Assembly: GCA_028691845.1 (NCBI GenBank)
Contig: JAQUYL010000002.1
Location: forward strand, 62,001 to 126,000
Direction of reading: 5' to 3'
Length of the DNA stretch: 64,000 nt
DNA from: Opitutaceae bacterium
GTDB taxonomy: Bacteria; Verrucomicrobiota; Verrucomicrobiia; Opitutales; Opitutaceae
Below are positions 1-64,000 of this stretch, in pieces. A program made the translations under genes and the position numbers. The notes below the pieces were generated by a model, which worked only from the letters and a program-made list of their open reading frames with translations, made no database searches and was not told the origin of the DNA. Each line of letters begins with the position of its first letter. The first letter of the stretch is position 1.

Positions 1-360
1 TGGCAATGCTCCCAGGCCCGGAGACCAGCGTCCAACTTGAGAAGACCTGCCCGCTCGGCGGCGCGTTGGCCGAGATACCGACGTTCGTGCCGGCCGTCAG
101 TCCCGAGCCGCCCCCGGAACCGCTCAACACCGTCAGCGTGTAGATGGGCTCATAATTGGCCTGCACGGTGGCGTCGCCGGAACCCATCGTGAAGGTCGTC
201 GATGACGAGGAGGCATTGGCGATGCTCCCGGGCCCAGAGATCAGGGACCAATTCGAGAACACATACCCGCTCGGCGGCGAGTTGGCCGAGATACTGACGT
301 TTGTACCGGCCGTCAGTCCCGAGCCGCCCCCACTGCCGTTCTGCACCGTGAGCGTGTAGG
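1..360. repeat. Tandem 216-bp coding repeats
   Basis: Two successive units of the secreted protein are nearly identical at DNA level with a period of exactly 216 bp. For example, the block at 51-60 recurs at 267-276. This corresponds to 72-residue protein repeats. The array continues past the left edge, so copy number is unknown. High nucleotide identity suggests recent duplication or ongoing homogenisation. Confidence 0.85.
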
Positions 361-994
361 TGGGCAGGGAGACAGAGAAACTGCTCATCACGTTGCCGTT
401 CGAGTCCCACACCCCGTCACTATCGATGGCCCGAATGTGGACGTTGTAGTCGCCGACCTCCGATGGCGTCCAATTGATGGACGCCGTGGCATTGCTGCCG
501 CTGATGCTGGTGCCGTCGACATAATTCCAGCCCGGCAGATTCGGCCCGTTGATGTAGAAATTGAGCGTGCTCAGGTTGCCGTCCGGATCGGAGGCGTTGC
601 CCGTCAACGTCGTCGATTGCCCGAGTACGATATTCGTGCCGCTCACCCAGTTGGTCTGGGGCGGCTGGTTGCCCGTTATGGAGACATAAAAAGTAGCGCT
701 ATCATCATAATACAAATCATTATAAGAATCATACGAAGATGCATAAACATCGTAAGTCACCGTCTGCACCCCGGTGTCCGTCGTCGTCAGTGAGGCGCTG
801 GTATAGCCCCAAGTCTGAAAGACCCCGTTCTTGTGGATCTCCACGGAAGGATCTCCGATATAGCCTGTTACCCACGCTTCAACCACGTAGCTCTGCCCGC
901 TGGCCACGGACGACGGGGCGGAATAATTGGCAGTAATAGCTGTGGCTATTGTAGGCGCCAGCAGCGCGATGAAAAAGAAAAGGCGTCCTAACAT
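2..994 (-). CDS. Secreted repeat-domain protein, C-terminus beyond window edge
   Basis: The frame opens at an ATG at 994 and stays open for 331 codons to the window edge, so the protein is partial. Residues 2-19 form a hydrophobic signal peptide (LGRLFFFIALLAPTIATA). Next comes an Ig-like region with tandem Ser/Thr/Tyr-rich strands to about residue 115. A second Ig/cadherin-like module follows (SDPDGNLSTLNFYING near residue 140). From about residue 211 there are near-identical 72-residue repeats opening YTLTVQNGSGGGSGLTAGT, which resemble the divergent InlB B-repeat/Flg_new_2 type found in surface and exported proteins. It is likely a cell-surface or extracellular protein of unknown ligand. 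The gene lies 19 nt downstream of the TlpA-like gene on the same strand, so the two may be cotranscribed. The repeat family name is from memory of its motif; export is well supported. Confidence 0.8.
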   Translation of the reverse strand, partial: MLGRLFFFIALLAPTIATAITANYSAPSSVASGQSYVVEAWVTGYIGDPSVEIHKNGVFQTWGYTSASLTTTDTGVQTVTYDVYASSYDSYNDLYYDDSATFYVSITGNQPPQTNWVSGTNIVLGQSTTLTGNASDPDGNLSTLNFYINGPNLPGWNYVDGTSISGSNATASINWTPSEVGDYNVHIRAIDSDGVWDSNGNVMSSFSVSLPTYTLTVQNGSGGGSGLTAGTNVSISANSPPSGYVFSNWSLISGPGSIANASSSSTTFTMGSGDATVQANYEPIYTLTVLSGSGGGSGLTAGTNVGISANAPPSGQVFSSWTLVSGPGSIA

Positions 995-1013
995 GGCAGT
1001 GTCGGGTTGGGGG

Positions 1014-2108
1014 TTATAAGGCTGCCAAGGAGGCAAGCGTTGCCTTCAGGTCGCGTTGGGCTGAAACAGAAAGGACAAGCCCATTGCGATCGACCAAGTA
1101 CACAAGCGGCGCGGTGGTCAAATTGAGCTGCTTTGCAAGCGGGCTTTCACACCCGCGCTCATTATAAAGCTGCAAATCGGGTAATTTCGCCTTTTGGGCC
1201 GCAGCCTTGGCTGCGGACACATCAGTATCAAGATTCACTCCGATCAGTTTCGCATCGGGAGGGGCTTGTTTGATTATCGCCTGAGCTAATCCCAGGCTGG
1301 ATGAATTCCCCGCCGCCCATGTGTAGAGAATAACCTTCTGTCCCCTGATCGACTCGGGAGTGATAACGGCCCCCACTGCCGGACGCAGCGGATCGAGTAA
1401 CGGACGTCCCACAAAGGTGCAGCGGGTTGCCAGCACCCGAGCCCCCTTCTCCACATACGCTGGGGTGTCTTTATTATCAGTAAGTTCCTGCGCCAACCGG
1501 GCCGCAATATCGTCGGAACTCCACTCGGCCACATGCAAAAGGGCCTCAAATCCATATGGGACATCCGGAAATTCGCTTATCAGACCCCGCTCAACCTTTT
1601 CATAAGCGCTGAGCCGATCTGCCATCTTCTGTCCCTGCTGCTGTCTGGCTGTGAAATGGTCAGCAATGGCAGCTATCTCAAACCGCTTGGATAAAGGGAT
1701 CGTCGTGTCACTGCGAACTCCCTTCACCGCTTGGTCCCGCCGCTCTTTTTGTGCAGTGCTATCGTATCTTGCCGCGTATAAAAGCGCTAGCGCTTCCGAG
1801 CATTCAGCCTCCTTCGCCTCCGGACGCTGGGAATACTGCGTGTAGAAGTCCTTGTACTTGTCCGCTTGTTGAATGTAGCCCGCCGCCACCTGCACCTTGG
1901 CCTCCTTGGCCACGGACTGGGGCGCAGCCAGATTCTTAAGTGCCGCCCATTGCTGGGCAATGGCGTCGTTAGCTGGAGCCGGCGCGGTCATCTCTGTTTT
2001 CTTGTCCACTTGGGCCCAAACCCAGCTGGCCGGCCACAGCAAGCACGCGAGCATATAGGTTCGAAGCATTGTGTTCATGGTTACGGCGGATGAATTGCTT
2101 GGATTCAT
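1014..2108 (-). CDS. Exported thioredoxin-fold (TlpA-like) protein lacking CxxC
   Basis: A 364-residue exported protein. The translated N-terminus has a second Met at residue 11 (codon at 2078) directly before a good signal peptide (MLRTYMLACLLWPASWVWA), so the true start may be 2078. Residues about 45-240 are helical, Ala/Gln-rich and of no recognised family. Residues about 250-364 look like a thioredoxin/TlpA fold: the strand VILYTWAAGNSSSLG occupies the place of the usual WAxWCxxC loop, then LIGVNLDTD, then TAPLVYLVDRNGLVLS with the cis-Pro-like TAP motif. The redox CxxC is replaced by GNSSS, so it is unlikely to be an oxidoreductase and may be a binding or structural member. It lies just upstream of the repeat protein. 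Confidence is high for a real exported protein, moderate for the fold. Confidence 0.75.
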   Translation of the reverse strand: MNPSNSSAVTMNTMLRTYMLACLLWPASWVWAQVDKKTEMTAPAPANDAIAQQWAALKNLAAPQSVAKEAKVQVAAGYIQQADKYKDFYTQYSQRPEAKEAECSEALALLYAARYDSTAQKERRDQAVKGVRSDTTIPLSKRFEIAAIADHFTARQQQGQKMADRLSAYEKVERGLISEFPDVPYGFEALLHVAEWSSDDIAARLAQELTDNKDTPAYVEKGARVLATRCTFVGRPLLDPLRPAVGAVITPESIRGQKVILYTWAAGNSSSLGLAQAIIKQAPPDAKLIGVNLDTDVSAAKAAAQKAKLPDLQLYNERGCESPLAKQLNLTTAPLVYLVDRNGLVLSVSAQRDLKATLASLAAL

Positions 2109-2378
2109 GAAATAGCTAGGGAACGGTTTTTCTGCTTATCTGCCTGTTCTCGGAACGCAGCCGGTTGGTCGCGCATCTGCACACCGCCCGAACGGAGAGA
2201 CGCCCGGCTCCATGGGCTCAGCTAGGATTTGGCATCGCCGGACATCGGACTTGATTTCCCTCTTGCGACACGCAGGGGTCGGGGTGCGCATACGCCGCTA
2301 CCTTCCGACACGATTTCATCATGCCTGCAAATCCAGAGATCCCATCAAAAGATGGGACTTTTTAGCTTGACCGGGCTC

Positions 2379-3068
2379 CTAGCCCACCGCGCACGGCGGT
2401 GCCGGTCGCTGGTCTTCCACGAAGCCCTTGAGTCGGGCCCAGCGGATCAAATCGATCGTCCGATGGAAGCCGAGTTTCGCCATGATGCGCTGGCGATGCC
2501 ATTTGACCGTGGACGCACTCAAACCTGCTTCGGCGGCGATTTCTTGGTCCGTGGCCCCTTCGCCCAGTCTCGGCAGCAAATCAATCTCCGTCCGGGAAAG
2601 AATTTTCGCGAAACAGAAGGGGGAGGAGTGGAAACGGGATAATTCCGCCTGCACTTCCGGCGGGAAATAGTGCTGCCCCGCCAAGATGGCGGACACAGCC
2701 GAACGCAGTTGCTCGCGGAAGCGATGGGTCTTCCAGACCAGTCCATAGACAGGACTATGGTTCATGCGATACAGCACCATATCGTCGAATCGCCAGGTGA
2801 ACAAGAGCACCCGGGGCGGACGGGACAGGCGGGATAGCTGCTCGGCGACTTCAAATCCATTTGCATCGGGCAACCACAAATTGAGCAGGACGATGGTCGC
2901 GTGTTTTTTCCGGCAGAGGTCCACTCCCTCCGTGCCGGTCATGGCCGAGCCAAGATACCTGACTTCGGGCCATGAACTCTGCAACTGGGCAACCGCATCG
3001 ATCCAGATCGGTTCGTCCTCGATGTGCAACAAGCCTGCGGCGGCGCGTGATGCAATGGCCCCTGACAT
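2379..3068 (-). CDS. NarL/LuxR-type response regulator with Asn in place of the phospho-Asp
   Basis: A 229-residue protein with a receiver domain (about residues 10-125) and a LuxR-type helix-turn-helix (about 155-215; LSRTEIDLLPRLGEGATDQE, then AAEAGLSASTVKWHRQRIMA). The acidic pair (HIEDEP), the Thr of LLFTW and the Lys of VWKTHRF are in place. The expected phospho-acceptor Asp in the LLxLWLPD strand is Asn63, read directly from an AAT codon. A canonical receiver cannot be phosphorylated normally at Asn, so the protein may act independently of phosphorylation or through another signal. No kinase gene is adjacent. Its paralogue at 22862-23518 has a normal Asp. The start is the ATG at 3068; the targets are unknown. 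Confidence 0.85.
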   Translation of the reverse strand: MSGAIASRAAAGLLHIEDEPIWIDAVAQLQSSWPEVRYLGSAMTGTEGVDLCRKKHATIVLLNLWLPDANGFEVAEQLSRLSRPPRVLLFTWRFDDMVLYRMNHSPVYGLVWKTHRFREQLRSAVSAILAGQHYFPPEVQAELSRFHSSPFCFAKILSRTEIDLLPRLGEGATDQEIAAEAGLSASTVKWHRQRIMAKLGFHRTIDLIRWARLKGFVEDQRPAPPCAVG

Positions 3069-3150
3069 GCTTCCTGGCGAAGCAAACTAGAAAGACCGCA
3101 TTCCTCGCAAGAATAATACGAAGCAGATATCTTCTTATTTAGCGGACCTT

Positions 3151-3810
3151 TTGAACCCGATCATCCACGCCCCGTCTAACTTCACTACTTGTAAAAGGAA
3201 TCCGGTTCCCCTCAAAGTGAGCTTCACCTTCTATCCCGCCGACGTGCAGGCGCTTAATCGGCGTATGGTCGACCTGCGCCGGGCCGGGCTGCCGGTGCGC
3301 GGGGGCACGGTGCTGCGCGCCTTGATCCATCTCGTTCCCCCGACCGAGATGTTTGCCCATGCGGTCCTGCTCGCCAAATCCTACGAACGGAAGGACGGCC
3401 CACGGGAAACCGAATATGTGGCCGTCCGTCCGACAGTTGTCACGTCAAAGCTCCAGCCACCATTCCTGTCCTCAACCGCGGCGAGGATCCCCGCGGAGCG
3501 GGGGCGTCCCTGCGCCTCCCTTGGGGCTGGGTGGCGGTTACGCTCCACCCATGGCCCGGCCCGCCAGCCAGCCTGTGGTCCAGGCGGCCTGAAAATTGAA
3601 GCCGCCCGTGATGCCATCAATATCCAGCACCTCGCCGGCAAAATGCAACCCCGGCACCAGCCGGCTCTCCATCGTCCTGAAGTCGACTTCGCTCAATCTC
3701 ACACCGCCGCAAGTCACGAACTCCTCCTTGAAAGTGCTCTTGCCCTCCACGGTCAGCCCGCACTCGCACACCTGCGCCGCCAAAGTCCGGAGGGCCGGTC
3801 CCGAGATTGA
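3151..3810 (+). CDS. Hypothetical protein, doubtful; N-terminal part may be real
   Basis: An open frame from a TTG at 3151. The first roughly 100 residues look protein-like, with a ribbon-helix-helix flavour (KVSFTFYPADVQALNRRMVD, RRAGLPVRGGTVLRALIHLV). After about residue 110 the composition turns into the mirror of the flavoprotein gene on the other strand, overlapping its 3' end by 270 bp. Either the gene is short and a frameshift has removed its natural stop, or the overlap is genuine. There is no strong ribosome-binding site. If the RHH reading is right it would be a small DNA-binding protein. Low confidence. Confidence 0.3.
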   Translation: MNPIIHAPSNFTTCKRNPVPLKVSFTFYPADVQALNRRMVDLRRAGLPVRGGTVLRALIHLVPPTEMFAHAVLLAKSYERKDGPRETEYVAVRPTVVTSKLQPPFLSSTAARIPAERGRPCASLGAGWRLRSTHGPARQPACGPGGLKIEAARDAINIQHLAGKMQPRHQPALHRPEVDFAQSHTAASHELLLESALALHGQPALAHLRRQSPEGRSRD

Positions 3811-4779
3811 AGCCCAAGGCGCCTCACGCCGGACGCCCGCCGCCGCGATGAGCCGCTCCCACAGCCGCAGGGGCAGACCGGCGGGGCACCAGGTGCCGGC
3901 CTGTTTGCGCGGCTGGGTCGCCCGCACGCCCTCCAACTCGTGCACGAGCGATTCTCGATTGAAGCGCGGCGCCCAGTTAATTCGCAATGCGAACCTATAG
4001 CCGCAATCATGCAGGCGTCGCGCTCCCCAGGCCGACAGTTTCAGAATGGCCGGTCCGCTCAATCCCCAGTGCGTGACCAACACCGGCCCGCGCTGGCGCA
4101 GCACCGGACGGCCGGTTTCCACCACGACGTCCTCCACTGCCACACCCGCGAGGCCTTCGAGACGCGGATCGGTGCTATTGAAGGTGAACAGCGACGGCAC
4201 GGGCGTCTCGATGGCGTGGCCCAGTGCACGGGCGATGTCGTAGCCCACGTTCGATCGGCCCCCGCCGGTGGCCAGCAATAGCCGGCCGCAGGCGACCGTT
4301 GCACCGTCGGTCAACGTGAGCCGGAAACGGTTTTCCTGCCCACCGGGCTCCGCCAGGACCGCGCGGTGCAACCCAACTTGCCGCACGAGGCGCACGCGAT
4401 TTTTGCCGGCCTCCCGGTGCAGACAGTCGACGATGGTCCGGGCGTCGTCGGTCACAGGGAACATGCGTCCGTCGGCCTCGGCCTTCACCGGCACGCCGCG
4501 CTGCTCGAACCAGGCCACCGTATCACGCGGCTGCCAGCGGTGAAAGGCGCCCAGCAGTTCGCGGGCGCCGCGCGGATAATTTTGGGCCAGCTCCCGCGGG
4601 TCGAAGCAGGCATGCGTCAAGTTGCAGCGGCCGCCACCGGAAATCCTGACTTTTGCCAACGGATGCGCGGTCGCCTCAAGGATCGTGATCTCGGCGGCCG
4701 GATCCGCCTCCGCGCAGGCCAGGGCGGCGAAAAAACCCGCCGCGCCGCCGCCCGCCACCATGACCTTTCGTTCGCCCAT
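3538..4779 (-). CDS. HI0933/YhiN-family NAD(P)/FAD-dependent oxidoreductase
   Basis: A 413-residue flavoprotein. The N-terminus has the Rossmann dinucleotide-binding motif VAGGGAAGFFAA, followed by the family signature KVRISGGGRCNLTHACFDP, which marks the HI0933-like (BaiN/YhiN) family. The C-terminal block has GVRLSEVDFRTMESRLVPGL and GEVLDIDGITGGFNFQAAWT, typical of the second FAD contact and the family C-terminus. The start at 4779 (MGERKVMVAGGG) was chosen because the frame's 72 upstream codons are Arg/Pro-rich and unlike the family. The length is normal. The physiological substrate is not established for most members. It is single or last in a short minus-strand unit after the Spy-like gene. 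Confidence 0.93.
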   Translation of the reverse strand: MGERKVMVAGGGAAGFFAALACAEADPAAEITILEATAHPLAKVRISGGGRCNLTHACFDPRELAQNYPRGARELLGAFHRWQPRDTVAWFEQRGVPVKAEADGRMFPVTDDARTIVDCLHREAGKNRVRLVRQVGLHRAVLAEPGGQENRFRLTLTDGATVACGRLLLATGGGRSNVGYDIARALGHAIETPVPSLFTFNSTDPRLEGLAGVAVEDVVVETGRPVLRQRGPVLVTHWGLSGPAILKLSAWGARRLHDCGYRFALRINWAPRFNRESLVHELEGVRATQPRKQAGTWCPAGLPLRLWERLIAAAGVRREAPWASISGPALRTLAAQVCECGLTVEGKSTFKEEFVTCGGVRLSEVDFRTMESRLVPGLHFAGEVLDIDGITGGFNFQAAWTTGWLAGRAMGGA

Positions 4780-4876
4780 GCGCCCCAAGGGTCGACACCC
4801 GGGCGGTTTTGTCGAAAAAGAAATGCGCCGCCGCCTTGCGGCCTGCGGCGCAGGATCCGGCACTACCCGGAAAGTT

Positions 4877-5359
4877 TCAATTGGGGCCGGCGGTCCCCTC
4901 GGCCGTTGGCTTATGGTCATCGCCGGCCTGGCCGGTACCAGGACGTCCTCCGCGGGCCCCCATCTGGTCGAACTTCTTCTGCTGGTCCGGGGCAAGGGCA
5001 GCCCGCACCTGGGCGCGGGCGGACTTCATGATTTCCATCATTTTATCCCGACGGCATTCCCTGGCCGCCGATTGGTCCAGGCGCAGCGCCCGCAGCTGCT
5101 CCCGGGCGCTTTCATAAATAGCCGTGATGCTGAATTTCTGCCCGTCCGTCAGTTTCAGCGCCCGATCCAAGCGCTGCACCTGTTTTTCTGGCGTCATCAT
5201 GCCACCACGTGAGCAGCGTTTGCCTCCGGGCTTGCCCCGTTCGTCTTGCGGCGGAGGCCGAGGCCCGTGGCCGGACTGAGCCTGAACCAGAGGCGCGCTG
5301 GCGAGCGTTAACACGGCGAGAAACACGATGGATCGCAGGGAGTTCTTCATGGGCATCAT
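4877..5359 (-). CDS. Spy/CpxP-like periplasmic protein
   Basis: A 160-residue exported protein. Start candidates are Met codons at 5359, 5356 and 5350; all precede a clear signal peptide (SIVFLAVLTLASAPLVQAQ). The mature part is a His/Arg/Pro-rich stretch followed by helices (residues about 55-135) with LKLTDGQKFSITAIYESARE and LAPDQQKKFDQM. These are the two LTxxQ-like segments of the Spy/CpxP/ZraP family of periplasmic ATP-independent chaperones and metal or stress sensors. The C-terminal tail is Gly-rich and disordered. It lies 97 bp upstream of the HI0933 gene on the same strand. Function is by family analogy only. Confidence 0.75.
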   Translation of the reverse strand: MMPMKNSLRSIVFLAVLTLASAPLVQAQSGHGPRPPPQDERGKPGGKRCSRGGMMTPEKQVQRLDRALKLTDGQKFSITAIYESAREQLRALRLDQSAARECRRDKMMEIMKSARAQVRAALAPDQQKKFDQMGARGGRPGTGQAGDDHKPTAEGTAGPN

Positions 5360-5507
5360 GGGACGTTGTTCCGACAGCGATAGGGATGACGTCCGGGAGC
5401 GGCTCCGGTTACATCCGATCCCGGTAGAATTTGGTCGCCGTCATCCTCCGCCGCCTCAGCATGGGCTGGACGGCCGGAAGAATGCCTTGCCTGTCTGGCC
5501 GACCTGC

Positions 5508-5882
5508 ATGGTTTTTCGCCAGCTCAAGTCGATTGCCGAAGATGTCGTCACGGCCGCCCAGCGCCGCCTGCCGGCCCGCATCCGCAAACTCGCGGCTGCG
5601 GTGCCCGTATGCTACGAGCCCTATCCCAACGACGCCATCCTCGATCAGGAAGACGTCGAACCCGATGTCCTCGGCCTCTTTGTCGGCCATGAGTACCTGG
5701 GGGATTTTGACGAGGGAGCCTCCCTGCCCCCGCAAATCCTGCTTTTTCTCGATAACCTGTGGGACTATGCCGAGGAGGATGAGCACGTTTTTCGCCGGGA
5801 GGTGCGCCTGACCTACCTCCATGAGCTCGGGCATTACTTGGGCTGGGATGAAGGGGACCTGGCCCAACGCGGTCTGGATTAG
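5508..5882 (+). CDS. Minimal zincin metallopeptidase-family protein (DUF1025 type)
   Basis: A 124-residue cytoplasmic protein starting at the ATG at 5508 (MVFRQLKSIAEDVV). Upstream in-frame codons were rejected because they overlap the divergent Spy-like gene and are Arg/Pro-rich. It has the zinc-binding helix HELGHYLGWDEGDL near the C-terminus (HExxH with the extended H-x8-D of this family) and the family strands LGLFVGHEYLG and PPQILLFLDNLWDYA. Members of this small family are compact, single-domain zincins with unknown substrate. The length is typical. Confidence 0.9.
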   Translation: MVFRQLKSIAEDVVTAAQRRLPARIRKLAAAVPVCYEPYPNDAILDQEDVEPDVLGLFVGHEYLGDFDEGASLPPQILLFLDNLWDYAEEDEHVFRREVRLTYLHELGHYLGWDEGDLAQRGLD

Positions 5883-6018
5883 CCCTCCAGCGACCCGGCA
5901 ATTCTTCCGGACCATGGAACCAACCCCCACTCTTCGCTTTCATTCCGTCCCTGAATCTGTTTATTGATTTGCTCAAACACCCGCTGCGCCTGTCGCATCG
6001 GGCTGTCTGTCAACCGCC

Positions 6019-6708
6019 ATGACCAAACGTTTTCTTTCCCTCCTTCTTTGTGCAGCCGCTCTCGCGAGCGCGCTTCCTGCTGTTGCCCAGCCCAAGCGTG
6101 CGGATCTTGTTACGCGCCTCGATACCTGCGAAGCGATTCTGCAGGACTTTCAATCGAGCACCAAAACGGCCATTCCCACCGACATCCTGCGGCGCGCCCG
6201 TGGCATCATTGTCGTCAATCAGTTCCAAGCCGGATTTCTGCTCGGAGTGAAGGATGGCTACGGAGTGGTTCTCGTGCGCCGTCCCAACGGCCGCTGGTCC
6301 GTGCCCGCCTTTCTCAGCGCCGGTGAGATCAGCCTCGGCCTCCAATTGGGCGGCAAGGCCATCAATACCGTCATGGTGCTGATGGACGACAACACCGCGC
6401 GCCTGCTTTTCAATACCCACATGAATCTGGGTGCCGAGGCCAAGGCAGTCGCCGGCATCCGTGCGGCTGAACGTGAGGCGGTCAGCAAGCCCCTGCCCGC
6501 CAACGTCAACGTCTACGTCTACACGAACGTGGAGGGCTTTTTTGCCGGCGCTGCGGTCAAGACCGGCTACTTTTCGCCCAACGAAGAGGCCAACCGGGTG
6601 CTCTACGACACCAGATACCGTCTGCCGGAGATTCTCTATAGCGACTGGATCAAGCCCCCTCCCGAAGTGCAGGAGCTCATGAATTACGTCACCAGCATCG
6701 CAAACTGA
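6019..6708 (+). CDS. SYLF-domain (Ysc84-type) lipid-binding protein, exported
   Basis: A 229-residue protein with a Sec signal peptide (residues 1-23, ending LPAVAQ) and a complete SYLF domain: IPTDILRRARGIIVVNQFQ, GFLLGVKDGYGVVLVRR, WSVPAFLSAGEISLGLQLGG, and a C-terminal FFAGAAVKTGYFSPNEEANR. The SYLF domain binds phosphoinositide-type lipids in eukaryotes. Bacterial versions are exported and of uncertain role, perhaps in envelope lipid binding. The gene is monocistronic and followed by a strong hairpin terminator at 6739-6765. Confidence 0.93.
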   Translation: MTKRFLSLLLCAAALASALPAVAQPKRADLVTRLDTCEAILQDFQSSTKTAIPTDILRRARGIIVVNQFQAGFLLGVKDGYGVVLVRRPNGRWSVPAFLSAGEISLGLQLGGKAINTVMVLMDDNTARLLFNTHMNLGAEAKAVAGIRAAEREAVSKPLPANVNVYVYTNVEGFFAGAAVKTGYFSPNEEANRVLYDTRYRLPEILYSDWIKPPPEVQELMNYVTSIAN

Positions 6709-6738
6709 TGCCCGGCACCCATCTTTGATGTCCCGATC

Positions 6739-6765
6739 GCGGCGCGCTGAGACGCGCCGCTTTTT
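6739..6765 (+). terminator. Rho-independent terminator after the SYLF gene
   Basis: GCGGCGCG and CGCGCCGC form an 8-bp stem around a 6-nt loop, followed directly by five T. It sits 31 nt after the SYLF stop and touches the 3' end of the convergent cinA-like gene, so it may also stop transcription from that side, although the T-run favours the plus strand. Confidence 0.85.
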
Positions 6766-7294
6766 ATTTGAAGGGGGAGGGGGCCGGACCTGGGGCCTGC
6801 CCACGGACCTCGCGCAGATACCGCACCAGCTCGCCCAGGACAATATCGGCCACGAGTTCCTGCATCCTGGTGCGCTCCGTGCCCGGCGCTTCAATGAGTC
6901 CTGATCGCACCGCCGCGCGTCCATCCCGCAGGTCGTGCCACAAAGCCCACCACGCCAGCGGCGTTCGCACCCCGCGCTCCGCCGCCGCCTCCGCGTAGCC
7001 GGTTGTGCCCACGGCCAGATCGCTGCCGAACAGCGCGCTCGCCCCGCGCGCCATCTCCTCCGCCACCCGCTGCGACACGCCGCAGACCGATTCGGCGTGC
7101 ACGCGATCCACCCCGAGATGCCGCACTTTTTGATCCAGGGAATAGGCGGTGAGACCGCCGAGAAAGAAATTCGACGCGCCCGACACGGCGCCGATGCGCG
7201 CCTGCACCCGGCCGCAGGTCAGGCTTTCCGCCGCCGCAAGCGTCCACCGAGGCTCGCGCAGGAGCAACTGTTTCAGCTCTTGTCCGAAATCCAT
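6764..7294 (-). CDS. CinA-family nicotinamide-nucleotide amidohydrolase (stand-alone C-terminal domain)
   Basis: A 176-residue protein equivalent to the CinA C-terminal domain (PncC). The signature AAAESLTCGRVQARIG holds the catalytic Ser. It is followed by GASNFFLGGLTAYSLDQKVRHLGV and SDLAVGTTGYAEAAAE. Known members deamidate NMN to NaMN in NAD recycling. The MoeA/MoCF-like N-terminal half of full CinA is absent, which is common. The C-terminal tail is Pro-rich. The gene starts 7 nt after the stop of the SRPBCC gene on the same strand, so the two are likely cotranscribed. Confidence 0.9.
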   Translation of the reverse strand: MDFGQELKQLLLREPRWTLAAAESLTCGRVQARIGAVSGASNFFLGGLTAYSLDQKVRHLGVDRVHAESVCGVSQRVAEEMARGASALFGSDLAVGTTGYAEAAAERGVRTPLAWWALWHDLRDGRAAVRSGLIEAPGTERTRMQELVADIVLGELVRYLREVRGQAPGPAPSPFK

Positions 7295-7301
7295 AAGCCG
7301 G

Positions 7302-7832
7302 TCATTTTTCAGTCAGGCGCCTGAGCTTCGCGAGGCTATTCTCGAAATCCGGCCCCAGAATCCGGTCCATGAAGGGACCGAACCAGCGGCTGAAGGGATT
7401 GCCCCCCAGGTCGCCCTCAGCAGTCCACGCCACCGTCACGCATCCGCCCGCGGCCGGGGTCAGGGTCAGGAGGCCCCGCGACTCCATGCGCCACTCGGGG
7501 AAGCTCAGGTTGTATTCGAGACGCGCTGGTGGCTGGCTGCCGGTGATGGTCAACCGGCCGCGCCCCCCGCCGGCAGTCGTCCATTCGCTCCACGCTCCGA
7601 CGCCGGCCGCGGGATGCGAGTAGGACAGTTTCATGCCGGGATCGCGTTCATACCATCCGCCCCACTCGCGCCATGCCGTAAGGTCGTTGAGTTTGGAGAA
7701 CACGACCTCCGGGGCGGCCCGGAAGGTCAGCGATCGCTCCACCCGATAGGATCGCGGCAGCAGAAAACCAATCACCACCAGCACGGCCAGGAGGCCGATC
7801 AGTCCAACCTGGATCCAGAACAGCCATTTCAC
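7302..7832 (-). CDS. SRPBCC-family (START-like) membrane-anchored protein
   Basis: A 176-residue protein with one N-terminal membrane helix (LFWIQVGLIGLLAVLVVIGF) followed by an SRPBCC/polyketide-cyclase-like fold: VERSLTFRAAPEVVFSKLND, then WREWGGWYERDPGMKLSYS, PARLEYNLSFPEWRMESRG, and GCVTVAWTAEGDLGGNPFSR before the C-terminal long helix. The membrane anchor plus a domain of this type is a common pattern of unknown ligand. It is upstream of and close to cinA (7-nt gap). Confidence 0.88.
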   Translation of the reverse strand: MKWLFWIQVGLIGLLAVLVVIGFLLPRSYRVERSLTFRAAPEVVFSKLNDLTAWREWGGWYERDPGMKLSYSHPAAGVGAWSEWTTAGGGRGRLTITGSQPPARLEYNLSFPEWRMESRGLLTLTPAAGGCVTVAWTAEGDLGGNPFSRWFGPFMDRILGPDFENSLAKLRRLTEK

Positions 7833-7898
7833 GGAAACAGCATAGAGGGATCCTATCCCTGCCGCACCTGCAAAAACGCCGGGCCCAGCCGTCGCGGC

Positions 7899-8657
7899 TC
7901 ACTTCAGTTCGATGCCAACCGGACAGTGGTCGCTGCCCATGATTTCGGGTGAAATCCAGGCGTTCCGCAACCGAGGCCGCAGGGCCTGCGAGATGACGAA
8001 ATAATCGACGCGCCACCCTATGTTCCTCGCGCGGCAGTTCATCATCTGGCTCCACCACGTGTAGTGTCCCGGCCCCTTCTCGAACTCGCGAAACGTGTCG
8101 ATGAACCCGCCGGCCAGCAGGGCCGAGAAATTCGTGCGTTCCTCGATGGTGAAGCCCGCATTGCGCTCGTTGGTCCTGGGATTAGCCAGGTCGATTTCCG
8201 TGTGTGCCACGTTCAGATCGCCGCAAAAGACCAGAGGCTTTTTCTTTTCGAGTTTCCCCAGGTAGTGCCGGAAGGTCGGGTCCCATTCCTGCGTGCGGTA
8301 ACCCAGCCGCGTCAATCCCCGCTGGGAGTTGGGCTGGTAGACATTGACAAGGAAGAAATCGGGAAACTCCATGGTGATCACACGCCCCTCGTTGTCGTGC
8401 GCGGCAACGCCGAGGCCGGTCATCACCCGGAGCGGCGGCACCCGGGTGAAGATCACCGTGCCGGAGTAGCCTTTCTTGATAGCGGAATTCCAGTGGGCCT
8501 CGTAGCCCGCCGGCCATGCCACATGCTGGACGTCGCCGGGGTGCGCCTTGGTCTCCTGCAGGCAGAACACGTCTGCCTGCGACGTTTTCATGTAGTCGAG
8601 CAGCCCCTTTTTCAGCGCGGCGCGCACGCCGTTGACGTTCCAGGACACGAACTTCAT
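7899..8657 (-). CDS. xth: Exodeoxyribonuclease III
   Basis: A 252-residue endonuclease/exonuclease/phosphatase-fold AP endonuclease. The start at 8657 gives the canonical N-terminus MKFVSWNVNGVRAALKKGLL. Metal and catalytic motifs seen are WNVNG (Asn), VFCLQETKAH (Glu), CGDLNVAH (Asp/Asn) and GWRVDYFVIS with the final GSDHCPVGIELK (Asp-His). It acts in base-excision repair of abasic sites. The 25 codons upstream in frame are Arg/Pro-rich and were excluded. A hairpin terminator at 8748 separates it from the upstream minus-strand gene, so it has its own promoter between about 8660 and 8745. Confidence 0.96.
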   Translation of the reverse strand: MKFVSWNVNGVRAALKKGLLDYMKTSQADVFCLQETKAHPGDVQHVAWPAGYEAHWNSAIKKGYSGTVIFTRVPPLRVMTGLGVAAHDNEGRVITMEFPDFFLVNVYQPNSQRGLTRLGYRTQEWDPTFRHYLGKLEKKKPLVFCGDLNVAHTEIDLANPRTNERNAGFTIEERTNFSALLAGGFIDTFREFEKGPGHYTWWSQMMNCRARNIGWRVDYFVISQALRPRLRNAWISPEIMGSDHCPVGIELK

Positions 8658-8747
8658 GCGTCCACCAGTTCGGGGTTTTGCCGGCCGGCGGCAATCCGTT
8701 TCTCTCCTTCCTTCGCCCCCCGCCAGCGGCACAACCCGGAAATAAAC

Positions 8748-8786
8748 AAGGCCGTCCCCGCGCGCGAGGGGACGGCCTTGGTAGTT
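8748..8786. terminator. Strong hairpin terminator, probably bidirectional
   Basis: A perfect 12-bp stem (AAGGCCGTCCCC / GGGGACGGCCTT) with an 8-nt loop. On the plus strand six T follow within 5 nt. On the minus strand the stem is followed by GTTTATTT, adequate for the minus-strand gene at 8799-9191, which ends 12 nt before it. Confidence 0.85.
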
Positions 8787-8798
8787 TTTTATTTCAGG

Positions 8799-9191
8799 TC
8801 AGTTCAGGATGAGCCGAAGGTTAGTTTCGATCACGATCGCGACGATGCGCGGCAGATCGACTTTAACGGCCACCAATTTGCCTATACGCAGGCCGGTGGC
8901 GGAAGCCCACCGAGCATCCACGGAAGACAGGCTGGAGACAAAGTCGATGTCGTCCGATTCCGCCGCCAAAGCGGCATCGGCTTCCTCGGTCTTGTCGACG
9001 ATGAAGGCGAGTTTCACCGCAGTGTCCGCCGCGCCGGCCTTCGCCTCGGGTGAAGTCACCACGAGTGGAGCCGGAGCTGCGGCATCGCCACGGTTGGACC
9101 CGCTTGCGGCCACGTCTGCCGACGCCGAGGCAAAGGCCAACGGCGCCGCCAGCAGGCTGAGGCTGAGAACCAACTTGCTTACGTTTTTCAT
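8799..9191 (-). CDS. Small exported protein of unknown function
   Basis: A 130-residue protein with a clear Sec signal peptide (residues 1-24, ending LAFASASA). The mature region is Ala-rich and acidic in the middle (KTEEADAALAAESDDIDFVS), then basic and hydrophobic at the C-terminus (VKVDLPRIVAIVIETNLRLI). No family was recognised. It is monocistronic with its own terminator at 8748. Composition matches the neighbours. Confidence 0.7.
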   Translation of the reverse strand: MKNVSKLVLSLSLLAAPLAFASASADVAASGSNRGDAAAPAPLVVTSPEAKAGAADTAVKLAFIVDKTEEADAALAAESDDIDFVSSLSSVDARWASATGLRIGKLVAVKVDLPRIVAIVIETNLRLILN

Positions 9192-9801
9192 GTTTCGAAC
9201 TCCGCGTGGGGCGGAGCGTTGTCTGCTGTTTTAGATCCAACGCAGGGCATCCGTATGCACTGCGCGGTTTCGCCGCCAAGACGCGGGAAGCGCCCCCGCA
9301 GCGAAAGCGTGGTTTCAGAGCAACATTCAACCCGGGCCTGCGCCCGTGAAGTCAAAGCCGCCGGGGTGCCCCCGGCGGGGAGAACAGAAAGCAAAGGAGA
9401 AATTTCAAAGAAGGACGGTGGAAGGAACATGCCTGCCTCGCGCCGGTTCGCAACCGGGACTCCGCTACATTCACTTTAATGAATCCTAGGAGCTTACAGG
9501 ATAAGGCAGGAGTATGCCCGCTCGCGTACACTGCTGTCATACTGTCGCACTACGCCCAACCCGGCCAAACTAACCCCAGCGCTGGCTCAGTAAACGGTAG
9601 CGGATCAGTCGGCCGGGGCAAAGCCCGGCTCCGGCACAGGCGGTCTGGAACCGCATTCAGCGTCGCACGCCAGTTAACGCTTCCGGGCAGATACGCGCCG
9701 GACCAAGTCCCGCCAGTCCAGAACGCATGATTTATTCCTTCCTTGCCACCCCTCTCCGAGGCAACCGGCCGACCGCAACGGCCGACCGGTGCCGTCCAAG
9801 C
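9192..9801. other. 610-bp intergenic stretch; one hairpin, no supported gene
   Basis: No frame here looks protein-like in length or composition. A hairpin with 9-bp arms (CCGCCGGGG / CCCCGGCGG) lies at 9358-9378. Minus-strand promoter elements of the small exported gene should lie just right of 9191. A purine-rich AAGGAAGG precedes an ATG at 9729 on the minus strand, but the frame is only about 23 codons. Confidence 0.5.
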
Positions 9802-10893
9802 CTATCTGATTTCCCGCATGGCCTTCTCGACGAACTCGTTGGTGTAGAGCTGCTCGGGGATCACATGGGGATTCTCCACCGTGGCCCGCCAGACGCCTTC
9901 CTCGCTCTTGTCGAAGCTGGACGACCTGATGGTGTCGATGGCCATCTGCACGGCGTCCGGGGTGAACGAATAATCGCCCCTGGCATAGTTCGGCAGCGTG
10001 TTCCTGAGAAAGTCGATTTCGGCCTGTCGATCCTTGCTCGTGAAATAGGTGGCCGGCAGCTTTGCGGCGATCTCGTCGGCGTTGTGCGTGTTGATATAGC
10101 GCATCGTCCGCACAAAGACGTTTACCAGGCGCTGCACGATTTCCGGATGCGCTTCAATATAGCTGGGGGCCATGAGAATGCTGATTGCCGGGAGCGGCGC
10201 CCCCAGCGCTTTCACGGTCCCTTCCCTGGTCGTCATATCGTAGAGCGTCGAGACCTTGTTGGTGGCCAGGATAGCGGAGCTCAACGGCTCCATGAACGAC
10301 ACGATATCCACCTTGCCCTCGTTGAGGCCCTTGGTGACGGCTTCGAACCGCCCGGCAGTTTCGGGGAAGACGGAGGTGTAGCTGCGCGAGGGCAGCCCGG
10401 CCTTCTGGGCCAGATAATTGGTCAGCATGCTCTTGGCGGCGTACCCCATGCCCTCGGCAACATTCCGTCCCTTGAAATCGGCCGCGCTCTTGATCTGATC
10501 CTTCACCCGATTGGCCACCATGATTTTGAGGCCCGGCGCATCGCTCAGCATGATGACGGCCTTGACAGGGTAGTTGTGGCGCACGCCGAAAATCGTGTGC
10601 TGGAACCAATGGAAGGAGGCGTCGATCCTGCCCTTGTTCAGCGGCTCCTGCATCTGGAAATCGGTCGGAGCGACATCAGCGATCTTCACTCGGATCATCT
10701 CCAGCCCCTCCTGCTGGAAATAACCAAGGCCCTGCGCCAGCAGCGGGACCATGAAGTCGCCATTGTCGCTCAGGCGGATCTTGACCGGGCTTTCGGCCGC
10801 CGGTCGGGGCGCGAGGGCCATCGCGCTGATGGCGGGCAGAAGGGCAAAGCCAAGGATTGCCGTCGGAATGGAGAAAATAAAATGGAGATTCAT
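9802..10893 (-). CDS. NMT1/THI5-like (NitT/TauT) solute-binding protein
   Basis: A 363-residue periplasmic binding protein with a signal peptide (residues 1-28). Family features: KIRLSDNGDFMVPLLAQGLG, the start of the first lobe; YFQQEGLEMIRVKIADVAP; ADFKGRNVAEGMGYAAKSML, the usual dLkGkkvg segment; and GKVDIVSFMEPLSSAIL, the hinge strand. Relatives bind nitrate, taurine or other sulfonates, or pyrimidine precursors. The ligand cannot be read from sequence. It is the last gene of the minus-strand binding-protein run and 72 nt after the preceding PstS-like gene. No cognate permease or ATPase lies within the window. It differs in family from its upstream neighbours. Confidence 0.88.
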   Translation of the reverse strand: MNLHFIFSIPTAILGFALLPAISAMALAPRPAAESPVKIRLSDNGDFMVPLLAQGLGYFQQEGLEMIRVKIADVAPTDFQMQEPLNKGRIDASFHWFQHTIFGVRHNYPVKAVIMLSDAPGLKIMVANRVKDQIKSAADFKGRNVAEGMGYAAKSMLTNYLAQKAGLPSRSYTSVFPETAGRFEAVTKGLNEGKVDIVSFMEPLSSAILATNKVSTLYDMTTREGTVKALGAPLPAISILMAPSYIEAHPEIVQRLVNVFVRTMRYINTHNADEIAAKLPATYFTSKDRQAEIDFLRNTLPNYARGDYSFTPDAVQMAIDTIRSSSFDKSEEGVWRATVENPHVIPEQLYTNEFVEKAMREIR

Positions 10894-10965
10894 TCTAATG
10901 GGAGGTCGGTTTGTTATTTGGGTCGTTGCAGCTAGTGCCTATCCGGTGCAAATGAACCAGCCGGA

Positions 10966-12111
10966 TCAATCGCGCCGATCCTTGCGGTAGAAGTGATAGG
11001 TGGGCGGATTCTCGAGCTTCTCCAATTGGGCGCGGACAACTGCGGGAGTCAGCGGCAGGTAGCCGCCTTCGCGGGCGACAACCTGCTGGCCCTGCCGGCT
11101 GAGGATGTAACGCAGGAACTCCTTCACCTTCACGTCGACGAGTGGATCGGCGTAGTCGCCGGTCTTGGTATCGATGGTAAAGTAAATGACGGGGGCGCGA
11201 TACAGCGGATAGGCCCGGCTGGCAATGTTCGCCTTGGTGGGCTCGACGTAGGGCCCGCCATCCTTGTCGGCAATGGCCACCGCCTTCACCTGGGGCGTCT
11301 TGTAACACATGCCGGTGTAGCCGATCCCGTAGCGGTCCTGGCTCAAGTCGGCCACCAGGAGCTTTTGGTCGGCATACTCGCGCAATTTCTCGTTGCGCGC
11401 GCCTGCGCCGCCCGACACCCGGGTCTGGAAATACGAGTAGGCGCCCGTCACGAGGGAAGGCTGTCCATAGGGAATGATCGTCTTGCCGGCCCACTCGCCG
11501 GTGAGGCCGAGCTGGCCCCAGGTGCGGATATTGCCCTCGGGGCCGCGCGCGACGCCTTCTTTCACCCAGTTCATGCCGTCCTGCCAGCCGCCGACGCGCT
11601 CGGCGGAAAAGATTCCGTCGAGTTGCTTGATGGTCAGCTTGGTCAGCGGGTTGTCCCGGTGGACGAAGATCGTATAGGCGTAGGACTTGCCGGGCACGTC
11701 GTAGCTGCCTGTGGCGACTTCGATTTCCACGGGAAAGTTATACGAACGCCGATAGGTGCCGAACGATTCATACGGGATCATCGGCCGGCTCATCAGGGCA
11801 ATGTCCGCCACCCAGCACTGCAAGCCCCACTGGGCAGTGGAGGTCCCTTTCAGGGTGTCCTCGTAGCGGATTTCCGGGTGATATTTGCTGAACCCCTGCT
11901 GCCAGAGATTCAGCAGGTCGGCCATGTGGGGGTTGCCCCAGCTGCGCAGAGTGCCCGATACTTGCCGGGCGGGTTTATAGTCCGGCAGGGTCGGCCAATC
12001 CTGCGCGAAGGCCGCACTGAGGAACATCAGGGTGCCCAGCGCCACCAGGGCCGTGGTCCAGACGATCCGGGTAGAGTGATATGAACGAACGCGGGAAGAA
12101 AGTGTTTTCAT
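10966..12111 (-). CDS. PstS-like solute-binding protein, copy 1 of cluster
   Basis: A 381-residue exported protein; the start at 12111 precedes a signal peptide (residues about 15-36, ending SAAFA). The family core is visible: VSGTLRSWGN (51-60), WVADIALMSRP (100-110), VATGSYDVPGKS (132-143), LTIKQLDGIFSAERVGGW (149-166), ARGPEGNIRTWGQLGLTGEW (178-197), EFLRYILSRQGQ (331-342) and YLPLTPAVV. The fold assignment to PBP-like type 2 (PstS) rests on the C-terminal FLRY-LS-GQ-YLPLT block and the QLDGIF-GGW block. The canonical R-x-x-S-G-T phosphate loop after the TGEW-KxI strand is absent; it reads IIPYGQPSLVTGAYS. The tail beyond KLE is extended and basic. The gene lies 32 nt downstream of copy 2, so the two are probably cotranscribed. 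Confidence 0.9.
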   Translation of the reverse strand: MKTLSSRVRSYHSTRIVWTTALVALGTLMFLSAAFAQDWPTLPDYKPARQVSGTLRSWGNPHMADLLNLWQQGFSKYHPEIRYEDTLKGTSTAQWGLQCWVADIALMSRPMIPYESFGTYRRSYNFPVEIEVATGSYDVPGKSYAYTIFVHRDNPLTKLTIKQLDGIFSAERVGGWQDGMNWVKEGVARGPEGNIRTWGQLGLTGEWAGKTIIPYGQPSLVTGAYSYFQTRVSGGAGARNEKLREYADQKLLVADLSQDRYGIGYTGMCYKTPQVKAVAIADKDGGPYVEPTKANIASRAYPLYRAPVIYFTIDTKTGDYADPLVDVKVKEFLRYILSRQGQQVVAREGGYLPLTPAVVRAQLEKLENPPTYHFYRKDRRD

Positions 12112-12143
12112 GGAAGAAAGGGTTTGGATTTGGGCGTGGAAAC

Positions 12144-13259
12144 TCAGTCGAGCTTCTTCAATTCCTCGGCCACCTGGGCGGGGTTCAGCGGGATCCAAGT
12201 CCTGTCCTTGACCACCTGCGCCTGGCCTTCCCGGCTAAGGACGTAGCGCAGGAATTCCTTGATGCGGGGCGGCAGCGGTTTTCCGGGCGGGCGGTTCACG
12301 TAGAGGTAGACCGCGTTGTTCATCGGATACGTGTTTTGGTGGTAGCTTTGCGCGCTGGGCATGATGTAGGGGTCGCCAGCCTTGGCCGCCAGGGGGAGGA
12401 CGCGCACGTCCAGCTTGGCGTCCTTGATCACCTTCATGAAAATGAAGGAGATGCCATAGGGGTCGTTATGGACGGCCTGTACGAGAAGCACATCGGCCGG
12501 TGTCTCGACGCCGCCTCGCACTACTTCCTTGATGGTGGGATTCCACTTGGTGCCGCCCTTGAAGACGACCTTGTGGACCAGGTCCGACCAATTGCTGAGA
12601 ACGCTATCGAGGCCGTAGACGTGGATGGGCTTGTCGGCCCATTGGCCGGTCAGGCCGAGCTGGCCCCAGGTGCGGATGTTTTTCTCGGGGCCGCGTGCGG
12701 CCGCGGTGGTCCACCTGGTCCCTTCCCATCCGCCGGTGCGCTCGGCGCCATATATGCCGTCGAGCTGATCGAGGGTCAGGCCCGAGAGCGGATTGCTCTT
12801 GTGCACGAAAAAGACGGGGCCCGGCGTGGAGCCCTTGGGGTCGTCGAAGGAGCCGTTGGCATACTTGATTTCCAAGGGCGGATAGCCATTCATCGCCTCA
12901 AACCCCTTGAGGTCGGAATGCCACCAACTGTGGCCCATGTAGCCGATATCGGCGTTGCCCGTGGCCAGGCCGGCGAAGGCCATCGGCGTGGTAAGCAGAT
13001 AATCCCAGAAACGGGCCTCGTAATTAAACTGCTTTGATTTGAACTCCACCTCCCAGCATTTCACCAGGTTGACCACGTCGTTGCCCCAGATGCGAATGAC
13101 GCCCTGGACCCTATCCTTGGGCTTGTAGGCCGGAATACCGCTGAGATCGAATTCCTCGGCCGGGGAGCGGGCGGGAGCCAGCAGCGCGGCGGCCAGGGCA
13201 AGCAAGAGGAGGCGGGTGCGCCACCCTGCGTGGAAGGAGACGGACATGGTATTTTTCAT
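12144..13259 (-). CDS. PstS-like solute-binding protein, copy 2 of cluster
   Basis: A 371-residue exported protein; the start at 13259 is followed by a long signal peptide (TRLLLLALAAALLAPARSPA). Shared blocks: VQGVIRIWGND (51-61), GNADIGYMGH (101-110), PGPVFFVHKSNPLSGLTLD (146-164), GIYGAERTGGW (168-178), ARGPEKNIRTWGQLGLTGQW, then FLRYVLSREGQ. The segment where classical PstS has R-x-x-S-G-T reads IHVYGLDSVLSNWS. Of the six cluster copies it has the shortest N-terminal extension before the domain. It sits 138 nt downstream of copy 3 and 32 nt upstream of copy 1 in the same orientation. Its ligand is unknown. Confidence 0.9.
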   Translation of the reverse strand: MKNTMSVSFHAGWRTRLLLLALAAALLAPARSPAEEFDLSGIPAYKPKDRVQGVIRIWGNDVVNLVKCWEVEFKSKQFNYEARFWDYLLTTPMAFAGLATGNADIGYMGHSWWHSDLKGFEAMNGYPPLEIKYANGSFDDPKGSTPGPVFFVHKSNPLSGLTLDQLDGIYGAERTGGWEGTRWTTAAARGPEKNIRTWGQLGLTGQWADKPIHVYGLDSVLSNWSDLVHKVVFKGGTKWNPTIKEVVRGGVETPADVLLVQAVHNDPYGISFIFMKVIKDAKLDVRVLPLAAKAGDPYIMPSAQSYHQNTYPMNNAVYLYVNRPPGKPLPPRIKEFLRYVLSREGQAQVVKDRTWIPLNPAQVAEELKKLD

Positions 13260-13397
13260 GGAGTGATTGTGGGACCCACACCGAAGTTTTTGGAGAGGGG
13301 GCAAGGTTTGCCGTCCCCACCCCCGATGCTTGGGTGCAGGACCCGATGGTGGGTTGGGTTTTTTGAAGTTTCTTGAGGGCGGATGGCCTCGCGCCGC

Positions 13398-14609
13398 TTA
13401 TTCGAGTTTCTTCAGCTGCTCCTGCACGACCTTGGCGGTGAGCGGGAGGTAGCGGCCTTCGCGCTGCACGCACTCCTGGCCCTCCTGGCTCAGGACAAAG
13501 CGCAGCCATTCCTCCGCTTTGGGGTCAGGAGCCTGGCCGGGCTTGCGGTTGAAGTAGAAGAAATACCGGCCGTAGAGCGGATAGCTGCGATCGTGGACGG
13601 TCTCGAGCGTACGCTTCACATAGGCCCCTCCCTCGTAGGCCTGAATGGCGAGTTCCTTCATGTCGGCGTTCAGCGTCATCGGTGAAACGTAATACATCGC
13701 ATACCGGTCCCTCGCGATCGCGCGCTGGGCCTGCAGGCTCCAGGGGTTGATCTTCCCTTCCGGCGTGATGTAGTTCGCGAAGGCCTGGTAGCCCTCGGCA
13801 AACTGGTCGCTGCCGCGTGTCACGATGTCGGAGAATTGCGTGGTCTGATTGCCGCGAAGTGTCTGCCCACCGGGATGAATCGGCTTGTCGGCCCACTCGC
13901 CCGTCAGGCCGAGCTGGCCCCAGGTGCGGATGTTTTCCTGCGGCCCGCGCCGGTAGGGATATTCCGAGTGCCATACACTGCCGACGTAACCGCCGTTGCG
14001 GGCGGCGCCGAACACGCCGTCCAGCTGCTTCACGCTGATCTGGTTCAGCGGGTTGTCCTTGTGCACCACAATGATGAACGCCGGCGACCAGCCATAGACG
14101 TCGTAGGAACCCGTCACGACCTCCAGTTCGGTCACCGGGTAATGGTACACCTGCTCGAAAGTCAGCAAGTCCATGATGACCGCCTTGCGACTCATCACTA
14201 CGTCGGCCACGCCGCACGACAGTGCCGGGATCGCAATGCCCGTCGTCGGCAGGTTGTATTCGATGGTGACATCGGGATGGAACTTTCGGAAGCCGTCCCG
14301 CCAGAAGTTCCCCAGGTTCTCGGTGTCGTGGCCATCCTTGAGGTAATTGTTGCCCCAGATGCGGAGGGTACCCGTTAGTTTCTGCTTCGGCACATAATGC
14401 GGCAGATCGCTGAGGTCCCATTTCTTGATGTAACCGCCGGCAACGCCGCTGGTTTTGCGGAAACCGGTGACGTTCTGCGTCCAGATGCTGACCCCGGCAT
14501 TCTTCGGTTCCTCGCCACTGGCCGGTTTATCTTGGGCAGCGAGTTGGCATGCGCCCAGGGAAAACGCCAACAGCGTCCGGGCGGTCATGATATATGATGT
14601 ATTATTCAT
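13398..14609 (-). CDS. PstS-like solute-binding protein, copy 3 of cluster
   Basis: A 403-residue exported protein. The start is at 14609, or at an internal Met at 14588 directly before the signal peptide TARTLLAFSLGACQLAAQ. The LGAC could serve as a lipobox, but this is not certain. An N-terminal extension shared with copies 4 and 5 (NAGVSIWTQNVTGFRK) precedes the domain: GTLRIWGNNYLKDG (80-93), CGVADVVMSRK (132-142), VVTGSYDVYGW, QLDGVFGAARNGGY, RRGPQENIRTWGQLGLTGEW (230-249), WLRFVLSQEGQ and YLPLTAKVV. The classical phosphate loop is replaced by IHPGGQTLRGNQTTQ. It is 75 nt downstream of copy 4. Confidence 0.92.
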   Translation of the reverse strand: MNNTSYIMTARTLLAFSLGACQLAAQDKPASGEEPKNAGVSIWTQNVTGFRKTSGVAGGYIKKWDLSDLPHYVPKQKLTGTLRIWGNNYLKDGHDTENLGNFWRDGFRKFHPDVTIEYNLPTTGIAIPALSCGVADVVMSRKAVIMDLLTFEQVYHYPVTELEVVTGSYDVYGWSPAFIIVVHKDNPLNQISVKQLDGVFGAARNGGYVGSVWHSEYPYRRGPQENIRTWGQLGLTGEWADKPIHPGGQTLRGNQTTQFSDIVTRGSDQFAEGYQAFANYITPEGKINPWSLQAQRAIARDRYAMYYVSPMTLNADMKELAIQAYEGGAYVKRTLETVHDRSYPLYGRYFFYFNRKPGQAPDPKAEEWLRFVLSQEGQECVQREGRYLPLTAKVVQEQLKKLE

Positions 14610-14684
14610 AGTTGTTGTTAGGAAAATCTCGAGAACCCCCGGTGGCGATGCCAGTGGAAGGTGCCGCCGAGCGGGGGCCAAGGC

Positions 14685-15884
14685 TCACTCCAGCTTCTTG
14701 AGTTGTTGGCGGACATCCGCGGCCATCAGCGGCAGGTAGCGCCCCTCGCGCTGCACGCAGTCCTGCCCTTCCTGGCTCAGGATGAAGTGGATGAACTCGT
14801 CGATCTTCGGTGGCAGCGGCTTGCCCGGCTCGCGGTTGAGATAGAAATAGAACTGGTAGGTCAGCGGGTAGGACCGGTCGCGACAGGTCTCGAGCGTGCG
14901 CGGCACATAGGGGCCGCCGTTAAGGCCCTGCACGGCCAGCTCCTTCAGCTCGGGGCCCATGGAGAGCGGCGACACGTAGAACATCGCGTAGCGGTCCTTC
15001 GCGATCGCCCGGCGCACCTGGTCGCTCCAGCTGTTCACCTTGCCGCCGGGCATGACGTAATTGTTGTAGCCGCGGTAGTCCTCGACGAAGTGGTCGCTGC
15101 CCCAAAGCACGATATCGGAGAAGACGGTCGTGGCGTGGCCGCGCTTGCCTTGGCCGCCGACGTGGATCGGCTTGTCGGCCCACTCGCCGGTCAGGCCAAG
15201 CTGGCCCCATGTGCGGATGTTTTCCTCCGGACCGCGGGAATAGGGATACTCGGTGTGATAGACGCTGCCGACGTAACCGCCGAGGCGCGCCCCGCCGAAG
15301 ACACCGTCCAGCTGCTTCATGCTGATCTGGTTCAGCGGGTTCTCCTTGTTCACGGCGATGATGAAGGCCGGACCCCAGCCGTAGACGTCGTAGGAACCCG
15401 TCAGCGCCGTGATCTCCGTGATCGGATGGTGGTAGACCTGCTCGAAGGTCAGCAGCTCCATGATGACGGACTTGCGGGCCATGCCCAGATCGGCCACGCC
15501 GCAAGACAGCGCCGGGATGGCGATGCCCGAGGTCGGCGTGTGATACTCGATCGTGATTCCCGGCTGGAATTTATTGAAATCCTGCTGCCAGTAGTCGCCA
15601 AGGACGCCGTCCTTGAGGTAATTGTTGCCCCAGATCTGGAGCGTGCCCGTGACCTGCTGCTTCGGCACATAGTGCGGCAGGTCGCTGAGATCCCAGCGCT
15701 TGGTGTAGCCGCCATGGGAGCCATGCTCCTTGCGGAACCCGCTGACGTTTTGGGTCCAGATGCTGACGCCGGCGTTCGCCGGTTCTTGAGTGGCAGTCGG
15801 TTTGTCTTGGGCGCAGAGTTGGATTGCGCCCACAAGGAACGCAAACAGCGTCCGGGTGATCATGGTGGATGGGTTTCTGTTCAT
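14685..15884 (-). CDS. PstS-like solute-binding protein, copy 4 of cluster
   Basis: A 399-residue exported protein with signal peptide MITRTLFAFLVGAIQLCAQ (second Met, residue 8) and the N-terminal extension NAGVSIWTQNVSGFRKEHGS. The first roughly 90 residues are almost identical to copy 5, and so is the intergenic DNA upstream of its start, showing a recent tandem duplication. Domain blocks: GNNYLKDGVLGDYWQ, CGVADLGMARK, ALTGSYDVYGWGPAF, RGPEENIRTWGQLGLTGEW, FIHFILSQEGQDCVQREG. The loop after DKPI reads HVGGQGKRGHATTV. The ligand-facing middle of the protein differs from copy 5 much more than the ends do. Confidence 0.92.
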   Translation of the reverse strand: MNRNPSTMITRTLFAFLVGAIQLCAQDKPTATQEPANAGVSIWTQNVSGFRKEHGSHGGYTKRWDLSDLPHYVPKQQVTGTLQIWGNNYLKDGVLGDYWQQDFNKFQPGITIEYHTPTSGIAIPALSCGVADLGMARKSVIMELLTFEQVYHHPITEITALTGSYDVYGWGPAFIIAVNKENPLNQISMKQLDGVFGGARLGGYVGSVYHTEYPYSRGPEENIRTWGQLGLTGEWADKPIHVGGQGKRGHATTVFSDIVLWGSDHFVEDYRGYNNYVMPGGKVNSWSDQVRRAIAKDRYAMFYVSPLSMGPELKELAVQGLNGGPYVPRTLETCRDRSYPLTYQFYFYLNREPGKPLPPKIDEFIHFILSQEGQDCVQREGRYLPLMAADVRQQLKKLE

Positions 15885-16075
15885 GGGGAGGGGATGCCGC
15901 GTGTTCGTGGAAAGCTCAGCTGGGAAAGCCTGTTGAGGTTGAGCGGAGGGATAAAGGGCGGAAGTTTTGTCGGGATGCCTGGGGGATCTTGCCGATCAGC
16001 GCCGGCCGAAAGCGGGGGACTCGGGCAGGGGGGGCGGAGGTTCATTCGAGTTTTTTCAACTGTTCCCGCACGACC
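15588..16075. repeat. Direct duplication, left copy
   Basis: About 490 bp nearly identical to 16945-17434 (offset 1357-1359 bp). It covers the 5' end of copy 4, the intergenic spacer and the last codons of copy 5. Small indels and scattered substitutions distinguish the copies. Confidence 0.85.
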
Positions 16076-17241
16076 TCGGCAGTGAGCGGCAGGTAGCGGC
16101 CTTCGCGCTGGATGCAGTCCTGCCCTTCCTGGCTCAGGATGAAGTGGATGAACTCGTCGACCTTGGGCGGCAGCGGCTTCCCTGGGGCGCGGTTGACGAA
16201 AAACAGCTGCTCGCCGGTGAGGGGATAAGTTCGATCATGAACGGTTTCCAGCGTGCGCCGGACAAAAGGTCCGCCGTTGTAGGCCTGGACCGCCAGTTCC
16301 TTCAGTTCCGGACCGAGCGACAGCGGGGACACGTAAAATATGGAGTAACGGTCCCTGGCTGCCGCCCGGCGCACCTGGTCGCTCCAGCTGTTCACCTTGC
16401 CATCCGGCATCACGTAGTTCGTGTAGGCTTGGTACCCCTCCACGAACTGACCGCTGCCGCGCAGGATCTTGTTGGAGAACCCGATCATTTTGCCAGAATA
16501 CAGGTTCTGGCCACCGGGATGGATGGGCTGGCCGGCCCATTCGCCGGTGAGGCCTAGCTGGTCCCAAGTCCGGATGTTTTCGTCTGCGCCCCGGGAATAG
16601 GGATACTCGGTGTGCCAGACCGTGCCAACATAGCCGCCCGTGCGCGCCGCGCCGAAGACCCCATCGATTTGCTTCACGCTGATCTGGTCGAGGGGATTGT
16701 CCGGGTGAACGACCACGATTCCGGCCGGCGTCCAGCCGTAGACATCGTAGGAACCGGTCGCCACCCTGATCTGGGTGACGCCATAGTGGAAGAGCTGCTC
16801 GAAGATCAGCTGATTGGAAAGCGTGGCTTTGTTGTCCATGCCGACATCGGCGACCCCGCAGGCCAAGGCCGGGAGGGCGACCGCCTCGGTCGGCAGATGA
16901 TATTCGATCGTGAGATTCGGTTGAAATTTCTTGAAATCCTCCTGCCAGTAGTCGCCAAGGACACCGTCCTTAAGGTAATTGTTGCCCCAGAACCGCAGCG
17001 TGCCAGACACCTGCTGCTTCGGCACATAGTGCGGCAGGTCGCTGAGATCCCAGCGCTTGGTGTAGCCGCCATGGGAGCCATGCTCCTTGCGGAATCCGCT
17101 GACGTTTTGGGTCCAGATGCTGACGCCGGCGTTCGCCGGTTCTTGAGTGGCGGTCGGTTTGTCTTGGGCGCAGAGTTGGATTGCGCCCACAAGGAACGCA
17201 AACAGCGTCCGGGTGATCATGATGGATGAGTTTCCGTTCAT
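16042..17241 (-). CDS. PstS-like solute-binding protein, copy 5 of cluster
   Basis: A 399-residue exported protein, a tandem sister of copy 4 with the same start context, signal peptide and N-terminal extension. Domain blocks: GTLRFWGNNYLKDG, LACGVADVGMDNK, RVATGSYDVYGWTPAG, QIDGVFGAARTGGY, RGADENIRTWDQLGLTGEW (note Gly-Gln to Asp-Gln in the WGQ motif and A for P in RGP), FIHFILSQEGQ. The loop after GQPI reads HPGGQNLYSGKMIG. It is separated from copy 4 by 157 nt of DNA that is duplicated between copies 5 and 6. Confidence 0.92.
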   Translation of the reverse strand: MNGNSSIMITRTLFAFLVGAIQLCAQDKPTATQEPANAGVSIWTQNVSGFRKEHGSHGGYTKRWDLSDLPHYVPKQQVSGTLRFWGNNYLKDGVLGDYWQEDFKKFQPNLTIEYHLPTEAVALPALACGVADVGMDNKATLSNQLIFEQLFHYGVTQIRVATGSYDVYGWTPAGIVVVHPDNPLDQISVKQIDGVFGAARTGGYVGTVWHTEYPYSRGADENIRTWDQLGLTGEWAGQPIHPGGQNLYSGKMIGFSNKILRGSGQFVEGYQAYTNYVMPDGKVNSWSDQVRRAAARDRYSIFYVSPLSLGPELKELAVQAYNGGPFVRRTLETVHDRTYPLTGEQLFFVNRAPGKPLPPKVDEFIHFILSQEGQDCIQREGRYLPLTAEVVREQLKKLE

Positions 17242-17434
17242 GGGGGGAGGGGATGCCGCGTGTTCGTGGAAAGCTTCAGCTGGGAAAGCCTGTTGAGGTT
17301 GAACGGAGGGATAAAGGGCGGAAGTTTTGTCGGGATGCCCGGGGATATTGCCGACCAGCGCCGGCCGAAAGTGGGGGACTCGGGCAGGGGGGACGGAGGT
17401 TCATTCGAGTTTTTTCAACTGCTCCCGCACGACC
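16945..17434. repeat. Direct duplication, right copy
   Basis: Partner of 15588-16075. It covers the 5' end of copy 5, the spacer and the last codons of copy 6. The one-gene-plus-spacer unit indicates unequal crossing-over as the origin of copies 4 and 5. Confidence 0.85.
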
Positions 17435-18567
17435 TCGGCGGTGAGCGGCAGGTATTTGCCGTCGCGCTGCACCTGCTCCTGGCCTTCGCGGCTCAGGATG
17501 TAGCGGACGAATTCCTTGATCCTCGGCTCGACCGTCCGGCCAGGGGCCCGGTTTATGAAGAAAAACACATCGGCATACATCGGATAGGTCCGGTCCCGGA
17601 CATTTTGGAGGTTCATCTCATAATAAGGACCGCCTTCCTTGGCGGCGAGGGCGACCGCTTTGATCTGCGGGGTCTCCCAGGCCCCGCCGCCGGCGGCGTA
17701 GGCGATCGCATAGGGGTCCCGCGCGAGATCCTTCAGCATCAGCTCGCCAGCTAGGACGAACTTGCCGTCGGGCAGGAGCTTGTTGGAGTACTCCCGGAGC
17801 TGCTCGTTCCACTTGCTGGTCACGCCGCCGAAAGCCCGTGAGGTGATCTCTTGGGGGAAATGGTACTGGAGATTGTAGCCCAAGGCGTGGATTGGCTGGT
17901 TGGCCCACTCGCCGGTCAGGCCAAGCTGGCCCCAGGTGCGGATGTTCTCCTCCGGCCCGCGGGCGTAGGATTCGTCCCATTCCAGGTCGCGCCAGATGCC
18001 TGTGCGCTCGCAGCCGTAAATTCCGTCAAGTTGTTGCAGCGTGAGCCTGGACAGCGGATTGTCCTTGTGGACGTACACGCCGATGGCGGGATTCCAGCCG
18101 GACACGTCGTAGCTGCCGGTCACCGCCACTATGCCGAGTGGGAGGTAGCTGAACTCCCGCTGAAACGACATCAATTCATCCCACATGATCTGCCGGCCCA
18201 TCGGGCCGATGTCAGATTTCCCAAAAACCAGGCCCGAGATGGCGTGTTCACTGGTGTTGAGGTGGAAATCGAACTTAACGTCGGGCTGGTATTTCTGGAA
18301 TTCCTTTTCCCACCACCCTGCCAACGGGCTGTCCGTGAAGTAGTTGGAACCCCACAGGCGGATCAAGCCAGACACCTTTTGCTGGGGCTGGTAACGCGGC
18401 AGGCTGTCGAGGTTGAATTTTTGCGTGTAGTGAACCTGGTAGCCCCGCGATTTCATCATCTTGTTCCGCGCGTTCTGGACTTCGACGGAATCGGGCTGCT
18501 GTTCGGCGCGGAGCCCGGCCAATCCGGCCGCGCACAGGACAAGCGTGATCAACTGGAAACGTATCAT
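17401..18567 (-). CDS. PstS-like solute-binding protein, copy 6 (first gene of the run)
   Basis: A 388-residue exported protein. The start at 18567 precedes a signal peptide (IRFQLITLVLCAAGLAGLRA); the 63 further upstream codons in frame are rejected as Pro/Ser-rich. Domain blocks: VSGLIRLWGSNYFTDS, FGKSDIGPMGRQ, AVTGSYDVSGWNPAI, TLQQLDGIYGCERTGIW, RGPEENIRTWGQLGLTGEW, FVRYILSREGQEQVQRDG and YLPLTAEVV. The phosphate-loop position reads IHALGYNLQYHFPQ. It is the promoter-proximal gene of the binding-protein run and is divergent from the hybrid kinase at 18895, with a 327-bp shared upstream region containing the palindrome at 18822. Confidence 0.92.
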   Translation of the reverse strand: MIRFQLITLVLCAAGLAGLRAEQQPDSVEVQNARNKMMKSRGYQVHYTQKFNLDSLPRYQPQQKVSGLIRLWGSNYFTDSPLAGWWEKEFQKYQPDVKFDFHLNTSEHAISGLVFGKSDIGPMGRQIMWDELMSFQREFSYLPLGIVAVTGSYDVSGWNPAIGVYVHKDNPLSRLTLQQLDGIYGCERTGIWRDLEWDESYARGPEENIRTWGQLGLTGEWANQPIHALGYNLQYHFPQEITSRAFGGVTSKWNEQLREYSNKLLPDGKFVLAGELMLKDLARDPYAIAYAAGGGAWETPQIKAVALAAKEGGPYYEMNLQNVRDRTYPMYADVFFFINRAPGRTVEPRIKEFVRYILSREGQEQVQRDGKYLPLTAEVVREQLKKLE

Positions 18568-18821
18568 CAATGAGCTAATGGCTGATGTTGGCTGAAAGGC
18601 CTTGAGGCTGGATCGACCGCAAAATGGATTCAGTTGGAATAGGGCGGCGGGGCAGGGAGCGGTTTCGAAGGCAGGCCTTCGATTGGTCGCCGGCCAGGAG
18701 GATGGCAGTAGGTTGGGGTTCGGGTGATCGGGCGAGAAACGCTGGCACAGCCGCAAGAAAACGGTTTGAAAAAGGCAATGCCATGGAAGGAAGCAGGGCG
18801 AAACCGCGCAACCGCTGCAAA

Positions 18822-18837
18822 GTCACCTATAGGTGAC
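18822..18837. repeat. Palindrome, family copy A
   Basis: GTCACCTATAGGTGAC is a perfect 16-bp palindrome, 57 nt before the hybrid-kinase start and within the 327-bp divergent region. It shares the GTCACC-GGTGAC arms with copies at 31149, 34458 and 50282. Confidence 0.8.
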
Positions 18838-18894
18838 CACTCCTGCCGGCAAAAGACTCGCGCCGGTTGGCGCCGGACGCATGCTGGTCTGGTA

Positions 18895-21800
18895 ATGAAG
18901 CTGCACCCCGGCCGTTTGCTGTGCGTCTGGCTGTTGCTCGGACTAGCTCCGGCCGGATCCGCGGCCGCCCCGGCGCTTCCCTCTCCATCTGCCTCCGCCG
19001 CGGGGCTCGCCGCCGTCGAGAGGCTGACGACCTCGCGTGCGTTTGTGAGCGGACCCGTGACGGCTTTTGCCCGCTCCACCGACGGCACGCTCTTCGTGGG
19101 ATCCGCCCTGTTGGCGACCTTCGACGGCTGGTCCTGGAGATCCATCAATGTGCCCGGTGCCAAGCGTTTTCTCGCCTTGGCCGCCGTCGATTCCGGGGCC
19201 GGAGCGTCGTCCGGGGGCAACGGTGGAGCGGAGCCGGCCCCGTCCCCTCCGGGAAGGGAGCGCATCTGGGTCGGCGCCGTGGGTGCGATCGGCTACCTGG
19301 AAAGGAATTCCGCCGGCGAATGGATTTTTATTTCGCTGGCGGAACCGCTGGCGGCCCTCGATATCACGGATGCGGACGAAATCAGGTACGTGCATCCAAC
19401 TCCGGATGGCGCACTGTTCGTGACCCGGTCGAAAATCCTGCGCTGGAACGGCCGGTCGTTTGCCTGCTGGGATCTGCCCTCACCCACACGTCTTTACGCC
19501 TTTTCGGTGAACGGCGCCCTGCTCGTCCATCAGCCGGACGTGGGGTTGTGGCGGATGGAGGCGACCGGTCCGCAATTATGGCTGCCGCAAAAATCGCTGC
19601 CCGCGGCTGGTCCCATGGTGGACTATTTCGCGGTGGGCAAGGATGGCGGACTGGCGGTGTTTGCTACGCAAATCCACCGGCGTGACGGGGACCAGTGGAC
19701 GCGCCTCGATGAGGTGTCCGCGATATTGCAGGACATGACTGCCGTCCATGCCGCCCAGATGACCGATGGCACGATTGTGATTGGGACACCCCGGGACGGC
19801 GTGGTCCTGATGCGGGCCGACGGCAAGGTGCAAGGGGTGGTCAACAGCCGCAGCGGCCTGGCGGACGACAATGTCCATTCGGTCTGGACCAACGAACCGG
19901 GCCAGATCTGGATCGGTCTGGCGACCGGGATCGCCCGCTTGCACGACATCGGGTGCGTGTCGTTGTTTGACGATCGGCTCGGTCTGGGAAGCGGCGGCCG
20001 TTTTGTGCGCAAAGTATTTTGGCACGAGGACCGGATCCATGTCCTGACTTCCCAAAGTGTCTACGCCCTGACCCGCTCAGACCCGCTTGAACCGGCGCGG
20101 TTCAGCCGCATAGAGAAAATCTGGATGCCGCTGTGGGATGCCGCGAGCTGCGACGGTCGCCTCTGGCTGGGCGGATCGGACGGTCTCTGGCAGGTGGAGG
20201 GCGACCGCGCCGTGCAGAAGCGGCAGACATCCTCGGAGGTGACTCTGCTGGCCACCCCTCGCGCCTTGCCCCACGGCCTGCTGTTTTTCTCGAACGATGC
20301 CAGCCAGGCCTGGTTTTCCTCCGATCGCGGCGGAGAATTCCGCGAATTGCCCCTTTCCCTGGACGGTGCCCCCACCTCGGTCGTGGAGGATGACGAAGAG
20401 GCCCTTTGGATCGCATCCCTTTCTGGCCGTATTACGGCTTATGTCTGGGACGAAGCCGGCCGCCAGTTTCGCTCCACCGCGCGCTACAAGTTGGAAAACG
20501 GCACGCCGAATCCGCCGGCACGACCGCTGTTGTCGTGTCTCGGCGGCACGCTCGTGGCATTCACCGAGGACGCAATACTCGCACGGACAGCGCCGACCGG
20601 GGATTTCCGGAAGATCGAGGCGTTTGCTGGCTGGCTGGGCATCGCGGCTGCCCCAGCCACCCGGTCCGGTCAGGCTTATTGGTTATTGCAACGCCAGGAG
20701 TTCGGCGCCGACGGCCCTTATGCCCTGTTGCGGGTGCAACGCACCGCGGCGGGAACGGAGCCATTCAGCTCGACCCTCCTAGCCGCGCCGGCGCTCGATC
20801 ATCTTGGTTCCGTCACCAGCCTGAGCACCACCACCGAGGACGGCCGGGAGGTGTTGTGGATCGGCGGGGTCAACGGCTTGGTGCGCTATGAAACCGCCAA
20901 ACTGCACCCGGCTGAACGCCGGCCGCGCGTCGCGATGAGGAGCGTGCATGTGGATCTCAACGACCGCCCCATGGCCGTCGACATAGTCCGCGATGACTTT
21001 CCCGCCCCGGTCAGCCGGCTGGCGTTCATGTTTCCCGCCGACGTCACGGTGACAGGGGACACGGTGCGCTATCAGACCAAGCTCGAGGGAGTGGAGCACG
21101 ACTGGTCGCCGCTCCAGCCTGAACCCCAAAGGGAATTCACGGGACTTGCTCCCGGAGACTATGTTTTTACGGCCCGCGCCGTGGACCGTTTCGGACGATC
21201 CGGACCGCTGCTGCGCTATCCGTTTGCCGTGGCCGCACCGTGGTATTGGCGGACCCCGATCCTTGTGCTGTACGCCATCGGCCTCGCGCTGCTGGCCTAC
21301 AGTGTCATCCGCTGGCGGCTGCACCAGCTGCGACGCCAGACCGAGCGGCTCAACCAGCTGGTCAACGAGCGCACCCGCGAACTGACGCTCTCCAACATGG
21401 CCAAATCGGAGTTTTTGGAAAATATCAGCCATGAGATTCGCAACCCACTCAACGGCATCATCGGACTTACCGGAATGCTCGACCGAAACAGCCCGCCGGA
21501 AAAGCAGCGCGAATACGCCCGGGCCTTGAAGGAATGCAGTGAGAGCCTGGCCCGCGCCTTCAACGAGGTGCTAGATTTTTCAAAACTTGAATACGGCTAC
21601 GTTTTGCTGGAGGAACGCGCGTTCTCCCTCGGTCTGCTCCTGGAAACAGTGCAGGCCGTCTTTCTGGGCCCCGCCTCCCAGCAGGGCAGCACCATCACGG
21701 TGCGCCTGCCTGCCGGCTTCAAGGACGGATTCTGGGGTGACGACGGCAAGATCCGGACGGTGCTGAACAATTTTGTCGGCAACGCGCTCAAGTATGCGCC

Positions 21801-22929
21801 GGGAACCCCCGTGGTGATCACCGCGGCCTGCGAGGAACTCGGCGACGGAAAGGTCGATGTGCTGATCGAAGTCTCGGATGAAGGTCCGGGCGTGCCGCCC
21901 GAGGAGCAGGAATTGATCTTCAAAAAATTCGTCCGAGGATCCCGGGCCAAGGAAGACAATGTGCCCGGCACCGGTCTCGGCCTAGCCACCTGCCGCATGC
22001 TGGCGAAGATTTTGTCGGGAAGTATCGGCGTGGAGAGCGAACCCGGCCGGGGCTCGACCTTCTTTCTGAACCTGCCCCTGACGCGCCACAGCCCGGCCCA
22101 GCGGCCGGCGGCGTCCACGGCCCCTGCAGTCCCGGTTGCCACTCCCGCCACAGAAGCCGGCGGCCCCTGGGCGCTCATCATCGAGGATCAGCCTTACAAC
22201 CAAGTCGTGCTGGCAGATATTCTGGCCGAGTTGAATTATCAGGCGGAATGCGCCGCCCAGGCGGATTTGGCTTTCGCGGCGGTCGCCCGGCGGCGGTTCG
22301 AACTGGTCCTGATCGATCTGGAACTGCCCGGCCTTAAAGGCCCTGAGATTGCGCGCCGGCTGCGCACCCTCCCGTCCAGCCGCGAGGCCGTGCTGATCGG
22401 CACAAGTGCAAGCGACAGTCGGGAAGCGGCGCAGCAATGCATGGAGGCCGGCATGGATGCGTTTCTGCTCAAGCCGCTTGACACGGCTTCCATCCGCGCA
22501 GCGATTCGGGAGGCCCGGGCCCGGCGCCGGCCTCCGGCTGGCGCGGAGCCAGGCCTCGATTGCACCGCCTTCGAGCGGTATGCGCGGAAAAATCCCGGCG
22601 GCCTGCCGGAGGCCGTGCGCGCATATGTGAGCGCCCTGCAGAGCGAGTTGGCGGCACTCGGCCAGGCCGTGCGCGCCAATGCCCGGGAGGATATCGTGCG
22701 GTTCGCGCACCGGGTGCGTTCCCATGCCTTCATCATCAACGCCACACGGTTGAGCCAGCCCGCAGGGGAACTGGAAATCGCGGCCCGGGCGGGTCCGATC
22801 GGAAACGGCGAGGAAAGATGGCAGGAGATTCTGCGCGCGGCCGCAGACGTGGAGCGACAGCTCAATGCGAGGTTCGCCCGGGAGAATCCGGCGCCCGCGC
22901 AAAACCCTTCTCGATCGCATACCGCATGA
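18895..22929 (+). CDS. Hybrid sensor histidine kinase with periplasmic propeller, receiver and Hpt-like domain
   Basis: A 1344-residue one-protein phosphorelay. The start at 18895 gives a signal peptide (residues 1-23). Residues about 35-700 are a periplasmic two-component-regulator propeller (repeats such as GQIWIGLATGIARLHD and VLWIGGVNGLVRYE). A Y_Y_Y domain (about 705-780), one membrane helix (783-805) and a coiled linker follow. HisKA has the phospho-acceptor His846 in ENISHEIRNPLNG. HATPase has the N box near 955 (NNFVGNALKYAP), DEGPGVPPEE and GTGLGLATCRML. The receiver (about 1090-1205) has Asp1141 in LIDLELPGLKG. The C-terminal Hpt-like helix bundle has His1272 in AHRVRSHAF, where the usual Lys-Gly after the His is Arg-Ser. 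The gene is divergent from the PstS-like run and converges on a LuxR-type regulator with a 68-bp 3' overlap. The ligand is probably a polymer breakdown product or one delivered by binding proteins; this last point is inference. Confidence 0.95.
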   Translation: MKLHPGRLLCVWLLLGLAPAGSAAAPALPSPSASAAGLAAVERLTTSRAFVSGPVTAFARSTDGTLFVGSALLATFDGWSWRSINVPGAKRFLALAAVDSGAGASSGGNGGAEPAPSPPGRERIWVGAVGAIGYLERNSAGEWIFISLAEPLAALDITDADEIRYVHPTPDGALFVTRSKILRWNGRSFACWDLPSPTRLYAFSVNGALLVHQPDVGLWRMEATGPQLWLPQKSLPAAGPMVDYFAVGKDGGLAVFATQIHRRDGDQWTRLDEVSAILQDMTAVHAAQMTDGTIVIGTPRDGVVLMRADGKVQGVVNSRSGLADDNVHSVWTNEPGQIWIGLATGIARLHDIGCVSLFDDRLGLGSGGRFVRKVFWHEDRIHVLTSQSVYALTRSDPLEPARFSRIEKIWMPLWDAASCDGRLWLGGSDGLWQVEGDRAVQKRQTSSEVTLLATPRALPHGLLFFSNDASQAWFSSDRGGEFRELPLSLDGAPTSVVEDDEEALWIASLSGRITAYVWDEAGRQFRSTARYKLENGTPNPPARPLLSCLGGTLVAFTEDAILARTAPTGDFRKIEAFAGWLGIAAAPATRSGQAYWLLQRQEFGADGPYALLRVQRTAAGTEPFSSTLLAAPALDHLGSVTSLSTTTEDGREVLWIGGVNGLVRYETAKLHPAERRPRVAMRSVHVDLNDRPMAVDIVRDDFPAPVSRLAFMFPADVTVTGDTVRYQTKLEGVEHDWSPLQPEPQREFTGLAPGDYVFTARAVDRFGRSGPLLRYPFAVAAPWYWRTPILVLYAIGLALLAYSVIRWRLHQLRRQTERLNQLVNERTRELTLSNMAKSEFLENISHEIRNPLNGIIGLTGMLDRNSPPEKQREYARALKECSESLARAFNEVLDFSKLEYGYVLLEERAFSLGLLLETVQAVFLGPASQQGSTITVRLPAGFKDGFWGDDGKIRTVLNNFVGNALKYAPGTPVVITAACEELGDGKVDVLIEVSDEGPGVPPEEQELIFKKFVRGSRAKEDNVPGTGLGLATCRMLAKILSGSIGVESEPGRGSTFFLNLPLTRHSPAQRPAASTAPAVPVATPATEAGGPWALIIEDQPYNQVVLADILAELNYQAECAAQADLAFAAVARRRFELVLIDLELPGLKGPEIARRLRTLPSSREAVLIGTSASDSREAAQQCMEAGMDAFLLKPLDTASIRAAIREARARRRPPAGAEPGLDCTAFERYARKNPGGLPEAVRAYVSALQSELAALGQAVRANAREDIVRFAHRVRSHAFIINATRLSQPAGELEIAARAGPIGNGEERWQEILRAAADVERQLNARFARENPAPAQNPSRSHTA

Positions 22930-23518
22930 GCTGCGGGGTGCTGTGCATGTCGAGTTTGGCCATGAGCTTGAGGCGGTGTTTTTTAGCCGTGGCCACGCCG
23001 ACACCCAGCCGCCGGGCGATCTGTTCATTGGTCAGCCCTTCGCCGACCAGCCGCAGCACTTCCTGCTCGCGGTCCGAAAGGATTTTGTCGAAAGCCGCAG
23101 GGTCGGCGCGCAGCGTGGCGTGCAGCCGCTGCACTGCGGAGGAAATATACTGCCGGCCGGCCAGGACCGCGGTCACCGCTTCGCGCAGGACCTTGATAGG
23201 CTGCTCATTCTTGTCCAGAATGCCGTGCACACGGGAGCTCAAGGCGCGGTGCAGGGTGAATTCGTCGATATGGGAGGACAGCGCGATGATCTTCACCGTC
23301 GGGACCTGTGAAAAAAAATCCGGCACAAGGTCGAGGCCGTCGCCATCGGAGAGCACCAGATCCAGGATGACCAGATCCGGGGGATTGCGCCGGCACGCGG
23401 CCCGCGCCGTCGCGCCGTCCCCGGCCGCGTCCACCTCGGCTTCCGGCAAGGCATGCGAGCACTCGTTGACGAGCAGTTCGCGCACCAGGGTCTGGTCCTC
23501 CACGATCAGAATTTTCAT
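22862..23518 (-). CDS. NarL/LuxR-family response regulator
   Basis: A 218-residue protein. The receiver (1-120) has a complete site: EDQ near residue 8, phospho-acceptor Asp53 in VILDLVLSDGDG, Ser in ALSSH, Lys103 in GILDKNEQP. The C-terminal LuxR-type HTH (about 145-205) reads LSDREQEVLRLVGEGLTNEQ and RRLGVGVATAKKHRLKLMAK. Its 3' end overlaps that of the propeller kinase by 68 bp in convergent orientation. Position suggests it is the output partner of that kinase, but cotranscription is impossible. It is a paralogue of the degenerate-receiver regulator at 2379. Confidence 0.93.
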   Translation of the reverse strand: MKILIVEDQTLVRELLVNECSHALPEAEVDAAGDGATARAACRRNPPDLVILDLVLSDGDGLDLVPDFFSQVPTVKIIALSSHIDEFTLHRALSSRVHGILDKNEQPIKVLREAVTAVLAGRQYISSAVQRLHATLRADPAAFDKILSDREQEVLRLVGEGLTNEQIARRLGVGVATAKKHRLKLMAKLDMHSTPQLMRYAIEKGFARAPDSPGRTSH

Positions 23519-23837
23519 GGCAGGACTCCCCTTGGCTTGAGGTTTCCAGACGGGAGGGGAGAAGGAGGGGACGCAGCAGTCACGGCAGACATCGGCAGTA
23601 GGATGGCATTAGAGATCGAATGTCTGCATCCGGCAATCATTCATCGTGCAAATTGCTTTCCAGTTGGGTCCGTCCCATTCCGGGCTGGCTCGGCCGGCTG
23701 GATGTCCGTGATTCCTCCGGGTGAACTCCGCTTCGGACCGGTCGGTGAAAGGACCCAGGCCCGCTTTTGGACTGGGGAATCCGAAGGTTGCGCCGTTCGG
23801 ATATCTCGGTTTATTCCTACACCCAATCCACGCTTCG
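23519..23837. other. 319-bp divergent intergenic region, nothing specific seen
   Basis: It lies between the start of the LuxR-type regulator and the receiver-PLP gene, so it must hold both promoters. The frame open from 23721 into the plus-strand gene was not accepted as coding, because the good start and domain begin at 23838. Confidence 0.4.
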
Positions 23838-25796
23838 ATGGCTTCCACTACCAACGTCCCCGGTGCCGCCGGTTCAATCCCGACCATTCTCGTGGTCGAC
23901 TCCGATGAACCATTGTGCTCGACCCTGAAGGCCAGCTTCCGCGCCGGCGGCTACCACGTATTCTGTGCCAGCGATCCCGGCACTGCCTGGGATATGGCCC
24001 GCCGACACCTGCCCGACTTGATCATTTGCGATGTCGACATGCCTGGGAAGGGCAGTCCGCTCCTGTTGAAGGAGCTGCGTTCGGATCCTGTGCTCGGCAG
24101 CCGGCAGTATGTGCTCATGTCCGGAAAGGGGGAACCGTCCGACTCCAGCGCGGACGTAGCGCCCGGCCAGGATGATACCTTCCAGAAACCCTTCGCCCTC
24201 GCCGAGCTGTTCCAATGCGTTGCCGCCCGCCTTTCCAGTACGCCGAAGATATCCCCGGCCGGCCGGCCCGCTGAGTTCCCGGATTCCTTGCCGCTCGGGC
24301 GGCCCATCCCGGGAGGTCCTCACTCAGTCTCGTGCAGCCTGCCCACGCTGCAGGATCTCATCCGCTACGAGGAAAAGGATCCTGCCTTGATGGCCCGGAT
24401 CACGGTGGGCTACCCCCGTTTTGTCGTGCACCGGTTCGTGCGCCAGCTCGGCGCCGAGCTGGCACGCCTCCATAAACTCACCGGACGCACGCTTTGGCTG
24501 ACCTCTTCGGCCCGCATGGCGGACGAACTGGCCGAGTACCTGGCTGACGACGATGTGTTTATTTTCATGCACGGGCGGATTCATGGCATCACGCATCCCG
24601 ATAATCCCGACGTGGCCACCCGCGCCAACACTTTCCTCCAGCATGTCGGCGGTTTCCTGTCTTCCCGCGAGGCCGAGGACGCCTTGGCGGAGATGGGCGT
24701 CCTGGCGCATGCCGGTGCCGAACCCCTGTTCGCCGGGGACGCTGCGGCCGAGGTGCGCCGCGTCCTGCACCATGCATTCCTTTCCTCCCGCAGGACTTTT
24801 TCGGCCGGGCCGGGTGACGCGGACCTGCTGCTCGCGCCGAGCGGCATGAATGCCGTTTATGCCGCGTTTCGCGGCGTCTCCATCGTGCAGGCTGCGCGGG
24901 GACGCACCGCCTGGGTGCAGCTCGGCTGGCTCTACCGCGACACCATGGCCATCCTGAAAAAATTCACCCCCCATCCGGCACAGGATTACATCCACCTGCC
25001 CAATGTGGGCGATCTGGACGCCGTGGAACGGGTTTTGGCCGAGCACGGTCCCCGCATCGCCGGCCTTGTCACCGAGGTGCCCACCAATCCCCTGCTCCAG
25101 ACCTGCGACCTCCCTGCGCTCGCCGCGCTGGCCCGCCGGCATGGTGTCCGTCTCATCGTCGATCCCACGATTGCCTCGCCCTTCAATCTCGACGTGCTCG
25201 AGTTCGCCGATTTGGTTGTCACCAGCCTGACCAAATACGCCGCCAACGAAGGCGATGTCATTGCCGGCCTGGTCGTGGTCAACTCCGCCTCGCCGGATGC
25301 CGGCGCGCTGCGCTCCGCGGTGGCGGCCCAGCTCGAACCGGTCTACCATCGCGACCTCGCACGCCTCGCCGCGGAAATCGGCGCCTTCGAGCCCCTCATC
25401 ACCCACACCAACGCCACCACGGCCCGGGTCGTCGAGTTTCTGCAGAAACATCCCGCTGTGCGCCAGGTCTACTGGCCGCTCCAGCCCGGCTCGCGGGCGA
25501 ACTACCTCAAGCTGGCCCGTCATGCCGATGCCGCTGGCGCCATGATTTCCTTCACGCTGAATATTCCGCTCGAAAAATTCTACGACCGGGTGCGCATTCC
25601 CAAGGGACCGAGCTTTGGCATGAAGAACTCCCTCCTTTGCCCATTCCTTTACATTGCCCACTATGACCTCGTGAGTCATCCCGCCGGCCGTGCCGAACTG
25701 CTTGCCAACGGCCTCGATCCCGAGCTTATCCGGCTCTCGGTCGGCCTCGAGCCCGCCGAGAAAATCATCGCTGTCCTGGCTGAAGCGCTGGGGTAA
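23838..25796 (+). CDS. Receiver domain fused to cystathionine gamma-synthase-like PLP enzyme
   Basis: A 652-residue cytoplasmic fusion. Residues 15-130 are a full receiver: acidic Asp21/Asp23 (VVDSDEP), phospho-acceptor Asp65 (LIICDVDMPG), Ser95 (LMSG), Lys117 (TFQKPF). A Pro-rich linker (about 131-165) leads to a Cys/Met-metabolism PLP enzyme (about 168-652): TVGYPRFVVHRFVRQLGAEL, TEVPTNPLLQTCDLPAL, pyridine-binding Asp442 (LIVDPTIASPFN), Schiff-base Lys466 (SLTKYAANEGDV), and the C-terminal IRLSVGLEPAEKII. This is the long cystathionine gamma-synthase type, related to fungal enzymes. It would make cystathionine in methionine synthesis. The receiver suggests activity or oligomerisation under phosphorelay control. 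The frame is continuous with no hint of an assembly join. A 14-nt gap separates it from the DUF167 gene. Confidence 0.92.
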   Translation: MASTTNVPGAAGSIPTILVVDSDEPLCSTLKASFRAGGYHVFCASDPGTAWDMARRHLPDLIICDVDMPGKGSPLLLKELRSDPVLGSRQYVLMSGKGEPSDSSADVAPGQDDTFQKPFALAELFQCVAARLSSTPKISPAGRPAEFPDSLPLGRPIPGGPHSVSCSLPTLQDLIRYEEKDPALMARITVGYPRFVVHRFVRQLGAELARLHKLTGRTLWLTSSARMADELAEYLADDDVFIFMHGRIHGITHPDNPDVATRANTFLQHVGGFLSSREAEDALAEMGVLAHAGAEPLFAGDAAAEVRRVLHHAFLSSRRTFSAGPGDADLLLAPSGMNAVYAAFRGVSIVQAARGRTAWVQLGWLYRDTMAILKKFTPHPAQDYIHLPNVGDLDAVERVLAEHGPRIAGLVTEVPTNPLLQTCDLPALAALARRHGVRLIVDPTIASPFNLDVLEFADLVVTSLTKYAANEGDVIAGLVVVNSASPDAGALRSAVAAQLEPVYHRDLARLAAEIGAFEPLITHTNATTARVVEFLQKHPAVRQVYWPLQPGSRANYLKLARHADAAGAMISFTLNIPLEKFYDRVRIPKGPSFGMKNSLLCPFLYIAHYDLVSHPAGRAELLANGLDPELIRLSVGLEPAEKIIAVLAEALG

Positions 25797-25810
25797 AGTT
25801 CCCTTCCAAG

Positions 25811-26098
25811 GTGCCGACTCCTTCCTGCTCCCTCGCCCTCAAGGTCATCCCCAACGCCCCGCGCAATGAGCTTGCCGGCTGGCTGGGCGAGGAGCTCAAG
25901 GTCAAGGTACACGCTCCGGCCCTCGAAGGTCGCGCCAACGATGAGCTGCTCGAATTTCTTGCCAAGCAACTCGGCGTGCACCGCCGCACGGTCACCCTGC
26001 TCCGCGGCGACAAGGCGCGGCACAAGGTGGTCCGGATCGAAGGGCTGACCCTGGCGGCCGTGCAAGCGCGCCTCGGCCCCTCTGTCCGGCTCCAGTGA
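25811..26098 (+). CDS. DUF167/YggU-family protein
   Basis: A 95-residue cytoplasmic protein starting at a GTG at 25811, 14 nt after the PLP gene. The family signature is LKVIPNAPRNELAGWLGEEL, then KVKVHAPALEGRANDELLEF and VTLLRGDKARHKVVRIEGL. This small alpha/beta family is widespread and of unknown function. It ends 2 nt before the convergent MalY/PatB gene. It is likely read through from the PLP gene. Confidence 0.9.
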   Translation: MPTPSCSLALKVIPNAPRNELAGWLGEELKVKVHAPALEGRANDELLEFLAKQLGVHRRTVTLLRGDKARHKVVRIEGLTLAAVQARLGPSVRLQ

Positions 26099-26099
26099 T

Positions 26100-27320
26100 T
26101 CATGGGCTATGGTGGCCCCCTCCTCCAATTGGGGCCGGAGAGGAGGGGAAGGAGGGCTGGGGCCGCGCGTGGATCGCCCGCTGCATGCGAGTGAGCGCCT
26201 CGGTGAGCGTCGCGCGCGGACAGCCGAAATTCAGGCGTAGGAACCGGCGGGGAGGCGCGCCGAACAGGGTGCCGTCCGACAGGCCGACGCCGTGTTTTTC
26301 GAAAAACGTCACGGGTGACTCCAACTGGAGCGCGCTGACATCCAGCCACGCGAGGTAGGTGGCCTCGCAGCGGGCCATGGTCACGCCGGGCAGGTTTTGG
26401 GAGACAAAATCGAACAGGTAATCGCGGTTGGCGCGCAGGTAGCCAATAAGTTCGCGGCGCCAGGGTTCACCGTGTTTCATCGCCGCCTCGGCGGCGATGA
26501 AGCCCAGCAGGTTTGCGTCAGGCACGATGCCGGCCATCGCCCGGTTGAAGGCCGCCCGCAGCGCCGGTGTGGAGATGATCGCAAACGAGCAGCCAAGCCC
26601 GGCGATGTTGTAGGTCTTGCTCGGGGCCATGAGCGTGATGGTGCGCGCGGCGACAGCCGGCGACAGCGCGCCCGTGGGAATATGCGGCACGTCGTCGAGC
26701 ACGAGGTCGCAATGAATTTCGTCCGAGGTGACCACGAGGTCGTGGCGCTCGCAAAACGCCGCCAGACGTTCCAGCTCGGCGCGGGCAAAGGCGCGGCCGA
26801 CCGGATTGTGCGGGTGACACAGAAAAAACTGGCGGGTGCGCGGAGTCACGGCGCGTTCGAGCGCGTCCCAGTCCATCTCCCAGCGGGCGCCCTGGCCGGG
26901 GCGGTCCGGCCGCAGCGGCACGGCGATCGTTTCCCGGCCCGCGAGCTTCGGGGCGCTCAGGAACGGACCATACACGGGCGTAGCGCAGAGGACTGCATCG
27001 CCTGGCACCCCGACCGCGTGCGCCGCCACATTCAGTCCGGGAACCAGCCCGGGCAGCCAGACGATCCATTCGGCCTCGATGCGCCACTGGTAGCGCTGCC
27101 AGCAGTAGTCGATCACCGCGGCGACTTGCGAGGGCAGGGGCTTGGCATAGCCGAACACTCTGTGGTCTACCCGTCGGTGCAGAGCGTCGATCACTGCCGG
27201 CGGGGCGGCAAAATCCATGTCTGCCACCCATAGTGGAATGATATCGGTACCGGCATATTTGCGCCACTTCTGGCTGTCGGAGTTGCGCCGGTCGATGACG
27301 GTATCGAAGTCGAAGGTCAT
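26100..27320 (-). CDS. MalY/PatB-family PLP aminotransferase / C-S lyase
   Basis: A 406-residue fold-type I PLP enzyme. The start at 27320 (MTFDFDTVIDRRNSDSQKW) matches the typical N-terminus of MalY/PatB cystathionine beta-lyases; 13 further codons upstream were excluded. Motifs: IIPLWVADMDFAAPPAV, FFLCHPHNPVGRAF, DLVVTSDEIHCDLV (Asp for the PLP nitrogen), and the Schiff-base Lys in LMAPSKTYNIAGLGCSF. The C-terminus has FLRLNFGCPRATLTEALTRM. Members split cystathionine or cysteine conjugates. Together with the adjacent cystathionine gamma-synthase-like fusion this forms a trans-sulfuration pair, though the two are convergent, not an operon. The tail is extended and Pro-rich. Confidence 0.93.
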   Translation of the reverse strand: MTFDFDTVIDRRNSDSQKWRKYAGTDIIPLWVADMDFAAPPAVIDALHRRVDHRVFGYAKPLPSQVAAVIDYCWQRYQWRIEAEWIVWLPGLVPGLNVAAHAVGVPGDAVLCATPVYGPFLSAPKLAGRETIAVPLRPDRPGQGARWEMDWDALERAVTPRTRQFFLCHPHNPVGRAFARAELERLAAFCERHDLVVTSDEIHCDLVLDDVPHIPTGALSPAVAARTITLMAPSKTYNIAGLGCSFAIISTPALRAAFNRAMAGIVPDANLLGFIAAEAAMKHGEPWRRELIGYLRANRDYLFDFVSQNLPGVTMARCEATYLAWLDVSALQLESPVTFFEKHGVGLSDGTLFGAPPRRFLRLNFGCPRATLTEALTRMQRAIHARPQPSFPSSPAPIGGGGHHSP

Positions 27321-27546
27321 GCCGGGGGGAGCATTGGCCACAGATCCCGGCCGATGCACCCAGAAAATTGCGCCAGGTTTTCACGACTGTGCCGTCGCAG
27401 CTGACAAATCTTCCCACCACCCCTCTCCTTGGCCCAGCGTAAAAATATAATTTTCAACGATTTGCCACGGCGCGCCGCCCGGCATGCGGCGAGCTTAGCC
27501 TGGTCATCATCACAACCAGTCAACTCTAAACAGGAGGATAAACACC

Positions 27547-28008
27547 ATGCGCAACAGCATCATCCGTTACATCCATCCACGCTCCGCCAGTCTTTTCCCG
27601 GTGCTGGCGAGCCACAGTCCGTGGACCGGCCTGGAAGGCGAAATCGACCGGCTGTTTGAATCCGCCCTATCGGACTTCTCTGTGCCGTCCCTCTTCGCCG
27701 ACCAGCGCTTCCCGGTCGATATCTACGAGGACAAGGACAACACCTATGTCCGGGCTGAACTCCCCGGCGTGAACCGCGACGAGATCAACGTCGAGATGGT
27801 CGACGAATACCTGAACGTCAGCGCCACGCGCAAGAGCCAGGGCGAGAAAGGCGAGGAGGCCTCCTTTGCGCTCGCGCGCTCGATCGCCATCCCCGAGGCC
27901 GTGCAGGCCGACAAGGTGAGCGCCGCCTACGAGAATGGCGTGCTCACCGTCACGCTGCCGAAGCGCGAGGAAGCCAAGCCCAGGAAGATTACAGTCGCCG
28001 TGAAATGA
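27547..28008 (+). CDS. Hsp20/alpha-crystallin small heat-shock protein (1)
   Basis: A 153-residue small heat-shock protein. The alpha-crystallin domain runs about 55-150: FPVDIYEDKDNTYVRAELPG, VNRDEINVEMVDEYLNVSA, then AYENGVLTVTLPKREEAKPR with the conserved GVLTxTLPK motif. It acts as an ATP-independent holdase. A strong Shine-Dalgarno (AGGAGG) precedes the ATG. An AT-rich stretch at 27442-27459 could be part of its promoter. No CIRCE element was found. It is followed 48 nt later by a second Hsp20 gene, so they are likely cotranscribed. Confidence 0.95.
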   Translation: MRNSIIRYIHPRSASLFPVLASHSPWTGLEGEIDRLFESALSDFSVPSLFADQRFPVDIYEDKDNTYVRAELPGVNRDEINVEMVDEYLNVSATRKSQGEKGEEASFALARSIAIPEAVQADKVSAAYENGVLTVTLPKREEAKPRKITVAVK

Positions 28009-28056
28009 GCCGGCCGAAGCCCGTAAACCCAGAATCCTGAACAGGAGGAAACAGCC

Positions 28057-28461
28057 ATGTCATTAATTCAGAACATCGTTCCCAATCTCTCCCGCAAACC
28101 CGGCCGCCGTGGTACCGGCGCGGCGTCCCCCGATGAGGTCACGGTGAAACCTGCCTATGAGGTCAAGGAAACTGCCGACGCCTGGGGGCTTACCGTATTC
28201 CTGCCCGGTGTCACCAAGGAGGGCATGGAGCTTTTCGCCGAGGAAGGCCTGGTCACGGTGCGCGGCCGCCGCGCATGGGCGGCCCCCAAGGGCTGGATGT
28301 CCGTCTACCGCGAATCGATCGATGTGCCGTTTGAGCTTGTGTTGCAGCACGACAACTTGATCGACGTGGACAAAATCCACGCCGAGCTGAAAGACGGCGT
28401 GCTGCGTGTCTCGCTGCCAAAGGCCGAGGCCGTGAAGCCCCGGAAGATCCAGGTCACTTGA
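28057..28461 (+). CDS. Hsp20/alpha-crystallin small heat-shock protein (2)
   Basis: A 134-residue divergent Hsp20. The domain runs about 28-134: KPAYEVKETADAWGLTVFLP, GVTKEGMELFAEEGLVTVRG, LKDGVLRVSLPKAEAVKPRK. The middle of the domain holds an aromatic segment (WAAPKGWMSVYRES) not seen in copy 1. It is preceded by AGGAGG. It may form hetero-oligomers with the upstream Hsp20. Confidence 0.92.
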   Translation: MSLIQNIVPNLSRKPGRRGTGAASPDEVTVKPAYEVKETADAWGLTVFLPGVTKEGMELFAEEGLVTVRGRRAWAAPKGWMSVYRESIDVPFELVLQHDNLIDVDKIHAELKDGVLRVSLPKAEAVKPRKIQVT

Positions 28462-28576
28462 TCCCGTCACTTCGTTCTCGCCAGGGACGAATTACGTCCA
28501 TGCCACAACCGCCGGGTGCCCGCGTCAGCGGCCCCGGCGTTTAATATTTCCCAGAGCGCGGCGTATGCGCCGCCAC

Positions 28577-29551
28577 TCACGTCTCGTGGCGTTCCGAGGC
28601 GAGTGTGTCCTCCTTCACCGGGATGAGCATCGACATCAGTACCGAGACGGTCAGGACGCCGCCGATGACGCCGAGCGACACCGACGTGGTGATGGGCACC
28701 CACGGCTCGATCAGCATCTTGACGCCGATGAACACGAGGATGACGGAGAGGCCGATCTTGAGGAAGCGAAACAGCTTCATCACGCCGCTGAGCGCAAAGT
28801 AGAGCGAACGCAGGCCGAGGATGGCAAATACGTTGGAGGTGAAGGCGACGAAACCGTTTTTGGTTACGGCCAGCACCGCCGGCAGCGAGTCCAGCGCGAA
28901 GATGAAATCGGTGGTTTCCACCACAAGCAGCACGACGAACAACGTCGTGGCCACCCGCCGGCCGTCCTCCTTGATGAAGAAACGCCCCGTCTCCATCTGG
29001 GTCGAGACTCGGAAAAACCGGCGGAACAGGCGCACGATGATGTTGCGTGACGGGTCGACATCCTCTTGTTCGCGGGGCAGGGCCATCTTGATGCCCGTGT
29101 AGACGAGGAAGGCTCCGAACACGTAGATGATCCAGTGAAAGCGGCGCAACAGTTCGATGCCGGTGAGGATGAAGGCGCAGCGCATGATCACTGCGCCGAG
29201 AATACCCCAAAACAGCACCCGGTGCTGGTAGCGCGGCGGTATCTTAAAATACGCGAACACCAGAATGAATACGAAGACGTTGTCCACGCTCAGGCACAGC
29301 TCGACCAGGTAGGCGGCAAGGAATTGCTGCGCCGGCTCAGGTCCGCTCCAACCGAGCAGTAGCCCGTTGAAACCGAGCGCCAGAGCGAACCACACGAGGC
29401 ACCACAGGATGGCCTCCTTCATCTTCACCTCGTGCGAGTCGCGTTGGAACACGCCGAGGTCGAGTGCGAGCATCACGGCAATGAAGGCGGCGAACGCCCC
29501 CCAGGCCCAGAGGGGCACTTCGTCAATCACGGCAAACACTGGTAAAAACAT
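28577..29551 (-). CDS. TerC/Alx-family integral membrane protein
   Basis: A 324-residue polytopic membrane protein with about seven to nine helices. Family marks: LALDLGVFQRDSHEVKMKEA, YLVELCLSVDNVFVFILVFA (Glu/Asp metal-site residues), and VVETTDFIFALDSLPAVLAV. Members act in metal (Mn, tellurite) export or insertion. The family is often governed by the yybP-ykoY riboswitch, but no convincing example was seen upstream. The protein is predicted to sit in the inner membrane. Confidence 0.95.
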   Translation of the reverse strand: MFLPVFAVIDEVPLWAWGAFAAFIAVMLALDLGVFQRDSHEVKMKEAILWCLVWFALALGFNGLLLGWSGPEPAQQFLAAYLVELCLSVDNVFVFILVFAYFKIPPRYQHRVLFWGILGAVIMRCAFILTGIELLRRFHWIIYVFGAFLVYTGIKMALPREQEDVDPSRNIIVRLFRRFFRVSTQMETGRFFIKEDGRRVATTLFVVLLVVETTDFIFALDSLPAVLAVTKNGFVAFTSNVFAILGLRSLYFALSGVMKLFRFLKIGLSVILVFIGVKMLIEPWVPITTSVSLGVIGGVLTVSVLMSMLIPVKEDTLASERHET

Positions 29552-29632
29552 CGGGCGTAGTGTGACTCGCCGGCGGGGTCGTGCAAGTGGCGAGTTGGTC
29601 CATCGCTCCGGGGCCGCTTGAATGCGGGATTA

Positions 29633-29653
29633 TCCCCGCAACTGCTGCGGGGA
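29633..29653. promoter_or_regulatory. Hairpin in the terC/mscS divergent region
   Basis: TCCCCGCA and TGCGGGGA form an 8-bp stem with a 5-nt loop, about 80 nt upstream of the TerC start. An AT-rich ATATAATAT follows on the plus strand and could be a minus-strand promoter element. The role is uncertain: leader hairpin or operator. Confidence 0.35.
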
Positions 29654-29840
29654 CCATATAATATCAGGACGACGCCCGATCCTGCGCGCCAGCGGGGCTG
29701 GGCCAGCCGGGCGCAGTTTCAGGCCAAGCGGCATGCGGACGCTCCCGGGGCTTGCCCGGAAAGTGGCGCGGGCGAATAGGCGGCGTTCAATCCGTTTTGA
29801 CAAGTGCTCGGCAGCTGCTTTCTAAAGGCTGCATTATCCC

Positions 29841-31115
29841 ATGTTTCTCGCCAAAACTTTGCCGTTGATCTTGCTTCTCGCCACCGGCGCCGCTTGGGCG
29901 CAGGACCAGTCGGCGGAGGCAGCCCAGCAGGCCAGCACCACTGCCGCCGCCGCGGCGGTCGCCACCGGCCAGGTGCCGCCCACACCCGATTTTTTGGAGC
30001 ACATGGTGGATGTAGTGCTCGAGATCTTTAATGTCCGGAATTCAGGAAACACCGTGACCCACTACGTCATTGCCGCCCTCTTCCTGGTGGGTGCCGTGCT
30101 CCTGCGGCGGGCGGTGACCAACCTGGTCTTCGGTTTCCTGAGGAAACTCGCGGCGAAAACCAGGACGACGCTGGATGACAAGTTGTTTCCGGCTCTGGAG
30201 GTGCCCGTGGCGACCTTCATCATGCTCATAGGCATCTTCGCCGGGCTCAAGGTCCTGAAACTGAACGAGGTGACCGACCGGATCATCGGCTACGGCTCCA
30301 CGGTCGCATTCTCCCTGGCCATTTTCTGGGGCCTCCTGCGCGCATTCGACGCCGTGCTCGACCACGCGCAGGAGATCGCTCTGAAAAAACAAATGGGCGT
30401 GGCGGCGTTCATGCCGTGGATCAAGAAGACCCTGCTCACGGTTTTTGTAGTGATCGGCGTGCTCATGGTCGTGCAGAGCCTCGGCTTCGACGTGAAGGCG
30501 CTGCTGGCCGGCCTCGGCATCGGCGGCCTGGCCTTCGCCCTCGCGGCGCAGGATACAATTGCGAATCTCTTCGGCTCCATCGTCGTGGCCATCGATCAGC
30601 CCTTCAAGCTGGGCGAGTCCATCAAGATCCAGGGGAACGTGGGCATGGTCGAGGACATCGGCCTGCGCTCAACCAAGCTCCGGCTCATCGACAAGTCGCT
30701 CGTCGTGATGCCCAACAAGATGGTTGCCGCCGAATCCATCATCAACTTGTCCCGCTTCACCGGTCGCCGGGTCGAGCAGGTTATCGGCCTGACTTACGAC
30801 ACCACGGCCGCGCAGATGGAGGAAATTGTGGCGGAATTCCGGCGACTCATTCTCGCGGAGGAGGAGGTGGATCCGGATTCAGTCACCTGTTATTTTCGCG
30901 ACTACAGCGCCTCCTCGCTCGACATCTGGATCGTGTTCAGCGTCAAGGATCCCGACTTTCACCGGCACATGGCGCTGCGGCAGCGGTTGAATCTGGCGTT
31001 CATGCGTGCCGTCGAGGCCCGCGGTCTGTCGTTCGCCTTCCCGACCCAGACCGTGCACCTCGAGGGCGAGATCGCGCGCAAACTGGCGGGGGTCAAACCC
31101 GCCGCCCTTTCCTGA
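29841..31115 (+). CDS. MscS-family mechanosensitive ion channel
   Basis: A 424-residue inner-membrane protein with a signal-like N-terminus (residues 1-20), an Ala/Gln-rich periplasmic stretch and about four to five membrane helices. The MscS core has the pore helix (ALLAGLGIGGLAFALAAQDT, then IANLFGSIVVAIDQPFKLGE) and the beta domain (IQGNVGMVEDIGLRSTKLRL, VVMPNKMVAAESIINLS). It acts as an osmotic safety valve. The C-terminal alpha/beta domain ends near residue 415. The gene is monocistronic, and a palindrome family copy follows 33 nt after its stop. Confidence 0.94.
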   Translation: MFLAKTLPLILLLATGAAWAQDQSAEAAQQASTTAAAAAVATGQVPPTPDFLEHMVDVVLEIFNVRNSGNTVTHYVIAALFLVGAVLLRRAVTNLVFGFLRKLAAKTRTTLDDKLFPALEVPVATFIMLIGIFAGLKVLKLNEVTDRIIGYGSTVAFSLAIFWGLLRAFDAVLDHAQEIALKKQMGVAAFMPWIKKTLLTVFVVIGVLMVVQSLGFDVKALLAGLGIGGLAFALAAQDTIANLFGSIVVAIDQPFKLGESIKIQGNVGMVEDIGLRSTKLRLIDKSLVVMPNKMVAAESIINLSRFTGRRVEQVIGLTYDTTAAQMEEIVAEFRRLILAEEEVDPDSVTCYFRDYSASSLDIWIVFSVKDPDFHRHMALRQRLNLAFMRAVEARGLSFAFPTQTVHLEGEIARKLAGVKPAALS

Positions 31116-31148
31116 GAAATGCACCCGGAGGGGCGCGTTCCAGCACCG

Positions 31149-31175
31149 AACTTGTCACCTAATAGGTGACAAGTT
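31149..31175. repeat. Palindrome, family copy B
   Basis: AACTTGTCACCTA and TAGGTGACAAGTT are perfect 13-bp arms around one nucleotide. It lies between the MscS stop and a TolC fragment. There is no T-run, so it is not a classical terminator. Confidence 0.85.
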
Positions 31176-31194
31176 TCTGGCTTGATTGGATAGT

Positions 31195-31290
31195 GCCGCC
31201 CACCGCGCGATCGAAAGACACCCGCCCGGTCAGGTGTTCCCAGCGAGCCTCAGCCAGGGAGGATTCGGCGCGGCTGGTATCGCGGCTGGC
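31195..31290 (-). pseudogene. 3' remnant of a TolC-type outer-membrane efflux gene
   Basis: The minus strand reads RAESSLAEARWEHLTGRVSF then DRAVGG. This parallels the last residues of the intact TolC-like gene at 34756 (RAEASLATARWEYLAARASF then DRAVGG), with clear DNA similarity. The frame continues through the palindrome and stops at 31159-31161. The 5' part is missing. It looks like a leftover of a second efflux gene, in the same orientation as the intact one 3.5 kb away. Confidence 0.75.
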
Positions 31291-31449
31291 GGACCCTGCA
31301 ACGGTTACCCCCGCGCAGCATATCGATGGCCGCAGTGCAGTAATCTTTCGGTAAGCCTGCGTTTGGTAGGGTTCCTCAGCCGGGCATCAGTCTGGCTGGG
31401 CTGTGGCTCAATTCGCAGCCTTCATCAAAGCCATCAAAAAGACAATAAA

Positions 31450-32076
31450 ATGAACATAAAGAATCAGTTGGGAATTCGCGGGGCTCTCATCAGCTCCGTC
31501 GTTGCGCTGGCTGCGGTGCTTTGCCCCCGGGCAGCAGCAGGCGAGTATTGGAATCAATATGAAGCCAATCATAGGATCGTCCAAATGGCCGATTGCCCTC
31601 AGGCGGTACAAGCAACAATCACACAGAATTTGCAGGGCGGAGAGGTTCAGAGAATCGAGACCAAGCGATATGGCAGATATGAGGTTCTGGTGACGACAGA
31701 CAAGGCGGCCTTCGAACTCAAAATTGCTGCCGATGGAATGCTGCTCGGCATGGAGTCGGAAGGGAGGAACGTCAGGCTGGCCGATTGCCCCGAGGCCGTG
31801 CAGGCAACGATCAGACAGAACCTGCACGGTGGTCGCGTTCTGAAAATCGAGCCCAAGTTTTTTGGCGGATTTGAGGCTACCGTGATGACCAACAGCGGCA
31901 CCTACGAACTCGAGATTGCTAGCGATGGAATGCTGCGCGAAATCGAGGGGAAGGGTGAGTACAAGGAACGACGCAAGGAAAAGAATCATCGCTGGCATGG
32001 GGACAAGCATCATGACGACGATGAGGATGACTATTGCAGCAGCTGCCGCCATCGGGGAAGATATAAGCGTGACTAG
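31450..32076 (+). CDS. Exported protein with two PepSY-like repeats
   Basis: A 208-residue protein; the start at 31450 precedes a signal peptide ending PRAAAGE. Two homologous 60-residue halves follow: MADCPQAVQATITQNLQGG with KRYGRYEVLVTTDKAAFELK, and LADCPEAVQATIRQNLHGG with FFGGFEATVMTNSGTYELEI. Each ends ADGML or SDGML, the pattern of PepSY-like (BLIP-fold) domains. The tail is charged and His/Asp-rich (HHDDDEDDYCSSCRHRGR) and may bind metal. The 267-nt gap and same strand with the downstream OmpR/kinase pair fit the common PepSY-QseBC-type arrangement, in which the PepSY protein is a target or modulator. Confidence 0.85.
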   Translation: MNIKNQLGIRGALISSVVALAAVLCPRAAAGEYWNQYEANHRIVQMADCPQAVQATITQNLQGGEVQRIETKRYGRYEVLVTTDKAAFELKIAADGMLLGMESEGRNVRLADCPEAVQATIRQNLHGGRVLKIEPKFFGGFEATVMTNSGTYELEIASDGMLREIEGKGEYKERRKEKNHRWHGDKHHDDDEDDYCSSCRHRGRYKRD

Positions 32077-32105
32077 GATGGGCAGCAGGCCCGTTTTCAG
32101 GTGGA

Positions 32106-32130
32106 CCTCGCGAAAAGGGGTTTCGCGAGG
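32106..32130 (+). terminator. Hairpin after the PepSY gene, possible terminator or attenuator
   Basis: CCTCGCGAAA and TTTCGCGAGG form a perfect 10-bp stem with a 5-nt loop, 29 nt after the PepSY stop. No T-run follows, so termination would need Rho or another signal. Confidence 0.45.
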
Positions 32131-32316
32131 CCTGCCTGTAAATACCGCCGGCGTCGGCTGGCAGAATTAAAGAATGGTCCATTCACCGGGTTCCCGCGAG
32201 CCCGCCGCGCAGATTGGGGCCGACGCAGTCGGGAGATGGGTTCCAAATCCGGGCATCATCGCCCTGCCCAGACAGGCCCTTCGGCAACTTTGCGTTGCCC
32301 GGTTGATCAATAGTCT

Positions 32317-32331
32317 AGAATATAGTATTCT
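32317..32331. promoter_or_regulatory. Inverted repeat before the OmpR-type regulator
   Basis: AGAATA-TAG-TATTCT, a 15-bp dyad, ends 12 nt before the GTG start of the regulator and overlaps an AT-rich, -10-like stretch. It could be an autoregulatory site or part of the promoter of a leaderless-type transcript. Confidence 0.4.
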
Positions 32332-32343
32332 CTTTTCCTTCCC

Positions 32344-33021
32344 GTGCGCATCCTCTTCGTCGAAGATTCCGAGCGTCTCCAGTTGACGGTTGCCGCAGCC
32401 CTGCGCCGTTCGGGCTATGTCGTGGACGTGGCCGGCGACGGCGAGGAAGGGCTTTGGCTGGCGGAATCAAATGAGTATGATGCCATCGTGTTGGACATCA
32501 TGCTGCCGAAGATGGATGGGCTTTCGGTTTTGCATCAACTTCGGCGGAAGGGCAGAGAGGTGCACGTCCTGCTGCTGACCGCCAAAGATACGGTCGACGA
32601 TCGCGTGCGCGGATTGGAGCTGGGCGCCGATGACTATTTGATCAAGCCCTTCGCGCAGCGGGAATTGCTGGCCCGGGTGGAAGCGCTGTGCCGCCGCGCC
32701 TACCATCGCAAGGAGGCGAAGCTGGTTATCGCGGATCTGGAGATCGACACCGCCACAAAAACGGTCGTCCGCGCCGGACAGACCGTCAGGTTGCGCCCCA
32801 GGGAATATCAGCTGTTGCTCTACCTGGCTCGCCGAACCGGCGAGGTGGCGACACGGGCTGAGATCGAGGCGCACATCTACGACGGTGAAGCCGATCTCAT
32901 GAGCAACGTCATCGAGTCCGCCGTGTCGGCGCTGCGCAAAAAGATCAGCGTACCGAATCCGGCTCCGCTCATCCACACTCGTCCCGGCCTTGGTTATATT
33001 CTCCAAGCCGACCCCGAATGA
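32344..33021 (+). CDS. OmpR/PhoB-family response regulator
   Basis: A 225-residue regulator starting at a GTG at 32344. The receiver has EDSE (7-10), phospho-acceptor Asp51 (AIVLDIMLPKMDG), Thr in LLTAKD and Lys in YLIKPF. The C-terminal winged helix (about 125-222) reads VRLRPREYQLLLYLARRTGE, NVIESAVSALRKKIS and IHTRPGLGYIL. The stop overlaps the kinase start (ATGA at 33018-33021), so the pair is translationally coupled. It is of QseB/PmrA type; with the PepSY protein upstream it probably responds to cations or envelope stress, which is inference. Confidence 0.96.
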   Translation: MRILFVEDSERLQLTVAAALRRSGYVVDVAGDGEEGLWLAESNEYDAIVLDIMLPKMDGLSVLHQLRRKGREVHVLLLTAKDTVDDRVRGLELGADDYLIKPFAQRELLARVEALCRRAYHRKEAKLVIADLEIDTATKTVVRAGQTVRLRPREYQLLLYLARRTGEVATRAEIEAHIYDGEADLMSNVIESAVSALRKKISVPNPAPLIHTRPGLGYILQADPE

Positions 33022-34409
33022 ACACAATCCGTTATCGGTTGACGGTCAAACTACTGGTCGGAGCCATCCTGCTGCTCGGGCTGGGCGGGCTGGGAATCTA
33101 CCTTTCAGTCAAGGAGGCGCTGGAGGGGGAATTTGACCGCGTGCTCAGCGCGAAGGCCATGACCATAGTAGAGCTGGCCCGTCAGGCAGACGCCAAGGAA
33201 GGTGGGGATTTTTCAGTCCGATTTTCTCGAGATTCCAAGGATGATGATGACGACGATTTTTTCGAGATATGGGACGCGCAGGGCCAGCCCTTGCAGCGCT
33301 CCAAGTCGCTGCACAAAAGAGATCTGCCGGCCAGGTTTGGCAAAAAGGGGAAACCCGTTTTCTGGAACTTGAACATCAAATCCGAAGGGCGTTGCCGGGC
33401 GGTGGGGCTGAAATTCAAGGCCAATGGCCGCCCCGACGGGGAAAGCGGATCGCCGGTATTCAGCCTGGTGGTCGCCTCCAGCCGGGACGATCTCGACGAA
33501 ACCACCAACATCCTGGCCCTGATGCTTGCGATCTTCATCGCGACGCTCATCTTGGTTGCCGGAGTGACGGTGCCATGGCTTCTACGCCGTGAACTCGAGC
33601 CTCTCGACCGGCTTGCGGCTCGGGCGGCTTCCATCACCGCCGATTCGCTCGATGCACGCTTTCCGACCGAGAACATGCCAGGAGAGCTCGGGCCGATCGT
33701 TGGCCGCCTTAACGACCTGCTGGGAAGGTTGCAGAAGTCCTTCGAGCGCGAACGGCAGTTTAGCGCCGATCTCGCTCATGAACTGCGCACGCCCATTGCG
33801 GAACTGCGCAGCTTGGCGGAGTTCGCAGTAGCCTGGCCTGAGGCGCGCGAAGTGCAGGTTGGGCAGCAGGCTCTCACCATTGCCCTCCAGATGGAGGGAA
33901 TCGTCACGCGGCTGCTCGAGCTCCTACGAAATGAACGCGGCATGCTCCAGGCAGAGAAGGAACTCGTGGCCGTGGAGCCGCTGGTCGAGGACGTGTGGCG
34001 GCCGTTCGCCGAACGCGCTTCGGCCAAGGATCTGAAACTGGCCCGCACCCTGCCGCCGGGCTTGGCGGTGTCCGCCGATCCGGTGCTGCTGCGTGCGATT
34101 CTCGTGAATCTCTTCGACAATGCCGTCGAATACACGCCGGCAGATGGTGCAATTGCGATCGATGGAAGCATCGCGAACGGAGCATTCGCCTTGCGCGTGG
34201 TAAACTCGGTCGAACGCCTGGATCGTGACGATGTCGGCAGATTCTTCGACCGACTCTGGCGGAAGGACTCGGCCCGGACAGGGGCAAAGCACGTCGGACT
34301 TGGACTCGGTTTGGCCCGGGCGTTTGCAGAGGCACAAGGGTTCAAGCTGGAGGCAGCCTGGGAAGGGATATCAAGTGTGGCCTTTACCCTTTCCGGCCCC
34401 ATCGCGTAG
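33018..34409 (+). CDS. Sensor histidine kinase (QseC/PmrB-like)
   Basis: A 463-residue inner-membrane kinase. Helix 1 is about 10-30 and helix 2 about 160-190, with a periplasmic domain between them containing an acidic patch (SKDDDDDDFFEIWD), which could bind cations. HAMP (about 195-245) is followed by HisKA with His254 in FSADLAHELRTPIAELRSL. HATPase has NLFDNAVEYTP, DRDDVGRFFDRLW and HVGLGLGLARAFAEAQG. It is coupled to the upstream OmpR-type regulator by an ATGA overlap. The palindrome copy C follows its stop by 48 nt. Confidence 0.95.
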   Translation: MNTIRYRLTVKLLVGAILLLGLGGLGIYLSVKEALEGEFDRVLSAKAMTIVELARQADAKEGGDFSVRFSRDSKDDDDDDFFEIWDAQGQPLQRSKSLHKRDLPARFGKKGKPVFWNLNIKSEGRCRAVGLKFKANGRPDGESGSPVFSLVVASSRDDLDETTNILALMLAIFIATLILVAGVTVPWLLRRELEPLDRLAARAASITADSLDARFPTENMPGELGPIVGRLNDLLGRLQKSFERERQFSADLAHELRTPIAELRSLAEFAVAWPEAREVQVGQQALTIALQMEGIVTRLLELLRNERGMLQAEKELVAVEPLVEDVWRPFAERASAKDLKLARTLPPGLAVSADPVLLRAILVNLFDNAVEYTPADGAIAIDGSIANGAFALRVVNSVERLDRDDVGRFFDRLWRKDSARTGAKHVGLGLGLARAFAEAQGFKLEAAWEGISSVAFTLSGPIA

Positions 34410-34457
34410 GCCCGTGCTTGGTTTCGGAATAAGTGTCCAGAGCGCCGCACCGACACC

Positions 34458-34488
34458 GAGACTTGTCACCTATTGGGTGACAAGTCTC
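34458..34488. repeat. Palindrome, family copy C
   Basis: GAGACTTGTCACC and GGTGACAAGTCTC form perfect 13-bp arms with a 5-nt loop (TATTG). It lies in the 346-bp gap between the kinase stop and the convergent TolC-like gene. The rest of that gap shows no gene. Confidence 0.85.
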
Positions 34489-34755
34489 TGAAATGCGAAA
34501 CATTCCCCGCCGCTGGTGCGGGTGTTGCATAATCGTAAATTTGGACGCCGTGCCACGTGCCTCACCAGCCTCGCGGGCGCGAGGGCAGGGCAAACCACGT
34601 CTCTAGAGTGGTTAAAGTTGAAGTCTAGCCGAGACTAAACGGCTCTTTCAGAGAGGACGCACATGTGAAAACGGCTGCAGTTTTTTTTGAAACCGCTCCA
34701 AAATCCCCGGGGTTTGCCCTGGAGTAGCGCTGGCGGCACGGGCGGGATGCACCAG

Positions 34756-36063
34756 TTACGGGCTGCCGCCCACCGCGCGATCGAAAGAGGCCCGTGCGGC
34801 CAGGTACTCCCATCGCGCTGTAGCTAGGGAGGCTTCGGCGCGGACGAGCGCGGTCTGCGTGTCGAGCAGGTCGGTGATGACGGCGGCACCGCCCTGATAA
34901 CGCTCCTGCACCACGCGCAGGCTCTCTTCGCTGGCACGGACGCCGGTTTCATTTGCGGCAATAGAGGCCCAACTGCGTTCCAGTTCGGCGGCAGCCGTCC
35001 ACACTTCCTGGCGGATTTGCAGGCGGCGGTTTTCCAGAATCGCCTCCTCGCGGGCGAGGTCGGCCTTGGTTCGGGCGACGCGGCGCACCCGGTTGCCCGC
35101 ATCGAAAACCGGCACGTCGATCGAGAGGCCTGCCTGCCACTCGCGAGTATTGGGCAGCCAGACCGTGTCGTTCCATCCGAACGAACCGTCGGCGCGCAGC
35201 TTTGGGGCGCGGGCTGCGCGGGCTGCGGCGACGTTGGCGCGGGCCGCGGCGGTGCGTTTCTCAGCCGATCGGATTTCGGGCCGGTGCGCCAGGGCGCGTT
35301 CGATCAGGGCGCCGAGATCGGTTTGATCGGAGGGCGGTGGCGTCACCGGCGGGACGGTGATGGTGAGCGGTGTTTCCGCCGCCCGGCCCATGGCCGTGTT
35401 GAGCTGGCCGGTGGCGACCCGAAGGCCGCTTTGGGCGCGTATGAGCTGCAGCCGGGCCGACGCAACCTCGGCCTGCATCCGGAGGACGTCCGCTTCCGGC
35501 ACGGCGCCAGCCCGGTGCCGTACCTCAGCCAGTCGGAGGTGGCTCTCGGTACGGGTGAGATTTTTCCCGGCCACGGTTTGCAGGTCTTGCGCGGCGGCGA
35601 GCGCGTAGAACGTGGCGTGCACTGACATCCGAACCTCCGCCTGCATAGTGGAGGCGTCGGCTTCAGCGCCGGCACGGCGGGCGAGAGCGGCATCAAGGCC
35701 GGCCCGGCGCTCGCCGAAATCGTAGAGGGTGACGCGTGAGATGAGCCCACCGTTCCAGTCATCGAGCGGCCCGACACGTTCGGGGGCGGGGTGGCCGGGC
35801 AGCGAGAGCCCCGAAGGAAGAAACGCCCGCTTTTGCCACCGGTGGAAACCCGCATAGAGGTCGAACTGCGGATAGTAGGGGGCCTGGGCTTCGCCGACAG
35901 CCTCGTTAGCTGCGGCGAGGCCGGCCTGGGCTGCGGCGAGCGCAGGTTGTCGGTCGACTGCGAGCGCGAGGCAGTCGTCGAGCGTTAGTGGCGGCGTGCT
36001 TTGCGCGGTGAGACGGCAGGCGATCAGTGCAAGCACTGCAGCGGCGGCGAGGATCGTTTTCAT
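34756..36063 (-). CDS. TolC-family outer-membrane efflux protein
   Basis: A 435-residue exported protein. The start at 36063 precedes a signal peptide (MKTILAAAAVLALIACRLTA). TolC/OEP repeat features: LTLDDCLALAVDRQPALAAA, VTLYDFGERRAGLDAALARR, then in the second half IERALAHRPEIRSAEKRTAA and IDVPVFDAGNRVRRVARTKA, with a final GGAAVITDLLDTQTALVRAE. It forms the outer-membrane duct of the tripartite efflux system encoded upstream on the same strand. It is the last gene of that operon, 32 nt after the first permease. A fragment of a paralogue lies at 31195. Confidence 0.94.
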   Translation of the reverse strand: MKTILAAAAVLALIACRLTAQSTPPLTLDDCLALAVDRQPALAAAQAGLAAANEAVGEAQAPYYPQFDLYAGFHRWQKRAFLPSGLSLPGHPAPERVGPLDDWNGGLISRVTLYDFGERRAGLDAALARRAGAEADASTMQAEVRMSVHATFYALAAAQDLQTVAGKNLTRTESHLRLAEVRHRAGAVPEADVLRMQAEVASARLQLIRAQSGLRVATGQLNTAMGRAAETPLTITVPPVTPPPSDQTDLGALIERALAHRPEIRSAEKRTAAARANVAAARAARAPKLRADGSFGWNDTVWLPNTREWQAGLSIDVPVFDAGNRVRRVARTKADLAREEAILENRRLQIRQEVWTAAAELERSWASIAANETGVRASEESLRVVQERYQGGAAVITDLLDTQTALVRAEASLATARWEYLAARASFDRAVGGSP

Positions 36064-36095
36064 GGCGGAAAGGGGGAAGCGGGGAAGGCCGATGA

Positions 36096-37226
36096 TCAGG
36101 CGATGGTTTTGCGGAAGCGGGTGACTGCGAAGGTCATCACGGCGAGACCGAGCACAAGCAGGGCGAGAAACTGCGTCCAGAGGACGGCGAAGCCCACGCC
36201 CTTGAGGAAGATACCGCGGATGATGACGAGGATGTAGCGCAACGGGTCGAGCAGGCTGAGCCACTGGAAAAAGGCCGGCATGTTGGCGATGGGGAAAATG
36301 AACCCGGAGAAAAGCATCGCCGGGAAGAAAAAGAAGAAGGTTGTCATCATCGCCTGTTGTTGGGTGCTGCTGACGGTCGAGATGAACAGGCCGATGCCCA
36401 CCGTGCTCAGAAGGAACAGAAGGACGCCACCCAGGAGGAGCAGGAAGTTGCCGCGGAAAGGGATCTCGAACCAAAACAAGCCGACGGCAGCTACGAGGCA
36501 GGTATTGACCACGCTGATCACCACAAACGGGGCGCATTTCCCGAGGATGAACTCCACGGGCCGGATCGGCGTCACCATGATCTGCTCGATGGTTCCAGCC
36601 TCCTTCTCCCGCACAATCGCCATGCCGGTCAGCATGAGGCTGACGAGCATCACGAGCAGAGCGATGACGCCGGGCACGTAGAAATGGCGGCTCTCCAGGT
36701 CCGCGTTGAACCACGCACGCGGCTGCAGGTCGACCCGACCGATGGGCCCGGTGCGGCCGGCGCGCCGTAGCGCCTGATCGAGAATGAAGGCATTGTTGGC
36801 GGAGGCCGCAATCTGGGTCGCGTAATTCACCACAAACCGGGCGGTGTTGGAATCGGACCCATCCACGATCATCTGCACGGGGGTGGGGCGACCGCCGCGG
36901 AGGTTTTCCTGATAGCCGGCGTTGATCTGGAGAATTGCGGCCGCCTCGGCGGCATCGATCAAGGCCGCGGCCTCTCCTTCATCCTGCGTGAACGCGACGG
37001 CGTCGAAATAGGACGAACCGGTGAACCGCGCCACGAGGGCGCGGCTCGCCGGCGTGCCATCGTGGTCGACGACGGCGAGACGCACGTGGCGCACGTCGAG
37101 GGTCACGGCATAGCCGAGGATCAGGGTCTGGATGACGGGCACGCCGAGAATGACCGCCCGCATCCGAGGATCACGGAACACAGAGAGGAATTCCTTGCGG
37201 AGGATGGTGAAGATGCGTTCCCACAT
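36096..37226 (-). CDS. ABC-2 type transporter permease (YbhS/YbhR-like), second
   Basis: A 376-residue inner-membrane protein. The start at 37226 (MWERIFTILRKEFLSVFRDP) is the typical cytoplasmic N-terminus. A first helix is followed by a large periplasmic region (about 45-175, with VQMIVDGSDSNTARFVVNYA) and five helices in the second half, with the ABC-2 motif AIVREKEAGTIEQIMVTPIR. It pairs with the permease that ends 2 nt before its start. Likely substrates are drugs or lipids, as for YbhFSR and YhhJ relatives. Confidence 0.94.
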   Translation of the reverse strand: MWERIFTILRKEFLSVFRDPRMRAVILGVPVIQTLILGYAVTLDVRHVRLAVVDHDGTPASRALVARFTGSSYFDAVAFTQDEGEAAALIDAAEAAAILQINAGYQENLRGGRPTPVQMIVDGSDSNTARFVVNYATQIAASANNAFILDQALRRAGRTGPIGRVDLQPRAWFNADLESRHFYVPGVIALLVMLVSLMLTGMAIVREKEAGTIEQIMVTPIRPVEFILGKCAPFVVISVVNTCLVAAVGLFWFEIPFRGNFLLLLGGVLLFLLSTVGIGLFISTVSSTQQQAMMTTFFFFFPAMLFSGFIFPIANMPAFFQWLSLLDPLRYILVIIRGIFLKGVGFAVLWTQFLALLVLGLAVMTFAVTRFRKTIA

Positions 37227-37228
37227 GG

Positions 37229-38362
37229 TCAGTCGAGGCGTTTGCGGGTTTTGCGAATGGAGATGCCGATGACGACGAACGCGAACAGCGCGAGGAAAAC
37301 GGCGTCGTCCCACAGTGTCTCGAGACCGACGCCGCGCAGGAAGATGCCCTTGACCAGGGCGACGAAATAGCGAGCCGGGACGACAAAGGTGATCGCCTGA
37401 ACCGGCACGGGCATGTTGGCGATGGCGAACGCGAAGCCGGAGAGCAGGAACGCCGGCAGAAACGTCGAGATCATCGCGATCTGGCTCGCGAGCAGCTGCT
37501 GGCGTGCGAGGGTGCTGATCAGCAGCCCCTGCGCCAGCGTGCCGACCACGAAGAGCGCGCCGACGAAAAACAGCAGCACGACGCTGCCGCGCAATGGCAC
37601 ATCGAACAGAAACACGGCCATGAGCACGGCGATGACCATGTTGGCGAGGCCGATGACGGTGTAGGGGAGCAGCTTGCCGAGCACGAGTTCGGGCGCGCGC
37701 ACGGGCGTCGAAATGAGCTGTTCCATGGTCCCCCGCTCCCATTCGCGGGCAATGGTCAGCGATGTGAGCAGCGCCGCGATCAACCCCATGATCACGGCCA
37801 TGATGCCGGGCACAATGAAATTGCGGCTGGCGAGGTCGGCGTTGAACCAGACGCGCGTGCGCAAATCGAGCGCCTGAACCGGCGCGGTCCCGGTGGCGCG
37901 CCGGACCTGGTCGAGCGCGAGTTGAGCGTTGAACCCGGTTGCGACCGCCTGCGTGTAGCCGAGCACGAGGCCGGCGGTGTTGGAGTCGGAGCCATCGACC
38001 ACCGCCTGCACGCCCACGCTGCGGCTCGCGGCGAGGTGCGCGGCGAACTCGGGGGGAATTACGAGACCGAGCATGGCCGCGCGGGAATCGATGGCTTCCT
38101 CCAGCTCGGCGTAGCGCGCAACGGTGCCGCGAAAGGCGAAGTAGCGCGTGGCGGTGAAGCGCGCCACGAACTCACGGCTCTCGACCGAGCGGCACTGGTC
38201 CCAGACGACGAAGGGCACGCGGTCGACGTCAAGCGTGAGCGCGTAGCCGAAGGCGAGCAGCATCAACATCGGAATGCCAACAGCGAGGATGAGGCTGCGG
38301 GGGTCGCGGCGGATGTGCAGGGCCTCCTTGCGAGCCACGGCCCAGAGACGGCGCGGATTCAT
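37229..38362 (-). CDS. ABC-2 type transporter permease (YbhS/YbhR-like), first
   Basis: A 377-residue inner-membrane protein, a paralogue of the next gene: MNPRRLWAVARKEALHIRRD at the N-terminus, a periplasmic region with VQAVVDGSDSNTAGLVLGYT, and TIAREWERGTMEQLISTPVR before the last helices. Its start overlaps the stop of the upstream ATPase by 4 nt (38359-38362), and its stop is 2 nt from the next permease, so these genes are translationally coupled. Confidence 0.94.
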   Translation of the reverse strand: MNPRRLWAVARKEALHIRRDPRSLILAVGIPMLMLLAFGYALTLDVDRVPFVVWDQCRSVESREFVARFTATRYFAFRGTVARYAELEEAIDSRAAMLGLVIPPEFAAHLAASRSVGVQAVVDGSDSNTAGLVLGYTQAVATGFNAQLALDQVRRATGTAPVQALDLRTRVWFNADLASRNFIVPGIMAVIMGLIAALLTSLTIAREWERGTMEQLISTPVRAPELVLGKLLPYTVIGLANMVIAVLMAVFLFDVPLRGSVVLLFFVGALFVVGTLAQGLLISTLARQQLLASQIAMISTFLPAFLLSGFAFAIANMPVPVQAITFVVPARYFVALVKGIFLRGVGLETLWDDAVFLALFAFVVIGISIRKTRKRLD

Positions 38363-39339
38363 CGACGGACCTCCCCTTGGGTGCCGGCAACCCGGTCCTG
38401 AGCCTCGATGAGGGAGACGAACACGTCCTCAAGCGTGGGAGTGATCCGCTCGAGCCGGTCGAGAAGGAAACCATTCGTGGTCAGGGCGGTCCGGATGGCC
38501 CGGTCGGCGGCGGCGGCGTCCGCGGCGACAACATGCAGGCCCTTGCCGAAGAGCGCGACCTCCTTCACTTCGGGCAGGCGCTCGATGACATCCATGGCTT
38601 CATTGGGCCGCGCGCAATCGAGTTCCAACACGGCCTCGGGCATGAGCTGGGTTTTCAGCGTCCGGGGCGTGCCGAGGGCGATCAAATTTCCCCGGTAGAT
38701 GATGCCGAGCCGGTCGCAATATTCCGATTCCTCCATATAATGTGTAGTCACGAACACGGTGACTCCGCGTCCGGAAAGGTCGTAGATCAGATCCCAGAAT
38801 TGTCGGCGGCTGTTGGGATCGACGCCGGAAGTCGGTTCGTCCAGGAATAAAATGGGTGGTTCATGCAAGACAGCGCAGCCGAGGGCGAGGCGCTGTTTCC
38901 AGCCGCCGGAGAGCTCCCGGGTCGGCGCTCGCCGGTGTTTCTGCAGGCCGGCCATCTCGAGCACCCATGTTTTGCGGTCGGCCCGTTTCTCCCTGGGCAG
39001 CCGGTAGATGCCGCTATAGAAGTCGATGTTCTCCTCCACCGTCAGTTCGTCGTAGAGGGAGAACTTCTGACTCATGTAGCCGATGTGGGTTTTGATTTTT
39101 TCGGTATCCCGGATGATATCGAGACCCGCGACGCGCCCGGCTCCCGCGGAAGGGCGGAGCAGGCCGCACAGCATGCGAATGGTCGTTGACTTGCCGGCGC
39201 CATTGGGGCCGAGAAAGCCGAAAATCTCGCCGCGGTTCACCGCGAACGAAATGCCCGCCACGGCCTTGAACGCGCCAAAGTGCTTCTCGAGGTTCTGCAC
39301 CTCGACAACAGTCTCATTGGTGGTGGGAGGAGTGGGCAT
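38359..39339 (-). CDS. ABC transporter ATP-binding protein (second ATPase)
   Basis: A 326-residue ATPase: Walker A GFLGPNGAGKSTT, Q-loop YMSQKF, signature RELSGGWKQRLALG, Walker B ILFLDEPTSGVDP, H-loop TTHYMEE. The C-terminal 90 residues form the DrrA-type accessory domain. Together with the ATPase at 39445 it equals the two halves of E. coli YbhF, here as separate genes. A 32-residue ORF lies between them. Confidence 0.95.
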   Translation of the reverse strand: MPTPPTTNETVVEVQNLEKHFGAFKAVAGISFAVNRGEIFGFLGPNGAGKSTTIRMLCGLLRPSAGAGRVAGLDIIRDTEKIKTHIGYMSQKFSLYDELTVEENIDFYSGIYRLPREKRADRKTWVLEMAGLQKHRRAPTRELSGGWKQRLALGCAVLHEPPILFLDEPTSGVDPNSRRQFWDLIYDLSGRGVTVFVTTHYMEESEYCDRLGIIYRGNLIALGTPRTLKTQLMPEAVLELDCARPNEAMDVIERLPEVKEVALFGKGLHVVAADAAAADRAIRTALTTNGFLLDRLERITPTLEDVFVSLIEAQDRVAGTQGEVRR

Positions 39340-39349
39340 GGCGGCGGAA

Positions 39350-39448
39350 TCAGCGATTGCGGTTTTCCGGCGGCGGCGGATTCTTGTGATCGGGTTCGAT
39401 CGCGACCAGCAGCGCGAGCAGGGCGAACACGATGATGACGGCGATCAT
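39350..39448 (-). CDS. 32-residue single-helix membrane peptide in the efflux operon
   Basis: An ORF of 33 codons whose ATG (39448-39446) overlaps the TGA of the upstream ATPase (ATGA), ending 10 nt before the next ATPase start. The peptide is one strongly hydrophobic helix (MIAVIIVFALLALLVAIEPD) followed by a Pro/Asn/Arg tail (HKNPPPPENRNR). Position and coupling argue for a genuine small subunit, comparable in style to small membrane proteins that associate with transporters. It has no recognised family. It could also be a translational-coupling spacer. Confidence 0.55.
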   Translation of the reverse strand: MIAVIIVFALLALLVAIEPDHKNPPPPENRNR

Positions 39449-40374
39449 GGCGAACACGGTTTGGCGGCGAGGACAGCGACGAACACGTCCTCCAGCGACG
39501 GCTCGATCGATCGGACGGAGAGCAGATCGAAACCGGCGTCGGCGATGAGCTGGCGGACCTGCTTCTCCGTGGCGCCGGCGTCGCGGGTGGCGACGTGCAC
39601 GCGGTCGCCGAAGAGGCCGACGGTGGCATCGGCAAGTTTCTCCCGCAGGAGCGCCGCGGTGGGGCGCGGATTGGTGGTGCGCACCTCGAGCAGTCGCCCG
39701 GGCATGAGGGCCTTCACCTCGTCGGGCGTTCCGACGCCGAGCAGGCGGCCCGCGTGCAGCAGCGCGAGGCGATTGCAGCGTTCGGCCTCATCGAGATAAG
39801 CGGTCGAGACAAAGATGGTGACCCCTTCGCGCACGAGCTGATAGAGAATGCGCCAGAAATCGCGGCGGGAGACGGGGTCGACCCCGTTGGTGGGCTCGTC
39901 GAGGAAGAGGACCTGCGGCGTGTGAATCAGCGCGCAGGCGAGGCCGAGCTTTTGCTTCATGCCGCCGGAAAGGTTGCCCGCCAGCCGCTGCTGGAAAGGG
40001 GTGAGATTGCTGAAGCCGAGCAAGCGCTCGATCTTCTCCGCCCGCCCCTTCTCGGGGACGCCGTAAATGTCGGCGTAGAAGCCGATATTTTCCAGGACGG
40101 TGAGATCCGGGTAGAGGCCGAACTGCTGGCTCATGTAACCGATCTGATCCTTGAGCTGTTCGGCTTCGTGCACTATGTCGTGACCCGCCACGGTGGCGCT
40201 GCCTGCCGTGGGCCCAAGGATACCGGTCAGCATGCGCATGATAGTGGTCTTCCCCGCTCCGTCCGGGCCGACGAGGCCGAAGATTTCCCCGGCCGCCACC
40301 TCGAGATCGAGGCGGTCGACGGCCAGGTGTTCCCCGAACCGGCGAGTGAGACCTTGGGTGCGGATGGCGGACAT
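39445..40374 (-). CDS. ABC transporter ATP-binding protein (first ATPase)
   Basis: A 309-residue ATPase: Walker A GLVGPDGAGKTTI, Q-loop YMSQQFGLYPDLT, signature GNLSGGMKQKLGLA, Walker B VLFLDEPTNGVDPVSRRDFW, and STAYLDEAERCNRL for the H-loop region, where the usual His is Ala-Tyr. Such degeneracy at the switch His, opposite a normal partner ATPase, suggests an asymmetric ATPase pair. It is followed by coupled genes for a small membrane peptide and the second ATPase. Confidence 0.94.
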   Translation of the reverse strand: MSAIRTQGLTRRFGEHLAVDRLDLEVAAGEIFGLVGPDGAGKTTIMRMLTGILGPTAGSATVAGHDIVHEAEQLKDQIGYMSQQFGLYPDLTVLENIGFYADIYGVPEKGRAEKIERLLGFSNLTPFQQRLAGNLSGGMKQKLGLACALIHTPQVLFLDEPTNGVDPVSRRDFWRILYQLVREGVTIFVSTAYLDEAERCNRLALLHAGRLLGVGTPDEVKALMPGRLLEVRTTNPRPTAALLREKLADATVGLFGDRVHVATRDAGATEKQVRQLIADAGFDLLSVRSIEPSLEDVFVAVLAAKPCSP

Positions 40375-40419
40375 GGGAAGGCGGCGCGGGGCGAGAGGCC
40401 AGGGGAGTGCTTGGCGTGA

Positions 40420-41451
40420 TTACTGCGCGGCGCGGATGATCACATCGGCGGGCATGCCGGCTTTGAGTTCGTCCTGCGGATTCGCGACATCGACCTTGAT
40501 GCGGAATACGAGCTTCACCCGTTCCTTGGGGGTTTGCACGGTTTTGGGAGTGAACTCGGCTTCCGCCGCAATGAAGCCGATCGTGCCGGCATACGCCTTG
40601 TCCGGGAAGGTATCAGTGCGCACTTCGACGGGCTGTCCATGGCGGATGCGCCCGAGGTCGGTCTGATTGACATAGGCGCGCACCCAAACATGGGTCGGGT
40701 CGGCGACAGTCACCACCGGTGTGCCAGCCGCGACGAATTCGCCGGGTTCGATGTTGTGCGAGAGCACGAGGCCGGTCAGCGGTGAGAGCAGTCGGGTGTT
40801 TTCGAGCTGGGTTTCCGCCAGGGCCACCGCGGCCCGGGCTTGTTCCACTCGGGCGCGGCCCTGTGCGATGTCTTCGGTGCGGGGGCCCTCCTTGACCAGC
40901 TTGAGCCGTTCGGCCGCCTCGGCGGCGCGCGCCTCGGCGACCTTGAGCAAGGCCTGCGAGGCTTCGAGCTCGCGCTCGGCGATGGCGTCCTTGCCGCGCA
41001 ACTCCTGCTGGCGGGCAAAATCAAGCCGGGCGCGATCGCGTTCCGCCTCGATGCTGCGCAGCGTTGCCTCCGCGGCGGCGATCTCCTGCGGACGCGATCC
41101 CGTTTCCAGCGCGGCCAGCCCCGCCTGAACGGCGGCCAGTTCGGCCCGCCGCAGGGCGAGCTGCTCGCGTTGCTCGGCGTCGTCGAGTTGGGCGATTAAC
41201 AGGCCGGCCTTGATGGGCTCGCCCTCCGACACGAGGCGCGCGGCCACTCGTCCCGGAACTTTGAAACCAAGTTGAGCGTCAGTGACCTCAATGTTGCCGG
41301 AGAGGACGAGATCGCCCGAGCGCGTTCCTTGGCTGCGGGAGCAGGCACCGAGCGAAAGGAGGAGGGCGGCGGCGAACAAGGCGGCTGGCGTCAGCCGGAC
41401 TGCGCGTTCAAAGAGAGGTTTTGTTGGCATAGGAAGAGAGGTGTTTTTCAT
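40420..41451 (-). CDS. HlyD-family periplasmic adaptor (YbhG-like lipoprotein)
   Basis: A 343-residue membrane-fusion protein. Start 41451 (MKNTSLPMPTKPLF) or the internal Met at 41430; both overlap the 3' end of the TetR gene. The lipobox LLSLGACS implies a lipid-anchored protein. A barrel/lipoyl half (SGNIEVTDAQLGFKVPGRVA) is followed by a long coiled-coil hairpin (about 85-200, Ala/Glu/Arg-rich), then ENTRLLSPLTGLVLSHNIEP and the beta-barrel to the C-terminus. It would link the ABC pump to the TolC-like duct. It is the second gene of the operon after tetR. Confidence 0.94.
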   Translation of the reverse strand: MKNTSLPMPTKPLFERAVRLTPAALFAAALLLSLGACSRSQGTRSGDLVLSGNIEVTDAQLGFKVPGRVAARLVSEGEPIKAGLLIAQLDDAEQREQLALRRAELAAVQAGLAALETGSRPQEIAAAEATLRSIEAERDRARLDFARQQELRGKDAIAERELEASQALLKVAEARAAEAAERLKLVKEGPRTEDIAQGRARVEQARAAVALAETQLENTRLLSPLTGLVLSHNIEPGEFVAAGTPVVTVADPTHVWVRAYVNQTDLGRIRHGQPVEVRTDTFPDKAYAGTIGFIAAEAEFTPKTVQTPKERVKLVFRIKVDVANPQDELKAGMPADVIIRAAQ

Positions 41452-42061
41452 AGTCTTTGCGGCCGGCGAGGGTAAGGAGGCCGCCGACGAACAAGGGGAG
41501 GGCCTTTTCGAGGGTTTGAGGGATAGTGAGCCGAGTGCGCTCAAGATTGTCGGGTTGAACGAGGCCGCGAATGGCTTGCAGCCAGTAGAGGGCGGCAAAT
41601 TCGGCGTCGATATCGGCCCGGACCGCCCCTTCGGCGATTCCGGCGCGAATGATGCGGCCAAACACATCCGGGATGATGCGCTGCCGGATTTCTTCAATCT
41701 TGCCGTAGAGATGGGGGGCGCTGCGCTGGAGGTCGCGGAACGTGGCCGGGCTGGCGCGGCCCATGATGGATTCGACGACCCCGGCGACCTCTTGTAGCTT
41801 TTGGGCAAACGTGAGCTGCGGGTTGCTGACAAGGAGGTCCATGCGATCGCGGATGGTGCGACTCAGCGCATCGATGACCCGCCCAAGAAGCACGTCTTTC
41901 GCGCGAAAATGAACATAGAGGGTCTTTTTGCTGATCCCCAATTCGTGCGCGAGATTATCCATCGTAAGGGAATGGTAGCCGTAGGCAAAAAGATGCTCAT
42001 GGGCCGTCCGGAGAATGCGGTCGGTGATCGAGGCAGCGGGAGAGTGGAGGGGCTTGGCCAT
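41408..42061 (-). CDS. TetR/AcrR-family regulator (CecR/YbiH-like)
   Basis: A 217-residue repressor. The N-terminal HTH (about 12-60) reads ITDRILRTAHEHLFAYGYHS and NLAHELGISKKTLYVHFRAK, the TetR signature. The C-terminal half is the helical ligand domain. It is the first gene of the efflux operon and is comparable to CecR, which controls ybhGFSR in E. coli. A 30-bp dyad directly upstream (42071-42100) is its probable operator, giving autoregulation together with control of the pump. Confidence 0.93.
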   Translation of the reverse strand: MAKPLHSPAASITDRILRTAHEHLFAYGYHSLTMDNLAHELGISKKTLYVHFRAKDVLLGRVIDALSRTIRDRMDLLVSNPQLTFAQKLQEVAGVVESIMGRASPATFRDLQRSAPHLYGKIEEIRQRIIPDVFGRIIRAGIAEGAVRADIDAEFAALYWLQAIRGLVQPDNLERTRLTIPQTLEKALPLFVGGLLTLAGRKDYEKHLSSYANKTSL

Positions 42062-42070
42062 ATAAACCTA

Positions 42071-42100
42071 AGGAAACTCTTAAAGTATCCAAAGTTTCCT
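42071..42100. promoter_or_regulatory. Probable operator of the TetR-family gene
   Basis: AGGAAACT and AGTTTCCT are inverted 8-bp arms separated by 14 nt, starting 10 nt upstream of the tetR-like ATG in an otherwise AT-rich leader. The position and two-fold symmetry fit a TetR operator overlapping the promoter. Confidence 0.6.
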
Positions 42101-42118
42101 AAAGTCAAGACCAAAGAA

Positions 42119-42142
42119 AAGGCCGGCCCGAAGGCCGGCCTT
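42119..42142 (-). terminator. Hairpin terminator after the RRM gene
   Basis: On the minus strand AAGGCCGGCC-TTCG-GGCCGGCCTT is a perfect 10-bp stem closed by a stable TTCG tetraloop, followed by TTCTTT. It ends the RNA-binding-protein transcript and insulates the tetR operon. Confidence 0.85.
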
Positions 42143-42166
42143 GGAAAGATAGGTAATGGGGCTGGA

Positions 42167-42568
42167 TTAATTGCCGCGCTGGCCGCCGTGGTCGCGATGA
42201 CCACCGCCGCCGCCCCCGAAGCCGCGCCGGGGTCCCCGGAATCCTCCGCCGCCACCTCCGCCAAAGCCGCGGCGTTCACCGCCGCCCGGTCCGCCAAACT
42301 GCCGGGGCGGACGCTCCTCACGCGGACGGGCGATATTGACCGTGATGGCCCGTCCCTCCATCTGGTAGCCATTGAACTTCTCGACAGCCTTCTGGGCATC
42401 TTCGGGGCTGCCCATGGTCACGAAGGCAAAACCGCGGGAACGTCCGGTGAATTTGTCGAAAATAATTTCGACGGTGGCTACGGTGCCGACCTGGGCGAAG
42501 AGATCCTGCAATTCCTGGGCGCCAGCGGCGAAGGGGAGGTTCCCCACGTAGAGTTTAGCGTTATCCAT
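42167..42568 (-). CDS. RRM-domain RNA-binding protein with Gly-rich tail
   Basis: A 133-residue protein. The RRM (1-80) has RNP2 KLYVGNLPF and RNP1 RGFAFVTM, both intact. The tail (about 88-133) is Gly/Arg-rich (RRGFGGGGGGGFRGPRRGFG). This is the cyanobacterial/verrucomicrobial cold-shock-associated type of RNA-binding protein. A possible leader with an AT-rich stretch lies upstream (42620-42700). It is monocistronic with a strong terminator. Confidence 0.95.
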   Translation of the reverse strand: MDNAKLYVGNLPFAAGAQELQDLFAQVGTVATVEIIFDKFTGRSRGFAFVTMGSPEDAQKAVEKFNGYQMEGRAITVNIARPREERPPRQFGGPGGGERRGFGGGGGGGFRGPRRGFGGGGGGHRDHGGQRGN

Positions 42569-42805
42569 GTGATGAACTGAGCTGAATGCTGCTGCCTGCC
42601 GCCCGTCCCCGACAACCGAGTTTCAAATCATCACTGAACAAGAACGCTCAACTGATAATTTTCCGTAGCGGTAGAAACTTACAAACAACAACCAACCCAA
42701 CGCCTCGCACAGTGCGCTGCGCTCCCTATGAAGCAAGCGTTTAATCTCCTTCTGAACGCCTGCGGTCAGGCACTATGCATGGAGAAGGGCCTTATCCATC
42801 AACGG

Positions 42806-43389
42806 CTAACAGGCCACCTTCCGTGTCCGGAGGTCATCCTGAAACCAATCATGCCGGAGGATGCCATGGAACACCATTTCGACATGACGGCCGTTTTTTC
42901 AGGGCCTGCGGACTCATCCCCTCGCAGTGCAGGCGGGATTCTTTTGCAGGACCCGACCCAACGGCGAATAAACGCCATATGATGGGCCTGAAGTCGGTTG
43001 TACCCCGGAATGTGGAAGGCATGGTCAACTACTGCTCGGACGGCCTCGCTGGCATAGTCATGGTTCCCAAAGACGACCCCTGCCCAATAACCCATCTCGG
43101 TGCTTTTGTGTTCCTCAGCGAAGGCAAGGCCGATGAGGCCAACAAAGGTGGGTGCTTCACGCAGCGTGATCGCGAAAACTAATTCTTCATGCCGTGCCAA
43201 GCGGTCTGCGTGGGTTGCGATCCAAGCCTCGGCGGCACCGTCCGGACAAGGGTGCGGAATGAGCGGGGTAGTGTTGGCAATTTCCGCGCACCAGCCAATC
43301 GTTGCACGTCGTGAGCATCAGCTGCCGTGAAGCGGCGCAGGCGCAGACGCGGGGTGTCGAGCTCGGGGGCGCTCCACCGGGAAATTCAT
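42806..43389 (-). pseudogene. GNAT acetyltransferase (RimJ/RimL type), multiply frameshifted
   Basis: Starting from an ATG at 43389, the minus strand gives an acetyltransferase only if frames are changed several times. The pieces in order are: LRLRRFTAADAHDVQRLAGA (frame restored by dropping one C in a C5 run); EIANTTPLIPHPCPDGAAEA; ATHADRLARHEELVFAITLR; MGYWAGVVFGNHDYASEAVR (acetyl-CoA motif region); AVGSGPAKESRLHCEGMSPQ; and finally VEMVFHGILRHDWFQDDL with a stop at 42806-42808. Each piece matches the expected order of the family. At least three, probably four, frameshifts exist. It is a decayed gene unless the sequence contains indel errors. Confidence 0.85.
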
Positions 43390-43578
43390 GGGCTCAGTCG
43401 CAAGTGGCCAAAGACCTGACTGCGAGTGTAAAACCGGCGGCCGTCATTGCCTGCCGGCCCGAAATAGTCGTCAGGCGCCCCGGCAACAGACCGCGAGCAC
43501 GGCACGGTCTGCAGACGGGATGAGCAGTGGGTTGCTTGACCCCGGGAACTCCGCGGCTATTGGTTCGTCAAAGCAGCC

Positions 43579-44247
43579 ATGTTTTGTTGCCTCCCCAGTC
43601 TGCGATATGCAGCCATCGTTCTCGTTGCCTTGTCCGGGGCAACGCATGTACCGGCCGCCCCAAGGGATTTGGTGACGAATTCGCCCTTTATGCCGCCGGG
43701 TGCACTAGCCGGTCAGACCGTGGGGGAGGCGGAGACCCTGGAACTACGCAGCATCATGGTTTTGGGCAGCACGCCCCAGTTCAGTATTTATGATCCGTCC
43801 CGCAAACGGGCGTCATGGGTGGGCCTCAACGATTCAAGCCAGGATTTCGTGGTCAAAAATTTCGACGCCAGCAGGGAAACGGTGACCGTCGAATATCGGG
43901 GACGGGCGTGCATTCTGGCGCTGCAAAAGGCAAAAATAGCCGCGGCTCCCCCTCTGCCTGCTGTGGGCTCTCCCTCAGCGGCAACTGCCACCACGCCGTC
44001 CGCACCCGCATCGGGTCTGATCAACACCGTGAAAATCAATCCGACGCCCGCGGAAGAGGCGCAGCGGCTCCAGGCCGTGGTTGAGGAGATTCGCCGCCGG
44101 CGTGAGCAACGGCGGCAGGCCGGTCAGCCGCTGCCAACAATGCAGACGCCGCCTGGACCGAGCCAAAGCGGCAAGCCCGTCGCGCCATTTTCACCGACGA
44201 ATAGCCAGCCTGTGATGCCGGGTTCGCCCCGCTTGAATAATTACTAA
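43579..44247 (+). CDS. Exported Pro-rich protein of unknown function
   Basis: A 222-residue protein with a signal peptide (residues 1-28). The mature part has a compact region, LELRSIMVLGSTPQFSIYDP, WVGLNDSSQDFVVKNFDASR and ETVTVEYRGRACILALQKAK, reminiscent of the GspC/pilus-assembly small beta domain. An Ala/Ser/Pro linker, a charged helix (EEIRRRREQRRQAGQ) and a Pro/Ser/Asn tail follow. No family is claimed. A type II secretion or pilus accessory role is a guess from shape alone. Confidence 0.6.
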   Translation: MFCCLPSLRYAAIVLVALSGATHVPAAPRDLVTNSPFMPPGALAGQTVGEAETLELRSIMVLGSTPQFSIYDPSRKRASWVGLNDSSQDFVVKNFDASRETVTVEYRGRACILALQKAKIAAAPPLPAVGSPSAATATTPSAPASGLINTVKINPTPAEEAQRLQAVVEEIRRRREQRRQAGQPLPTMQTPPGPSQSGKPVAPFSPTNSQPVMPGSPRLNNY

Positions 44248-44609
44248 AGCCGAGCCTGAAGAGGCACAAACGGGCCGGAATTTATCGCTCCTTCGGCCCC
44301 CCGTTCTCGGGGCTGGGGAGGCCCTTGCCCTGCCCCTGCCTGTAATCCAATCGCAGGGATCGGACGACAGAGTACCGGCGTGTCCCGATCAGGAAAAACG
44401 ACTCGACCGGGGGGAAGCCAGGGCGCAATCGAACCAGGCAGGCATTAGCATCTCTCTTCCTCCCGGATCGGAAGTGTCATGTGACATTATGCGTCAGGTC
44501 CGCAGCCACCGGAACAGAATTGGCGTGAATATAGAGGCATTCGGCCTAACGTGATTTTTCAGACTCGTCGGCGGGCCACCGTGGCGCGGCGGCGAACGCC
44601 GTCCTCCTC
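44248..44609. other. 362-bp intergenic region before the ABC exporter operon
   Basis: No supported gene. It contains a small dyad near 44477 (TGTCATGTGACA) and should hold the promoter of the exporter operon. Confidence 0.4.
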
Positions 44610-46487
44610 ATGCCGAGCCTTCCCTCCGTTCCCAGCACGCCCAGGTCCTCTCTGACCAACACCGCGCTGATCCGTCGCCTTTTCGGGCTGGCTTGGCGTT
44701 ATCGGGGACACTGCCTAAAAGTACTCGGCATCCAGTTGCTGCTTCTGGTCATGGGGGTGTCCGGCCTCAACCTTATCGGACTGGGCATCGATTACATCCG
44801 CCATTTGGTCGAGGGCGACGTGGAGCCGATCCCCAGCTGGGGCGGGCACTTGCCCGCATGGCCCCCGATGGCCGTGCTGAGCAGCATTGCCGGGGTGATC
44901 TTCGTCATGGCGCTGACGCGCGCCTTTCTGAACTACTCCCATACGGTAGCGGTCAACCAGCTTACCCAGCAGGAAATCGTCCCCCATTTGCGTGGACTGG
45001 TATACGACAAGCTGCAGCGCCTCAGTTTCCGTTTTTTCGACGACAATACTACCGGTTCCATCATCAACCGCGTCACCGGCGATGTGCAGGCGGTCCGCAT
45101 GTTTCTCGACCAGGTGCTCATCCAGAGTGTCATCATGGGGGTGTCGCTGGCGATCTATCTGCTCTACATGGTCAAGCTTCACCCGGGGCTCACCCTGGCA
45201 TGCCTGGTTACAACGCCGGTACTCTGGTTCATGGCCTCAGTGTTCACGCGGCGGATGCTTCCACTGTACGCGCGCAACCGCGAATTGGCCGACGAGATGG
45301 TGCGCAATCTGACGGAGAGCGTGCAAGGCGTGCAGGTGGTCAAGGGTTTTGGGCGCGAGGCGGAGGATCGCAAAAAGTTTGAGAGCAGCAACAACGCCGT
45401 GCTGGCGCAGCAGAACAGCATATTCTGGCGAGTGAGCCTGTTCAGCCCGGCGGTCGGTTTCCTGACCCGGATCAACCTCATGGTGCTGCTGGGCTACGGC
45501 GGCTGGCTCGCCCTCTGCGGCGACTTGCCGCTGGGCTCGGGCCTTGTGGTTTTCGCCGGTTTGCTCGAACAGTTCTCGGGCCAGGTCAACAACGTCGCCG
45601 GCATCGTGAACAGCGTGCAGCAAAGTCTGATCGGAGCCCGCCGCGTGTTCGAGATTCTCGATGCCCCGGTCGAAATCCAGCACCCGTCCGGCGCGGTGCG
45701 GCGGCCGAAGTTTGAGGGCCGCGTGACGTTCGAACACGTGTGGTTTGGCTACGGTTCCGGGCAGCAGGTGTTGCGGGACATCCACCTCGAGGTGGAGCCC
45801 GGGCAGTGTGTGGCGATCCTTGGGGCCACCGGTTCGGGCAAGAGCGCTCTCATGAGTCTAATCCCCCGGTTTTACGATCCGCAGGCTGGCCGGGTGCTGG
45901 TGGACGGCATTGACGTGCGCCGGCTGCACCTCGATGACTTGCGGCGCAACATAGGCCTCGTTTTTCAGGAAAGCTTTCTCTTCAGCCACACAGTGGCGGC
46001 CAACATCGCCTTCGGCCAGCCGCAGGCCACGCGGGCGCAGATCGAGCGGGCGGCCACAATCGCCGCGGCGGACGAATTCATCCGCGCCTTGCCCCACGGC
46101 TACGACACCGTCCTCGACGAAAGCGGCGCCACGCTGTCTGGCGGACAGCGGCAGCGGCTCGCGCTCGCACGTGCCATGCTGCTGGAACCAGCCATCCTGC
46201 TGCTCGACGATCCCACCGCCTCCATCGATGCCGAGACCGAACGCGAGATTTTTTCAGCGCTGGCCCAGGCCATCGAGGGACGCACGACCTTTATCGTCGC
46301 GCACCGACTGAGCACGCTTCGCCGGGCTGATTTCATTGTTGTGCTCGACGAGGGGCGCATCGTGCAGCAGGGCACCCATGAGGAACTGATGCGGCAGGCC
46401 GGACATTATCTGCGGGTGGCCGACCTGCAATTGATCGATGCGGATGAGATGATGGAATCGGCTGGAGGGGGGGAGGGCACTCCATGA
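44610..46487 (+). CDS. ABC exporter half-transporter (1)
   Basis: A 625-residue MsbA/BmrA-type exporter. Six membrane helices (about 30-330) with an N-terminal cytoplasmic tail. The NBD (about 375-610) has Walker A ILGATGSGKSALM, Q-loop VFQESFLFS, signature ATLSGGQRQRLALA, Walker B ILLLDDPTASID and H-loop VAHRLSTLR. Note Asp-Asp in Walker B (LLDDP) where Asp-Glu is standard; the catalytic Glu is replaced, so this is the degenerate ATPase of a heterodimer. Its last codons overlap the start of the next gene (ATGA, 46484-46487). Confidence 0.95.
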   Translation: MPSLPSVPSTPRSSLTNTALIRRLFGLAWRYRGHCLKVLGIQLLLLVMGVSGLNLIGLGIDYIRHLVEGDVEPIPSWGGHLPAWPPMAVLSSIAGVIFVMALTRAFLNYSHTVAVNQLTQQEIVPHLRGLVYDKLQRLSFRFFDDNTTGSIINRVTGDVQAVRMFLDQVLIQSVIMGVSLAIYLLYMVKLHPGLTLACLVTTPVLWFMASVFTRRMLPLYARNRELADEMVRNLTESVQGVQVVKGFGREAEDRKKFESSNNAVLAQQNSIFWRVSLFSPAVGFLTRINLMVLLGYGGWLALCGDLPLGSGLVVFAGLLEQFSGQVNNVAGIVNSVQQSLIGARRVFEILDAPVEIQHPSGAVRRPKFEGRVTFEHVWFGYGSGQQVLRDIHLEVEPGQCVAILGATGSGKSALMSLIPRFYDPQAGRVLVDGIDVRRLHLDDLRRNIGLVFQESFLFSHTVAANIAFGQPQATRAQIERAATIAAADEFIRALPHGYDTVLDESGATLSGGQRQRLALARAMLLEPAILLLDDPTASIDAETEREIFSALAQAIEGRTTFIVAHRLSTLRRADFIVVLDEGRIVQQGTHEELMRQAGHYLRVADLQLIDADEMMESAGGGEGTP

Positions 46488-48439
46488 AACCGGCCCCGGA
46501 CCAGATGGACCTGCTCACCCTGGCGCGGCGTCGCCGGATCGAGGAGGGGGCTGCACAGTTCAAGCCGCTGGAGTGGGGGCTCATCCGCCGTCTCTGGACC
46601 TATACCCGACCGCACCGACGCAAGCGCAACCTGCTGGTTGCGCTCACCCTGGTGCGCTCCATGCAGCTGCCGGCGCTGGCTTGGGCCGTGGGTGCGATCA
46701 TCAGCGGTCCGGTGGCTCGGCACGAACCCCTCCTGCTTGCCTGGGCTGTGGCCGGCTACGCCGTCCTGGCGCTCAGCACCGACGCCTTGTTCCACTTTCG
46801 CCAGCGCTATGCCCTCGAGCTGGGCGAGGCGGTGGTCAATGCATTACGCGCGGACATCTTCCGCCACGTGCAGCGCATGCCGATGAGTTTTTTTCACCGC
46901 ACCAAGGTGGGGCGCATTATCAGCCGCGTGACATCCGACGTCGAATCGGTCCGCATCGGCATCCAGGACGTATTGTTTGTGAGCACGATCCAGGCGGGGC
47001 AGGTCTTCTTCGCCGGCATTGTCATGCTTATCTGCGATCGCGTGATGTTCCTGATGGTCTTGGCCCTTGCGCCAGTACTCTGGGTGCTCAACCGGCATTT
47101 CCGCGTCCGACTCAGCCATCTCAGCCGGGCCTCGCAGGAGAGTTTCAGCCGGGTCACGGCCACGCTGGCCGAGTCGGTCAGCGGCATCCGGGTGACCCAA
47201 GGATTTGCGCGGCAGGAGACCAATGCCGGCTTGTTTCGCAGCCTGCTCGCGGATCATGCGCGTTACAACGTGGCGCTCACCCGGACCTCGGCCATCCTCA
47301 TGCCGTTGCTCGAGTTGAACAGCCAGTTTTTCATCGCCCTGCTGCTGCTGCTCGGCGGCTGGCGCGTCATGCACGGCGACATGAGCCTGGGGCGGCTCAT
47401 CCAATTCTTCTTTCTCGTCAACCAGTTCTTCTCCCCCATCCAGATCATCGGCAACCAATACAACCAGGCGCTCACCTCGATGGCGGGCGCAGAGCGGGTT
47501 TTCCGCCTTCTTGACGCCCAGCCGGATTGGGAGGACGCCCCCGACGCGGCGCCGCTGCCGGATTCTCGGCAGGCAATAAGCGAAAGGGCGGGCGTAGGAG
47601 AAAGGGAATTGGGACGGCCGGCAGCATCCGTTACCCGGGTTTTACCGTCTTGTCCTGCCGTCTCTTCCTTACCGGCGGCAGGCCGTGTCTTCAGAGGCAT
47701 GCGCGTCGAATTCCGTCGCGTGACCTTCGGCTATGATCCGGCGCGACCCGTATTGCATGACATCAATCTGACGGCGGAGCCCGGGCAGTCGGTGGCGCTG
47801 GTCGGCCACACGGGCAGCGGCAAGTCATCCCTCGCCAACCTGGTGGCGAAATTCTACCTGCCGACCAGCGGCGAGCTGCTGATCGACGGCCGCGAGATCC
47901 GCACCATCAGCAGTCATTCACTGCACCGGCAGATGGGCCTCGTGCAGCAGCAGAATTTTCTCTTCAGCGGCACCGTGCTGGAGAATATCCGTCTGGGCAA
48001 GCCCGAGGCGACCGAGGCGGAGGTGGCGGGGGCGTTGCGCCGCCTCGATTGTCTCGATCTGATCGAGGCCTTGGCCGGCGGCCTGCAGACCCAGGTGGGT
48101 GAGCGCGGTGGCGCGCTTTCGCTCGGACAGCGGCAGGTCATCTGCTTCGCCCGCGCGCTGCTGGCCGAGCCGAGGCTGCTGATCCTGGACGAAGCCACCA
48201 GCTCGATCGATACGCTGACGGAAGCCCGCTTGCAAAAGGCGCTGGCTGCGCTGGTAGCCCGGCGCACAAGTTTGATTGTGGCCCATCGCTTGAGCACCAT
48301 CCGGCAGGCCGACCTCATTCTGGTGCTGGAGCGGGGTCGCATCATCGAACGCGGCCCCCACGCCTCGCTGCTGGCCAAGGGCGGACGCTATGCAGCCCTG
48401 TACCGGCAATTCCGGGACATGGATGGGCCGGCCGCCTGA
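46484..48439 (+). CDS. ABC exporter half-transporter (2), with linker insertion
   Basis: A 651-residue partner: membrane domain about 45-345 and NBD about 405-640 with Walker A LVGHTGSGKSSLAN, Q-loop LVQQQNFLFSG, signature GALSLGQRQVICFA, Walker B ILDEATSSID (catalytic Glu present) and H-loop VAHRLSTIR. The signature Gly-Gly is altered to Leu-Gly. Together with gene 1 this forms a heterodimeric exporter with one consensus and one degenerate site. Between the membrane domain and the NBD lies an extra, low-complexity stretch of about 45 residues (SERAGVGERELGRPAASVTR region, 47565-47690). Confidence 0.95.
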   Translation: MKPAPDQMDLLTLARRRRIEEGAAQFKPLEWGLIRRLWTYTRPHRRKRNLLVALTLVRSMQLPALAWAVGAIISGPVARHEPLLLAWAVAGYAVLALSTDALFHFRQRYALELGEAVVNALRADIFRHVQRMPMSFFHRTKVGRIISRVTSDVESVRIGIQDVLFVSTIQAGQVFFAGIVMLICDRVMFLMVLALAPVLWVLNRHFRVRLSHLSRASQESFSRVTATLAESVSGIRVTQGFARQETNAGLFRSLLADHARYNVALTRTSAILMPLLELNSQFFIALLLLLGGWRVMHGDMSLGRLIQFFFLVNQFFSPIQIIGNQYNQALTSMAGAERVFRLLDAQPDWEDAPDAAPLPDSRQAISERAGVGERELGRPAASVTRVLPSCPAVSSLPAAGRVFRGMRVEFRRVTFGYDPARPVLHDINLTAEPGQSVALVGHTGSGKSSLANLVAKFYLPTSGELLIDGREIRTISSHSLHRQMGLVQQQNFLFSGTVLENIRLGKPEATEAEVAGALRRLDCLDLIEALAGGLQTQVGERGGALSLGQRQVICFARALLAEPRLLILDEATSSIDTLTEARLQKALAALVARRTSLIVAHRLSTIRQADLILVLERGRIIERGPHASLLAKGGRYAALYRQFRDMDGPAA

Positions 48440-48575
48440 TCATTCTGCGCCGATCCCCCCGGCCGTGGTTCGATTTTGGGCGGCCGGCGATTGGGATTCT
48501 CCCTATGGGGAACGGTTCCTTCCCGTCTAGAAAATCATTGCGTTGGCCGGGGCGGCATCTATGAGGGTAGCCACT

Positions 48576-48845
48576 ATGGCCAAAAAATCTGCCCGTAAAC
48601 CCAACGCAAAGTTTATGGCTCCGGTTCAGCCGGACGCCGCCCTCTCCGCCGTTGTCGGCGAGAAGCCCCTCCCCCGTACCGAACTCACCAAGAAGCTCTG
48701 GGCCTACATCAAGAGGAAGGGCCTGCAGGACTCCAAGAACAAGCGCCAGATCAACGCCGACGCGAATCTGCTGCCGGTGTTCAATGGCAAGAAGAATGTC
48801 ACCATGTTCGAGATGACGAGCTTGGTCAACAAGCACGTCTCCTAA
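48576..48845 (+). CDS. Stand-alone SWIB-domain protein
   Basis: An 89-residue basic protein; the start at 48576 (MAKKSARKP) has GAGGGTAG upstream at good spacing. A lysine-rich N-terminal tail is followed by the SWIB/MDM2 domain: PLPRTELTKKLWAYIKRKGL, QDSKNKRQINADANLLPVFN, and MFEMTSLVNKH. Stand-alone SWIB proteins are found in Chlamydiae and other PVC bacteria, and are thought to act on chromatin or nucleoid; the function is unproven. It is followed by a strong terminator. Confidence 0.94.
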   Translation: MAKKSARKPNAKFMAPVQPDAALSAVVGEKPLPRTELTKKLWAYIKRKGLQDSKNKRQINADANLLPVFNGKKNVTMFEMTSLVNKHVS

Positions 48846-48871
48846 GCGCTGATCAATCGACCACTTTCACA

Positions 48872-48910
48872 AACCGCCGCGGTGCCCTGAGCCCGCGGCG
48901 GTTTTGTTTT
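48872..48910 (+). terminator. Rho-independent terminator after the SWIB gene
   Basis: AACCGCCGCGG and CCGCGGCGGTT form an 11-bp stem around a 10-nt loop, followed by TTGTTTT. Confidence 0.85.
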
Positions 48911-48936
48911 GGCCGATACGATTGTCGGTCCGACGC

Positions 48937-49086
48937 ATGGAAAAGGGTGGCTGTGCAATTGACGGAGGGACACCCGCGCGGAACTGGCAGACCGGCCCAG
49001 GAGCCGGTTCCCCTCGCGTCGAGGCCGAGGCGAAACTCGATCGCATCCGCGACGCGCTGATGGCCGGCCGGGTGGGGCGGCATTGA
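48937..49086 (+). CDS. 49-residue ORF of doubtful status
   Basis: A short frame in the 233-bp gap between the SWIB terminator and the DMT gene. The C-terminal half looks helical and charged (RVEAEAKLDRIRDALMAGRV), while the N-terminal half is Gly/Pro-rich. No family or ribosome-binding site was recognised. It may be a remnant. Confidence 0.2.
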   Translation: MEKGGCAIDGGTPARNWQTGPGAGSPRVEAEAKLDRIRDALMAGRVGRH

Positions 49087-49143
49087 CCTCCAATCGGGTT
49101 TGCGCTTGGAGCGCCGCGCCGGCCGGCTACACTGCGCACTTCC

Positions 49144-50160
49144 ATGCCCGAGGCTGATCGCCCAATCCACACCAAGGCCATCGCGGCCCTGCTGCTGGCC
49201 AATTTATTCTGGGGGCTCAGTTTCCCGTTGATCAAGAGCGTGGCGCTGGCGCATCAGCAGGTGCTGCCGGGCAGCGGCAACTGGTTTATAACCGCTTGCA
49301 CCATCGGGCCGCGTTTCGTGCTGGCGGCGATCGTGATGCTGTTTTGGGCGGGCCGGACGCTTGGCCGTCTGACCCGGAGCGAGATGATCCAGGGCGTGGG
49401 GCTCGGCATGTTCGCGTCGGCGGGCATGTTGTTCCAGAATGATGGCCTGCAATTCACGTCGGCCTCTGTGTCGGCCTTCCTGACACAATTCTACGCCATC
49501 CTGATCCCGGTCTGGGTGGCGTGGCGACGGCGGTGCTGGCCGGCGCCGATTGTATGGACGTGCTGCGCGCTGGTCCTGATCGGCGCGGCGGTGCTGGCCC
49601 GGTTCGATCCCCGGCAGATGCACTTGGGCCGCGGCGAGCTGGAAACACTGCTTAGCTCGGTGTTTTTCATGGGACAGATTCTCTGGTTGGGAAGGAAACC
49701 TTTCGCCGGTAACCGCGTCCGGCCGGTGACGTTCGTCATGTTTTCATTTCAGGCCGTGATTTTTCTGACCATGATGCTGGCCACGGCTCCGCGAGCGGAC
49801 GTCCTGCTGGCGCTGGGGCGCTCGCCGCCCTGGGTGGCGCTGACGGCCGGCCTGACGGTATTCTGCACGCTTGGCGCCTTCATGCTCATGAACAAATGGC
49901 AGCCGAAAATCCCGGCGATCGAGGCCGGACTCATCTACTGTTTCGAACCGGTTTTTGCGTCGGCCATGGCTTTGTTCCTGCCAAGCTGGTTTTCGGGATG
50001 GGCCGGCTTTGATTATCCCAACGAACGGGCCACGTTTCACCTGCTGGTGGGCGGCGGGCTCATCACGCTCGCCAACGTGCTGCTCCACCTTCTGCCTCCG
50101 CCTCCCCACCCGCCTCGATTCGGCGGGAGGGATGCCGCCGGCCGGATCCCTCACGGGTGA
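49144..50160 (+). CDS. EamA/DMT-superfamily transporter (1)
   Basis: A 338-residue inner-membrane protein with ten helices in two EamA repeats (first: ALLLANLFWGLSFPLIKSVA; second half from about 175: SSVFFMGQILWLGRKPFAGN). Substrates of the family are metabolites or amino acids; not predictable here. The C-terminal tail is Pro/Gly-rich and cytoplasmic. Confidence 0.92.
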   Translation: MPEADRPIHTKAIAALLLANLFWGLSFPLIKSVALAHQQVLPGSGNWFITACTIGPRFVLAAIVMLFWAGRTLGRLTRSEMIQGVGLGMFASAGMLFQNDGLQFTSASVSAFLTQFYAILIPVWVAWRRRCWPAPIVWTCCALVLIGAAVLARFDPRQMHLGRGELETLLSSVFFMGQILWLGRKPFAGNRVRPVTFVMFSFQAVIFLTMMLATAPRADVLLALGRSPPWVALTAGLTVFCTLGAFMLMNKWQPKIPAIEAGLIYCFEPVFASAMALFLPSWFSGWAGFDYPNERATFHLLVGGGLITLANVLLHLLPPPPHPPRFGGRDAAGRIPHG

Positions 50161-50281
50161 CTAAATCCCGGCGTCAATTGAGCGCCCGTCCGGATGCTTT
50201 GAGACGAGCTGGCTCATCTGCAGGACAGGGATGGAACGCAGCATTCAGAGGACATGGATGATAAAAGTAGCATAAACAGCA

Positions 50282-50302
50282 AAGTCACCTAATGGGTGAC
50301 TT
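50282..50302. repeat. Palindrome, family copy D
   Basis: AAGTCACC and GGTGACTT, 8-bp arms with a 5-nt loop (TAATG). It lies between the 3' ends of the convergent DMT and hydrolase genes. Confidence 0.8.
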
Positions 50303-50334
50303 ATGCTCCGCATGGAGACCGAATGGAAAACGGA

Positions 50335-51018
50335 TCATGCTGGAGGCTGGAAGCGGCCGGTGCGGAGAAAGGAGAGAACCTCGGCGGCCACGGTCTGACG
50401 CCAGAGCATGGCGGTGTGTGAATGTGGCATGACGAGGAAATCGGAGGCACCGGCGAGACGGGTGGAGGCGACCGTGACCATGCCGTCGTGGGCGCCGGAC
50501 AGCCAGCGGCTGAAGAACGGGTGGAGGCTCGCGCAACCGGCGATGACCCCCACCTCGTAGTCGGGCGGAATCAGGGTGGGGGCGAGGGCGTCCGGAGTGG
50601 CGGCTCCGAGGCGCGAGAGGTTGGAACCGATCAGCCAGCGCCACAGGGCAGAACGGTTGAGGCGGTCGGCCACCGGACTGCCGGCGTTCGGCGGACCGAG
50701 CAGGACGATCCGGCCCAGATTTTTGGGTCGGTGCTCCTGCAGATAAAGCCGGACGATCAATCCGCCCATCGAGTGCGCCACAAAGTGCAACCGCGGGGCT
50801 AGGGCGGTTCCATGGAGACACAATTGCTCCGGCAGATATTTCCGGGCCAATTGCTCGCAGGTGAGGGAACGTGAAGAGTAGGGGAGGTTGACGGTGCGGT
50901 AGCCGGCGGATTCGATCCTCCGGGCAAGGGGACGCATCACGAGTGCCGGCATAGCCACGCCATGCAGCAGCACGACGATTTCGGCGAGGGGAGGGAGGGG
51001 AGACGGGGCTGGCGTCAC
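50335..51018 (-). CDS. Alpha/beta-hydrolase, lipase/PGAP1-like
   Basis: A 227-residue protein. Features are the oxyanion strand EIVVLLHGVAMPALVMRPLA, the nucleophile elbow HFVAHSMGGLIVRLYL (Ser in GHSMGG-type AHSMGG), candidate acid Asp in SGAHDGMVTVAS and the catalytic His in LVMPHSHTAMLW. Related to acyl-hydrolases with a lipase-like fold; the substrate is unknown. No signal peptide is visible. It is probably cotranscribed with the DMT gene 63 nt upstream. Confidence 0.9.
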   Translation of the reverse strand: MTPAPSPLPPLAEIVVLLHGVAMPALVMRPLARRIESAGYRTVNLPYSSRSLTCEQLARKYLPEQLCLHGTALAPRLHFVAHSMGGLIVRLYLQEHRPKNLGRIVLLGPPNAGSPVADRLNRSALWRWLIGSNLSRLGAATPDALAPTLIPPDYEVGVIAGCASLHPFFSRWLSGAHDGMVTVASTRLAGASDFLVMPHSHTAMLWRQTVAAEVLSFLRTGRFQPPA

Positions 51019-51081
51019 GGCGGGGCGGGGTAGGACCGGCGAGGCGAGTGCGGTGGCAAAGGACCGGGGAAGGCCCGTTCC

Positions 51082-51957
51082 TCAGGTCGCGGCGTCTTCG
51101 GTTGAGGAGGCGGGGACAAGCCGCAATCGACGGATGGAGTGCAGCGCGCGCCAAGTGACGGCGCCAAGCACGATCACGCCGCCGAGCAGGGCGAAGCGCC
51201 CCGGCTTCTCCCCCAGAAACAACATGACCCATACCGGATTCAGGATCGGCTCAATCACGGGAAGCAGGACTGCCTCGAGCGCCGTGACGTGCTTGATGGC
51301 GCGCGAATAGAAGAGATACGACAGGCCGAGCTGCACCGTCCCGAGCACGGTCAGGGCCATCCACCCATCGGGGGAAAGAGCGGGTGCCCGAATAATGAAG
51401 GGAGACCCAACGATGCCGGCGATCAGGTTGCCCAGAATGATGGACTCGACCACGGAGCCTTCCTTTTGCTTGCGCATGAGCACGGCCATGCCGGCAAAAC
51501 AGAGGCCGCTGATCACCGCGATGACATTGCCCAGCACGCCGGTAAACTGGAGGCCGTCCGCAAAAAATAGCGCCATGCCGGCGAAGGTTGCAGCGATGGC
51601 AAACCAGTCAGCCCTGGTGGCATGTTCGCGGAGGAACCAGGCGCCGAGAAGCGCGACCCAGACGGGTGCCGTGTATTGAAGCAGGATGGCGTTGGCCGCG
51701 GTGGTGAGTTTGGTGGCGGCGACAAAACTGATGGTGCACGCGGCATAGGCGGCGGCGGCACCCAATTGGATCGGCGACCACGTAAAGCGAAGCCTGCGGT
51801 GGGTGATGACGAGAAACGCCGCCGCGATGAAACCGCGGCCGCCCGCCACGGCCAGCGGCGGCCATTCCACCCACTTGATGAGCAGGCCGCCGAGGCTCCA
51901 GCAGAGAGCGGCGAGGAGAAGCTGGCCAACAGCCTTGGTATGGGCGGGATTTCTCAC
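51082..51957 (-). CDS. EamA/DMT-superfamily transporter (2)
   Basis: A 291-residue ten-helix transporter (LLLAALCWSLGGLLIKWVEW at the start; second repeat LGNVIAVISGLCFAGMAVLM; last helix GRFALLGGVIVLGAVTWRAL). It belongs to a different subgroup from the transporter at 49144. It precedes the hydrolase gene by 63 nt on the same strand. Confidence 0.92.
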   Translation of the reverse strand: MRNPAHTKAVGQLLLAALCWSLGGLLIKWVEWPPLAVAGGRGFIAAAFLVITHRRLRFTWSPIQLGAAAAYAACTISFVAATKLTTAANAILLQYTAPVWVALLGAWFLREHATRADWFAIAATFAGMALFFADGLQFTGVLGNVIAVISGLCFAGMAVLMRKQKEGSVVESIILGNLIAGIVGSPFIIRAPALSPDGWMALTVLGTVQLGLSYLFYSRAIKHVTALEAVLLPVIEPILNPVWVMLFLGEKPGRFALLGGVIVLGAVTWRALHSIRRLRLVPASSTEDAAT

Positions 51958-52095
51958 CGGCAGACAGTCAGGCTGGAATCGTCGGCAAACTCACGAAAAA
52001 AGGTGCGGCCTTCCCCCCTCTTTTGACCACGGTCTTCTCCTAGTGCTGCGCCACAGATGTGACGCGGTCACGAAGCGCCCAACCCTTCCTCGCTT

Positions 52096-52767
52096 ATGAA
52101 AATCCTGCCGTCCATTCTCGCGATTGCATTGACCAGCGCGGCCTGGGGCGGCCCTGATTTCGGCCCGACCGCCGCCGAAACCGCCCAGCCTCCGGCCAGC
52201 CCGGAAGCACAGATGCTTCGTCCCGGCATGGTGGCGCAGGACTTTGTGACTGCCGACATACACGATCGCGCGGTGCGTCTGGCCGACTACCAGGGCAAGG
52301 TGGTCGTGCTCGATTTCTGGGCCACATGATGCGGACCGTGCATGGCTTCGCTGCCCCATGTCCAGGAGATTGCCGCCCGTTACCGCAGTCAGGGCGTGGT
52401 GGTGCTGGCCTCATGCACCCGGGACGCCCGCGACAAGTTTGAGGCCTGGGTGCGGAAGAACCAGCAGAAGTATCCCGACATCGTGTTTGCGCACGACGCG
52501 GTCGCACTCAAGTCCGAGCGCGTTTCGCTCAAGCTCTACGGCGTGAGCGGCATCCCGGCCCAGTACGTCATCGGGCGCGACGGCAGGATAGTGGATGCCA
52601 TCCTCGGCTATATGAAGGGTGAGGCTCTGCTGGAACGCGGCCTGGCCAGGGCGGGCGTCAAGGTGGATCCGGCCGTGCTCGCCCGGGCGGCGGAAGATGC
52701 AAAGAGGCGCGCAGTCCTGGAAAATCGTCCTGCTCCGGCTCCTCCGTCTGACCCGCGCAAAAACTGA
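52096..52767 (+). pseudogene. TlpA/ResA-like thioredoxin gene with an in-frame UGA at the Trp of WCGPC
   Basis: A 224-codon frame for an exported thioredoxin-like protein: signal peptide (MKILPSILAIALTSAAWG), then YQGKVVVLDFWAT, then codon 78 = TGA (52327-52329), then CGPCMASLPHVQEIAARY. The expected residue at codon 78 is Trp (TGG). Everything downstream is intact: VVLASCTRDARDKFEAWVRK, the cis-Pro GVSGIPAQYVIGRDGRIVD, and a natural stop. So either a single recent nonsense mutation, UGA readthrough, or a sequencing error. Many other genes here use TGA as a normal stop, so general recoding is excluded. Confidence 0.85.
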
Positions 52768-52853
52768 CCGGCGCGCACACCCGCTGATCAGCTGGCCGGC
52801 CGCGGGAAATTGATTTGCGCATTGCCCGCCCAGCCTCCACTCGTTCCTGCATC

Positions 52854-54050
52854 ATGCGCGCCACTCCTCGCCGCGCCGCCGCGCCCCAAGCCGAAGTCCA
52901 GGAACGCTCTTTGCGTTTGGATGATCCCGTGCTGCGCCCGACGATCGTCAACATGGAGGTGGCGGCGAACCTGCCGGAATTCTGGGGAGCCTTGCAGCAG
53001 TTTATCCGGGCGGCCTTTCCCCATCATCACTCCGCGACGCTGTTCCTCGACGCCAAGGAGAAGGTCCCCGGATCCCTCACGCTGCATTCCGCTCCGACCA
53101 TGCCGGGCGCCGACTGGTGGCGGGCACGCGCCCGCCTTACGCCTACGCATGCCTGGCTCGACACCCACCCGGGCGTAAAGCTCTACGGCCTAGATGACGT
53201 CGTGCCCGACCGGCGTAAGCTCCGGCAGAGCGACTTCTACCATCGCGTGCTCGAGGCGGAGGGCTGGGACAAGATGCTCGGCCTCACGCTTTGGGAAAAG
53301 GGCGAGCGCAAGAGCATCCTCTGCCTGCGACGCGCGTTTGACCAGGGTCCATTTACCCCTGCGGAAAAGGCCCTGCTGCTCGAGCTGCATCCGGTGCTCG
53401 ACCGCAACCTGCGCCGCCTCGAAAAGCACGAGGAGGAAGTCATCGCCCGCAGCAGCCTGCAGCAATTCATCAATCTCCTGCCGCAGGGTATCCTGCTGGT
53501 CAACGCGCGCCATGAACTCGTGTTCGCCAACTACGAGGCCTTCGAGGAGTGCGCGGCATGGAACCTGGGAGAGAAAGCGGCGCGGCAGGTCAACGGCCGC
53601 GCGGTATTCACCATTCCGCCACCCTTCCTCAACGCCTACCTCGAACTCATGGACCAGCACTACACCCAGGCGCTGGCCGCGCCCGATGCCCCCCTCGTGC
53701 CGATCCGCCGCCGTCTCGTGCATCCCGACTGCCCGCATTTGCAGGCCGATCTCAGCCTGTTCAGCCTCGACGATCCGCTCATGTCGCGGCCCTACCTTTT
53801 TGCCCAGATGGTGAACCGCGCGGTATTCAATGCTCCCGCCGCCCCCGCCCTTGACCGGCAGTTCACGGTGTTGTCGCGCCTCACCCAGCGGGAGCGTGAC
53901 GTGGCGCTGCTGGTGCGGGACGGTCTGAGCAATCAGGAGATCGCCGCGCGGCTCAGCAAGGGCGTCGGCACGGTGAAAAATCAAATCCAGTCGATTTTCA
54001 CGAAACTCGAGATCAACAGCCGTTCCAAATTAATCTCGCTGCTGCGATAA
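52854..54050 (+). CDS. LuxR-family regulator with N-terminal sensory domains
   Basis: A 398-residue cytoplasmic regulator. The start at 52854 (MRATPRRAAAPQAEV) is preferred over a TTG at 52815. The C-terminal LuxR HTH (about 335-395) reads LTQRERDVALLVRDGLSNQE and AARLSKGVGTVKNQIQSIFT. The N-terminal 320 residues carry GAF/PAS-like segments: LYGLDDVVPDRRKLRQSDFY, LGLTLWEKGERKSILCLRRA and LLPQGILLVNARHELVFANY. No receiver is present, so it is probably a ligand- or redox-sensing regulator. It precedes the second binding-protein locus by about 1 kb and a small exported protein by 56 nt; a regulatory link is possible. Confidence 0.9.
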   Translation: MRATPRRAAAPQAEVQERSLRLDDPVLRPTIVNMEVAANLPEFWGALQQFIRAAFPHHHSATLFLDAKEKVPGSLTLHSAPTMPGADWWRARARLTPTHAWLDTHPGVKLYGLDDVVPDRRKLRQSDFYHRVLEAEGWDKMLGLTLWEKGERKSILCLRRAFDQGPFTPAEKALLLELHPVLDRNLRRLEKHEEEVIARSSLQQFINLLPQGILLVNARHELVFANYEAFEECAAWNLGEKAARQVNGRAVFTIPPPFLNAYLELMDQHYTQALAAPDAPLVPIRRRLVHPDCPHLQADLSLFSLDDPLMSRPYLFAQMVNRAVFNAPAAPALDRQFTVLSRLTQRERDVALLVRDGLSNQEIAARLSKGVGTVKNQIQSIFTKLEINSRSKLISLLR

Positions 54051-54106
54051 GCGCCGATCGCTGGGAACCGAGCGCGCCGGCGGATGGTCGAAACCAACAC
54101 TTTATC

Positions 54107-54628
54107 ATGTCTCATTCATACGGAAAGCTCGTCAGTCTGCTCCTGGTTTTTCTGCTTGGTTCAGCTGCCGCATTGGCCGGACCGGTCTCCAAGCGCGAGG
54201 TTCTGGCGGCGATTGCGGTGATCGAAAAGGACGTGACGAGCGACGCGGCGCCGGAGGCGGCGGCGACCGTGACGCGTTTTGGCGAGGAGAGCGACGCCGT
54301 GCTGATCACCATCGGACCCGAGACGATGCCTTGGCTGACCGACGACGCGCCCACGGCAGAACTAGCCCCGCGGGCGATGCTGACGGCGGCCTATTTCGCC
54401 GGGAACATCAAAGCTCAGTTGATGAGGGGCCGGTGTAACGACGATCCCTACAGCGGCTGGCTGTTTGTGCTTACCGCCTACCAGCAAATCCGACGGAAAC
54501 AACCCGAACTCATCATTCCGGAGGTCGAGGAAATGGCCGATCAGGAACAGACGGGAATACTCCGAAGCCGGGCGGACACCATCTGGCAGCAAGAGGACGA
54601 ACTGGTGAGACGGGCCAATACGGTCTAA
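54107..54628 (+). CDS. Small exported protein of unknown function
   Basis: A 173-residue protein with a signal peptide (residues 1-24, ending SAAALA). The mature chain is helical and acidic: AAIAVIEKDVTSDAAPEAAA, then LAPRAMLTAAYFAGNIKAQL, and a C-terminal helix PEVEEMADQEQTGILRSRAD. No family was recognised. It lies 56 nt after the LuxR-type regulator on the same strand, so it may be cotranscribed. Confidence 0.7.
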   Translation: MSHSYGKLVSLLLVFLLGSAAALAGPVSKREVLAAIAVIEKDVTSDAAPEAAATVTRFGEESDAVLITIGPETMPWLTDDAPTAELAPRAMLTAAYFAGNIKAQLMRGRCNDDPYSGWLFVLTAYQQIRRKQPELIIPEVEEMADQEQTGILRSRADTIWQQEDELVRRANTV

Positions 54629-55114
54629 GTTTGGCACCAGAAGCGGGACTCCTGAACCGTTTGGCCGAAGGAATGGGGCCCAAAATGATCGGATGCGGTC
54701 GCCGTCTTGCGAGCTGGATTTTTGCGGGACCGGGAGGGAGCGCGAAAGCAAATCCCGGAGCGAGGCTGGCGGCGACGACGAGCCCCACCAGGCCGTGGTC
54801 GAAGCCGTCGCAGGCAGTCGGACAGGGCCGATCTCGACGAGATTCCCCGGGACTCGATGACAGGCTGCTGGAACCGGTAGGTCGGACGATGGCATCAACC
54901 CAACCTATAATCATTCCGCCCGCCGAAGCCACTGCGCATACCAATGCCCGCTGGCACTTACTTTCACTATGGCCACATCGGCGGTATGTTCAATGAAAGT
55001 TTGTCTGACTTTTTTAAAAGATGCATGATCTTTGAGCTCGTTGTCGGAGCTCAATTGTAGGATACGAATGGAGGCTGCGATTACTTTCCCCTGACTTCCC
55101 AATTTTTCACAACC
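54629..55114. other. 486-bp intergenic region before the two-domain binding protein
   Basis: No supported gene in any frame. A repeated GAGCTC pair occurs near 55035. The region must contain the promoter of the binding-protein gene at 55115. Confidence 0.4.
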
Positions 55115-57424
55115 ATGCACACCCAATCGGAAATCCGAAATGCAATATCCCGCCGATTTCAAGTACTGGCGGTAGCCACGTCCGTTCTCGCCCTCACCGT
55201 TGGCGCGGCCTTCGCCGCCGGAGACCCGGCGGCCACTGCTCCCGGGGAAACCCGTGATGCCATGGAGCTGCAGGCTGCGCGCAATGCGGCCGTGGCTGCG
55301 CGGGGAAGAAAGGCGTATTATCCTCCCAAGTTCGATCTGAGCGGGTTGCCCTCATACGTGCCGAGGCAGAAGCTTTCTGGCCAGATGCGGATGTGGGGCT
55401 CCAACTACCTCAATGATTCCCAGCTGAAGAATTACTGGGATGCAGGCTTTCGCAAGTATCACCCGGACGTCAAAATTGAGTACTATCTACCGACTGGAGT
55501 CACAGCGGTTCCCGGCTTGATCACCGGCCAAGCGGACTTGGGAGCGAATACCCATATGTGGCAGTGGGAGAGGGTGGAATTTGAGCAGGTGTTAGGCTAT
55601 GCGCCCTTGGACATCGAGATGGTGACCGGTTCATTCAATGTGGCCGGTTGGAACGCGGCGAACGGCGTTTTTGTCCACAAGAGCAATCCGATCGCTCAAA
55701 TTTCAATGGAGCAGCTCGACGGGATTTTTGGTGCCGAGCGAAGCGGAGGTTGGATCGGCACCACGTGGCATCCGGAACTGGCCCGCGGCCCGGAGAAAAA
55801 CATTCGCACCTGGGGTCAACTGGGATTGACGGGCGCGTGGGCGGACAAACCGATCAATATCTACACGCTCAATCTTCGCTACCACACGATGGAGGAGATT
55901 TCGGACGCTATCATCAAGGGCAGCGACAAGTGGAATGAGAACGCCCGGATGTATTCGAACGTGGTGCGTGCCGATGGCAAAATTGTCGCTTCTTTTGACC
56001 TGGTGATTGAAGGCCTGAGCCAGGACCCGTACGGCATTGCGATCACGGGCATCCAGACGCTCACCCCGGACGTGAAATGCCTGGCGCTGTCGAGGAAGAC
56101 GGGCGAACCGGCCGTGCCACTCACTCTCGAGACGGTCCAGGATCTGACCTATCCTTTCGCCATGCCCAATTACTGGACGGTCGATCGCAAACCGGGTCAG
56201 CCGCTGAATCCGATCGTGAAGGAGTTCCTTACCTACACGTTGAGCCGCGAAGGCCAGGAGGAAGTGATGCGTGATGGCAAGTTCCTCCCGATTACGGCCG
56301 AGGCGGCGCGTAAACAGCTGCGCATATTGGAAGAGACGACGCCTGCGCCCGAGCTGCATTCGCAGCTGCCAAAGCGCGGCCGGCACGTCGTGGTCCCATA
56401 CACCCAGAAATGGGATTTGAGCGCCCTGCCGCGCTACCAGGCGGCGCAGCCGGTTACCGGTACGATCCGCATTTGGGGCATGCCTCAGCTGAACGAGGGC
56501 AAGCTGGGGCAGTACTGGCAGGAGGGCTTCCGCCAGTATCACCCGAAGGCCACGATTGAATATCACCTGCAGTCGAGCCTGTCCGCCACCTCGGCTATTA
56601 TTACTGGCGTCGCTGATATCGGTGCGAGCCCCCGGCTGAGATTTTCCAAGTTGCTGGGCTTCCAGCGCCTCTTCCTCGATCACGATCCCCTTGAGATCCC
56701 CATGTTCACCGGCTCCTACAATCTGCCCGGCTGGGCCGATGCACAGGGGGTCTTCGTCCACCAGGACAATCCATTGTCCCGATTGACCATGAAGCAGCTG
56801 GACAGGATCTTCGGCACCATGCGGGACGGCGGCTGGATTGGAACTACCTGGCATACGGAGTATCCGTATGCGCGAGGAGCCGAAGAGAATATTCGTACCT
56901 GGGGGCAGCTGGGGCTGACGGGAGAGTGGGCCAGTCAGCCGATTCATGTCTACGGTCTGCAAGCCCGCTATGGCACGAGCATATTCCTTTCCGACCGCAT
57001 TCTGCACGGCGGCGACAAATGGAATGATAAGATGAAAGTCTACGCGAACATGGTCAAACCTGACGGTTCGACGATCGACGCCGCCACGCAGCTGATGGCC
57101 GACTTGAGCATGGATCGATATGGCATCGGCTTCAGCGGCATCGAGTACCGGACTCCCCAGACGAAGTGCTTGGAATTGGCTGCCAACGAAAGCGGACCTT
57201 ATGTCGCGCTCAACATCGAGAACGTCCAGAATCGGACCTACCCACTAGCGCGCGAACCTTACTGGTATATCAATCGCATGCCCAACCAGCCGGTCGAGCC
57301 GCGCATCAAGGAATTCCTGAAATATGTGCTCAGCCAGGAGGGGCAGCAGGAAGTAGTGCGCGACGGAAAGTTCCTGCCCTTGACCGCCGAGAAGGCCAAG
57401 GCCGCGCTGCTCCTGCTGGAGTAG
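55115..57424 (+). CDS. Two-domain PstS-like solute-binding protein (1)
   Basis: A 769-residue exported protein with a signal peptide (residues about 15-36, ending VGAAFA). It contains two PstS-like domains of the same family as the minus-strand cluster. Domain 1 is about 67-405: KLSGQMRMWGSNYLNDS, ITGQADLGANTH, TGSFNVAGWNAANGVF, RGPEKNIRTWGQLGLTGAW, FLTYTLSREGQEEVMRDG. Domain 2 is about 425-769: VTGTIRIWGMPQLNEG, ITGVADIGASPRL, FGTMRDGGW, RGAEENIRTWGQLGLTGEW, FLKYVLSQEGQQEVVRDG. The link (residues about 405-425) is short and basic. Neither domain has the classical R-x-x-S-G-T loop. No transporter gene is nearby. It probably binds two ligands or bridges partners in the periplasm. Confidence 0.93.
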   Translation: MHTQSEIRNAISRRFQVLAVATSVLALTVGAAFAAGDPAATAPGETRDAMELQAARNAAVAARGRKAYYPPKFDLSGLPSYVPRQKLSGQMRMWGSNYLNDSQLKNYWDAGFRKYHPDVKIEYYLPTGVTAVPGLITGQADLGANTHMWQWERVEFEQVLGYAPLDIEMVTGSFNVAGWNAANGVFVHKSNPIAQISMEQLDGIFGAERSGGWIGTTWHPELARGPEKNIRTWGQLGLTGAWADKPINIYTLNLRYHTMEEISDAIIKGSDKWNENARMYSNVVRADGKIVASFDLVIEGLSQDPYGIAITGIQTLTPDVKCLALSRKTGEPAVPLTLETVQDLTYPFAMPNYWTVDRKPGQPLNPIVKEFLTYTLSREGQEEVMRDGKFLPITAEAARKQLRILEETTPAPELHSQLPKRGRHVVVPYTQKWDLSALPRYQAAQPVTGTIRIWGMPQLNEGKLGQYWQEGFRQYHPKATIEYHLQSSLSATSAIITGVADIGASPRLRFSKLLGFQRLFLDHDPLEIPMFTGSYNLPGWADAQGVFVHQDNPLSRLTMKQLDRIFGTMRDGGWIGTTWHTEYPYARGAEENIRTWGQLGLTGEWASQPIHVYGLQARYGTSIFLSDRILHGGDKWNDKMKVYANMVKPDGSTIDAATQLMADLSMDRYGIGFSGIEYRTPQTKCLELAANESGPYVALNIENVQNRTYPLAREPYWYINRMPNQPVEPRIKEFLKYVLSQEGQQEVVRDGKFLPLTAEKAKAALLLLE

Positions 57425-57513
57425 TTCCCATGGCAGAAAAGGGTCAGCCAGGCCCTCATTCCTCTGTTCGCCCCGCCGGAAGCTCGCAGACGAGAGTAGC
57501 CGCGCGGGGCGAA

Positions 57514-57590
57514 TGGCAGACCTGGAGGGACTCGAACCCCCGACCCCTTGGTTCGAAGCCAAGTGCTCTATCCAGCTGAGCTACAGGTCC
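57514..57590 (-). tRNA. tRNA-Arg (anticodon UCG)
   Basis: On the minus strand from 57590: acceptor GGACCTG, D-arm AGCTCAGCTGGATAGAGC, anticodon stem CTTGG with loop CTTCGAA (TCG at 34-36) and CCAAG, T-arm GGGGGTTCGAGTCCC, acceptor partner CAGGTCT, discriminator G and an encoded CCA at 57516-57514. All stems pair, with one G-U at the end of the acceptor. Confidence 0.95.
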
Positions 57591-57759
57591 GCGATGGTGG
57601 TGACTGGAAAATGTTGCAGGGCAAATTCAGGCGAATCAAACCAAAGCCGAGCGCAGTCAAGTCGGCCTCACGTGGCAGGCTTTGCCGATTCCCACTTGGG
57701 CGGGAGAGGTGTGATCGCGTAGAAAAGGAGCCTGATAGCGGCGGCACGGAAGTTGGCGC

Positions 57760-57909
57760 TCAGTCCTGTTTCCGGAGTTGCTCGCCGACCACGGCCGTCG
57801 CGGGAGGGAGATGTTTCCCATCGCGCCGCACTTCCTTCTGCCCCTGCCAACTGAGAATATACCGCTCCCCGCCTCTCGTAAACCGATCAGGTCCAGGACT
57901 GTTGCCCAT
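57760..57909 (-). pseudogene. C-terminal fragment of a PstS-like binding protein
   Basis: A 49-codon frame reading GERYILSWQGQKEVRRDGKH, then LPPATAVVGEQLRKQD and a stop. It matches the family C-terminus (RYVLSREGQ, RDG, YLPLTAEVV, QLKK) seen in all eight intact copies. No domain upstream remains; the preceding sequence belongs to another remnant. It was probably a ninth gene, on the opposite strand to the two intact neighbours. Confidence 0.75.
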
Positions 57910-58000
57910 TCAACTGATATCCAGGATCGGCTTGCCGACCATGCGCCGTCCCCCGAGTTCGACGTGGGCTCGCTCCACCTCGTTGGACAGGGGGCCGGGG
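57910..58000 (-). pseudogene. C-terminal remnant, possibly of a zinc-type alcohol dehydrogenase/quinone reductase
   Basis: Directly before the binding-protein fragment the minus strand reads LSNEVERAHVELGGRRMVGK, then PILDIS and a stop at 57912-57910. This resembles the C-terminus of medium-chain dehydrogenases (EAHRxLESGRxxGKIVL). Its TGA touches the ATG of the next fragment. Low-moderate confidence, short match. Confidence 0.4.
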
Positions 58001-58431
58001 GGCGGGAGAGATTGACGCGTTGGGAGCAAGCCGTTTGGTCGCTTCCGGGGTTAGGCTGCCGCGCTCGGGATGGCAGTAAGTCATGAGCCTAGCATTTGTC
58101 AGTTTCCATGCAGGATGCTTTTCTCCGCCCATGTTTTCTGGATCGCCCTGCTATGGGCGCCCCATAGCGTGCCGCCCCACACCGGCCAATCGGCATACCG
58201 TGTCCCTGCCAATTTCAGATTACGGCCGCGGGTATGCGTCCGGAATGCAGCCCCATGCACGCCCGCGTTGCGGGCTTGGCTGTGGCTCGCCGTTTCCATT
58301 CTTGCGGAACGGGGTCATTTTTTGTGATGCTGATTTGCTCTCGCTGTTTTTTAGCCACTTGGTTTCCGCATTCACCCCGCCCTTCCCCGTATATGCTCTT
58401 ACGTTTCCCCATCCCCCGTTCCAATTTACCC
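58001..58431. other. 431-bp leader region with a 17-bp palindrome
   Basis: No supported gene. CTATGGG-CGC-CCCATAG at 58151-58167 is a perfect inverted repeat, and GCCCGCG-TTG-CGGGC lies near 58261. The promoter of the downstream binding-protein gene should be here; the dyad could be its operator. Confidence 0.45.
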
Positions 58432-60783
58432 ATGACTGCATCAAACTCAGCCAAGAAGTTCGCGCTGGCGGCCGTCGTGCTGGCAGTGCTGGTGGCGCCC
58501 GCGTCCGTCCTGTTGGCGCAACCCGCGCCGGAAGTTCAGAAGAATCTCGAGCTGTTCCAGCTCGATAAGAAATATGCGGGGGACTACCGCTCGTATGCCG
58601 ACGGCCGGTTCAACCTGAACGACCTGCCCGCCTACCAGCCGCAGCAGGCGGTCTCCGGCTGGATCAAGATCCACGGGGCCGCCACCCTCGCGCAAGGCAA
58701 GCTGGCCAGGTATTGGGAGGAGGGGTTTGCGAGGTTCCATCCCGACACTCATTTCTCGTATTTCCTGCCGGCCGCCGAAGTGGCCCTCACTCCGCTCTAC
58801 TACCACCAGGCCGACATCTCGCTCGTCCACGAGCTGGGGTTCTACGACATCCTGCCCTACGAGCGCGCCCTCAATTCGACGCCGCTGCGCATCGCGGCTT
58901 TTACCGGCTCCTTCGACATGGCCGGGTACGCGCCGGCCTACAAGATCATCGTCAACCGGGACAACCCGCTGGCGAAGATCACCATCGACCAGCTCGACGG
59001 GGTCTTCGGAGCGGCCCGCGATGGCGGCTGGGTGGGGACGGCGTGGCGGATCGATTTGGCTCGCGGCAAGGAGAAGAACATTCGCCTTTGGGGCCAGCTG
59101 GGTTTGACCGGGGAGTGGGCAAACCAGCCCATCAAGGCCCACGGCTATTGCATGCGGGATCCGGCAGGGGAGACCTTTAGTGACCGGGTGTTAAAGGGCA
59201 GCGACAAGTGGAACGAGAAGCTCATCATCTACGGCCCTTACTTCGACCGGGGCGGCAAAGCCCTCTCGATCGAAGAACAACTCGCCGAGGCCGTCGGCGC
59301 CGACAAATACTCCATCGCCTTCACGCTGGGTGAGGCTGCCTCCCCGAAGGTGAAGCTGCTCAGCATCGCCCCCGGCGCTTCTGGTGACTACGTGGAGCCC
59401 ACCGCCGACTCCGTTCAATCCCGGAAATATCCGTTTTACCGGGAAGGGGCGATGTACCTCAACCTGCGTCCGAACGGGAAACTCCGTCCCCTGGTCGAGG
59501 AGTTTATCCGTTATGTGCTGAGCCGCGACGGGCAAAGCCAGGTGCAGCGCGACGGCCGGTACCTCCCGCTCAACCGGGACACGACCGAGTCGCAGCTCCA
59601 GATCGTCAATGCGATCGCCGCGGCTCCAACCCAGGCGGCGAAGGTGGGCCCACTCAAGGACGAGAACGCGGAAGCGTCGCTACTGACCCAAGCGCGGCGC
59701 GCCATCGCCATCGCCAAGCGCGGGAAAGAAACCAGGTATCCGCCGGACCAGTTCGACCTGAGCGACCTCCCCGCCTACAAGCCAAAGGCGATCCTCGACG
59801 GCTGGATCCGCATTCACGGCCTGAACTACATCGAAACCGCAAGTCTCAGGAAATACTGGGAGGAGGCATTCGCCAAGGTGCAGCCGGGCATCAAGATCTC
59901 GTGGTTTCTGCCCACCAGTGCGGTCGGATACTCCGCACTTTACTACGACACGGCCGACCTTCTCCTTGCCAGCGAGCGCGGTTTCAGTGACAGCCTCGCT
60001 TACGAGAAGATCATGGGTCGCAAGCCCTTCGCGATCGAGTCCCACACAGGATCGTTCGATCTTCCGGGATGGGCCAATACGCCGGTCATCATCGTCAACA
60101 TCAAGAATCCCCTCACGAAGATCAGCATGGAGGAACTGGATGGCGTGTTCGGCGCCGAACGCAATGGCGGCTGGCAAGGCACCACCTGGCATCCGGAATA
60201 CAAGCGCGGACCGGAAAAGAACATCCGGACCTGGGGGCAGCTTGGCCTTACCGGCGAGTGGGCCGACAAGCGGATTAATGTCTACGGCTTTAACCTCCGC
60301 TACAATACGTCCACCGGATTCTCCGATATCATCCTGAAGGGCAGCGGCAAATTCAACGAGGATTTGATTGCGACCGGAAATTACGCCCTGCCCAACGGCA
60401 AGCGCGTCGCCGGCGGAGATTTTCTGCCCCGCGCGGTTTCCTCCGATCTCCATGCGATTGCGTTCACCAACTACAGCGAGGAGTACAACCAGCCGGGCAT
60501 GAAGGTGCTGGATCTGGCCGAGAAGAAAGGCGGCCCCTACGTGAAGCTGAGCATCGAAAACGCCCGCAACCGAGCCTACCCGATGGCCAGCTACAACTCC
60601 TTCATGATGAACGCTACTCCGGGCACGCCGATGAACCCGCTGGTGAAGGAGTTCCTGAACTTCATCCTGAGCCGCGAGGGCCAGACGGAAGTGCAGCGCG
60701 ACGGCAAGCACCTGCCGTTGACGGCAGAGATCATCGCCCGGGAGCGGGCCAAGCTGGACAAGGGCTGGGGCAACGAACCGTGA
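58432..60783 (+). CDS. Two-domain PstS-like solute-binding protein (2)
   Basis: A 783-residue exported protein; the start at 58432 precedes a signal peptide (ALAAVVLAVLVAPASVLLAQ); 66 further in-frame codons upstream were rejected. Domain 1 (about 60-385): VSGWIKIHGAATLAQG, YHQADISLVHELG, TGSFDMAGYAPAYKII, ARGKEKNIRLWGQLGLTGEW, FIRYVLSRDGQSQVQRDG. Domain 2 (about 430-775): LDGWIRIHGLNYIETA, YDTADLLLASERG, TGSFDLPGWANTPVII, RGPEKNIRTWGQLGLTGEW, FLNFILSREGQTEVQRDG. In both domains the usual WG of the first strand is HG. A linker of roughly 40 residues joins the domains. The phosphate-loop positions read AHGYCMRDPAGET and VYGFNLRYNTSTG. Its stop overlaps the start of the DUF1543 remnant. Confidence 0.93.
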   Translation: MTASNSAKKFALAAVVLAVLVAPASVLLAQPAPEVQKNLELFQLDKKYAGDYRSYADGRFNLNDLPAYQPQQAVSGWIKIHGAATLAQGKLARYWEEGFARFHPDTHFSYFLPAAEVALTPLYYHQADISLVHELGFYDILPYERALNSTPLRIAAFTGSFDMAGYAPAYKIIVNRDNPLAKITIDQLDGVFGAARDGGWVGTAWRIDLARGKEKNIRLWGQLGLTGEWANQPIKAHGYCMRDPAGETFSDRVLKGSDKWNEKLIIYGPYFDRGGKALSIEEQLAEAVGADKYSIAFTLGEAASPKVKLLSIAPGASGDYVEPTADSVQSRKYPFYREGAMYLNLRPNGKLRPLVEEFIRYVLSRDGQSQVQRDGRYLPLNRDTTESQLQIVNAIAAAPTQAAKVGPLKDENAEASLLTQARRAIAIAKRGKETRYPPDQFDLSDLPAYKPKAILDGWIRIHGLNYIETASLRKYWEEAFAKVQPGIKISWFLPTSAVGYSALYYDTADLLLASERGFSDSLAYEKIMGRKPFAIESHTGSFDLPGWANTPVIIVNIKNPLTKISMEELDGVFGAERNGGWQGTTWHPEYKRGPEKNIRTWGQLGLTGEWADKRINVYGFNLRYNTSTGFSDIILKGSGKFNEDLIATGNYALPNGKRVAGGDFLPRAVSSDLHAIAFTNYSEEYNQPGMKVLDLAEKKGGPYVKLSIENARNRAYPMASYNSFMMNATPGTPMNPLVKEFLNFILSREGQTEVQRDGKHLPLTAEIIARERAKLDKGWGNEP

Positions 60784-61178
60784 ACGCGCCAAGCCACGCG
60801 CCGCCCAGGCTCTTTGCTGTTTACGTGGGTGGCCGTGCGCCGCGGGGCAACACGGAGCTCCATGACGTCACCTTCGCCGTTGTCTAGTCGATCGAGGGCA
60901 CCTACGAGTAGCTGCTGGCCAACTGGTCCGGCAGTCCGCAAGGATTGCATCTGGATTCGTGGATCGAACGGCGGATCGTGGATGGCTGCCGCGTCGTCCT
61001 TGGCAAGGCGGCCGTCCAACAGGACAGGAAACTCTTTTTCATCAATCTTGGGGCCAATCTGCCGGGGCACTTACCCGCGACCGAGAGTCAACCGTTCGAG
61101 CCGAACAACGGGTACCACATGATTCCACAGCACATCATTGAGGATTGCCTGGCGCGCCACCCCGAGCGCGTATCCTAG
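60780..61178 (+). pseudogene. DUF1543-family gene with two in-frame UAG codons
   Basis: A single uninterrupted frame apart from TAG codons at 60885-60887 and 60909-60911. It reads RLFAVYVGGRAPRGNTELHD, VTFAVV, stop, SIEGTYE, stop, LLANWSGSPQGLHLDSWIER, KLFFINLGANLPGHLP, and ends at 61178. This is the DUF1543 family (small, soluble, unknown function). Family members have Glu and Gln at the two TAG positions (GAG and CAG, each one base away). A GTG at 60780 overlaps the preceding stop (GTGA). Confidence 0.8.
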
Positions 61179-61199
61179 TCGCTCTCGCGACCGCCTCCA

Positions 61200-61703
61200 A
61201 TGTTCCAGGTCAAGACCACCGCGGGCGCGTCCAAATCCGTCCGCTATCGCGAGCTGTTTGATCAACTCACTGGACTGCTGGTCGACGAATCCGATTGGCT
61301 GGCGAACACGGCCAACTGTGCGGCGCTGCTCTATCAGGGGATTCCCGGCCTCAACTGGGCGGGATTTTATTTCATGCGTGGCGGCGAGTTGGTGCTCGGA
61401 CCCTTCCAGGGCAAGGTGGCTTGCGTGCGCCTCCAGGTGGGCCGCGGGGTTTGCGGCACCGCCGCCCAGCGGCGCCAGACAGTGATTGTCCCCGATGTCA
61501 CCCGGTTTCCCGGCCACATCGCGTGCGATCCGGCGTCGCGCTCGGAAATCGTCGTACCGTTGCCTCAGGGGGACAAATTGATCGGGGTCTTGGACTTGGA
61601 CAGTCCGGCAATCGCTCATTTTGATCAGACCGATGTCGATGGGCTGGAACGGATCATAGGCCTTCTCTTGCAGCGTTCGGACTTCCGCTTCTTGTGCGCG
61701 TAG
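61200..61703 (+). CDS. msrC: GAF-type free methionine-(R)-sulfoxide reductase
   Basis: A 167-residue GAF-domain enzyme. The three family cysteines are Cys75 (GKVACVRL), Cys85 (GRGVCGTA) and Cys109 (GHIACDPA), with the 10- and 24-residue spacing of E. coli YebR. Also LNWAGFYFMRGGELVLGPFQ and SEIVVPLPQGDKLIGVLDLD. It reduces free Met-(R)-sulfoxide with thioredoxin, i.e. oxidative-stress repair. The gene starts 21 nt after the DUF1543 remnant. Confidence 0.95.
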   Translation: MFQVKTTAGASKSVRYRELFDQLTGLLVDESDWLANTANCAALLYQGIPGLNWAGFYFMRGGELVLGPFQGKVACVRLQVGRGVCGTAAQRRQTVIVPDVTRFPGHIACDPASRSEIVVPLPQGDKLIGVLDLDSPAIAHFDQTDVDGLERIIGLLLQRSDFRFLCA

Positions 61704-61742
61704 GCGCAAGCGAGGCCGGACCAAGAGGTACGAGGTTCCCGT

Positions 61743-63890
61743 TTACGATTTTCCCGCCTGGGCGAGAGCCTCGAGGACTTTTCCGGGCGTCAACAGTTCG
61801 GGCAACACGACCGGATCCTTCCGGCCGGGAGCGTAGATGAGGTTGAACGGCACCGCGGAGCGCTGCCATTTCGCCAACTCAGCGGTGATTTGCGGATCGC
61901 GGTTCGTCCAGTCGCCGCGCAGCAGCACGACCCCGCGCCGGCCAAACTCGCGGAGCACCGCCTCGGAATGAAACACCGCGGCCTTGTTGGTCTGGCAGGT
62001 GGCGCACCAGCGCGCGGTGAAGTCGACATAGACGAACCTGCCCGCCGCTTGGAGGGACGCGAGGGCTTCGGGGCTCCATTTTTCCCAAGTCACCTGATAG
62101 CTGCCGGGCGGGACGTCGCCGGCTGGACCCGACGAGGGCCAGCCCAGCCAGAGGCCCAGTCCGAGCAACGCCGCGGCGAGGAGGCGGCCGGCGAACTGCC
62201 TGCGGGGTTGGCCGAACCGGCCGTATGCCCAACCAGCCATGGCCACGAAAACCAAACCGAGGACGATATTGAGCAGGGCGCCGTCGTCGTCCCTGGTCTG
62301 GCCGGCAAGCACCCAGAGGAGCCAGCCGACCGTGGCGTAAAGCGGGAAGGCCATGAACTCCTTGAAGGTTTCCATCCAGACACCGGGTTTGGGCAGGATT
62401 TTCACGGCCTGCGGGAACATCGAAAGCAGGAGGTAGGGCAGTCCCAGTCCGACAGCGATGGCCGAGAAAACGAGCAGCGATTCAAAGGTGGACAGCGCGA
62501 GCGCCGCGCCGAGCGCCGGCGCCAGGAAAGGCGCGCTGCACGGCGTGGCGACGAGCGTGGCGAGCATGCCGGTGAAGAACGAGCCGGCGAAGCCTTCCTT
62601 CGCTGGCAGGCCGCCGCCCACCGCGGTGGCAGACAGTCCGACCTCGAAGAGCCCGCTCAGATTGAGTGCAAAGATCAGCAGAAACGCCGCCATGCCGAAG
62701 ACAAAGGCGGGCGACTGCAGCTGGAAGCCCCATCCGAGCTGCTGGCCGCCGGCGCGCAGCGCGATGAGCAAACCGGCCAGCACCCAGAAGGAGACCAGCA
62801 CGCCGGCGGCGTACGTCAGGCCATGCAGCGTGACCTTGCGCCGGTCGCTGCCGGACTGGTTGACGAAGCCGAGAATCTTGATGCCCAGCACGGGGAAGAC
62901 ACACGGCATGAGGTTGAGGATGATGCCGCCGATAAACGCGAGCAGCAGGGTGCCGGCCAAGCCGGCCGAGGCGGAAGGTGGAGGGGGGGGAGGGGGAGGC
63001 GGAAAGCTGGAGGAGGAAGAGGGCGGGTTTGCGTTTGCCGGGGTCGCGGCAGCCAGCGGCACATCGATGCGGACTCCGTGTGCCGGGCCGTTCGGCCCCC
63101 AGCCGGTTTCCGAGCGGATGACGCCTGCCAGACGAGCGGTTTTCATTTCGGCGGCATCCGCAATCGGCAGCACCATGGTGAAGCCGCCGGCGGTGTGCTC
63201 CACCTGCGCCTCGCGCTCGAAATCGATGAATCCATCCTCCGAGAAGAAATGCAGCCGGGCCCCGGCGGCGAAACCCGCCGGCAGCCGGCCCGTGAGTTCG
63301 ACCGATTTTTCGCGGAGGATCGCGACAAACTGGGCGCCGCTGATTTCCTGCGGCAACTTCTGGCGCGTGGCGGCGATTTTGGCGGCCCAACCGGGATCAG
63401 GCGCGGGTGGCCAGGGTTGGACCGGCAGGGTCAGGGCCAGGTCGGCGTCACCCGGCATGCAGACCTCCTGGCACATGAGCCATTCGGCCTTGGCTTTGAG
63501 TGTGACATCAGCGCCTGGAGCAAGCGAAGCAGGCGGGGTGACATCGACGAGCAGGAAGACTTCGCCTTCGTAACCGTTGCCCGTGATCCTGCCCTGGGCG
63601 TCGCGAAAGACGTGCGGGGTGGGCCACTGGATGGGACCGGCTTTGAAGCCTTCAGGCAGCGACCACTCCAGCGAGGTCGGGTAGCCGGTGCCGGCATTGA
63701 TCCAATAACTATGCCAATGCGGGTCGTGGCGAAGGCGAAGAGCAGCCGTGAACGTGCGTCCGGGCTGGATGGAAGAATCGGCGGCCACCAGCTCGGCTTC
63801 GACCGCGCCCTTCTTGACCGGGACGCCATGGGCCATGGGGAAAAGGCCCAGCGCGATGGCGCAAGGTAGAAGCAGACGGACGGACTTCAT
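61743..63890 (-). CDS. DsbD-family protein-disulfide reductase
   Basis: A 715-residue inner-membrane protein. Signal peptide (1-22). The N-terminal DsbD-alpha-like domain (about 25-285) has FTAALRLRHDPHWHSYWINA and CQEVCMPGD. A Pro/Ser linker (SSSSFPPPPPPPPP) is followed by eight helices with the redox cysteines in NLMPCVFPVLGIKILGF and VATPCSAPFLAPALGAALAL. The C-terminal thioredoxin domain (about 600-715) has FTARWCATCQTNKAAVFHSE. It transfers electrons from cytoplasmic thioredoxin to periplasmic thiols, which would serve TlpA/ResA-type partners such as the interrupted gene at 52096. Monocistronic, convergent with msrC. Confidence 0.95.
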   Translation of the reverse strand: MKSVRLLLPCAIALGLFPMAHGVPVKKGAVEAELVAADSSIQPGRTFTAALRLRHDPHWHSYWINAGTGYPTSLEWSLPEGFKAGPIQWPTPHVFRDAQGRITGNGYEGEVFLLVDVTPPASLAPGADVTLKAKAEWLMCQEVCMPGDADLALTLPVQPWPPAPDPGWAAKIAATRQKLPQEISGAQFVAILREKSVELTGRLPAGFAAGARLHFFSEDGFIDFEREAQVEHTAGGFTMVLPIADAAEMKTARLAGVIRSETGWGPNGPAHGVRIDVPLAAATPANANPPSSSSSFPPPPPPPPPSASAGLAGTLLLAFIGGIILNLMPCVFPVLGIKILGFVNQSGSDRRKVTLHGLTYAAGVLVSFWVLAGLLIALRAGGQQLGWGFQLQSPAFVFGMAAFLLIFALNLSGLFEVGLSATAVGGGLPAKEGFAGSFFTGMLATLVATPCSAPFLAPALGAALALSTFESLLVFSAIAVGLGLPYLLLSMFPQAVKILPKPGVWMETFKEFMAFPLYATVGWLLWVLAGQTRDDDGALLNIVLGLVFVAMAGWAYGRFGQPRRQFAGRLLAAALLGLGLWLGWPSSGPAGDVPPGSYQVTWEKWSPEALASLQAAGRFVYVDFTARWCATCQTNKAAVFHSEAVLREFGRRGVVLLRGDWTNRDPQITAELAKWQRSAVPFNLIYAPGRKDPVVLPELLTPGKVLEALAQAGKS

Positions 63891-64000
63891 GGCGTGGACT
63901 ATGAGGCTTTTTATGAGAGGCGCAAACCAGGCCGGTTCTTTTCGCGCGGACAGTCCTCTTGTGCCCGCCGGGCGGTTAGATGCGCAAGCAGCAGGGTGAA

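Follow-up and report, generated by a model that had tools for sequence, protein, structure and literature searches.

A PstS-like binding-protein array without a Pst pump in an Opitutaceae genome

Orphan solute-binding proteins (SBPs) of the Bug/TTT (TctC) family in Bordetella, Cupriavidus and Rhodoplanes occur as dozens to hundreds of paralogues, some in tandem arrays and near kinases (PMC5994714, PMC5812351). One of them, BctC, both transports and signals, passing its signal to the Tct-type kinase BctE (PMC5812351). Pyoverdine FpvC/FpvF-FpvG (PMC6954188), taken with the PepSY_TM reductases (PMC13038864), combine a TonB receptor, periplasmic binding proteins and a reductase of the inner membrane that works on the periplasmic side, while in SusCD-type TonB systems the binding protein is encoded beside the TonB-dependent receptor. 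Here we describe a further set of binding proteins, related to PstS of Pseudomonas aeruginosa, from a 64-kb stretch of an Opitutaceae genome (the window) and compare its arrays with these systems.

A preliminary description of the window had reported six consecutive paralogous PstS-like genes and two further double-domain genes, and both groups were recovered: the former as minus-strand ORFs at 10966–18756, the latter as plus-strand ORFs at 55115–57424 (two HMM domains, 461 and 463 bits) and 58234–60783 (both domains 82–83% identical to L005_8886 elsewhere in the same genome), all of them PstS-family by sequence. The start given earlier for the last gene, 58432, is probably internal to that ORF, but the gene itself stands. 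With an iterated HMM, the six single- and two double-domain genes yield the ten related domains previously counted, at 410–478 bits per domain. The first gene of the array (17401–18756; 4OMB 6e-40; HMM 478 bits) probably has its true start internally, near 18567. It is followed by three subfamily A genes at 16042–17241 (TIGR02136 3.8e-15; HMM 450 bits), 14685–15884 (assigned by Pfam, TIGR02136 and subfamily) and 13398–14681 (with an 80% identical domain in genome G024 and an AlphaFold2 domain model of pLDDT 96.4), then by a subfamily H gene (12144–13304; Pfam, TIGR02136 and subfamily assignment) and a subfamily G gene (10966–12198; PF12849 4.6e-14; 4OMB 1.9e-47; subfamily assignment). The same H-then-G order is seen in further arrays of this genome and in those of G024 and of the closed Opitutaceae genome G168. 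Divergent from the array lies a plus-strand hybrid histidine kinase gene (18724–22929) with matches to Y_Y_Y, HisKA, HATPase, receiver and Hpt domains, adjoined by a LuxR-type response regulator gene (22862–23518, minus strand).

The operon-like same-strand run spans 9802–18756 and ends, 72 bp from the PstS-like array, with an orphan NMT1/SsuA-type SBP gene (9802–10893, minus strand; PF09084 E 2.9e-12; TIGR01728 E 1.4e-15, below cut-off) with no ABC partner nearby. This second kind of orphan binding protein had been overlooked.

Sequence and model comparisons place the array proteins in the PstS/PBP_like_2 family, with a predicted type II periplasmic-binding fold; P. aeruginosa PstS (4OMB/4PQJ) is the closest solved structure, both by sequence and when the AF2 model is compared with the PDB. 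In a Pfam scan of the window proteins, PF12849 matched most of the eight PstS-like proteins, SBP_bac_8 gave weak matches and the TctC family none. TIGR02136 matched all eight (E 1e-15 to 1e-49), with scores of 55–167 bits that all fall under the curated cut-off of 206.6. The conserved blocks quoted in the preliminary description are present and family-wide, and the export signals are mostly of the signal peptidase I type by a crude rule. Subfamily I is represented by a protein of ∼600 aa with an extra N-terminal domain, to which a Pfam scan assigned no family.

The phosphate site has been lost. Of 8 phosphate-contact positions, the 80 domains from this genome keep only 0–3 and 445 redundant family domains no more than 5, compared with 8/8 in PaPstS and 7–8/8 in control SBPs encoded beside true pstCAB (loci L105 and L109). 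The Arg of the GRN loop and the SGT and AGSST/GSDT motifs are gone almost throughout. The phosphate-contact columns are nevertheless conserved within subfamilies across phyla, whereas they diverge strongly between subfamilies. Pocket columns are 57% identical within subfamilies and 20% between them, as against 58% and 38–41% for non-pocket columns, a contrast matched by 0/2000 random coil-column sets. Subfamilies with conserved pockets include I, J, E, B and A. Such a pattern is typical of receptors that have each become specialised for a ligand of their own.

A search of the rest of the genome for paralogues, proposed earlier, revealed a family far larger than the window set: 77 PF12849 places, nearly all intact frames, occupy 3.3% of the 2.95-Mb genome, compared with 40 matches in G168, most within one region, and 1–3 in most relatives. 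As first noted, the window encodes neither PstC/A/B nor an import permease, its ABC genes at 37–48 kb being of ABC-2/exporter types, and the lack of a partner transporter holds genome-wide. PF00528 has three matches in all, an OppBC pair and a single permease of the SsuC/SaoP type. In this 98.8%-complete assembly that excludes the case which the preliminary description had named against its own reading, a Pst operon immediately beyond the window. Neither a Pst permease nor a canonical PstS was found anywhere in the assembly, by a search that detected the positive controls (L105, L109 and L038). Phosphate uptake in this genome probably proceeds via Pit. Across the loci studied, ABC permeases were found near the controls and at one Actinopolymorpha Opp locus, not near other arrays.

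The arrays had been called lineage-specific, which was not borne out. When family clustering and neighbourhood conservation were checked, several phyla proved to share arrays, orthologous subfamilies and part of the gene order, all of which recur in other Opitutaceae, sphingomonads, Pelomonas, Steroidobacter, Nevskia, Acidobacteria and actinobacteria. Arrays of 6–10 consecutive genes are common, and some genomes hold 40–77 copies. A recent local duplication burst was ruled out, as 16/16 compared G024 domains are nearer a copy in this genome than each other; so were an assembly artefact (arrays are present in the closed G168 genome and in isolates) and phage cargo (0 matches among 50,697 phage records).

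Genes at distance 1 from the arrays were compared with those 4 or more genes away, and in these counts, which ignore shared ancestry among loci, five neighbours were enriched: TonB-dependent receptors (20/188 versus 4/236, p 7e-5), PAS-like small periplasmic proteins (18 versus 2, p 2e-5), NMT1 binding proteins (12 versus 0, p 5e-5), YncE-like propellers (16 versus 4, p 1e-3) and PepSY_TM reductase-like proteins (12 versus 2, p 2e-3). One apparent cluster of neighbours consisted of antisense ORFs; it was taken to be spurious and left out of the counts. NMT1 genes adjoin arrays at 12 loci, and in L041, L044 and G168 there is a fusion of NMT1 with a PstS-like domain. The PepSY_TM gene at an array is the sole such gene of G168 and the sole strong one of G024; the window's own genome has none. 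There, TonB receptors adjoin few arrays, and within this genome alone the association is unconvincing (∼5/12 receptors lie ≤10 kb from a PstS-like gene). The PAS-like small exported proteins match no Pfam family and resemble the sensor domains of DcuS and CitA. Three sphingomonad loci carry a CitMHS transporter with a response regulator–kinase pair, the kinase being, where scanned, of the 2CSK_N type with an SBP_bac_11 protein alongside, and two other loci carry a 2HCT transporter. Such carboxylate transporters and Tct-like two-component systems occur at some array loci, the transporters at a minority and with no statistical enrichment beside arrays. Literature searches on the association of the arrays with their neighbours found no match.

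Because the phosphate site is lost, the pump is missing, the ligand site is divergent and arrays lie beside outer-membrane importers in several phyla, the family looks like a receptor battery, not described before, for small molecules other than phosphate. We tentatively favour a reading in which the arrays serve ABC-independent uptake as its capture arm and, at some loci, also as its signalling arm. On this view the exported periplasmic receptors derive from a P. aeruginosa-type PstS, no longer bind phosphate and have diversified into a dozen or more subfamilies that differ in their ligand sites; they would not feed a Pst-type ABC pump. Ligands, most likely small organic acids and/or their metal complexes, would enter via TonB-dependent receptors or porins, be bound by array proteins and be handed to secondary transporters (CitMHS, 2HCT, SDF, MFS); metal chelates may be reduced by PepSY_TM proteins, and in some loci the bound ligand may be reported to two-component kinases. 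Counting against TonB-linked uptake, close relatives are also found in actinobacteria, a group lacking any comparable outer membrane. A stronger version, a new ABC-independent uptake/sensing machine across phyla with 10–40 diversified PstS-fold receptors per array, a TonB-dependent receptor, interchangeable partners at the inner membrane (a reductase, a carboxylate symporter or a kinase) and a different small ligand for each subfamily, strikes us as doubtful.

Alternatively, the array proteins might be mainly sensory co-receptors, each binding its own ligand and docking on the periplasmic part of a nearby histidine kinase, the array widening the signal range of a few kinases and transport being secondary. 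The preliminary description had likewise considered ligand presentation to the adjacent kinase, and Y_Y_Y hybrid kinases do lie divergently beside three arrays of this genome (the window array, L001 and L027). The 2CSK_N kinase and regulator of the sphingomonad loci, the DcuS/CitA-like small proteins, the BctC–BctE precedent and the Rhodoplanes TTT SBPs, which also lie near kinases (PMC5994714), point the same way. However, over all arrays neither kinases nor regulators are enriched as neighbours (p about 0.85), the commonest neighbours are TonB receptors, and 40–77 receptors are too many for a handful of kinases; we consider a mainly sensory role unlikely.

Less probable still is delivery in trans, with the orphan receptors all relying on one distant transporter or a few of them, ABC-type or secondary, such as this genome's Opp or Ssu/Sao-like systems. 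An OppBC pair and an SsuABC/Sao-like set do exist here, the NMT1-type orphans resemble SsuA, and an Opp-type system adjoins an array gene in Actinopolymorpha; yet the Ssu/Sao-like set already has its own SBP alongside, and no PstS-fold receptor is known to dock on Opp or Ssu permeases. The N-terminal loop of P. aeruginosa PstS has been reported to play a part in biofilm that does not depend on phosphate, and a role in structure or at the surface (in biofilm, adhesion or appendages) would suit both the closeness to that structure and the LPxY N-terminal segment, kept in 73/84 domains. Such a role does not predict ligand-site columns conserved within and diversified between subfamilies, and we regard it as improbable. 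Least probable is the earlier suggestion of periplasmic scavenging or buffering of phosphate or a similar oxyanion: the PstS fold and the phosphate-binding names of NCBIfam and GenBank style speak for it, but it is unsupported given the loss of the phosphate-contact motifs, and the genome has Pit and no Pst.

Since databases call the array genes phosphate-binding proteins, many soil and freshwater genomes are probably credited with more phosphate-acquisition capacity than they have, and a large receptor repertoire probably goes unread behind these names. Should the array proteins be TonB-linked receptors, they would show how binding proteins can operate when no ABC pump is dedicated to them, which the orphan Bug/TTT proteins leave as a question, and would supply a natural collection of ligand sites varied on a single familiar scaffold.

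Among described systems, P. aeruginosa-type PstS (4OMB/4PQJ; TIGR02136, PF12849) shares with the array proteins its family, fold, N-terminal LPxY and C-terminal YP and GQ motifs; unlike it, they have an insertion before the IFV-NP block and a diversified ligand site and have lost the phosphate-contact motifs, and their genes lack pstCAB and reach 40–77 copies in some genomes. The Bug/TTT orphans are likewise over-represented without a membrane partner, but they belong to an unrelated SBP family, whereas the PstS-like arrays commonly have 6–10 consecutive genes, share subfamilies and some order between phyla, and are accompanied by TonB receptors, PepSY_TM and YncE-like proteins. Compared with FpvC/FpvF-FpvG, the arrays involve different binding-protein families in far more copies, and PepSY_TM accompanies only a subset of loci, none in this genome. 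SusD, finally, does not figure among the most frequent families in the scanned array neighbours, and the array binding proteins differ from it in their PstS fold and mostly signal peptidase I-type signals.

Six PstS-like ORFs lie on the minus strand at 10966-18756 and two more on the plus strand at 55115-57424 and 58234-60783, each assigned to the PstS/PBP_like_2 family with TIGR02136 and an iterated family HMM. TIGR02136 matched all eight, each below its curated cut-off, and the family HMM scored ten domains at 410-478 bits each, bearing out the eight related genes and ten domains of the preliminary description. The minus-strand run is operon-like (intergenic gaps of -55 to 159 bp) and continues into an NMT1/SsuA-type binding protein (9802-10893) that the earlier count lacked. 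Divergent from it is a Y_Y_Y hybrid histidine kinase (18724-22929), followed by a LuxR-type regulator. At 23721-25796 (plus strand), a response-regulator receiver domain and a PLP-dependent enzyme of Cys/Met metabolism are unusually fused in one frame, the receiver at the N terminus; a second Cys/Met PLP enzyme gene adjoins PstS-like genes at another locus, L020. Two export-type ABC sets occupy 34756-48439, one comprising an ABC-2 permease, two DrrA-like ATPases and an outer-membrane efflux protein, the other two ABC exporter half-transporters side by side.

A search for further paralogues across the window's genome (2.95 Mb, 37 contigs, 98.8% complete) yielded 77 PF12849 places, with frames intact in nearly all. 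By our own gene calls, 77 PstS-like genes take up 97 kb, or 3.3% of the assembly, a count that may be a minimum because several clusters stop at contig ends. Seven loci carry runs of at least three genes, the longest having eight; an FGE-sulfatase-like gene lies within the array at L027 (18011-19213). The proposed absence of a Pst transporter held genome-wide: PF00528 permease matches comprised only an OppBC pair and one Ssu/Sao-like permease, no canonical PstS was found in this 98.8% complete genome, and phosphate uptake is probably by Pit, a double PHO4 gene being present. Permeases were detected at the Pst controls and at one Actinopolymorpha Opp locus, showing that the detection works, and not beside the other arrays. 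Among 57 relatives searched, most have 1-3 copies, and strong expansion was seen only in the window's genome and the relative G024; G168, a closed Opitutaceae genome, gave 40 matches, most inside one region of about 62 kb.

The nearest solved structure by sequence is Pseudomonas aeruginosa PstS (4OMB/4PQJ). It was also the top structural match (E 4e-28, TM 0.54-0.60) to an AF2 model of one window domain (pLDDT 96.4). By a crude rule, 58 of 74 genes carry an export signal, which is of the signal peptidase I type in 52; the remainder mostly have a signal by eye or are truncated. The phosphate site was scored by homology to the P. aeruginosa protein at eight presumed contact positions, chosen from the general PstS motif rather than from structure coordinates; the aspartate position is uncertain, since an insertion adjoins it. 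The P. aeruginosa protein keeps 8 and two solute-binding proteins (SBPs) within true pstCAB operons keep 7-8, versus 0-3 in the 80 domains of the window's genome and at most 5 across 445 (redundant) family domains.

At 14 columns round this ancestral site, identity was 57% within versus 20% between subfamilies, compared with 58% versus 38-41% at the remaining coil, helix and strand columns. A contrast of this size arose in 0 of 2000 random coil sets, and 0 of 2000 column sets matched for variability equalled the within-subfamily conservation. The predicted ligand site is maintained within subfamilies and differs between them, and this contrast is our strongest functional evidence.

The system had been described as lineage-specific, a reading that did not survive a profile scan of named genomes. 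Relatives occur in Opitutaceae including Lacunisphaera, in Sphingomonas, Novosphingobium, Pelomonas, Steroidobacter, Nevskia, Acidobacteria, Streptomyces, Actinopolymorpha and others. Mis-binning may affect some of the MAG labels, but isolates also carry the family, among them Novosphingobium kunmingense, Sphingomonas gilva, Pelomonas sp. KK5, Streptomyces scopuliridis and Actinopolymorpha alba. A FastTree tree of 155 domains shows subfamilies A, B, E, F, J and K crossing phyla; subfamily I (about 600 aa) is the one present as a single copy in each of the six genomes compared. Its N-terminal ~230 aa (L048 3630, L064 2828, L027 7476) form a conserved extra domain fused to the PstS-like domain, for which Pfam gave no family. 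Since every G024 domain compared is nearer a copy in the window's genome than its own neighbours, the paralogues predate the split. Large sphingomonad and Arthrobacter plasmids (L126, N. resinovorum pSA1; L127; L128), two of them typed conjugative, also carry members, and such carriage gives the family a way to pass from one lineage to another.

The order of the window's H-G pair (12144, 10966) is kept in other arrays of its genome, in G024 (twice) and in G168, and F-I-W-N is common to S. gilva and Pelomonas. With near-duplicates and antisense ORFs removed, genes directly adjoining PstS-like genes, compared with those at least four genes away, were enriched in TonB-dependent receptors, NMT1 binding proteins, YncE-like propellers, PepSY_TM proteins and a 163-199 aa exported PAS-like family; kinases, regulators and SDF showed no enrichment by this comparison, and CitMHS and 2HCT were too few for it. 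Most strong genome-wide occurrences of the PAS-like family are near PstS-like genes (3/5 in the window's genome), and AF2 with Foldseek likened it, with modest confidence, to PAS/GAF/Cache folds, the sensor domains of DcuS and CitA among them. One long frame in G168 (C1:132037-133317), distant from arrays, has three tandem weak matches to this family. In both G168 and G024 the PepSY_TM genes are located at the arrays; a regulator, kinase and CitMHS accompany PstS-like genes in N. kunmingense, S. gilva and pSA1, and 2HCT occurs at loci of G024 and an Acidobacteria MAG. Within the window's genome, the partners that can be seen comprise kinases, NMT1 and PAS-like proteins, MFS genes and a few TonB receptors; the partner set therefore differs from host to host. 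DUF5916/CBM9 proteins also adjoin PstS-like genes at two loci of the window's genome (L014 7990, L029 4086).

These data fit putative periplasmic receptors for diversified small ligands, which would enter via TonB-dependent receptors, the binding proteins cooperating with different inner-membrane partners. The likeliest class of candidate ligand would be organic acids or their complexes with metals, because of minority neighbours: CitMHS, 2HCT, SDF, Tct-like kinases, PepSY_TM and the DcuS/CitA-like folds. Some PepSY_TM members are known ferrisiderophore reductases (PMC13038864).

Over-representation of orphan SBPs is already known for the Bug/TTT family (PMC5994714, PMC5812351), which is unrelated to the PstS-like proteins. 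In the open-access literature searched we found no description of such over-representation among PstS-type proteins, which is no proof of novelty.
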